Counted from the stretch's first letter, positions 1 through 33,758 are shown. The stretch: DNA of 33,758 nt from Candidatus Eisenbacteria bacterium (GCA_020847735.1 JADLBL010000004.1:1-33758); one strand, 5' to 3'. Made by a program: numbers and translations. Notes: generated by a model from the sequence alone, not told the origin.

Positions 1-1615
1 CGATCTCCCCGTCGTCGTTCAGGTCGAACGCCGAGGCGCGCGGCTCCTTGGGCAGCCCCGGCATGCGCATGATCTCGCCGGTGATGGGGACGACGAAGCC
101 GGCGCCGGCGGCGAGCTGGATCTCGCGCACCGTGACCAGGAAGTCCTTCGGCCGTCCGAGCAGCGCGGGGTTGTCCGAGAGGCTCTGCTGCGTCTTGGCG
201 ATGCACACGGGCAAGCCGCCGAAGCCGGCCTTCTCGAGCTGCGCGAGGTCGCGCTTCGCGCGCGCGGTGTAGTCCACGGCCTGCGCGCCGTACATCTCGC
301 TGGCAATGGTCAGGATCTTCTTCTCCATCGGCCAGTCCCACTCGTAGAGCGGCTTGAACTTCGGCTCGCTCTTCGCGACCAGGTCGCGCACCGCGCCGGC
401 GAGCTCGGTGCAGCCGCTGCCGCCCTCGCTGAAGCTCTTCGCCACGATGGCGGTCACGCCGAGCGCCTTGCAGTGCTCCTTCAGCGTCTCGATCTCCTCC
501 TTCGTGTCGGTCGGGAAGTGGTTGATCGCGACGACGCACGGCTGGCCGAACTTGTGGATGTTCTCGAGGTGCTTCTCCATGTTCGACAGGCCGCGAACCA
601 TGGCGTTCACGTTGCTCTGGCCGACGTCGCTCAGGCGCATGCCGCCGTGCATCTTGAGCGCGCGGATGGTGGCGACGAGCACGGTGCAGGCGGGGGCGAA
701 GCCTCCGTAGCGGCAGTTGATGTCGAAGAACTTCTCGGCGCCGAGCTCGAACGCGAAGCCGGCCTCGGTGACGACGATGTCGGCGTAGGCGAGCGCCGCC
801 TTCGTCGCGGTGATCGTGTTGGTGCCGTGCGCGATGTTGGCGAACGGTCCGCCGTGCACGAACGCGGGCACGCCCTCGGTGGTCTGCACGAGGTTGGGCT
901 TGATCGCCTGCTGGAGCAGCGCGGACATGGCGCCGACGGCGTTCAGGTCGTTCGCGGTCACGGTCGTGCCGTCGGCGCGGTAGCCGACGACGATGCGCCC
1001 GAGCCGGGCCTTGAGATCGGGAATGCCGTCGGCCAGGCACAGCACCGCCATCACCTCGCTCGCGGCGGTGATGTCGAAGCCGGTCTCGCGCGGCACGCCC
1101 TCGGTGCGGCCGCCCAAGCCGATGACGATGTCGCGCAGCGCGCGGTCGTTCATGTCCACGACGCGCTTCCAGGTCACGCGGCGCGAGTCGAGGCCGGACG
1201 GGTTGCCGAAGTGCAGGTGGTTGTCCACGAGCGCGGCGAGCAGGTTGTGCGCGGCCGAGATGGCGTGGAAGTCGCCGTTGAAGTGCATGTTGATGTCGAG
1301 CGCGGGCACGACCTCGGAGGCTCCGCCGCCGGCGCCGCCGCCCTTCATGCCGAACACGGGCCCGAGGCTGGGCTCGCGCAGGGCCGCGGCGCTTCGCACG
1401 CCGATCCTGGAGAGGCCCTGGACGAGCCCGATGGAGGTCGTGGTCTTGCCCTCGCCGGCGGGCGTCGGGGTGATGGCCGAGACCAGCACGAGCTTGCCGC
1501 GCCGCGGCCGGTCCTTGAACGCCGACAGCGCGAGCTTGGCCTTGTAGTGGCCGTACGGCTCGAGCTGCGCGGGCTCGATCTCGAGGGACTTGGCGACTTC
1601 GTGGATGGGCTTCAT
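1..1615 (-). CDS. fhs: Formate-tetrahydrofolate ligase (10-formyl-THF synthetase), 3' end cut by window edge
   Basis: Cytoplasmic enzyme that joins formate to tetrahydrofolate using ATP, giving 10-formyl-THF for one-carbon metabolism or the Wood-Ljungdahl methyl branch. Reading the minus strand from ATG at 1615 gives 538 codons with no stop. The N-terminus is MKPIHEVAKSLEI, and the nucleotide-binding motif TPTPAGEGKTT lies at residues 49-59. Further family-typical stretches include GGAGGGASEVVP, DINMHFNGDFHAI, HGGPFANIAHGTN and KFFDINCR. The visible end is DLNDDGEI, and the family usually finishes about four residues later, so almost the whole protein of about 540-560 residues is present. The start has a purine-rich upstream stretch (GGGAAAGGGAAGAG on the minus strand). 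The gene is divergent from the sigma-factor gene across a 347-bp gap. Nothing in the window shows which pathway it serves. Confidence 0.97.
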   Translation of the reverse strand, partial: MKPIHEVAKSLEIEPAQLEPYGHYKAKLALSAFKDRPRRGKLVLVSAITPTPAGEGKTTTSIGLVQGLSRIGVRSAAALREPSLGPVFGMKGGGAGGGASEVVPALDINMHFNGDFHAISAAHNLLAALVDNHLHFGNPSGLDSRRVTWKRVVDMNDRALRDIVIGLGGRTEGVPRETGFDITAASEVMAVLCLADGIPDLKARLGRIVVGYRADGTTVTANDLNAVGAMSALLQQAIKPNLVQTTEGVPAFVHGGPFANIAHGTNTITATKAALAYADIVVTEAGFAFELGAEKFFDINCRYGGFAPACTVLVATIRALKMHGGMRLSDVGQSNVNAMVRGLSNMEKHLENIHKFGQPCVVAINHFPTDTKEEIETLKEHCKALGVTAIVAKSFSEGGSGCTELAGAVRDLVAKSEPKFKPLYEWDWPMEKKILTIASEMYGAQAVDYTARAKRDLAQLEKAGFGGLPVCIAKTQQSLSDNPALLGRPKDFLVTVREIQLAAGAGFVVPITGEIMRMPGLPKEPRASAFDLNDDGEI

Positions 1616-1962
1616 GTCGGGGCGCTCTTCCCTTTCCCGGCCGCGGGGGTCAGTGGGCGCGGCGCGGCAGGGGCGCATGTTCGCCGCAGCCGCGGCGCTC
1701 CGCAACCGCCGCGGAAGATTCGCCGGCGGTCCGCCGCGAGCCGGCCGGGGCGTGTCCCTCGCGGCCCCGCCCCGACCGGGGCCGAGATCGCGCGGGGCGC
1801 CCGCCCAGCCCGGGGCGGCACCTCGCGCCTCAAGCGCACGGGCGTTTCGGCCGAAAACCCTGCGGGAAACCTCATAAGCCAAGTTTCGTCCCTGCGCGAA
1901 CCCGCTCGGCGCGCGCGGACGCTGTTCGCGTTTGCCTCGGGGACGAGGAGGATCGTTCGGCC
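1616..1962. other. Divergent intergenic region between fhs and the ECF sigma gene
   Basis: This 347-bp gap must hold the fhs promoter (minus strand) and the sigma-gene promoter (plus strand). Most of it is extremely GC-rich with short self-complementary runs such as GGCGGTCCGCC near 1725. The only AT-richer stretch is about 1864-1890, annotated separately as a possible ECF promoter. I see no convincing ORF or RNA gene. Confidence 0.6.
1864..1890 (+). promoter_or_regulatory. Possible ECF-type promoter for the sigma/anti-sigma pair
   Basis: GGGAAAC at 1864-1870 and CGTC at 1887-1890 are separated by 16 nt. ECF sigma factors commonly use a GGAAC-like -35 and a CGTC-like -10 at about this spacing, and they often control their own operon. 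Transcription would start near 1897, about 66 nt before the sigma-gene start. The match is partial (GGAAAC rather than GGAAC), so the autoregulation idea is inference. Confidence 0.3.
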
Positions 1963-2547
1963 ATGGATGCTCGGTCCACCGGGCCATGGATGGAATCCGG
2001 CCGCGAAGCCGGACTGGTGCTGTCGGCGCAGCGCGGCGATCTCGACGCGATGCTCGAGCTGCTGCGCCATTACCAGCACCCGCTGTGGCGGCTGTGCTTC
2101 GCGTTCACGCGCGACGTGGTGGACGCCGAGCGGCTCGCCCAGGAGGTCGCGCGCCGCGCGCTGCGCAACGTGCGCCAGCTTCCGGTCGGTCAACCCTTCT
2201 TCCCGTGGATCGCGCGCCTCGCGCGCACGCTCGCCATCGCCTGGCTGCGCCGCAAGGTCGGAGGACCCGCCGAGCGCCGCGAGGGCCACCTGCGCCGCCC
2301 GAACGGCGAACGCTGGAGCAGCGGCGCGTTGGGCGCGCACCATCTGGAGTACGAGCGCAAGGTCCTCGACGCCTTCGGGGAACTGCCGGCCGAGGACCAG
2401 ATGCTGCTCGCGCTGCGGCTCTTCGAACGGCTGCCGTACGCCGAGATCGCGGTCGTCGCGGGCCTCGCGCTGCCGCCGACCATGCACCGCATCGCGGCGC
2501 TGCGCGAGAAGATCGAGCACGCCGTGCGCGACGGGAAGGCCGCGTGA
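1963..2547 (+). CDS. ECF-subfamily RNA polymerase sigma factor
   Basis: A 194-residue protein with the two-domain plan of extracytoplasmic-function sigma factors. Region 2 (about residues 35-100) includes HPLWRLCFAFTRD, DAERLAQEV and FFPWIARLARTLAIAWLRR, a good match to the usual WLxRIARNxAxDxLRR pattern. Region 4 (about 130-185) includes FGELPAEDQMLLALRLFE and YAEIAVVAGLALPPTMHRIA, the helix-turn-helix that reads the -35. The start is ATG at 1963 with GAGGAGG 10 nt upstream. A second in-frame ATG nine codons later (MESGR) is possible but lacks as good an SD. The stop overlaps the GTG of the next gene, a typical sigma/anti-sigma arrangement. The protein ends KAA. ECF subgroup and regulon cannot be read from the sequence alone. 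Confidence 0.9.
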   Translation: MDARSTGPWMESGREAGLVLSAQRGDLDAMLELLRHYQHPLWRLCFAFTRDVVDAERLAQEVARRALRNVRQLPVGQPFFPWIARLARTLAIAWLRRKVGGPAERREGHLRRPNGERWSSGALGAHHLEYERKVLDAFGELPAEDQMLLALRLFERLPYAEIAVVAGLALPPTMHRIAALREKIEHAVRDGKAA

Positions 2548-4739
2548 GGCACCTGACCGTCCAGCAGATCTCGGGCTCGCTCGACGGGGCGCTCTCGGGT
2601 GTCTCGCTCGAACTGGTGGTCCGGCACCTGTCGAGCTGCCACGAGTGCCGCGAACGGCACGCGCGGCTGACGAAGCAGGACGACGCGCTTCGCCGGCTGC
2701 TGGCCTGCGAGTTCTCGGACGTGTTCTTCGACGACATGCTCGCGCGCCTGGGCGCGGTGCTCGAGGCGGAGTCGCGCGGACAGATGCCGCCCGAGCACGC
2801 GCTGCCGCCCGAACTGCCGCCGCTCGGTCCCGACAAGCCGCCCTCCCGGGAAATGGCGCGTCCCTCCGCCGCGATGCGCAATCCCGCCCTGCCTTCGGAG
2901 GAAGAGCAGAAGCGTCGCGCGGCCGAGGAGCTCAAGGCGGCCGAGGCCGCGGCCATGAACTCGCTCGAGGAGCTGATGCGCGAGATGCGCGAGGCGCGCG
3001 GTGTCGCGAGCGCGAAGCCCGAATCCGCGCCGGAGTCCGGCCCGCCCGACGCCGCGTCCTCGCCCGCGTCCATCCTGCAGCTTCCGCCCGAGATCCTCGC
3101 GTCGCTGCGGGACGCGGCCGCGGCGATGCCCGAGGTCCCGCCCGCGCGGAAAGCTGGTCCGGTCCGCGCGAGCGAGCCCGAACCGCGGCCCGAGCCCGTC
3201 CGCGCGAGCGAGCCCGTGCCCCGGCCCGAACCTATTCGCGAAACCGAAGCCTCGCCGGACCGCGCGAGCGAGCCCGAGCCGTGGCCCGAACCGAGCCGCG
3301 CGAGCGAGCCTGAACCCCGGCCCGAACAGGAGCCGATCCGGATCGTGCCTGTCGGGGAAGACCCCGTGGACGAGCCGCGGCTCGAGCCGGCGATGCATGC
3401 CGGGCCGGTCTGCTCGTCTCCCGACGAGGGGCCGTTCGCGCCGGTGCGAGACAGCGTCTCGGTGGATGACGAGCTGCCGATTCGCGCGGAGCAGGACCCG
3501 CCTGCCCTGCAGTGGGAGGTCATCGAGGGACCGCTGCCCGTGGGTCCGGACTTCGGCACGACGGCGGAATCGGCCGCCGAACCCGAGCCTCGGGCGCATC
3601 GCACGGACGAATACGCGGCCGCGCCCACGACATTGCCGCAGCCCGAGCCCGAGCCGGTTCCCGAGCCAGCGCCAGAGCCCGCACGCTGGTCAGCTCCCGC
3701 TCGTCCGGTCGAGCCGGCCCGTTCGTCCACTCCCTCCACCCGACCCGGCGATGGACGCGAACCGGCGGCTGCCGAGCCAGCCCGGTCTCCCGCGCAGTTG
3801 CGTCACTCCCGGCAGCCGAACCCGGTGGACGATCCCTACGCCGACTACGAGGAGCGGCTCGAGCAGGAACCGCCCGAGAGCGCGCGCCACCGCCCGGCGG
3901 GCCGCCGGCTGCGCAAGCGCCACATCGTCGGCGCGGCCGTGGCGGTGACGGCGCTGCTGATGGCGCTGGCGGGCAGCGGCTACCTGCCCGCGGTGATTCG
4001 CGTGCCCCTGCCGCAACTGCCCAGGCCGCGCGTGCCGCGCATCGAGGTCGTGCGCGTGCCGCTGGCATCCACGCAGGAGCCGGCGCGCGATCCGCAGGAC
4101 GAAACGCTGGCGAGCACGCCGGAGGGAACCCGCCCGGTCGTGCGCACAGCGCCCTCGCCCTCGGGCGAGCCGCGCGTGGTGCGGCCGAATCGCGCAGGGT
4201 CCGCGGCCATGAAATCGGAATCACCGGCAGCTTCCGCGCCGAAACCCGTGGCACCTCCCGTGCGCGAGTCGGTCGCGGAGTCGCGCCCGGCGCCGGTCCG
4301 CACGCCGGTTCCCACGCCCGTCACCGAGCGCCCGACTCCGCCGACTCCCGCCGCGAGCACTCCGGCGCCCGTCCGGGCCGCAAGCCCGACGCCCGTTCAG
4401 ACCACGCCACCCGCGCCCGTTCAGGCCTCCCGCCCGGCGCCGGCCGAGGCCTCGCCGACTCGCGCCTCCGAGACGGAAGCCACAGACAGCGCCTCGTGGC
4501 CGCTGCTGTGCGGCATCGTGCTCGACGAGACCGGCGCTCCGGTCGCGGGCGCGCGCGTGACGCTCGCCGACCTGGACCTGGGCGCACGCACCGACCGTCG
4601 GGGCCGCTTCTGCGTGGCCGCGCCTCCCGGGGATCGCACCCTGTCGGTGGTGGCGACCGGCTTCGTGACGAGCCGCAGGGTCGTGAGCCTGGGGACGGAA
4701 AACCTCGAGGTCTCGATCCCCCTGACCCCCGCGCCCTGA
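2544..4739 (+). CDS. Transmembrane zinc-motif anti-sigma factor with C-terminal carboxypeptidase-regulatory-like domain
   Basis: A 731-residue protein starting at GTG 2544 inside the sigma stop (GTGA overlap). GGGAAGG just upstream serves as SD within the sigma coding end. Residues 28-35 read H-x3-C-x2-C (HLSSCHEC), the zinc-associated anti-sigma signature, so the N-terminal domain should bind the ECF factor in the cytoplasm. A charged helical stretch follows (about 110-150). Next comes a long Pro/Glu/Ala-rich low-complexity region with RASEPEPRPE repeats. One hydrophobic span follows RKR at about 460-480 (HIVGAAVAVTALLMALAGSG). A second Pro/Ala/Thr-rich linker leads to a compact domain at about 653-731 (GIVLDETGAPVAGARVTL ... 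TDRRGRFCVAAPPG), typical of CarboxypepD_reg folds. The domain order implies cytoplasmic sigma binding and a periplasmic sensor on a long tether. Release mechanism and signal are unknown. It is much longer than a typical anti-sigma factor (about 200-300 residues). Confidence 0.82.
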   Translation: MRHLTVQQISGSLDGALSGVSLELVVRHLSSCHECRERHARLTKQDDALRRLLACEFSDVFFDDMLARLGAVLEAESRGQMPPEHALPPELPPLGPDKPPSREMARPSAAMRNPALPSEEEQKRRAAEELKAAEAAAMNSLEELMREMREARGVASAKPESAPESGPPDAASSPASILQLPPEILASLRDAAAAMPEVPPARKAGPVRASEPEPRPEPVRASEPVPRPEPIRETEASPDRASEPEPWPEPSRASEPEPRPEQEPIRIVPVGEDPVDEPRLEPAMHAGPVCSSPDEGPFAPVRDSVSVDDELPIRAEQDPPALQWEVIEGPLPVGPDFGTTAESAAEPEPRAHRTDEYAAAPTTLPQPEPEPVPEPAPEPARWSAPARPVEPARSSTPSTRPGDGREPAAAEPARSPAQLRHSRQPNPVDDPYADYEERLEQEPPESARHRPAGRRLRKRHIVGAAVAVTALLMALAGSGYLPAVIRVPLPQLPRPRVPRIEVVRVPLASTQEPARDPQDETLASTPEGTRPVVRTAPSPSGEPRVVRPNRAGSAAMKSESPAASAPKPVAPPVRESVAESRPAPVRTPVPTPVTERPTPPTPAASTPAPVRAASPTPVQTTPPAPVQASRPAPAEASPTRASETEATDSASWPLLCGIVLDETGAPVAGARVTLADLDLGARTDRRGRFCVAAPPGDRTLSVVATGFVTSRRVVSLGTENLEVSIPLTPAP
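3165..3334 (+). repeat. 36-bp in-frame tandem repeats in the anti-sigma gene
   Basis: CGCGCGAGCGAGCC begins at 3165, 3201, 3261 and 3297, with a degenerate copy at 3237. Steps are 36, 36, 24 and 36 nt. Each unit encodes roughly RASEPEPRPEPV. All steps are multiples of three, so changes in copy number would keep the frame and alter tether length only. Confidence 0.8.
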
Positions 4740-4856
4740 GCCCGGCGGGGTCGCCGGACGGCCCGCGTCTCCCTTGCGCGGCCGACGAGCGCTCCTCCCG
4801 CGCCCGCAGGACTTCGCCGCCGGGCCGGCCTGCCGCGCCGCCCCGGCGCAGTTCGG

Positions 4857-4887
4857 GCTAATGCACCCGCCGCAGCGGGGCCGATAT
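4857..4887 (+). promoter_or_regulatory. Sigma-28-like promoter upstream of cheA
   Basis: GCTAATGC (4857-4864) is followed by GCCGATAT (4880-4887). The FliA/SigD consensus is TAAA, 14-16 nt, then GCCGATAA or GCCGATAT. Here the core is TAAT, 17 nt, GCCGATAT. The same words at the same spacing occur at 14132-14162. A start near 4895 would leave a leader of about 105 nt before the cheA GTG. Chemotaxis genes are classic sigma-28 targets, which supports the reading. The one- to two-base longer spacer is the main weakness. Confidence 0.5.
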
Positions 4888-4909
4888 CCAGAGGAGAGCC
4901 GGCAGGCTC

Positions 4910-4931
4910 GCGCCCGCCCTGCGGCGGGCGC
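4910..4931 (+). other. Perfect 9-bp hairpin in the cheA leader
   Basis: GCGCCCGCC, loop CTGC, then GGCGGGCGC: nine uninterrupted GC-rich pairs with a 4-nt loop, just downstream of the predicted start site. It is followed by GTCCTTTCC rather than a U-run, so it is not a standard terminator. It may stabilise the leader or slow the polymerase, but its role is unknown. The rest of the 4740-5000 gap shows no ORF I trust. Confidence 0.5.
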
Positions 4932-5000
4932 CGTCCTTTCCGTGCCAGTGGGCTTCCCCGAACCACCTCGACCCGTCGTGGGCGTGGAGCGCGTCATTCC

Positions 5001-7151
5001 GTGAGCGAGTTGGACGACAAGATCGTCAACGAGTTCCTCGTGGACAGCTACGAGGGCCTGGACCGGCTGGACCGCGACCTGGTCGAGATCGAGTCGTCCA
5101 CCGGTTCCTCGGCCGCGGTCGTGCGCGCGTTTCGGACCCTGCACACGATCAAGGGCACCTGCTCGTTCTTCGGCTTCCGCCGGCTCGAGCGCGTCGCGCA
5201 CGCGGGCGAGAACCTGCTCGCGCGCGTGCGCGCGGGCGAGCTCGCGCCCAGCCCGGCGATCACGCGGGTGTTGCTCGCGGTCGTGGACACCGTGCGCTCG
5301 ATCCTCTCGAGCATCGAGTCCACCCGCGCCGAAGCGCCCGGCGACGACGGTCCCGTGCTCGCGCAGATCGCCGAGCTGACGGGAGCGCAGGACGCCGCCG
5401 CTTCGCGCGGCCCCGCCGGCGCGGGCGCGAAGGGCGCGACGCCCGCGGGCGGCCGGCCGGTCGCGACCGAACCGCAGGTGGCACGCGTTCCGGCGGCCGC
5501 CGAACCCGCCGACGACGGCACGCTGCAACGCGCGAACGTGCGCGTGGACGTGCGCGTGCTCGACGGCCTCGTCAACCTGGTCGGCGAACTCGTGCTGGCC
5601 CGCAACCAGCTCGTGCAGCACATCGCGCGGCAGGACTGGACCGCGCTGCAGACGAGCGCGCAGCGGCTCAATCACGTCACCTCGCGCCTGCAGGAGGAAG
5701 CCCTGCGCACGCGCATGCAGCCGATCTCGGCGCTGTGGACGAGGCTGCCGCGCCTCGTTCACGACGTCGCCGAGGCGTGCGGCAAGCAGGTGGCGCTGAG
5801 CATGGAGGGCACCGACACCGAGCTCGACAAGACGCTGGTCGAGGCGCTCAAGGATCCGCTCGTCCACCTCGTGCGCAACGCCGTGGATCACGGCATCGAA
5901 TCGCCCGAGGCCCGGCTCGCCGCCGGCAAGCCGGCCGAGGGACGGCTGCGGATGCGCGCCTGGCACGAGGCCGGACAGGTGCACCTCGAGATCCAGGACG
6001 ACGGCGCGGGACTGCCGCTGGCCCGCATCCGCGAGCGGGCGCTCGAGCGCGGATTCGTCCGGCAGGCGGACGCCGATCACATGAGCGAGCGGGACTGGAT
6101 CTCGCTGGTCTTCCGCCCCGGATTCTCGACCGCCACGCGCGTGACGAGCGTCTCGGGCCGCGGCGTCGGCATGGACGTCGTCAAGACCAACCTCGAGCGC
6201 ATCGGCGGCTCCATCGAGCTGGCTTCCCAGGCGGGCGCGGGCACGCGCGTGCGCCTGCGCATTCCGCTCACGCTCGCGATCCTACCGGCGTTGCTCGTCG
6301 AACACGCCGGCGAACGCTACGCGCTGCCGCAGATGCACCTGGTCGAGCTGGTCCGCGTCTCGGCACGGAACCTCGGCGCGCGCATCGAGTGGCTGCACGA
6401 CTCGCCGGTCTACCGCCTGCGCGGCCGGCTGCTGCCGCTGGTGTTCCTCTCGCAGGTCCTGCGCGGCGCCGACCCGCGCCGGTCCCCCGGCCGCGGTCTG
6501 GTCGTGCTGCGCGCCGAGGGCCGCACCTTCGGGCTGGTCGTGGACGCGGTGCACGACACCGAGGAGATCGTCGTCAAGCCGCTTTCCGAGCGGCTGCGCT
6601 CGGCGGACCTGTTCGCCGGAGCGACGTTGCTCGGCGACGGCCGCGTCGCGCTCATCCTCGACGTGCCGACGCTCGCGCGGGTCGCCGGCGTCAGCGGCGG
6701 CGAGGAAGGCTTCGCCGTCGCCGCGCCCGCGGTCGCCGGTCGCGGCCTGCTGCTCGTGGACCTGTGCGGCGGCGGCCGGGCCGCGGTGCCGCTCGAACAC
6801 ATCGGCCGCATTGACGAGCTGCACGCCGCCGAGTTCGAGCACCGCCCGGGAGGCTCCGCCGCCCGCTGGCGGGGCGAGGTGCTGCCTGTGGCGCCACTCT
6901 CGCCCGCGGGCGAAACGCGCGCGGTGCCGGTCGCGGCGGACCGCCTCTATCCGGTCCTCGTCGGGCGCGCGGACGGCCGCTCGTTCGGCTGGGTCGTGGA
7001 CGCGATCGCCGACGTCGTGACGGTCGAGGCGTCTCCGGCCGTGGGCGGGCGACTGCTGCTCGCCGACCGCATCACCGACCTCGTCGAGCTCGCACCCGAG
7101 TTCACGGCGCGCTTCGCGGAGCCTTCGGTCGCCTCGCGGGAGGCCGCATGA
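5001..7151 (+). CDS. cheA: Chemotaxis histidine kinase CheA with two CheW-like domains
   Basis: A 716-residue cytoplasmic sensor kinase that takes signals from methyl-accepting proteins and phosphorylates CheY and CheB. The N-terminal HPt domain (about 1-110) carries the phosphorylated His48 in [12 protein letters not shown]. An Ala/Gly/Pro linker follows (about 130-170), and no obvious P2 CheY-binding domain is present. The dimerisation helices (about 175-240) include [18 protein letters not shown]. The ATPase domain has the N-box [14 protein letters not shown] (His289, Asn293) and DDGAGL. The first CheW-like domain spans about 418-560 and a second, more divergent one about 570-701 ([20 protein letters not shown] ... 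[16 protein letters not shown]). The start is GTG with GGAG 11 nt upstream. The stop overlaps cheW by ATGA, and GGGAGG inside the last codons acts as its SD. Confidence 0.96.
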
Positions 7152-7651
7152 GCGCGACTCCCGCGGCCGTCTCGGGCTGGTGCACGTTCCGCGTCGCCGG
7201 CCGCCTGTGCGGCCTCGACGTCACGCGCGTTCAGGAGGTCCTGCGCCCGCAGCCGGTGACGCCGCTGCCGCTCGCGCCGCCGGCGGTGCGGGGGCTGCTC
7301 AACCTGCGCGGCCGGATCGTGCCCGCGGTGGACCTGCGCGCGGTGCTGGGGTTGCCCGCGCCGGAAGCCGCGGCCCCGGCGGGGCACCTCGTCGTCTTCG
7401 ACGGCGACTCGCCGGTCAGCCTGCTCGTGGACGCGATCGGCGACGTGCGTCGTTCCGGCGACTGCGCGCTCGTGCCCGTGCCCCACACGCTCGAAGGCCC
7501 CGCCCGCGACCTCATCGCCGGCGCGGTGCCCCTGCCCGACGACCTGCTGCTCGCGCTCGACCTCGACCGAATCCTCGAACGCGCCTTCGCCGGAGCGGGC
7601 GCGGACCCCACCACCGGCCGCCCCCCGCGGCCCGCCGGAGGAACCCGATGA
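7148..7651 (+). CDS. cheW: Chemotaxis coupling protein CheW
   Basis: A 167-residue scaffold that links receptors to CheA. One CheW domain fills the protein: [20 protein letters not shown] near the start, then [21 protein letters not shown] (residues about 40-60), the family's most typical stretch, and [10 protein letters not shown] near 95-105. Translation is coupled to cheA through ATGA at 7148-7151, and the stop overlaps the first MCP gene in the same way. The C-terminal 20 residues are Pro/Gly-rich and probably disordered. Its place between cheA and two receptor genes fits one core signalling unit encoded together. Confidence 0.95.
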
Positions 7652-9282
7652 ACTGGACCGTTCGCCGAAGGCTCACAGCCCTCAGCCTGCTGAGCACCTT
7701 CCTGATCCTCGCCGGGGGTGGCGTCTGCTGGATCGCGCTCGATCAGTCGAGCCGCACAGCGCGCGACCTGGGCGGCGTGGCGCGGGCGCTGCGCTTCCAC
7801 CTCGAGGTCGTGCACGCGCAGGCGGAGCTGGCGGGCGACGTCCACCGCGGCCTGCTGGCCACGAACGACGAGGAACTCGACCGCGTCCGGCAGGACTTTT
7901 CGGCGCACGTCGCCGAGTACGACCGCCATCGCGGCGAACGTGACGCCTGCGCCCTGGACGGCGCGACGAAGGCGGCGATCGAGGACGGCCGTGCGAGTGC
8001 GATCGACTACAACCGCCGGGCCGCCTCGATCCTGGCCGCGGCGGGCAGGGGCGACCGCACCCGTGCGCTCGCGTCGCTGACCGCGTTCGAGGCGAGCGCC
8101 CGCGAGCTCGAGGAGAAGAACACCGCCATCACCGGCCGGCTCTACGACCACGCGATCGCGGGCGAGAGCCGCAGCGGCGAGATCGCACGGCGCGCCGCCG
8201 TGCTGGCGCTGCTGCTGCCGCTGCTCATCGCCATCGCCCTGTGGCTCGCCGCCCGTGCCATCCGGCGCAGCATCATCGAGCCGGTGGACCACGCCGTGAA
8301 CGTGCTCGACGCGCTGTCGAGCGGCGACCTGGGCGCGCGCGCCGACCTGCGCACCGACGACGAGCTGGGCCGCATGGGCCGCGCGATTGATCGCGCCGCC
8401 GCGAGCCTCGGCACCACCATCTCGAACATCGCCCGCAACGCCACCTCGGTGGGCAACGCCTCCGAGGAGCTGGCGAGCGTCAGCCAGCAGCTGTTCAACA
8501 ACGCGCACGAGACCTCGACCCAGTCGAGCGTCGTCTCGAGCGCCTCCGAGGAGGTGCACGCCAACGTCCGCCTGGTCGCCGCCTCGGCGCAGGAGGTCGG
8601 AGCCAGCATCCGCGAGGTCGCGCACAACGCCCAGGAGGCGGCCGGCGTCGCCCGCACCGCCGTCGCGGTCGCCGAGCGCGCGAACACCACCGTGCAGCAG
8701 CTCGGCGACAGCACGCAGCAGATCGAGGACGTCCTCGAGGTGATCACCTCGATCGCCGAGCAGACCAACATCCTCGCGCTCAACGCCGAGATCGAGGCGG
8801 CGCGCGCCGGCGAGGCCGGCAAGGGCTTCGCGGTCGTCGCCAACGAGGTCAAGGAGCTGGCGCGCGAGACCGCCCGCGCCACCGAGGACATCAACCGGCG
8901 CATTGACGCGATCCGCGACAACAGCCGCGAGGCCGTCGCCACGATCGGCGAGATCGTCGCGATCATCGAGCGCATCAACGCCACCCAGACCACGATCGCC
9001 TCGGCGGTCGAGCAGCAGAGCGCCGCGACCGCCGAGATCACCCGCAGCATGGGTGAGGCGGCCCGAGGCACGGCCGAGATCGCCGAGACGATCGGCGCCG
9101 TGGCGCGCTCGACCGAGAGCACCAGCGCGGGCGCGCGCGAGACCCAGCGCGCCGCGAACGAGCTGGCGATGATGGCGGCCGAGCTGCAGCGCATGGTCGT
9201 CCAGTTCCGCGGTCACGCGGGCGCGCCGCGCGCGGCCGCCGCGCCGGCCGGCGACGTGGTCCCTCTGCGGAGAGCCGCATGA
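7648..9282 (+). CDS. Methyl-accepting chemotaxis protein with periplasmic helical sensor
   Basis: A 544-residue receptor. TM1 is at about residues 12-32 ([20 protein letters not shown]). A periplasmic region of about 150 residues is strongly helical and resembles the four-helix-bundle MCP sensor. TM2 is at about 184-204 ([20 protein letters not shown]), followed by HAMP (about 205-260, with [20 protein letters not shown]). The signalling domain follows, with the highly conserved hairpin tip [19 protein letters not shown] from about residue 371. Glu-Glu/Gln-Glu pairs such as ASEEL, SASEEV and SAQEV are candidate methylation sites. There is no C-terminal CheR-binding pentapeptide; the protein ends LRRAA. 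ATG 7648 overlaps the cheW stop and GGAGG lies 10 nt upstream. The ligand is unknown. Confidence 0.93.
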
Positions 9283-10505
9283 AGTCCCGGCTGACGAACC
9301 TGCCGCTGCACCGCCACCTCGCGATCCTGTCGCTCGCGCCGGCCGCGAGCGTCGCGGTCTTCGCCGTGGTGTTCCTGCTGCGTGCGGGATACGAGGCGGC
9401 GGCCCTCGGGGTCTTCGCCGCGCTGTGCGCGCCCGTGCTCGCCGTGGCCGCCGTGTACGGGCGCGGCCTGATCCGGGTCGTGTACGCGGACGTGCGCGCG
9501 CTCACCCACATGGCCTCGGCCATGGCCGACGGGCGGCTCGACGTCCGCGTTCCCGTCGAGGGCCACGGCGAGGTCACCAACCTGTGCCTCGCGATGAACC
9601 GCCTGAACGACGCGCTCGTCTCGGTGACCGGCCAGCTCCAACGCCAGTCGCAGGCGCTCGCGCGCGCCTCCGAGGAGATGAGCATCGTCAGCTTCGAGAT
9701 GAGCACCAACGCCGAGAACACCTCCGGCGGCGTCGCGGGGCTGTCCTCGAGCGCGCAGGAGGTCAGCCAGAGCGTCGGCGCCGTCGCCGTCGCCGTCGAG
9801 CAGATGGGCGGCAGCATCCTCGAGATCTCGAAGAACACCACCGAGGCGGCCCGCATCGCCGCCGCCGCCGCCGCCGAAGCCCATTCGGCGAGCGGAACGG
9901 TCACGCGCCTCGGCGCGAGCAGCGACACGATCACGGGCGTCGTTCAGACGATCGCCTCGATCGCGCGGCAGACGAACCTGCTGGCGCTCAACGCGACCAT
10001 CGAGGCGGCGCGCGCCGGCGAGGCCGGCAAGGGCTTCGCGGTCGTCGCCCACGAGGTCAAGGAACTGGCCCGCAGCACGTCGGCGGCCACCGAGAACGTC
10101 GCCCGCACGATCGAGAGCGTGCGCGCCGACACGCACGACGCCGTCGAGGCGATCGAGCGCATCCGCGACACCATCGTCCAGATCAAGCAGATCTCCAGCT
10201 CGATCGCGAGCGCCGTGGACGAGCAGCTCGCCACGACGAGCGAGATCGGGCGCAGCCTCGGCCTGGCCGCGAGCGGCGCGATCGAGATGAGCGACGGCAC
10301 CGGGCAGGTCGCCGAAGCCGCGCAGCAGTCGGCCGCCGGCTCGTCGCGCACGCAGAGCGCCGCCGGCGAACTCGCGCGGCTCGCCACGCACATGCGCCGC
10401 CTCACCGATCGCTTCCGGCTCGATTCCACCGCCACCGCCAGCGCCGAGCCCGGCGCGGGCGCCCCGCACGCACCCGAGGATCAGGAACTCCGCCGGGCCG
10501 CGTGA
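9279..10505 (+). CDS. Methyl-accepting chemotaxis protein lacking a periplasmic sensor domain
   Basis: A 408-residue receptor. Two hydrophobic segments sit close together (about 20-39 and 45-65) with only RAGYEA-like residues between them, so there is no room for an external ligand domain. A HAMP-like linker follows (about 65-120: [20 protein letters not shown]). The signalling domain has the tip [19 protein letters not shown] from about residue 230. It would have to sense membrane or cytoplasmic state, or act only by clustering with the preceding receptor. The ATG overlaps the upstream stop, with GGAGAG in the last codons of that gene as SD. It ends ELRRAA, nearly the same tail as its neighbour. 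The first tip residue is Arg where the neighbour has Glu. Confidence 0.92.
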
Positions 10506-10516
10506 CGCCCGGCACA

Positions 10517-10528
10517 TCCTTATAAGGA
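10517..10528. promoter_or_regulatory. 12-bp perfect palindrome overlapping the cheY Shine-Dalgarno
   Basis: TCCTTATAAGGA is a perfect palindrome in the 30-nt gap before cheY. Its right half forms part of AAGGAGG (10524-10530), the SD five nt before the cheY ATG. It is the most AT-rich spot in this part of the window. It could be an operator, a weak -10-like element (TTATAA) or a structure that hides the SD. None of these is proven. Confidence 0.45.
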
Positions 10529-10535
10529 GGAGCAG

Positions 10536-10919
10536 ATGAAGGCACTGGTCGTTGACGATTCACGCGCCATGCGCAGCATCATCGGAAAGTACCTTCGCGA
10601 ACTGGGCTTCGAGGTGTTCGACGCCGCGAGCGGCCTGCAGGCGCTGGTGGACATCCGCAAGATCGACGGGCTCTCGCTCGTTCTGGTGGACTGGAACATG
10701 CCCGAAATGGACGGCTGCGAGTTCCTGCAGAAGGTCCGCAACGAGCCGCAGTTCCAGGACGTGCCGATCATGATGGTCACGACCGAGAGCGAGATGGAGC
10801 AGGTGGCCGTCGCGCTCGAGGCCGGGGCGAACGAGTACCTGATGAAGCCGTTCGACAAGCAGGGCCTGCTCGAGAAGCTGCTTCTGCTCGGCGTGGACCC
10901 GGGCGAGCAGGCGGCGTGA
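10536..10919 (+). CDS. cheY: Single-domain response regulator CheY
   Basis: A 127-residue receiver domain with no output domain. The acidic pocket is Asp7/Asp8 (VVDDS), the phospho-acceptor is Asp52 (LVDWNMPEMDG), the switch Thr is in MMVTTESE (82-83), and the invariant Lys is Lys104 (LMKPF). All catalytic positions are intact. In the family, phosphorylated CheY carries the CheA signal to a flagellar switch or another motor. No motor genes are in the window, so the target is open. It has its own strong SD (AAGGAGG) 30 nt after the MCP gene, which may allow higher expression than the overlapping genes upstream. It ends EQAA. Confidence 0.95.
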   Translation: MKALVVDDSRAMRSIIGKYLRELGFEVFDAASGLQALVDIRKIDGLSLVLVDWNMPEMDGCEFLQKVRNEPQFQDVPIMMVTTESEMEQVAVALEAGANEYLMKPFDKQGLLEKLLLLGVDPGEQAA

Positions 10920-10938
10920 CGGAGCGCGCGAGGACCGC

Positions 10939-12024
10939 ATGAAACGCATCCGCGTCCTGGTGATCGACGACAGCGTCACCGTCCGCCAGCTGCTGGTGGA
11001 CGCCCTGTCGGCCGATCCGGAGGTTCACGTCGTCGGCACGGCGCCCAACGGCGCGCTCGGCGTGACGCTTCTGCCGCGGCTCGTGCCGGACGTCGTCGTG
11101 CTCGACGTGGACATGCCGGTCATGGACGGGCTCGCGTTCCTGCAGCGCGTGCGCCCGGCGTGGCCGAAGCTGCCGATCATCGTGTTCAGCACGCACACGA
11201 CCCACGGCGCCGAGACCACGCTTCAGGCGATGTGGTTCGGCGCGACCGACTACGTCGCCAAGCCCAGCGCCTCCGACTTCGAGTCCGCCGTTCAGCAGGC
11301 GCGCCGCGACCTGCTGCCGCGGATCAAGGCCTTCGCGCGCCGCGACGCGGCCGCCGCCGGCCCCGCGCCCCCGCGTGCGGGCGCCCTCGCCGCGTCCGCC
11401 GGCCCCCCCGCCTCGCCGGGTCCCGCGCCGCGCCCGACCGTCGTGGCGATCGGCGCGTCCACCGGCGGCCCGCGCGCGCTGGCCGAGTTGCTCGGGGCGC
11501 TGCCCGCCGACTTTCCCCTGCCGGTGCTGATCGTCCAGCACATGCCGCCGCTTTTCACCCGCCACCTCGCCGACGGACTGTCGGCGCAGTGCGAGCTGCC
11601 GGTGCTCGAGGCCGGGCACGGCGCGACGCTCGAACCCGGAACCATCTGGGTCGCTCCCGGAGATCACCACCTGACGGTCGGACGCGACGGTCCGCAGCTG
11701 CGGCTGTGGCTCGACCAGGGACCGCCGGAGAACGCGTGTCGCCCGTCGGTGAACCCGCTCTTCCGCTCCGTCGCCGACGTCTTCGGCCACGGCGCGCTCG
11801 GCGTCGTGCTGACCGGCATGGGCCAGGACGGGCTCGACGGCGCGAGCCGCATCCGCGCCGCGCGCGGCCAGGTGATCGTGCAGGACGAGCCGAGCAGCGT
11901 CGTCTGGGGCATGCCCGGCGCGATCGCCCGTGCCGGGCTCGCCGACAAGGTGCTGCCGCTCGCTTCCATCGCGCCCGAGATTCTCGTCCGTGCCCATCGC
12001 TCCGGAGGCCGACGTGCAGCCTGA
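10939..12024 (+). CDS. cheB: Chemotaxis methylesterase/glutamine deamidase CheB
   Basis: A 361-residue protein that removes methyl groups from receptor glutamates and is activated by CheA phosphorylation. The receiver domain occupies about 1-125 with Asp10/Asp11 and phospho-site Asp56 (VVLDVDMPVMDG). An Ala/Pro linker (about 135-165) leads to the esterase domain, whose catalytic triad is visible as Ser174 (AIGASTGGP), His201 (VQHMPP) and Asp297 (TGMGQDG). Other family landmarks are IWVAPGDHH and SVNPLFRSVA. GAGGA lies eight nt before the ATG. The last codons contain GGAGG, which is the SD of cheR, and the two genes overlap by 11 nt. Together with CheR it gives this system methylation-based adaptation. 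Confidence 0.96.
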   Translation: MKRIRVLVIDDSVTVRQLLVDALSADPEVHVVGTAPNGALGVTLLPRLVPDVVVLDVDMPVMDGLAFLQRVRPAWPKLPIIVFSTHTTHGAETTLQAMWFGATDYVAKPSASDFESAVQQARRDLLPRIKAFARRDAAAAGPAPPRAGALAASAGPPASPGPAPRPTVVAIGASTGGPRALAELLGALPADFPLPVLIVQHMPPLFTRHLADGLSAQCELPVLEAGHGATLEPGTIWVAPGDHHLTVGRDGPQLRLWLDQGPPENACRPSVNPLFRSVADVFGHGALGVVLTGMGQDGLDGASRIRAARGQVIVQDEPSSVVWGMPGAIARAGLADKVLPLASIAPEILVRAHRSGGRRAA

Positions 12025-12886
12025 CCCGAAGCCCGGTATCGGCGGCGCGCGACCGGCGCTCTCGCCGCAGGATCACGACATGCTGCGCACGCTGCTCTTC
12101 CAGCGCACCGGCATCCGTCTCGAGGAGGGCAAGGAGTACTTCGTCGAGATGCGCCTGTGCTCGCTCGCGACCGACGAGGGCTTCGGCTCGCCCACCGACG
12201 TGCTCGAGGTCCTGCGAACCGAGGAGAGCTGGGGCGTGCTTCACCGCCGCGTGGCGGAATGCCTCGCCATCGCCGAGACGTCGTGGTTCCGCGACGTGCA
12301 CCCGTTCGACGAGCTGCGCCGCAGCGTGCTGCCGCAGCTCATCCAGCGGCGCACGACCACGCGCGAACTGCGCCTGTGGAGCGCCGCCTGCGCGAGCGGG
12401 CAGGAGCCGTACAGCGTCGCGATGCTGCTGCGCGAGCACTTTCCGCAGCTCGTCTCGTGGCACGTGCACCTGCTGGCCACCGACTTCTCGACCAGCGTGC
12501 TGCGGCGCGCCCGCGAGGCGGTGTACAGCCAGATCGAGGTCAACCGCGGACTCCCCGCGCCGATGCTGGTGAAGTGGTTCCGCAAGGACGGGCTCGACTG
12601 GCGGCTGCGCGACGACGCGCGCAACGCGGTCGAGTTCCGCGAGCTGAACCTGACCGCGCCGTGGCCGGCGATGCCGCCGCAGGACATCGTGCTGCTCCGC
12701 AACGTGCTGCTCTACTTCGACGCCGCGACGCGCCGCACCGTGCTGCGCAACGTGCACCGCGTGCTCGCCCCCGACGGCCTGCTGTTCCTGGGCGGGGGCG
12801 AGACCACGCTCACCATGGACGACTCGTTCGAACCGGTTTCGTTCGGCCGCACCGTGGCCTTCCGGCCGCGGCCGGGCGTCCGCTGA
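12014..12886 (+). CDS. cheR: Chemotaxis protein methyltransferase CheR
   Basis: A 290-residue SAM-dependent enzyme that methylates receptor glutamates. The N-terminal helical domain contains MLRTLLFQRTGIRLEEGKE. The SAM-binding domain has LRLWSAACASGQEPYSVAML (the family's AGCSTGEEPYS-like motif) and DIVLLRNVLLYFDAATR (family form: CRNVLIYF). ETSWFRD matches the family's ETxFFRD. The frame is open well upstream of 12014. I chose GTG at 12014 because GGAGG (12004-12008) sits five nt before it, and upstream codons read as shadow of cheB. The start therefore lies inside cheB, giving an 11-nt overlap. Confidence 0.93.
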   Translation: MQPDPKPGIGGARPALSPQDHDMLRTLLFQRTGIRLEEGKEYFVEMRLCSLATDEGFGSPTDVLEVLRTEESWGVLHRRVAECLAIAETSWFRDVHPFDELRRSVLPQLIQRRTTTRELRLWSAACASGQEPYSVAMLLREHFPQLVSWHVHLLATDFSTSVLRRAREAVYSQIEVNRGLPAPMLVKWFRKDGLDWRLRDDARNAVEFRELNLTAPWPAMPPQDIVLLRNVLLYFDAATRRTVLRNVHRVLAPDGLLFLGGGETTLTMDDSFEPVSFGRTVAFRPRPGVR

Positions 12887-12905
12887 AGGGAGTGAGGTGA
12901 AGCCG

Positions 12906-13391
12906 ATGGGCCGTGACACGATCCCGATGCAGGAGTGGTTGAAGACCTTCGAGGCCGCCGCGGCCGAGTTCGCCACCGGTTCCATGCGCTTCGACGCGAA
13001 GACCGATCTCGCCACCGCCGAGACCGCGCGTCCCGGCGCGTACATCGCCATCCTCTCGGAGCGCAACTCCATCCATCTCGGGCTCTCGACGACCAGCGCC
13101 GGGCTGCACGCGCTCGCCCGCGGCCTGCTCGGGCTGCGCGCGAGCGAGGACCTGACCGACAAGGAAGTCGCCGACGGTGTCTCGGAGGTGATGAACATCG
13201 TCGCCGGCAAGGTGAAGTCGCAGATGGCGGGCCGCGACGGCCAGCTCCGGCTCGGGCTGCCGATGTACCTGCCGAGTCCCATCAGCGCCGGGCCCGGCAT
13301 GGAAGTGCTCGGCGCCGAAGTCCGGCTCGGGCCGGTGCCCTGCCGGCTCAGCGTCTATCGCCGCACGCTCCAGCAGCGCAAGGCGGCGTAG
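12906..13391 (+). CDS. cheX: CheX-like CheY-P phosphatase
   Basis: A 161-residue protein of the CheC/CheX/FliY class, which removes phosphate from CheY-P. The phosphatase helix is seen as SEVMNIVAGKVKSQM, giving Glu94 and Asn97 in the E-x2-N signature, with a Pro about 22 residues later (GLPMYLPSP) as in the family. Only one such helix is present, which is more like CheX than the two-helix CheC. The ATG at 12906 has GAGGTGA five nt upstream. A GTG at 12897 with GGGAG is an alternative that adds three residues. It is the last gene of the che operon, followed directly by a strong hairpin. No CheZ or CheD is seen, so this is the likely signal-termination enzyme. It ends RKAA. Confidence 0.78.
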   Translation: MGRDTIPMQEWLKTFEAAAAEFATGSMRFDAKTDLATAETARPGAYIAILSERNSIHLGLSTTSAGLHALARGLLGLRASEDLTDKEVADGVSEVMNIVAGKVKSQMAGRDGQLRLGLPMYLPSPISAGPGMEVLGAEVRLGPVPCRLSVYRRTLQQRKAA

Positions 13392-13430
13392 GGCGCCGGC
13401 GGCCGCAGGTCCATCGCGGCCGCCGCGCCC
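13391..13430 (+). terminator. Long GC hairpin at the end of the che operon
   Basis: The 5' arm (13391-13406, GGGCGCCGGCGGCCGC) pairs with the 3' arm (13416-13430, GCGGCCGCCGCGCCC): 15 pairs with one bulged C and a 9-nt loop (AGGTCCATC). It begins on the last base of the cheX stop codon. No U-run follows, so it is not a textbook rho-independent terminator. It could still end transcription in a GC-rich genome or protect the mRNA 3' end. Confidence 0.6.
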
Positions 13431-13482
13431 ATGATGTGGCGCCCATGCCGTCGTGCCCGCGCTGTCGTGCCCATGATGTTCC
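13427..13482. repeat. Four tandem 14-bp units after the che-operon hairpin
   Basis: Units start at 13427, 13441, 13455 and 13469: GCCCATGATGTGGC, GCCCATGCCGTCGT, GCCCGCGCTGTCGT, GCCCATGATGTTCC. All four share GCCC at positions 1-4, G at 7 and GT at 10-11; units 1 and 4 are nearly identical. The first unit overlaps the foot of the hairpin. The period is not a multiple of three and no trusted ORF spans it, so this is non-coding repeat DNA of unknown role. Confidence 0.55.
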
Positions 13483-13568
13483 GGGCCTCGCGCGCCCCTT
13501 GCCGAGGGCCCGTCCGGGCCGCGATAGTTCCTCCCTCGACGCAGCGCCTCGAACGCGCGGAGGATCCG

Positions 13569-13673
13569 GTGAAGCGCACGCAGACCGACACGGCGCCCGG
13601 CAGCACGGTCACGTTCGATACGATGAACGGCTTCCGGCCGCGCAAGCCCGGGACGGAAGGCGAAAACCCGTGA
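13569..13673 (+). CDS. Possible 34-residue small ORF coupled to the DUF3224 gene
   Basis: GTG at 13569 has GGAGG (13559-13563) five nt upstream. The frame encodes VKRTQTDTAPGSTVTFDTMN and 14 further residues rich in Pro, Gly and Lys, then stops at 13671-13673. The stop overlaps the GTG of the next gene (GTGA), the same junction type used elsewhere in the window. There is no signal peptide or recognised domain. It could be a leader peptide that couples translation of the DUF3224 protein, or a chance ORF in GC-rich DNA. Good SD placement and the exact overlap are the only support. Confidence 0.3.
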   Translation: MKRTQTDTAPGSTVTFDTMNGFRPRKPGTEGENP

Positions 13674-14077
13674 CCGCCCGCGCCACCGGGCCGTTCGAGG
13701 TGAAGCTCGCTCCGCTCGCGCTCTCGGAGGTCGCGGCCGAGTCGGGGCTCGGGCGCATGTCCCTGGACAAGGTCTTCCACGGCGATCTCGAGGCGACGAG
13801 CACCGGCGAGATGCTGAGCGCGATGGGAAACGTGCAGGGCTCGGGGAGCTACGTCGCGCTCGAGCGGGTGATCGGCACGCTGCACGGACGCCACGGCACG
13901 TTCGCCCTTCTCCATCGCGGCACGATGACCCGCGGCGCGCAGGCACTCAGCGTCACCGTCGTGCCCGACTCGGGCACGGGCCAGCTCGAGGGCCTCGCCG
14001 GCTCGATGGAGATCGTGATCGAGGATAGGGCCCACTCGTACGTCCTCGACTACACGCTGCCCGACCGCATCGCCTGA
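13670..14077 (+). CDS. DUF3224 domain-containing protein
   Basis: A 135-residue cytoplasmic protein that closely follows the DUF3224 pattern throughout: FEVKLAPL near the start, GRMSLDKVFHGDLEATSTGE (residues about 27-46), SGSYVALERVIGTLHGR, GTFALLHRGTMTRGAQALS, then VVPDSGTGQLEGLAGSM and HSYVLDYTLP at the end. The family forms a small beta-barrel-like fold of unknown biochemical role. The start is GTG 13670, with GGAAGG nine nt upstream, overlapping the stop of the possible 34-codon ORF. It sits between two larger operons with no obvious functional link to either. The 14078-14344 gap after it contains the next predicted promoter. Confidence 0.88.
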   Translation: MTARATGPFEVKLAPLALSEVAAESGLGRMSLDKVFHGDLEATSTGEMLSAMGNVQGSGSYVALERVIGTLHGRHGTFALLHRGTMTRGAQALSVTVVPDSGTGQLEGLAGSMEIVIEDRAHSYVLDYTLPDRIA

Positions 14078-14131
14078 CGGCGCCGCCGGGCCGCGCCGCC
14101 CGCCCCGGCGCGTTGCGAAACGCCACTCGGC

Positions 14132-14162
14132 GCTAAAGCCGGGCCCGCCCGCCGCCCGATAA
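14132..14162 (+). promoter_or_regulatory. Sigma-28-like promoter upstream of the DUF11 surface-protein operon
   Basis: GCTAAAGC (14132-14139) is followed by CCCGATAA (14155-14162). The TAAA word is intact and the -10 matches the FliA/SigD word GCCGATAA at seven of eight bases. TAAA and the -10 octamer are 17 nt apart, exactly as in the sequence before cheA at 4857-4887. A start near 14170 would give a leader of about 175 nt. The repeat of both words at one spacing, in two promoter-sized gaps, is the main support. Confidence 0.5.
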
Positions 14163-14301
14163 CGGGGACGAGGCGTCCACCCCCCGTCGGCGGGGCCCAC
14201 GCGGTCCTCATGCCGGGTGCCCATCCCGCCCTTCCTCCTCGCGCGCAGCTCCGGAGCCTCGCAGCGGTCCGTCGTGCGCGGCGTCCTTTGCGCCGGGCGG
14301 C

Positions 14302-14325
14302 GGTCCGCGATTCGTCCATCGGACC
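14302..14325 (+). other. Hairpin just upstream of the first DUF11 gene's SD
   Basis: GGTCCG (14302-14307) pairs with CGGACC (14320-14325) around a 12-nt loop. It ends five nt before GGGAGG, the SD of the gene starting at 14345. It could modulate access to that SD. Six pairs are not rare in such GC-rich DNA, so confidence is low. Confidence 0.3.
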
Positions 14326-14344
14326 CACCAGGGAGGTTCCGGCG

Positions 14345-14854
14345 ATGTTCCAGCACCTCAAGCGCGCCCTCGCGTTCGCGATCGTTGCCGCGGCGTTCTC
14401 GGCCCCGGCGACCGCGTTCGCGGACGGCGGCGTCCGCGTCGCACTCAGCTCGCAGCGCGTGACGATCGTCGAAGGCAAGGAAGTTCTCGTGTCGGCCGAC
14501 AAGGCCCGGCCCGGCGACGTGATCGAGTACCGCGCGGTCTACAAGAATGACGGCCGCACCGCGGTTCGAGAACTCGACGCCACCCTGCCGGTGCCCAGCG
14601 GGCTCGAGTACCTGCCGAAGACCGCGGCGCCCGCCGTGGTCCTCGCGAGCACCGACGGCCGCACGTTCGCCCCGGTTCCGCTCGTCCGCACCGTCCGCAC
14701 GACCGACGGGCGCGAGGTCGTCCGCGAGGTTCCCCTCGCGGAGTACCGCGCGCTGCGCTGGTCCATCGGGACGCTGGCGGCGAAGGAGTCGCGCACGGTG
14801 CGCGCGCGCATGCGGGTCGCCCCGCTCGCGAGCGTGGCCGCGAACGAACGCTGA
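14345..14854 (+). CDS. Small secreted DUF11-like protein
   Basis: A 169-residue exported protein. The signal peptide MFQHLKRALAFAIVAAAFSA ends at about AFA-DGG (residue 27). The mature part is one Ig-like DUF11 module: VLVSADKARPGDVIEYRAVY, KNDGRTAVRELDATLPVP and SGLEYLP, the usual 'unequal repeat' pattern in which a disclaimer-like 'PGD.I.Y...' strand is followed by 'LP.GL.Y'. A threonine/valine/arginine-rich half follows (RTVRTTDGREVVREVPLAEY), ending in LAAKESRTVRARMRV. The start is ATG with GGGAGG eight nt upstream. It is the first gene after the sigma-28-like promoter. DUF11 modules in other bacteria make up surface and adhesion proteins. Here it may be a subunit or chaperone for the large proteins downstream, which is inference. 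Confidence 0.8.
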   Translation: MFQHLKRALAFAIVAAAFSAPATAFADGGVRVALSSQRVTIVEGKEVLVSADKARPGDVIEYRAVYKNDGRTAVRELDATLPVPSGLEYLPKTAAPAVVLASTDGRTFAPVPLVRTVRTTDGREVVREVPLAEYRALRWSIGTLAAKESRTVRARMRVAPLASVAANER

Positions 14855-14994
14855 GCGCCGGACACCGAATCCCATTTCCCGTTGCCGCGTGACGGGAGGC
14901 GGTCCGGGCGCCCGAACGCCGGAATCCGCCTTCTCCGCGACGGCCCATGAAAGTCAGAACCGGCAGCAGGCAACACCATCCTCGGAGGGGAACC

Positions 14995-17607
14995 ATGAAG
15001 GTCCCGCAGAACCCCGGCCTCGGCCGGCGGCTCCTCGTGCGCTTCGGCGTCCTCGCGACGTCCGTGGCGGCGATGGCCCTGCTGGCGATCGCGGCGAACG
15101 CCGCGCCGCCCGCGGGCACGCCGATCGGCAACACGGCGAGCGCCACGTACGTGGACGCCGCCTCGCAGACGCACACCGTCACCTCGAACCCGGTGACGAC
15201 CGTCGTGCAGCAGGTGGCGAGCTTCACGCTCACCGCCAACGGCACGCGCACCTCGGCGCCCGGCGGATCGGTCGCGTTCCCGCACGTCCTCACGAACACG
15301 GGCAACGGGTCCGACGCGTTCCCGCTCACGGTCGCGAACCTGGGCGGCGACAACTTCGACCTGACCGGCCTCGCGCTCTACGCCGACGCGGACGCCAACG
15401 GCGTGGCGGACAACTTCGTCCCGCTCGCGACCACCGGCACGCTGGCGCCCGGCGCACAGTTCCACTTCGTGCTCATGGGCAGCGTGCCCGGCACGCAGGT
15501 GGCTGGGGACGTCTCGAACGTCCGCGTCTCGGCCGTCAGCACCTTCGACGGCGCGCAGACGGCGTTCAACGACGACCAGGTCACGGTCACGGGCAACGCC
15601 GTGCTCGCGGTGACCAAGGCGATCAGCCAGAACAACGGCGCCTCGCCGAGCGGCCCCTACACCTACACCCTGTCGTACACCAACTCGGGCAACGCGACGG
15701 CCTCCGGCCTGCGCCTGACCGACATGATTCCCGCCGGCATGACGTTCGTGCCGGGCAGCGCGCGCTGGAGCGTCACGGGCGCGACGCCGCTGACGGACGC
15801 CGACTCGACCGACGCGCAGGGCGTGGCCCCCGCGACCGTTCGCTTCGACTTCAACGTCGCGACGGGCGGCGCGGTCACCGCGCAGCTCAACCAGGTGCCG
15901 CCGGGCCAGTCGGGCAGCGTGACCTTCCAGGTCAACGTCAACGCCGGCCTCGCTCCGCAGGTGATCGACAACTCGGCGCGCTTCGCCTACAACGACGGCG
16001 TCGCGAACATCGGACCGTTCTTCACCAACCTCGCGTCGTTCACCGTGAACCAGGCGGTCGCGCTCACGTTCACCGGCCAGACGATCCCGAGCGCGCTGCA
16101 GGGCTCGGTCGTCACGTTCACCAACACGCTGACCAACAACGGCAACGGTTCGGACGTGTTCGACATCACGGTGAACACGGGCACGTTCCCGGCGGGCAGC
16201 TCGGTGACGCTGTACCAGACCGGCGGGCTCGCGCTGCTCACCGACTCGAACGGCAACGGCATCCCGGACACCGGGCCCGTCGCCGCCGGCGCGACGTACG
16301 ACGTCGTGCTGCGCGTGCAGCTGCCCTCGGCCGCCACCGGCGGTCCCTACTCGCTCACCAAGACGGCGACCTCGTGGACGAATCCGCTGGTCTCTGCGGT
16401 GGCGACCGACGTGCTGACGGCCATCGTCGCCAACAGCGTGGACCTCACGAACGACTCCGCGCTTCCGGGCGCTCCCGGCGCCGGACCCGGCCCCGAGGCC
16501 GCGTTCGTGGTGCGCAACACCACGACCCCCGGCACGACGACGCGCTTCACGCTGTACGTGAACAACACCAGCGGCCAGAACGACAACTTCGACCTCGCGG
16601 CGAGCACCGACAACACGTTCGGCGCGATCACGCTCCCGGCCGGCTGGTCGGTGACGTTCCGTAACGCCTCGAACAGCGTCATCACCAACACGGGCGTCAT
16701 CGCTTCCGGCGCCGCGACGCTGGTCTACGCCGACGTGGACGTGCCCGCGGGCGCGGCCGCGGCCGACGTGGACCTGTATTTCCGCTCGCGATCGCCCGTC
16801 TCCGGAGCGTCCGACCGCATCCACGACCAGGTGCGCGTCAGCGTCGTGCGCAGCCTGACGCTGGTGCCGAACAACTCGGCCCAGGTCGCCCCCGGCGGCT
16901 TCGTCGTGTACACGCACATGCTGACGAACACCGGCAACGTGCTCGAAGGCGACGGCACGGGCAGCTTCGTGTCGCTCGCCATGGCCAACGACCAGGCGGG
17001 CTGGAGTTCGGCCCTGTACTGGGACACGAACGGCAACGGCGGCTTCGACGGCGCCGACCAGCCGGTCTCCGACCTCTCGTCGCTCGGCGGCCTCGCCCCG
17101 GGTGCGAGCGTGCGGCTGTTCGTGCAGGTGTTCGCGCCGGCCGGCGCCCCGCTGGGCCAGCTCAACACGACCACGGTCTCGGCGACGACGTCGAACCTGG
17201 CCTACACCGACCCGGTCCCCGCGGTCGCCAACGCGACGGACGGCACCACGGTCATCAACGGCCAGCTCACGATCACCAAGACGCAGAGCGTGGACCGTGA
17301 CTGCAACGGCGTCGCGGACTCGACGTTCACGTCGGCGAACCTCGCCTACGGCGCGGTGCCCGGCGCGTGCATCCGCTACGAGATCACGGTCACGAACATC
17401 GGCACCACGCCGGTGACCGGTGTCGTCGTCAACGACGCGACCCCGGCCAACACCTGGTCGTGGAACGCCGCCCTGGCGAGCACGACGGTGGGCGGCATCA
17501 CGGTGCCCGCCGACGGCGCGAGCGGCGCGGTGACGGCGAACGTGGGCGTTCTGGGACCCGGCCAGTCGGCCGTGATCCAGTTCAGCGTGCGGATCGCCTT
17601 CCCGTGA
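14995..17607 (+). CDS. Large secreted DUF11-repeat surface protein
   Basis: An 870-residue exported protein. The signal peptide (to about residue 36, with a LAIAANA-type cleavage) leaves a mature start APPAGTPIGNTASATY. The protein is a string of beta-rich modules, each with an 'NTGNGSDAF/VF' type strand, near residues 95-110 and 380-395. A clear DUF11 module starts at about 202 (AVLAVTKAISQNNG ... TDMIPAGMTFVPGSARW) and another at about 757 (LTITKTQSVDRDCNG ... VVVNDATPANTWSW). Short Asp/Asn loops such as DADANGVAD and DSNGNGIPD look like calcium-binding sites. There is no C-terminal T9SS sorting domain, LPXTG motif or membrane span, so its surface attachment must rely on something else. GGAGGGG lies before the ATG at 14995; an earlier in-frame ATG at 14947 would add residues lacking an SD. 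The mature N-terminus is shared with the barrel protein downstream. Confidence 0.85.
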   Translation: MKVPQNPGLGRRLLVRFGVLATSVAAMALLAIAANAAPPAGTPIGNTASATYVDAASQTHTVTSNPVTTVVQQVASFTLTANGTRTSAPGGSVAFPHVLTNTGNGSDAFPLTVANLGGDNFDLTGLALYADADANGVADNFVPLATTGTLAPGAQFHFVLMGSVPGTQVAGDVSNVRVSAVSTFDGAQTAFNDDQVTVTGNAVLAVTKAISQNNGASPSGPYTYTLSYTNSGNATASGLRLTDMIPAGMTFVPGSARWSVTGATPLTDADSTDAQGVAPATVRFDFNVATGGAVTAQLNQVPPGQSGSVTFQVNVNAGLAPQVIDNSARFAYNDGVANIGPFFTNLASFTVNQAVALTFTGQTIPSALQGSVVTFTNTLTNNGNGSDVFDITVNTGTFPAGSSVTLYQTGGLALLTDSNGNGIPDTGPVAAGATYDVVLRVQLPSAATGGPYSLTKTATSWTNPLVSAVATDVLTAIVANSVDLTNDSALPGAPGAGPGPEAAFVVRNTTTPGTTTRFTLYVNNTSGQNDNFDLAASTDNTFGAITLPAGWSVTFRNASNSVITNTGVIASGAATLVYADVDVPAGAAAADVDLYFRSRSPVSGASDRIHDQVRVSVVRSLTLVPNNSAQVAPGGFVVYTHMLTNTGNVLEGDGTGSFVSLAMANDQAGWSSALYWDTNGNGGFDGADQPVSDLSSLGGLAPGASVRLFVQVFAPAGAPLGQLNTTTVSATTSNLAYTDPVPAVANATDGTTVINGQLTITKTQSVDRDCNGVADSTFTSANLAYGAVPGACIRYEITVTNIGTTPVTGVVVNDATPANTWSWNAALASTTVGGITVPADGASGAVTANVGVLGPGQSAVIQFSVRIAFP

Positions 17608-17627
17608 TGTCACGCGGCTGAAGCAGC

Positions 17628-17746
17628 GACCGGCGCGGAGCACGGAAGCTTCGCGCCGGTCGTGGGCGCCGGGACGGAAGGTCCCGACGCCCGCAACCAC
17701 CCCGAGGCGTCGGGCGAGGACGGCACCCTGGTCCGTCCCGCCCGGC
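17628..17746 (+). promoter_or_regulatory. Three consecutive long hairpins in the leader of the barrel-protein gene
   Basis: Hairpin 1 (17628-17661): ten perfect pairs (GACCGGCGCG with CGCGCCGGTC), then four more, closing on the loop ACGGAA. Hairpin 2 (17662-17694): 13 pairs (one a wobble) interrupted by one C-A mismatch, loop GGAAG. Hairpin 3 (17709-17746): about 14 pairs with one bulged A, loop CACCCTGGT. Together they fill most of the 163-nt gap. Hairpins 1 and 2 both carry ACGGAAG at the apex, so GGA is exposed in both loops, the layout recognised by CsrA/RsmA proteins. No U-run follows any of them. The structures are visible; the regulator is inference. Confidence 0.6.
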
Positions 17747-17770
17747 CCGAGGGGAACCCGGACCCGGTAC

Positions 17771-20700
17771 ATGAGCCCAGCAAGGATCACAGAACGGTTT
17801 CGACACGCCCCGCCCGCCCCGATGCGCGCGTGGGCGTTCGGGCTTGTTCTGGCCCTTGTCCCGCCCGCCTTCGCCGCGCCGCCGGCGGGCACGCCGATCC
17901 CCAACACGGCCTACGCCTCCGGCCGCGACTCCTCCGGCGGCTCGCCGGTCCTCGGCACCAGCAACACCGTCACCGCCCACGTGCAGGTGCTCGAAGGCGT
18001 CTCGCTGTGGCCCGACCGCCGCGCCTCGGCCGCCGCGGGCGCGAGCGTCACGTTCCAGCACCGGCTTCGCAACCGCGGCAACTTCACCGGCGACTTCCAG
18101 CTCGAAGCCGTGGACCTGGGTGGCGATCAGTTCGACTTCGGCGCCTTCACGCTCGTGCACGACGTGGACCGCGACGGTCAGGTCGGCGGCGCGGACGTGG
18201 TCGTGCCCAATGCCGGCACGCTCGCGATCGCCCCCGGCGACTCGGCCGACCTGCTGGTCACGGTCCAGGCCGCCGGCACGCCCGGGCTCGGACGCTTCTC
18301 GCTGAGGGCCACGAGCGGTTTTCAGTCGGTCACCGCCTCGGTGACCGACAGCGTGGACGTCGCGCCGCTCGCGCCGGCGGTGGTGCTGTTCGCCGAGAAG
18401 TCCGCTTCGCGCCCCGTCGTCGAGTGGGGCGACGAGTTCGACTACCGCGTGCGGGTCGCGAACCGCTCCGACAGCGCGCTCGCGTCGGTCACGCTCGACG
18501 ACGCGCTTCCGCCGGGATTCACCTACGTGCGCGGAACCGCGCGGATCGGCGGCGTTCCCGCCCCGGATCCCGCCGGCGCGCCGGGCCCGCGCCTCGACCA
18601 CGCGCTCGGGAGCCTAGCGCCCCGCGGCGAGGTCGAGCTCGTCTACCGCGCGCGCGTCGGCCCCGGCGCCCCCGCGGGCGACGCGCGCAGCGAGGCGGTC
18701 GCGCATTCCGGCGTCGCGACCTCGAACACCGCCCTCGCCGTCGTGCGCGTGCAGGGCGACGCGTTCGCCGACGAGGCCATGGTCACGGGCACGGTCTACT
18801 ACGACGCCAACCGCGACGGCCGGCTTTCGCCCGGCGAGCCCGGGCTGGCGGGCGTGCGGCTCTACCTCGACGACGGTTCCTTCGCGGTCACCGACGAGCA
18901 CGGCCGCTACAGCCTGACCGGGCTCACGCCGCGCACGCACGCGCTCAAGGTGGACCGCACGACGCTGCCGCCTTCGGCGGCGGTCGCCGAGACCGACCTG
19001 CGCTCGTCGGGCCTGCCGGGCGTGCGCTTCGTGGACCTGACGCGCGGCGATCTCGTGCGCGCGGACTTCGCCGCCGTCGGCGACACGACGATGCTGCGCG
19101 AAGCGGGCGAGCGGCGCAGCGCCGTCGCGGGCCGCGGCGCCGACGAGCGCGAGCGCGTGCTCGGCCGCGGCGCGGAGGCGCTCGCCGGCTCGCGCGCGAC
19201 GCCGGATCCACGTTCGCTGCCGGCCGAACGCATCGTCACCGGCGAGAGCGAACTGCCGGTCGTGACCGCGGTCCCGCAGGCGGCCACCGCCGTGGCGCAG
19301 GCCGCCGCGCCCGCCGTGTTCGACGCCGCCGCGATCGAGGCCATGCTGCCGGACCTGGATCCGGACCTGGGTTTCGTCGGCTTCGCCGACCTCGACACGG
19401 TCGCGGGCTCGCAGGTGCCGGTGGTGGTCAAGGGCCGGCTCGGGACTCCGCTGCTGCTGCGCGTGAACGGAACGGTGCTGCCCGAGTCCCGCATCGGCCG
19501 CCGCTTCGCCGTGCCCCGGCAGGGTCTCGAGGTGTGGGAGTACATCGGCGTCTCGCTGCGCCCCGGCGTCAACGTGCTCGAAGTCGCGCCGCCGCGCTCG
19601 GTCGGGCGCGTCGCGCTGCGCCTGGTCGCGCCGGGACCGATCGCCCGGCTCGAGTGGAGCGCGCCCGCGGGCGTGCCCGCCGACGGACACAGCGTCGCCT
19701 CGCTGCTGCTGCGCGCGGTGGACGCGGCCGGAGTTCCGGTCGGCGAGCACACGCTGGTGACGCTGGACGCAGGCAGCGGACGGCTCGGCGCCGGCGATCT
19801 CGACCCGGCGACGCCGGGCGTGCAGGTGGCCATGCAGGGCGGCGCGCTGCGCGTGCCGCTGGTCGCGCCGGCGACGCCCGCGACCGTCAAGGTGACCGCC
19901 ACCACCGGCGGGACCCGCGCCGCGGCCGCGGTCGAGTTCGTGCCCGACCTGCGCCCGCTGATCGCCGTCGGCTCGCTCGAAGGCGTGGTCTCGCTGCGGC
20001 GCTTCGCCCGCGCGCGGCCCGGCGCCGCCTGGCAGCAGGCCTCGTTCGAGGCGCCGACGACGCAGTTCGCCAGCCAGAGCCGCGACGGCGAGGCGGCCGC
20101 GACGGCGCACGGCGCGATGTTCCTGAAGGGCCGCGTGCGCGAGTCGCTGCTGCTGACGGTCGGCTGGGATTCGGACCGGCCGCGCGACCTGCGGCAGTTC
20201 CGCGACCTGCAGCCGGACCGCGGCTTCCCGGTGCTCGGCGACGCTTCGGCGCGCGGCTGGGAGGCGCAGTCCACGGGCCAGCTCTACGTGCGCCTCGAGC
20301 AGCGCGAGGCGTCGGTGCTGTACGGCGACTTCGTCACCGGCGGCGCCGGCGCGCGCTCGCTGGGCAACTACAGCCGCAGCCTGACCGGCGCGGCGGCGCG
20401 CTGGGCGAACGACGCCGGCTCCTTCAGCGCGTTCACGAGCCGCGACCGCTCGGCGCGCGCGGTGGACGAGCTGCGCGGCGAGGGCACCTCGGGCCCCTAC
20501 CAGCTCACGCGCCTGCCGATGGTCGAGAACTCCGAACGGGTCGAGATCATCGTGCGCGACCGCGCGCAGCCCGCGATCGTGCGCGCGGCGAGCGTCAAGC
20601 AACGCTTCACCGACTACGAGATCGAACCGCTCACCGGCCGCGTGCTGCTGCGCGCGCCGGTGCCGAGCGTGGACGCCGAGCTGAACCCGGTCTTCGTGCG

Positions 20701-22387
20701 CGTCACCTACGAGGTCTCGGGCGGCGCGGCGCCCGCCTGGGTGAACGGCGTCGAGGGCCGCGTGCGCGTCAACCCGAAGCTCGAGCTGGGCGGCGTGTAC
20801 GTGGACGACCACGACCCGGCGGCCCCGTTCGAGCTGCGCTCGATCTCGACCGCCGCCCGCCTGCCGGCCGGCATGCAGCTCGAGGGCGAGTGGGCCTCGA
20901 CGCGCCACGTCGGCGGCATCGCCGGCGACGCCGGCCGGTTCGAGCTGCGGCGCGAGGACGACCGCGTGCAGGCGCGGGTGTGGGGCGCGGTCAGCTCGAA
21001 CGGTTTCGACAACCCGGGCGCGGGGCTCGCCGGCGGCCGCAGCGAAGCGGGCGCGCGCTGGAGCACCCGCCTGGCGCCGCGCACGCGGCTGAACGGCGAG
21101 GCGCTGTTCTCCGCCGACGCCCGCGGCGACGAGAAGCGCGAAGGCGCGATGCTGGCGATCGACCGGCAGCTCGACGAGGCCTGGCGCGGCGAGCTGGGCG
21201 TGCGCTGGTCGAAGCTCGACACCCGCGCCCCGGGCGGGGAACCGGCGAGCGCCGCCATTCGCGCCCGGCTCGCCGCGCAGTGGCCGAAGCGCCCCGAGTG
21301 GAGCGGCTACGGCGAGCTCGAGCAGGACACGCGCGAGTTCGACCGGCGCATGGCGGCGCTGGGCGGCGAGTACCGCTTCAGCCCGCGCGGCCGGCTCTAC
21401 GCGCGCCACGAGCTGCTGTCCAGCTTCTCCTCCGCCTGGGCGCTCTCCGGCGCGCAGAAGCAGGCGGCGACGGTGGTCGGCGTGGACGCCGACGTCGCAC
21501 GCGACGCGCACCTGTTCAGCGAGTACCGCCTCGGCGACGCCTTCGGCGGCCGCGAGGCGCAGGCCGCCGTCGGCCTGCGCAACGGCTGGAAGCTCGCGAG
21601 CGGCATGCGCGTCGGTACGTCGTTCGAGCGCGTGACGCCGCTGCAGGGTTCGAACCAGGGTCCGAGCACCGCGCTCACCGGCAGCGTGGACTGGACCGAG
21701 GATCCGCTGTGGAAGGGCTCCTCACGGGCCGAGGTGCGCACGAACCGCTCGTCGGATCAGTTCCTGCAGAGCCTGGCCGCAGCGGTCAGGCTCGACTCGG
21801 CCTGGACCGGGCTCGGCCGGCACCTGCTGACGCTCGAACGCCGCCACGGGCAGGGCGGCGACGCACGCGAGCGGCTGCAGCTCGCCTTCGCCTATCGCCC
21901 CGGCGGACCGTTCGACGCCATCGGGCGCTGGGAGCTGCGCTACGACCGTGAAGCGCCCGGAATCGGGGAACGCACGCGCCGCGTCGCCAACATCGCGGGC
22001 CTCGCGACGACCGCGCGGGCCGGCGAGTTCGAGACGTCGCTCGCGTGGGCGGGCAAGGTGACGCGCGAGCAGTCGGCCGGGTTCGTGACCGCCGGCGGAG
22101 CGCAGTGGCTGCACGGCCGCGTCACGCGCGACCTCGGGCGGCAGTGGGACTGCGGGCTCACCGCCAGCGTTCTCGCCGGGCGCCGGATCGCGCAACGCCA
22201 GTACGGGCTCGGCGCCGAAGCCGGACGGTTGCTGCCCGGCGGCGCGTGGGTGTCGCTGGGCTTCAACCGCTTCGGCTACGCCGACGACGAGCTGACCGGC
22301 GAGCAGTGGACGCGCTCGGGCGCGTACCTGCGCATGCGGGTCAAGTTCGACGAGACGTTCTTCCAGCGCGACGGGGTGCGCCGGTGA
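17771..22387 (+). CDS. DUF11/SdrD-like protein with C-terminal outer-membrane beta-barrel
   Basis: A 1538-residue exported protein. The signal peptide ends near residue 35 (ALVPPAFA), giving the mature start APPAGTPIPNTAYAS. Modules in order: an N-terminal beta domain shared with the upstream protein (36-200); DUF11 (about 205-320, DALPPGFTYVRGTARIGG); an SdrD-B/CNA-B-like domain (337-400, GTVYYDANRDGRLSPGEPGL); a variable helical linker; and a Big-1/invasin-like Ig domain (about 628-725, GVPADGHSVASLLLRAVDAA). The last 800 residues alternate polar and hydrophobic strands with aromatic ends, finishing YLRMRVKFDETFF, as expected of a large outer-membrane beta-barrel. It could anchor or export the other DUF11 proteins. 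ATG 17771 has GAGGGG 16 nt away, longer than usual; ATG 17822, just before the hydrophobic core, is an alternative start. The stop overlaps the next gene by GTGA. Confidence 0.8.
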   Translation: MSPARITERFRHAPPAPMRAWAFGLVLALVPPAFAAPPAGTPIPNTAYASGRDSSGGSPVLGTSNTVTAHVQVLEGVSLWPDRRASAAAGASVTFQHRLRNRGNFTGDFQLEAVDLGGDQFDFGAFTLVHDVDRDGQVGGADVVVPNAGTLAIAPGDSADLLVTVQAAGTPGLGRFSLRATSGFQSVTASVTDSVDVAPLAPAVVLFAEKSASRPVVEWGDEFDYRVRVANRSDSALASVTLDDALPPGFTYVRGTARIGGVPAPDPAGAPGPRLDHALGSLAPRGEVELVYRARVGPGAPAGDARSEAVAHSGVATSNTALAVVRVQGDAFADEAMVTGTVYYDANRDGRLSPGEPGLAGVRLYLDDGSFAVTDEHGRYSLTGLTPRTHALKVDRTTLPPSAAVAETDLRSSGLPGVRFVDLTRGDLVRADFAAVGDTTMLREAGERRSAVAGRGADERERVLGRGAEALAGSRATPDPRSLPAERIVTGESELPVVTAVPQAATAVAQAAAPAVFDAAAIEAMLPDLDPDLGFVGFADLDTVAGSQVPVVVKGRLGTPLLLRVNGTVLPESRIGRRFAVPRQGLEVWEYIGVSLRPGVNVLEVAPPRSVGRVALRLVAPGPIARLEWSAPAGVPADGHSVASLLLRAVDAAGVPVGEHTLVTLDAGSGRLGAGDLDPATPGVQVAMQGGALRVPLVAPATPATVKVTATTGGTRAAAAVEFVPDLRPLIAVGSLEGVVSLRRFARARPGAAWQQASFEAPTTQFASQSRDGEAAATAHGAMFLKGRVRESLLLTVGWDSDRPRDLRQFRDLQPDRGFPVLGDASARGWEAQSTGQLYVRLEQREASVLYGDFVTGGAGARSLGNYSRSLTGAAARWANDAGSFSAFTSRDRSARAVDELRGEGTSGPYQLTRLPMVENSERVEIIVRDRAQPAIVRAASVKQRFTDYEIEPLTGRVLLRAPVPSVDAELNPVFVRVTYEVSGGAAPAWVNGVEGRVRVNPKLELGGVYVDDHDPAAPFELRSISTAARLPAGMQLEGEWASTRHVGGIAGDAGRFELRREDDRVQARVWGAVSSNGFDNPGAGLAGGRSEAGARWSTRLAPRTRLNGEALFSADARGDEKREGAMLAIDRQLDEAWRGELGVRWSKLDTRAPGGEPASAAIRARLAAQWPKRPEWSGYGELEQDTREFDRRMAALGGEYRFSPRGRLYARHELLSSFSSAWALSGAQKQAATVVGVDADVARDAHLFSEYRLGDAFGGREAQAAVGLRNGWKLASGMRVGTSFERVTPLQGSNQGPSTALTGSVDWTEDPLWKGSSRAEVRTNRSSDQFLQSLAAAVRLDSAWTGLGRHLLTLERRHGQGGDARERLQLAFAYRPGGPFDAIGRWELRYDREAPGIGERTRRVANIAGLATTARAGEFETSLAWAGKVTREQSAGFVTAGGAQWLHGRVTRDLGRQWDCGLTASVLAGRRIAQRQYGLGAEAGRLLPGGAWVSLGFNRFGYADDELTGEQWTRSGAYLRMRVKFDETFFQRDGVRR

Positions 22388-25300
22388 CGCGCTCCGCGCG
22401 CGCCCTCGCGCTCGCGGCGCTGCTGCTCGCGATGGCGGCCGCGCCCGCCGGCGCGCAGGTCGTGCGCGCCTTCACGCCGCGCTTCACCACGAACCAGCCG
22501 GGCGACATCACGCTGATCGGCAACACCATCATGACGTGCAGCGGCGGCGGCGGCGGTCCGAACTCGTGCGCGAACGGCCGCAACGGCACCGGCAACAACG
22601 TCAACAACAACGATTTCAACATGGTCTACGTGGACGTGGACGGCGACGGCACCACGTTCTCCTCGAGCAGCGCCGACCTCGCCCTGCCGCCCGGGGCCAC
22701 CGTGCTGTGGGCCGGCCTCTACTGGGGCGGCTACTCGAACAACGCCGCGCGCAACACCGTCCGCTTCCTGACCCCGGCCAGCGGCTACGTGTCGCTGACG
22801 GCCACGCAGACGGACGCGAGCGGACGGGCCTACAAGTGCTTCGTGGACGTCACCGCGAGGGTGCAGGCGGGCATGAGCGGCACCTATCGCGCCGCCAACG
22901 TGCGTTCGACTCCGAACCAGACGAACGTGCACGGCGGTTGGGCGCTGGTGGTGGTGTACGGTCTCGCGAGCGAGCCGCCGCGGAACCTGGTCGTGTACGA
23001 CGGCTACGCGCTGGTGAGCGGCACGACCTCGGTGAACATCAACGTCTCCGGCTTCGTCACCCCGCCGGCCGGCGCGGTCAACAGCAAGCTCGGCGTCGTC
23101 ACCTGGGAGGGCGACCTCGGCTACACGGGCGACGCGTTCCAGCTGAACGGCACGCCGCTCTCCGACGCGGTGAACCCGGCGACCAACTTCTTCAACAGCT
23201 CGATCTCGCAGCTCGGCGCCCGCTTCACCGCCAAGAATCCCGACTACGTGAACCAGTACGGCTTCGACGCCGACCTGGTGAGCGCCAACGGAATCCTCGC
23301 CAACGGCGCGACCAGCGCGACCATCACGCTGACGACCAACGGCGACACCTACTACCCGGGCGTCGTCGCGTTCTCGACCGAGCTCTACGCGCCGGTGTTC
23401 GACGCCAGCAACTTCACCAAGACGGTGACCGACGTGAACGGAGGCGCGGTCCAGCCCGGCGACGTGCTCGAGTACACGGTCACGATGCGCAACACCGGCC
23501 AGGATCACGCGACCGCCTGCGTCATGCGCGACACGCTGCCGGCCAACGCCGCCTTCGTCCCCGGCTCGATGCAGGTGCTGAGCGGGCCCAACGCCGGCGC
23601 GAAGACCGACGGCGCCGGCGACGACCAGATGGACTACGCCGCGGCCTCCCGCACGGTCGTGGCGCGGCTCGGCACGGGCGCCAACGGCGCGAGCGGCGGC
23701 CAGCTGGACATCGGCGTGGCGAGCAGCGTGCGCTTCCGGGTCCAGGTGACCCCGCCCGCGCCGAGCGGCACCCTCGTTTCCAACCAGGGCTGGCTGGCGT
23801 TCACGGGCGCGCAGTCGGGCGTGGACTTCGTCGCCGAGAGCGACGGCGACGCCGTGACGGGCGGCCTGCAGCCGACGGTCGTGACCGTCACCGCCGCGCG
23901 CATGCTCGGCACGGTGTTCGAGGACGCGGCCTACGGCGGCGGCGCCGGCCGCACGCTCGCCGGCTCGGGCGGTACGGGACGGCCGGGCGCGCGCGTCGAG
24001 CTCTATTCCTCGGCCGGCGCGTTCCTGCAGGCGGTGACCGCGGGCGCGGGAGGCGCCTACGTCTTCGACGGCTGGCAGGCGGGCAGCTACACCCTCCGCG
24101 TCGTCAACGCGTCGGTCCGCTCGTCGCGCCCCGGCGCGGTCCCGGGGCTGCTGCCGGTCCAGACCTTCCGCACCGACGCGGTCTCCGGCGCCGCGGTCGC
24201 GGTCACCGACCGCGTGGGCGGCGAGAACCCGGCGCTCGCCGACGCCGACTCGAACACGACCGCCGCGACGCTCGCCTCGCTCACGAGCGGCGCGGCGACG
24301 CCGCAGTCGGTGACCGCGGTGACGCTCGGCATCGCCGATGTCGCCGGCCTCGACTTCGGCTACAACTTCGACACCATCGTCCGCACGGCCGACACCGGGC
24401 AGGGCACGCTGCGCCAGTTCCTGCTCAACGCCAACGCGCTCGGCAACGCGGGCCTGGCGCAGGCGGGGCTCACGGCGGGCACGGAGACCAGCGTGTTCAT
24501 GGTCGGCGACGGCCTCGCGCATCCGGGCCTGCGCGCGGGCCTCGCGAACCAGCTCACCGCGGGGGTCGTGCGCATCGCACCGCTCTCGCCGCTGCCGGCG
24601 CTCACCGACGCCGCGACGCGCGTGGACGGCGGCACGCAGACGGCCAACGTCGGCAACACCAATCCCGTCTCGCTCGGCGGCGGACAGACCACCGGCACCG
24701 ACGCGTTCCTGCTCGCGCCCGTTCCCGGCCCCGAGGTCGAGCTGCGCGACGGCGCCGCGCTGGCGATCGGGCTCGACCTGCAGGGCGCCGGCCAGTCGGT
24801 GGCGCGCCTGGCGCTCACGGGCTTCGGCAACGCTCCCGGCAGCGCCGCCGACGCCGGCGTGCGCGTCGGCGCGGGCGCGTCCTCGGCGCGAATCGAATCG
24901 TGCGTCCTCGGCGCCACGGCGTCCGCCTGGGCCGACCCCGGCGCGGCGCTGCGCGCGGGCGGCGACCTCGTGCGCGGAGCGGGTGGCGACGCCGGCACCG
25001 TCCAGAACTGCCTGCTCGGCTGGTCGGTGGGCAGCGCGATCACGCTCGCCACGGCCTCGGACGGCTGGACGGTCAGCGGCTGCGAAATCCGCGGCAACGC
25101 GCTCGGCAACCCCGCGCGCGGAGCGATCTCGATCGAGGCGAGCCTCGGTTCGTCCTTCAGCAACAGCTGGATCTCGGACACCGAGGGCAACGGCGTGGAC
25201 GCGCGCACCAGCACCGGCTCGAACAACTTCACGGACCTGACCGTGCGCCGTAGCGGCATCGGCGCGGGGGCGGGCGTCGCGACCGCGGGGTTGCGCCTCG

Positions 25301-27324
25301 GCGGCAACGGCAACCGCGTGGACCGCTGTGTCGTGACGCTCAACTTCGGCGCCGGCATCCAGGTCGTGAACGGCGCGAGCGGCAATACGCTGACGCGCAA
25401 CGCCCTGTCGCTGAACGGCACGATCGCCAACAACGGCGGCGCCGGCCCGAGCGGTGAAATCGGCATTGACCTGCAGGCGGCGGGCGACGATCCGGCGCAG
25501 GGCACCGCTCCCTACCGGACGCTCAACGACCTGTTCGACGCCGACGCGGGCGGAAACGCGCTGCTCAATTTCCCCGTGCTGGCCACCGCGGTGCTCGCCA
25601 ACGGCAGCTTCACGATCACCGGCTGGGCGCGGCCGGGCGCGACGATCGAGTTGTTCACCAGCGACGGCGACGCGAGCGGTTTCGGCGAGGGGCAGGCCTA
25701 CGTGACCACGCTGACCGAAGGCTCGGGCGCCGACCTCGACGCGGGTTCGAGCACCTACCCGCCGACGGTCAACGGCCTCGCTCAGGGCGCCGACATGACG
25801 AACCGCTTCCGCTTCACCGTCGCGGCGCCCCCGGGCGTCGTGGCGGGCGGCCGGCTCACCGCCACCGCGACGCTGGCGGTCGCCGGCACGTCGGAGTTCT
25901 CGGGCCGCGTGACCGTCGAGACGGGGGTCACCGTGAGCGGCTGGGCGTACGAGGATCTCGACCACGACGGCTCCGGCGGAGGGCTCGAACCGGGCACCGG
26001 CGCGTCGCTGTACGCCAAGCTCTTCGCCTCGGGCAACACCGTCGCCGCGCAGGTCGTCGCGGTCGCGCCGGCGAGCGGCGCCTACGCGTTCACCTTCGTC
26101 GGCACCGGCGGCTTCGACGTGCACCTCGACACCGATCCGGATCCGGCGGCGTTCACTCCCGTCTATCCCGCGGGCTGGATCGGCGTCGAGAACGCCGGCG
26201 GCGTCCGGCCCGGCGTGACCGTCGCGGCCACCGACGTGACCGGGGTGAACTTCGGCCTGTGGCACGGCAGCCGCGTGGACGGAACGGTGTTCCGTGACGA
26301 CGGCGCGGGCGGCGGCTCGGCCAACGACGGCGCGCCGCAGGGCGGCGAGGCCGGTGTCGCCTTCGCGCGCGTGCGGCTCGCCGCGGGCGCCTGCGCGGGC
26401 GGAGTCTGCGACTCGACCAGCAGCGACGGCGCCGGCGCCTTCGCGCTCTGGCTGCCGTTCGCCGCGGCCGGCCCCGGCGTTCGCGTTCAGGCCGTCGCGC
26501 CCGCGGGCTGGCTCGCCACCGGCGGCGGCGGCGGAAACTCGGGCGGCGCGTACGACCGCGCGGGAGACGACGTCACCTTCACCGCCGGCGCCGGCGCGCT
26601 CTACTCCGGGCTCGCCTTCGGGCACGTGCCGCGCAACACCTGGATCGCGCCGCAGGCGCGGACGGTCGCCCCCGGAGGCGTCGCGTTCTACCCGCATCGC
26701 TTCACGGCCGGAAGCGCCGGCAGCGCCAGCATCGCGGCTTCGCAGGCGCCCTCGCCCGCGATCCCGGGCTGGAGCATGACGCTGTACCGCGACCTCGATT
26801 GCGACGGTGTCCTCGAAGCCGGCGAGCCGCCGCTGCCGGCCAGCGTCCCGCTGGCGGCCGGCGCCTCGCTGTGCGTGATCGCGCGGCACTCCGCGCCGCC
26901 GGGCGCGCCGGCCGGCGCGCTCGAGACCGCGACGCTGACCGCCAGCTTCACCTACACCGGCGCGAGCCCGGCGCTCGCGGGCGGCGACGCGCTCGGCGAC
27001 GTCACCACCGTGGCGCTCGCGAACGGCCTGGTGCTCACCAAGAGCGTGGACCTCGCCTCGGCGCGCCCCGGCGACTACCTCGTCTACACGATCACCTACG
27101 TCAATCCCGGCTCACAGCCGCTCTCGAACATCGTGATCAACGACACGACCCCGACGTGGACCGTGTTCGACTCCGCGACCTGCGCGAGTCCCGGCTCCGG
27201 CATCACCGGCTGCTCGCTGACCCAGCCGGCCAGCGGCGCCACCGGACCGGTCTCGTGGTCGCTCGCCGGCGCGCTCGCCCCCGGCGGAAGCGGTTCGGTC
27301 AGCTACCGGGTGCGGGTGCAGTAG
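22384..27324 (+). CDS. Giant secreted DUF11 protein with parallel beta-helix
   Basis: A 1646-residue exported protein starting at GTG 22384 within the upstream stop. The signal peptide is MTRSARALALAALLLAMAAA, ending near residue 24 (AGA-QVV). The N-terminal domain (about 60-340) has ADLALPPGATVLWAGLYWGG, a form seen beside DUF11 modules in other surface proteins (DUF3344-like). DUF11 modules lie at about 343-500 and 1549-1646. SdrD-B-like modules appear at about 510-650, 1183-1290 and 1297-1420 (SGWAYEDLDHDGSGGG, DGTVFRDDG). The middle begins TADTGQGTLRQFLLNANALG (about 665) and continues as a right-handed beta-helix (about 780-1070, with NCLLGW, NSWISDTEGNGVDA and NGASGNTLTRNALSLNG). There is no sorting tag or membrane span at the C-terminus (SYRVRVQ). 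Overlap with the barrel gene suggests the two act together, perhaps with this one displayed by the barrel. Confidence 0.83.
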   Translation: MTRSARALALAALLLAMAAAPAGAQVVRAFTPRFTTNQPGDITLIGNTIMTCSGGGGGPNSCANGRNGTGNNVNNNDFNMVYVDVDGDGTTFSSSSADLALPPGATVLWAGLYWGGYSNNAARNTVRFLTPASGYVSLTATQTDASGRAYKCFVDVTARVQAGMSGTYRAANVRSTPNQTNVHGGWALVVVYGLASEPPRNLVVYDGYALVSGTTSVNINVSGFVTPPAGAVNSKLGVVTWEGDLGYTGDAFQLNGTPLSDAVNPATNFFNSSISQLGARFTAKNPDYVNQYGFDADLVSANGILANGATSATITLTTNGDTYYPGVVAFSTELYAPVFDASNFTKTVTDVNGGAVQPGDVLEYTVTMRNTGQDHATACVMRDTLPANAAFVPGSMQVLSGPNAGAKTDGAGDDQMDYAAASRTVVARLGTGANGASGGQLDIGVASSVRFRVQVTPPAPSGTLVSNQGWLAFTGAQSGVDFVAESDGDAVTGGLQPTVVTVTAARMLGTVFEDAAYGGGAGRTLAGSGGTGRPGARVELYSSAGAFLQAVTAGAGGAYVFDGWQAGSYTLRVVNASVRSSRPGAVPGLLPVQTFRTDAVSGAAVAVTDRVGGENPALADADSNTTAATLASLTSGAATPQSVTAVTLGIADVAGLDFGYNFDTIVRTADTGQGTLRQFLLNANALGNAGLAQAGLTAGTETSVFMVGDGLAHPGLRAGLANQLTAGVVRIAPLSPLPALTDAATRVDGGTQTANVGNTNPVSLGGGQTTGTDAFLLAPVPGPEVELRDGAALAIGLDLQGAGQSVARLALTGFGNAPGSAADAGVRVGAGASSARIESCVLGATASAWADPGAALRAGGDLVRGAGGDAGTVQNCLLGWSVGSAITLATASDGWTVSGCEIRGNALGNPARGAISIEASLGSSFSNSWISDTEGNGVDARTSTGSNNFTDLTVRRSGIGAGAGVATAGLRLGGNGNRVDRCVVTLNFGAGIQVVNGASGNTLTRNALSLNGTIANNGGAGPSGEIGIDLQAAGDDPAQGTAPYRTLNDLFDADAGGNALLNFPVLATAVLANGSFTITGWARPGATIELFTSDGDASGFGEGQAYVTTLTEGSGADLDAGSSTYPPTVNGLAQGADMTNRFRFTVAAPPGVVAGGRLTATATLAVAGTSEFSGRVTVETGVTVSGWAYEDLDHDGSGGGLEPGTGASLYAKLFASGNTVAAQVVAVAPASGAYAFTFVGTGGFDVHLDTDPDPAAFTPVYPAGWIGVENAGGVRPGVTVAATDVTGVNFGLWHGSRVDGTVFRDDGAGGGSANDGAPQGGEAGVAFARVRLAAGACAGGVCDSTSSDGAGAFALWLPFAAAGPGVRVQAVAPAGWLATGGGGGNSGGAYDRAGDDVTFTAGAGALYSGLAFGHVPRNTWIAPQARTVAPGGVAFYPHRFTAGSAGSASIAASQAPSPAIPGWSMTLYRDLDCDGVLEAGEPPLPASVPLAAGASLCVIARHSAPPGAPAGALETATLTASFTYTGASPALAGGDALGDVTTVALANGLVLTKSVDLASARPGDYLVYTITYVNPGSQPLSNIVINDTTPTWTVFDSATCASPGSGITGCSLTQPASGATGPVSWSLAGALAPGGSGSVSYRVRVQ

Positions 27325-27380
27325 TCCGCCGCGGGCGCGGGCGTCCGGCTCCGGCCTGCGCCGCGTGCGCCACGCTTCGC

Positions 27381-27414
27381 CGGCCCGCTCCGGCCCGACG
27401 GCCCGACGGCCCGG
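27381..27414. repeat. Short CGGCCCGA tandem repeat
   Basis: CGGCCCGA occurs at 27391 and 27399, with near copies CGGCCCGC at 27381 and CGGCCCGG at 27407. It lies in the 198-nt gap between the DUF11 operon and the sialidase-like gene. It may be simple slippage in GC-rich DNA. Confidence 0.4.
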
Positions 27415-27431
27415 CGGATGCCGAATCGCCG

Positions 27432-27447
27432 AAAGTCCTTTAGACTT
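27432..27447 (+). promoter_or_regulatory. Possible promoter or operator before the sialidase-like gene
   Basis: AAGTC, CTTTA, GACTT forms a small inverted repeat in the only AT-richer spot of the gap. It includes TAGACT, a fair -10-like word about 80 nt before the start codon. No good -35 is seen at 17 nt, and neither sigma-28 word is present, so this operon does not appear to share the upstream control. Confidence 0.25.
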
Positions 27448-27522
27448 CTCGCGCCGTTTTCCCCCCCCGGGGCCGCGGCGGCAGGGCCCGGGGAAGATCG
27501 CGACGCACCGAAAGGACTCCGC

Positions 27523-30126
27523 ATGCTCCGGCACCCCCGCCTCCTCGCGCTCCTGGCCGCCTGCGCGCTCGTGCCCTCCCTGCCCGGCACGGACGCCCTC
27601 GCGGCCGGCGCCCGGGTGCAGTCGGCGTCGCCCTTCAAGCGCTACCAGGCGGCGTTGCTGCTGCGCGAACCGCTGCACGAGAAAAAGGAGCGCCGCGAAC
27701 GCGAGAAGGCGCTGCGCGAGCTGGCGCGCGAGATGAAACGCCACGGCCGCACCGCCATCGTCCGGCGCGGCCAGCGCGACAAGCCCGAGGTGAAGGACGA
27801 GGACGCCCGTCTCGGACTGCGGCCCGCGCCACGGACCGTCGCGGCGGCGCGCGTGCCGGGTCCGCTGCGCGCGAGCGCGCCGCCCACGCCCAACGTGCGC
27901 GTCAACGACACGACCGGCGACGCGGCGAACGAGACGCAGAGCGAAACCTCGATCGCGGCGTGGGGCGACTACATGGTCGCGGCATGGAACGACAGCAAGG
28001 GCTGGCCGTCCGAGCAGGCGCAGGGCTGGGCGACTTCCACCGACGGCGGGCAGACGTGGACGGATCGCGGCACGTTGCCGACTCCGACCACGCCCTCCGG
28101 CTGGCGCTGGGCGAGCGACCCGGTCGTGAGCGTGAACCCGAACACCGGCGCCTTCTACTATGCCGGGCTGGCGGACGCCGCGGGCGGACAGAACGGAATC
28201 GGCGTGATCATGGGCCGCTTCTCGGGCGGCACGTTCACCTGGACGACGAAGGTCGCGGCGCGCGTCGAGAACGCTTCGAGCAACTTCCTCGACAAGGAGT
28301 GGCTCAGCGTGGACCCCGGCACCGGCCGGGTGCTGCTCAGCTACACCAACTTCACGTCCGGACTGGACCAGATCGAGTTCCAGTCCGCCGACAGCGTGCT
28401 GGCGGGCTGGACTTCGCCGGTGCGGATCTCGGCCGACGCCGAAGCGGGGTTCGTGCAGGCCTCGCGCGCGGTCGCCGGAGCGAACGGCGACGTGTACGTC
28501 GCCTACTACGGCATCGGCCTCGTGGACGCCGACTACGTGCGCTTCAGCCGTTCGACCAACGGCGGGGCGTCGTTCTCGGCGCCGGTGAACGCGGTGTCGT
28601 TCTTCTCCAACTACGGAACCGGCGCGCCGGGCTTCAACCGCGACAGTCCGATCCCGAACTTTCCCTCGCTCGCCGTGGACCACAGCTCGGGCCCGCATCG
28701 CGGGCGCATCTACCTCGCGTGGGCCGAGTGCCTGAACTGGTACGACGACACCGGCAACGCGGGCGCCTCGGGCGCGGCCTCCGAGGTCGAGCCCAACGAG
28801 ACCGCCGCCGCCGCTTCGCCGATGGCGCCGGGCAATCTGGTTCGCGGCGCGCTCGCCTCGACGGCGGACTTCGACTACTTCCGTGTCCACCTCGACGCCG
28901 GCCAGACGATCCTCGCCTTCGCGGATTCCTCGAACATCGGGGTCACGCTGTCGCTGCGCATGTTCGCGGCCGACGGCGTGACGCGCCTGGCGTGGACCAC
29001 CGCCTCCGGGTCCGACGTCGCGGCCGGCTACAAGCCGGGCTGGATCTGGACGGCGCCGGCGAGCGGGGATTACTTCCTGCGCGTCGCTTCGCAAACGGGC
29101 TCGGGCGGTTACCGGCTGCGCACGGGCCTCGCGGCGCGCGCAGGCGAGCGCGGCTCGGACCAGCGGGACGTGTTCGTCGCGCACTCCGACGATGGCGGCG
29201 CGAACTGGAGCGCGCCCGTGCGGGTGGACGACGCGCCGATCGGCCTCGACGGCTGGCTGCCCGAGGTCGCGGTCGGGCCCGACGGCGAGGTCTGGTTCGC
29301 CTGGTACGACTGGCGCGACTCGCCGGCGGCCGCGAGCGGCGGCGAATCGCAGGTCTATCTCGCGCGCTCGACCGACGGCGGCGCGAACTGGACGACGATC
29401 GGCGCGGCGAGCGACACGCTGTCGAACTGGACGGTCTGTCAGTCGGCCTTCGCGCCCAACCAGGGCGACTACATGAGCCTGTTCGCGAGCAGCTCGCGCC
29501 TGGCCGTCTGCTGGTCCGACGCGCGCGGCGGCACGCCCGACGCCTACGTGTCGGTGTGGCCGATCGGCGCCACGTCCACTCAGGTCAGTCTGGTGTCCGC
29601 GACCGCGGTGCCGGGACGCGTGGACCTCGACTGGACCGCCAATCCCCCGGACGGGTTCCGCGCGGCGCTCCACCGCACGCTCGCGGGCACGGGCTCGTGG
29701 AGCGTTCTCGACACGGTGACCGCGGCCGGCGACGGACACGTCGTGTACGCCGACACGACGGTCGCGCCCGGCGCGACCTACACCTACCGGCTGGGCGTGC
29801 TCGAGAACGGCACCGAGTACTTCCGCGGACAGGTCACGGTGCTCGTGCCCTCGGGCCTCGGCCTGGCGCTACGCGGCGTGATCCCGAACCCGACCGACGG
29901 TTCGGGCGCGCACCTCGCGTTCACGCTGCCCTACGCCGAGCCCGCCGACATCGAGATCTTCGATCTCACGGGCCGGCTCGTGGATTCGCGCCTGCTGACC
30001 GGCTACACGGCCGCTTCGCACGTGATTCCGTTCACCCTCTGGTCCTCCGCCCGATCGGGCGTCTATCTCGTTCGCATCACCCAGCGTGGGCACTCGCTCA
30101 CGTCGCGGGTCAGCATCGTGAGGTGA
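27523..30126 (+). CDS. Secreted sialidase-like beta-propeller protein with PPC domain and T9SS-type C-terminal domain
   Basis: An 867-residue exported protein. The signal peptide is MLRHPRLLALLAACALVPSL, ending near ALA (about 28). A highly charged helical segment follows (about 45-75, EKKERREREKALRELAREMK). The propeller has four Asp-box motifs: STDGGQTW (172), STNGGASF (344), SDDGGANW (555) and STDGGANW (616). A pre-peptidase C-terminal (PPC) domain (about 421-535, EVEPNETAAAASP ... DYFLRVAS) lies between boxes 2 and 3, so it is inserted in the propeller. A fibronectin-III-like domain (about 690-770) and a FlgD/Por C-terminal domain (about 785-867, NPTDGSGAHLAFTLP ... SGVYLVRI) complete it. 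I do not see the sialidase arginine triad clearly, so enzymatic activity is unproven. ATG 27523 with AAAGGA six nt away marks the start. Confidence 0.85.
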   Translation: MLRHPRLLALLAACALVPSLPGTDALAAGARVQSASPFKRYQAALLLREPLHEKKERREREKALRELAREMKRHGRTAIVRRGQRDKPEVKDEDARLGLRPAPRTVAAARVPGPLRASAPPTPNVRVNDTTGDAANETQSETSIAAWGDYMVAAWNDSKGWPSEQAQGWATSTDGGQTWTDRGTLPTPTTPSGWRWASDPVVSVNPNTGAFYYAGLADAAGGQNGIGVIMGRFSGGTFTWTTKVAARVENASSNFLDKEWLSVDPGTGRVLLSYTNFTSGLDQIEFQSADSVLAGWTSPVRISADAEAGFVQASRAVAGANGDVYVAYYGIGLVDADYVRFSRSTNGGASFSAPVNAVSFFSNYGTGAPGFNRDSPIPNFPSLAVDHSSGPHRGRIYLAWAECLNWYDDTGNAGASGAASEVEPNETAAAASPMAPGNLVRGALASTADFDYFRVHLDAGQTILAFADSSNIGVTLSLRMFAADGVTRLAWTTASGSDVAAGYKPGWIWTAPASGDYFLRVASQTGSGGYRLRTGLAARAGERGSDQRDVFVAHSDDGGANWSAPVRVDDAPIGLDGWLPEVAVGPDGEVWFAWYDWRDSPAAASGGESQVYLARSTDGGANWTTIGAASDTLSNWTVCQSAFAPNQGDYMSLFASSSRLAVCWSDARGGTPDAYVSVWPIGATSTQVSLVSATAVPGRVDLDWTANPPDGFRAALHRTLAGTGSWSVLDTVTAAGDGHVVYADTTVAPGATYTYRLGVLENGTEYFRGQVTVLVPSGLGLALRGVIPNPTDGSGAHLAFTLPYAEPADIEIFDLTGRLVDSRLLTGYTAASHVIPFTLWSSARSGVYLVRITQRGHSLTSRVSIVR

Positions 30127-30131
30127 CATCC

Positions 30132-33100
30132 ATGCGCTTCCCCCGGCCGTTCGCCCTCATCCTGTGCCTCACCCTGCTCCCCGCCGTGACGCCGCAGGCG
30201 CACGCCCGCGAACTGCTGACCCGCGTCGCGCCCGGCTCCGGCCGCCTCGCGACGCTCACCGCCCGCCCGGGCGCGACGCTGCTCGCGGTGGACCGCGCCG
30301 CGCTCGATCAGTTGCGCGGCGCCGGGAGCGGCACGCTCGCGCTGCCACTGGCCGACGGTTCGGCCGTCGAGCTGGAGCTGGAGCGCCGCGAGTTGTTCGC
30401 GCCCGGGGCGCAGGTCACCTACACCGACGGCTCCGGCCCGCATTCCTTCACGCCCGACGTCGCGGTCTTCCGCGGTCGCGTGAACGGCGAGCCGGACTCG
30501 TGGGCCATGCTCACGCTCACGCGTGACGAGGTGCGCCTCACGCTCTCGCGCGGCGGCGAGCAGTTGCTGCTCATGCCGTCCGCGGCGCCGGAACCGGGCG
30601 CCGCCGGACCCACCCTGCACGTGCTCAGCCGCGAGGCGGCCGTGCTGCCGAAGCTCGCGCCGTGGGAGTGCGGCGTGGACGGCGCGAACGAGGCCGCGCT
30701 GGACCACGGCGAACCCGCCCGTCCGCGCGCGAACCCGTATTCGATCGAGCTGGATGCGCCGCGCAGGACGTTCACGATCGCGGTGGACTGCGACTCCGAG
30801 ATCGTCGGCAAGTTCGGCGGCAACCTGACGGCGGCCAGCAACTACATCGCGACGCTGCTCGCGACCGTCTCGCTCGTCTACGAGCGCGACCTCGAGGTGA
30901 CGCTGAACGTCGGCTACCTCAACTTCTGGACGACCACCGACCCGTACACGGCCGTGGACACCCAGAACCAGCTGCCGCAGTTCCGCTCCTGGTGGAACGC
31001 CAACCGCGGCGGCGTGCCGCGCTCGCTCGCGCACCTGCTGTCGGGCCGCAGCCTGGGCGGTGGCATCGCCTACATTGACGTGCTGTGCGCCAGCACCAGC
31101 AACGGCTACGGCTACGGCGTGAGCGCGATCGACTGCGCGTACGCCTATCCCACCAACGCGACGACCTGGGACGCGGAGGTGGTGGCGCACGAGCTCGGCC
31201 ACAACTTCGGCTCCTGGCACACGCACAGCTGCAACTGGAGCGCCCTCGGATACATCACGCCGCCCGGTGCGACGATCGACACCTGCTTCGCGAGCGAGGG
31301 CGGCTGCCAGTCGGCGCCGCTGCACGTGCCCGTGGACAAGGGCACCATCATGAGCTACTGCCACCAGCTTTCGGGGGGCATCAACAACCTGCGCATGGAC
31401 TTTCATCCCGCGTGCATCACCCGCATGCGCGAGCGCGTGAACCTCGCCGCGTGCGCGACGAACCCGGCCATCGCGCCGCCGCGCAACGTCATCGCGAGCG
31501 CGATTCCGACCGGCGTGCGCATCGCGTGGGACGCCAGCAGCACCGCGGGCGTGACCGGCTACGACGTCTACCGCAGCCGCTCGATGCTCGACTTCGCGCC
31601 CGCGTGGATCGGCTCGACGAGCGGGCTGTCGTTCGACGATTCGGGCCTCGGCCTGTGGTTCTACAAGGTGCGCGCGCACACGACCGGCGACACGTCCGGT
31701 TTCGGCGCCGAGGTCAAGTTCGACATGTGCGCGATCGGCGTGGACCCTGAACAGGCCACGGGCTCGACGCCGATCGCCGTCGCCAGCGCCGAGCTGACCG
31801 GCGACGGCATCGCCGACCTCGTGACGCTGGATCAGGCGGCCGGCAGCGTGTCGCTGCTCGCCGGGGGCGGCTCCGGCGGCATCGGCGACGGCACGTTCGC
31901 CGCCGCGACGTCCGTGGTGACGACGCCCGCCAGCCCCCAGTGCCTGCTCGTCACCGACGCCGGCAACGACGGCCTCGCCGATCTCGTGGTCGGCACCGGC
32001 GCCGACAGCGCGCTGTGGATCTACCCCGGAGGCGGCACGGGCGGCGTGCCGAACGGCACCTTCGGCGCCGGCACGCGCCTTCCGCTCGGCTTCGTGCCCG
32101 CCGGCGTCGCCAGCGCGGACTTCGACGAGAACGGCGTGCCCGATTTCGTCGTGGCCGGCGGCGCGAGCGGCCTGACGCTGCTGTTCGGCAACGGCGCCGG
32201 CGGCGTCCCCGACGGCACGTACGGCGCTCCGGTGCTCGTCAGCTTCGGCGCCACCACGCGCGGCGTCGTGGTCGGCGACTTCGACGAGAACGGCATCTGG
32301 GACATCGCCACGACCACCAACACGTACCTGCGCGTGCTGCGGGGGCAGGGCGTGAACGGCGTCGGCAACGGCACCTTCATGGCCCCGACCCAGCACAACG
32401 CCAGCGCCAACGCCTGGGACCTGGTGACCGGCGACTTCAACCAGGACGGCATCACCGACCTGTTCACGGTGTACTCGACCGTGGGCGGCGCCGGCATGCT
32501 GCTCGGCAACGGCAGCGGCGGGGTGGGCAGCGGAACCTTCCCCGCGGCCGCGACGATCGTCACCGTCGGCTCGAACGCCCGCGGCCCGTGCGTCGGCGAC
32601 TGGAACGCCGACGGCGTGCCCGACCTCGCGTTCGTCAACAACAACGCCAACAAGACGGTGAGCATCCTGATCGGCAAGGGCAACGGCACGTTCAACACCG
32701 CCATCACCTGGACCGCGGGGACGAACCCCTACGCGCTCGCGGTCGGCGACTGGAACCACGACGGCGGCATCGACCTCGCCGCGGTCAACCGGGGCGCGAA
32801 CTCGGTGACGACGCTGCTCGCCGGCTGCGGCGCCGAGCTGTCGCTGACGTTGACGAACCCGGCGGGCGGGGACACGTTGATCGAGTCGGTGAACCACCTG
32901 CTGACGTGGACGAAGGACTCGCACGTCGGGGCGGTGGACGTCGAGGTCTCGCGCGATGGCGGAGCGAGCTGGGCCGCGATCGCGCGCAACCTGACCGGCA
33001 CCTCGTTCGACTGGACGGCGACGGCGCCCGCCACCTCGCAGGCCCGCGTGCGCGTCGTGGACGTGGCACGGCGGTGGGCGAGCGACGCGAGCGGCGACTT

Positions 33101-33413
33101 CACGATCCTGCCGCAGTCGGTCCTCGCCGCGACGCCGGCGGTCCCTTCTCGTTTCGAGCTGCTGGGCGCGTGGCCGAACCCGGCGCGCGGCGACTTCTCG
33201 GTCTCGCTCGCCCTTCCGCAGGGCGGCCGCGGCGCGCGGCTCGAGCTGCTGGACCTGGCCGGTCGCCGGGTCGCCGAGGTTCCGCTCGGCAGCTACGGCC
33301 CGGGCGTGCATGCCGTGCCGCTGCGCTCGGCCGGGCTGCACCCGGGGGTCTACCTGGTGCGGCTCGCGGGCCACGGGGCGCTCAGCACGCGGAAGGTCGC
33401 GCTGCTCAATTAG
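30132..33413 (+). CDS. Secreted M12-like zinc metalloprotease with VCBS propeller and T9SS-type C-terminal domain
   Basis: A 1093-residue exported protein. The signal peptide ends near AHA (residue 25). The propeptide (about 26-210) contains Cys180 in WECGVD, similar to the cysteine switch of ADAM-type zymogens. The catalytic domain (about 215-440) has the metzincin zinc site HELGHNFGSWH (353-363) and the Met-turn IMSYCH (Met407), so it should be active. Then come a fibronectin-III-like domain (about 452-530) and seven FG-GAP/VCBS repeats (about 549-897) with calcium-loop motifs such as DFDENGVPD and DWNADGVPD, probably a seven-bladed propeller. An Ig-like domain (about 900-1000) precedes a C-terminal sorting domain (NPARGDFSVSLALP ... 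PGVYLVRL). The start is five nt after the preceding stop, and the SD GAGGTGA (30120-30126) includes that stop codon, so the two exoproteins are co-translated. Confidence 0.93.
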   Translation: MRFPRPFALILCLTLLPAVTPQAHARELLTRVAPGSGRLATLTARPGATLLAVDRAALDQLRGAGSGTLALPLADGSAVELELERRELFAPGAQVTYTDGSGPHSFTPDVAVFRGRVNGEPDSWAMLTLTRDEVRLTLSRGGEQLLLMPSAAPEPGAAGPTLHVLSREAAVLPKLAPWECGVDGANEAALDHGEPARPRANPYSIELDAPRRTFTIAVDCDSEIVGKFGGNLTAASNYIATLLATVSLVYERDLEVTLNVGYLNFWTTTDPYTAVDTQNQLPQFRSWWNANRGGVPRSLAHLLSGRSLGGGIAYIDVLCASTSNGYGYGVSAIDCAYAYPTNATTWDAEVVAHELGHNFGSWHTHSCNWSALGYITPPGATIDTCFASEGGCQSAPLHVPVDKGTIMSYCHQLSGGINNLRMDFHPACITRMRERVNLAACATNPAIAPPRNVIASAIPTGVRIAWDASSTAGVTGYDVYRSRSMLDFAPAWIGSTSGLSFDDSGLGLWFYKVRAHTTGDTSGFGAEVKFDMCAIGVDPEQATGSTPIAVASAELTGDGIADLVTLDQAAGSVSLLAGGGSGGIGDGTFAAATSVVTTPASPQCLLVTDAGNDGLADLVVGTGADSALWIYPGGGTGGVPNGTFGAGTRLPLGFVPAGVASADFDENGVPDFVVAGGASGLTLLFGNGAGGVPDGTYGAPVLVSFGATTRGVVVGDFDENGIWDIATTTNTYLRVLRGQGVNGVGNGTFMAPTQHNASANAWDLVTGDFNQDGITDLFTVYSTVGGAGMLLGNGSGGVGSGTFPAAATIVTVGSNARGPCVGDWNADGVPDLAFVNNNANKTVSILIGKGNGTFNTAITWTAGTNPYALAVGDWNHDGGIDLAAVNRGANSVTTLLAGCGAELSLTLTNPAGGDTLIESVNHLLTWTKDSHVGAVDVEVSRDGGASWAAIARNLTGTSFDWTATAPATSQARVRVVDVARRWASDASGDFTILPQSVLAATPAVPSRFELLGAWPNPARGDFSVSLALPQGGRGARLELLDLAGRRVAEVPLGSYGPGVHAVPLRSAGLHPGVYLVRLAGHGALSTRKVALLN

Positions 33414-33439
33414 AAGGGGGCCCGCTCCCCCGGGAGACG

Positions 33440-33475
33440 AAAGCCCCGCCGGCGCGTGCGACTGGCGGGGCTTTT
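33440..33475 (+). terminator. Rho-independent terminator after the metalloprotease gene
   Basis: AAAGCCCCGCC (33440-33450) pairs perfectly with GGCGGGGCTTT (33464-33474) across a 13-nt loop, and the 3' arm runs into four T. It lies 27 nt after the stop codon. This is the only classic intrinsic terminator I see in the window. Confidence 0.88.
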
Positions 33476-33715
33476 CGCGTGGGTGCCCGGGGGTCGTGAG
33501 GCCGCCGCCCGGAGCGGGACGGCGGGCGCCGCCCCGGCGATGCATGACGGTCCGCCGACGGCCGCCGGCGCCTCGGGGCCGTTTTCATCTCGCCGCGCAA
33601 GCACTCCGCCGCTATCATTGTTGTTTAGTTGGGGCCTTCCGACTTTCGTGTGGCTGAGAACAGCGGCTTGATGGCCTGATAGGCTGCGCGCGGACCCTGA
33701 CCGCGAGGACGCGCG
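33476..33715. other. Gap between the terminator and the last partial gene
   Basis: The first 100 nt are GC-rich without a trusted ORF. An AT-rich island at about 33611-33660 contains TATCAT (33613-33618), a fair -10-like word, and TTGTTGTTTAG just after it, so a promoter for the gene at 33716 is likely here. I could not pair it with a good -35. Short complementary words such as CCGCT/AGCGG flank the island, but I recognise no RNA family. Confidence 0.4.
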
Positions 33716-33758
33716 ATGACGATCGACAGCCGGACGCTGTACGCGACACTGCTGGGCC
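33716..33758 (+). CDS. Start of an unidentified gene cut by the window edge
   Basis: The ATG at 33716 opens a frame reading MTIDSRTLYATLLG to the end of the window. GAGGAC five nt before it is a plausible SD, and the AT-rich island upstream could supply a promoter. Fourteen residues are too few to name a family, and there is no signal-peptide character so far. Confidence 0.5.
   Translation, partial: MTIDSRTLYATLLG

Follow-up and report, generated by a model that had tools for sequence, protein, structure and literature searches.

The window, as we call the whole 33,758-base stretch analysed here, is the entire contig C4 of a draft genome of a Candidatus Eisenbacteria bacterium (3.66 Mb in 27 contigs, 99.6% complete). 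It carries a chemosensory operon and, downstream on the same strand, an operon encoding DUF11-type surface proteins (Table 1). CheA has a single match in the genome. The gene 5′ of cheA encodes a protein with an N-terminal homologue at the same position in G018 and G019, two genomes of another genus, and in three f5 genomes. The first gene of the DUF11 operon has a Shine–Dalgarno sequence (AGGGAGG at 14330) and an orthologue in G019 that is 63% identical. For the C-terminal half of the third DUF11 product, an AlphaFold prediction from two input sequences reached a pLDDT of 29.

Table 1. Genes and predicted promoters of the che and DUF11 loci, in window coordinates.
Feature	Position	Strand	Basis
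zf-HC2 / proline-rich / CarboxypepD_reg protein, 5′ of cheA	2538..4739, start approximate	+	Pfam PF13490, PF13620
Predicted sigma-28-type promoter, cheA operon	4857..4887	+	GC-TAAT-GC N16 CCGATAT; sequence GCTAATGCACCCGCCGCAGCGGGGCCGATAT
cheA	5001..7151	+	Hpt, H-kinase_dim, HATPase_c, CheW; PDB CheA 6s1k 1.8e-91
cheW	7148..7651	+	Pfam CheW 100.9 bits
Methyl-accepting chemotaxis protein 1	7648..9282, start inferred from ATGA overlap with cheW	+	MCPsignal, HAMP
Methyl-accepting chemotaxis protein 2, short	9279..10505	+	MCPsignal, HAMP
cheY-like response regulator	10536..10919	+	Sequence; orthologue in G019 operon 71% identical
cheB	10939..12024	+	CheB_methylest 214 bits
cheR	11930..12886, open frame, true start inside	+	CheR 178 bits
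cheX	12897..13391	+	CheX 32.3 bits, over cut-off
Predicted sigma-28-type promoter, DUF11 operon	14132..14162	+	GC-TAAA-GC N16 CCGATAA; sequence GCTAAAGCCGGGCCCGCCCGCCGCCCGATAA
DUF11 operon gene 1, small secreted DUF11-like protein	14345..14854	+	DUF11 22.5 bits, just below cut-off
DUF11 operon gene 2, 886 aa	14947..17607	+	DUF11 40.9 bits, TIGR01451 59 bits; G019 65% identical
DUF11 operon gene 3, 1538 aa, large surface protein	17771..22387	+	DUF11, SdrD_B; G019 53-61% identical
DUF11 operon gene 4, about 1646 aa	22384..27324	+	Beta-helix and DUF11; G019 58% identical

The first-pass annotation had proposed that a common two-word element precedes both cheA and the DUF11 operon. We recovered the element at both places with identical spacing, as TAAWG-N16-[G/C]CCGATA, which defines an N16 subclass. 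Both copies are intergenic, with 113 nt between the end of the -10 word and the cheA GTG and about 182 nt between the -10 word and the ATG at 14345. The two sites are identical at 18 of 31 positions, which comprise both words and little besides, and their middles are unrelated. A TAAA-like -35 word, a GCCGATAA-like -10 word and a restricted spacing, the features of a sigma-28-type promoter, are all present at both. In E. coli, sigma-28 promoters have the arrangement TAAAG-N14-GCCGATAA. The spacer had been described as one or two bases longer than the consensus, and this is accurate: N16 exceeds the dominant N15 of this genome by one base and the N14 of E. coli by two.

Because the window is DNA of 73% G+C, the two words are rare in it: on its plus strand CTAA and CCGATA each occur twice, always within these two sites. 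No match to the motif arose in 100 shuffles of the window, and a first-order Markov simulation of each intergenic gap gave no family-consensus site in 20,000 rounds. Genome-wide, CTAA-N{10,30}-CCGATA has four matches, two of which are the window sites with their identical spacing. The full pair GCTAAWGC-N16-CCGATAW matches exactly only twice in 3.66 Mb, both times in the window; the same scan returned no matches with one mismatch and six with two.

A genome-wide motif search, as the first-pass annotation had suggested, showed a non-random distribution, in which matches gathered at two adjacent spacings before same-strand genes. With 8–30 free bases allowed, CTNAWG..CCGATA had 17 matches, 13 of them at these spacings (P about 3e-11 against a uniform distribution). 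The looser TNAWG..CCGATA had 35, with 16 at N15 and six at N16 (22 of 35 on-spacing); when a -10 base, the one after TATCG, was altered as a control, one of 31 matches fell at N15 or N16. The dominant form in the genome is TCAAG-N15-GCCGATA, and the position preceding CCGATA, left free in the pattern, was occupied by G at 44 of the 55 sites when genomes were pooled. On-spacing sites lay nearly all 12–210 nt 5′ of a same-strand start, often with a Shine–Dalgarno sequence, and all four off-spacing matches examined fell within genes. In both window sites the spacing is N16, the less common one, and the -35 word has TAA rather than TCA, which counts against reading them as sigma-28 promoters.

The spacing peak recurred in five flagellum-negative relatives within the family (P 8e-8 to 1e-6; G016 was excluded from the spacing statistics). 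Two genomes without a clear sigma-28 differed in outcome: G022 had no spacing peak (P 0.2), and G040 had a weak enrichment (6 of 25, P 0.018) that counts against sigma-28 as the reader of the motif.

A fliA homologue, which the first-pass annotation had proposed to look for, is present. The genome encodes a FliA/WhiG sigma factor that matches TIGR02479 over its full length (1–224) with 254 bits (curated cut-off 189.6 bits) and has WhiG (6pfv) and FliA (9wsf/6pmi) as its best PDB matches. This sigma-28 occurs in 19 of 19 family relatives searched (about 243–251 bits) and evolves slowly, with 79–92% identity across genera. FlhA was found in seven of the 19 and gave no match in the other 12; those seven bear a second FliA, mostly adjoining FlhA, and in G001 a second FliA is present with FlhA undetected. 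The study genome lacks the second FliA. In a tree of 53 sigma factors the family-wide copies formed one clade (100/99), the sister of which was the FlhA-linked FliA of G020, a genome of the same order (96/91), and the second copies formed a separate clade (100/99). This branching pattern fits vertical retention after flagellum loss, the present flagellate members having a different flagellar sigma; the direction of that second event we infer.

Two proteins are candidates only for control of the family-wide sigma-28. One is encoded by a small conserved ORF adjoining csrA that is FlgM-like by eye; it has no Pfam, NCBIfam or PDB match, and we treat it as an FlgM look-alike. The other is a HisKA-only protein downstream of fliA that is conserved in the family. 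The RsiG motif E(X)3S(X)2R(X)3Q(X)3D was not found in the ORFs of the genome stretches examined.

In addition to the cheA and DUF11 operons, sites in the study genome precede csrA, the gene for an MglA GTPase and an FHA-HEAT/kinase-PilT operon. Others precede a YfiR-like protein with a CHASE8 hybrid kinase, a PAS hybrid kinase, a GAF kinase, a CheY-like regulator, TPR and HEAT proteins, a DUF4388/MshE-like c-di-GMP-domain protein, a DUF885 protein, an amine oxidase, and several secreted proteins or lipoproteins. About two of the 22 on-spacing sites are probably due to chance. By sequence comparison the identities of MglA (PDB matches 3t12/6h17, E 1e-69) and PilT (421 bits, over the cut-off) are certain. 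PilM also scored over its cut-off (244 bits), and judged on PilT and PilM the core of a type IV pilus is present; no matching site was found near the pilM locus, which counts against the proposed sigma-28 regulon. We dropped the site before a second pilT (C20:42530) because it falls within the start of accB, and C8:103556 because the stretch around it is poorly coding. For the CheY-like regulator, the site in G005, G007, G010 and G013 falls inside the upstream kinase gene, so that the regulator counts as a target for G000 and G019 alone. The TPR protein scored 78 bits with the SgmX family, for which the cut-off is 1800, and was not accepted as SgmX.

The entire che–DUF11 arrangement is syntenic in G018 and G019, with CheA 53–55% and the DUF11 proteins 53–65% identical. 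At a similar distance 5′ of the orthologous DUF11 gene both genomes have TCAAG-N15-GCCGATA, which arose in none of 20,000 simulations. Upstream of their cheA lies CTCAAG-N15-AGCGATAA, found in 0.3% of simulations with one -10 mismatch allowed; this -10 mismatch counts against a conserved sigma-28 site before cheA. G018 and G019 are closely related and therefore represent one observation. Next to the che operon shared by three f5 genomes, neither DUF11 genes nor a recognisable site were found, and the missing site counts against the sigma-28 reading. Genes found repeatedly behind sites were csrA (six genomes), the TPR protein (six), MglA (three), the HEAT protein (three) and the DUF11 operon (three), counts that are not a census because the genomes were chosen by site.

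Profiles for the flagellar export gate (FlhA) and flagellin, the two flagellar families searched, detected neither in the study genome, and both models scored in control genomes. None of the predicted sites precedes a flagellar gene; beyond the che and DUF11 operons, the predicted targets instead suggest type IV pilus/MglA functions, CsrA and two-component signalling. The first-pass annotation had placed the surface proteins, if the element was real, in the motility or chemotaxis regulon. Because the sites cluster non-randomly, a sigma-28 homologue exists and counterparts occur in G018/G019, the comparison supports a sigma-28-type regulon common to the che and DUF11 operons. That part of the proposal stands, and a flagellar regulon, with neither FlhA nor flagellin found, does not.

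We consider it probable that the two words form sigma-28-class (FliA/WhiG) promoters and are recognised by the genome's ancestral sigma-28, which would have been kept past flagellum loss and would now serve a dispersed regulon. The resemblance of the two sites could in principle be accidental, given that the words are short and degenerate and the middles unrelated, but chance is scarcely credible when neither the 100 shuffles nor the 20,000 simulations per gap produced such a site and the same two places are occupied in another genus. It is also very unlikely that these sigma-28 promoters serve an ordinary flagellar regulon and that its structural genes went undetected merely because the genome is a draft. 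The cluster of a flagellate relative would indeed fit a gap between the 27 contigs, yet the genome is 99.6% complete with neither FlhA nor flagellin, the FlhA match is missing from 12 of 19 family members as well, and the second FliA of flagellate members is absent. The sites might be real regulatory elements with another sigma or an activator as their reader, and the TAA -35 word with N16, unusual for the genome and confined to these two sites, would suit this. Against it, the -10 word and the near-identical spacing are those of the genome-wide sigma-28 class and in G018/G019 the corresponding site before the DUF11 operon is of the canonical form; we regard a different reader as unlikely.

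The alternative with most weight accepts that sigma-28 controls both operons and differs over what the regulon does: it may chiefly serve development or biofilm formation, and not motility by type IV pili. Kinases, lipoproteins and CsrA account for many of the targets, which also include the c-di-GMP-domain protein and the YfiR-like unit, and in Streptomyces sigma factors of the WhiG type have switched to sporulation (PMC8325347). MglA and PilT, however, are direct surface-motility proteins, and the genome's only CheA operon belongs to the predicted regulon; we regard a developmental or biofilm role as an appreciable possibility, though not the one we favour.

If the ancestral sigma-28 does read both sites, this flagellar factor would have outlived the flagellum and been reassigned to a type IV pilus/MglA surface-motility and sensory regulon. 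It would guide polymerase to the che and DUF11 operons, the products of which would be made together with MglA, PilT-type and CsrA functions. The predicted regulon would have about 20 units: the sole CheA operon, the DUF11 operon, csrA, mglA, the FHA/kinase/PilT operon, TPR/HEAT proteins, hybrid kinases and secreted lipoproteins. Given that no flagellar motor was found, type IV pili or gene expression are the most plausible targets of the sole CheA. In the simplest working model the chemosensory system and MglA would guide the type IV pili, and the products of the DUF11 operon would be part of the cell surface for contact or movement. The sites, the genome-wide motif with its spacing, the sigma factor, the lack of FlhA and flagellin matches and the conservation in relatives are established at sequence level; from them we infer that the genome's sigma-28 reads these sites, that the regulon acts as one unit and that the DUF11 proteins have this role. 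A broader claim would be that in the entire family of uncultured bacteria a flagellar sigma has become the master regulator of an organ for surface motility that is not a flagellum, with the sole chemosensory array, MglA, PilT and the four-gene DUF11 assembly co-expressed as one system and the DUF11 proteins as its surface structure; we advance this speculatively and think it rather doubtful as a whole.

Because Rubrobacter WhiG (PMC8325347) and Legionella oakridgensis FliA (PMC5655016) precede it, the principle of a sigma-28 acting without a flagellum, or on type IV pili, is already known. In the non-sporulating, unicellular Rubrobacter radiotolerans, WhiG controls type IV pili via promoters of the TAAA/GCCGATAA type (PMC8325347). 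The present case resembles this WhiG–RsiG system in combining a flagellar-clade sigma with type IV pilus and signalling targets, but starts were mapped in Rubrobacter whereas our sites are predicted. The Rubrobacter promoters lie on the pil cluster itself with dgc/pde genes as major targets, whereas the targets here are pilT, mglA, csrA, che and DUF11, and RsiG with c-di-GMP controls the Rubrobacter sigma (PMC8325347), whereas the stretches examined here contained no RsiG motif. L. oakridgensis retains FliA without a flagellum or flagellar regulon (PMC5655016), as proposed here; FliA is functional there and its counterpart here known from sequence, a recognised FlgM contrasts with our small look-alike, the target sets differ, and retention here is family-wide. 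As in Geobacter (PMC2577667), a predicted sigma-28 site lies 5′ of a che cluster, but in flagellate Geobacter species this element is found before fliC as well. Chlamydia trachomatis sigma-28 (PMC10597470) and cyanobacterial SigF (PMC8546353) are further alternative sigma factors described as resembling sigma-28 and acting apart from flagella, with different regulons. The E. coli/Salmonella FliA regulon likewise has sigma-28 with TAAA/GCCGATAA words before chemotaxis genes; here, in contrast, no flagellar genes were found, the spacer is one to two bases longer and TCAAG is the commoner -35 word.

Our search of open-licence papers found no description of this regulon. What would be new is family-wide retention beside a second flagellar sigma, a target set of the CheA operon, MglA, CsrA and PilT, and the DUF11 surface operon. 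The family may offer a testable case of a regulator outliving, family-wide, the machine it evolved for, a machine either lost more than once or acquired again together with another sigma. The DUF11 surface operon, itself uncharacterised, would be tied to chemosensory control, and the motif would supply a ready-made set of candidate genes for surface motility in a lineage that has no laboratory model.

The family-wide fliA, which encodes the sigma-28 factor (FliA/WhiG class), is followed in most family members by a conserved protein that carries a HisKA phospho-acceptor domain alone, without an ATPase domain. No such HisKA-only protein adjoined FliA in the other families checked. A small ORF next to csrA has counterparts in five stretches of relatives' genomes (L199, L195, L210, L173 and L159) that keep the C-terminal motif RVxxAxxRIxSGYYDRDDVRxxL. 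It resembles FlgM by eye, had no family match in Pfam, NCBIfam or PDB, and is a possible anti-sigma factor.

The leader upstream of the first DUF11 gene is long (about 170–185 nt) in the window and in the counterparts from G018 and G019, two closely related genomes of another genus, where the Shine-Dalgarno region CAGGGAGGT is also conserved. Because csrA itself belongs to the predicted regulon, CsrA control of this leader is conceivable.

Features of the fliA, csrA, che and DUF11 neighborhoods
Feature	Location	Context or basis
HisKA-only protein	L010:3380-3766	3′ of family-wide fliA
Small ORF	G000:C24, L009:17492-17698	next to csrA; conserved C-terminal motif
zf-HC2/proline-rich/CarboxypepD_reg protein	window 2538-4739	upstream of cheA
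DUF3224 gene	window 13490-14077	between cheX and predicted DUF11 promoter
Shine-Dalgarno region CAGGGAGGT	window 14330-14336	before first DUF11 gene
BNR-repeat protein	window 27418-30126	3′ of DUF11 genes

The zf-HC2 part of the protein preceding cheA also occurs upstream of the che operon in three f5 genomes that share this operon. The BNR-repeat protein has a weak Por secretion tail match; the plus-strand frame at window 30063-33545 resembles a secreted protein gene despite one stop codon when read through. Sigma-28-like sites also lie near CpaB/CpaC/TadG-like (Tad pilus) genes, so labeled by sequence appearance alone, in two relatives, G007 (L169) and G010 (L184).

Flagellate family members (G002, G003, G004, G006, G008, G012 and G014) encode a second, divergent FliA, in most cases adjoining FlhA, which suggests that their flagellar system was acquired separately.
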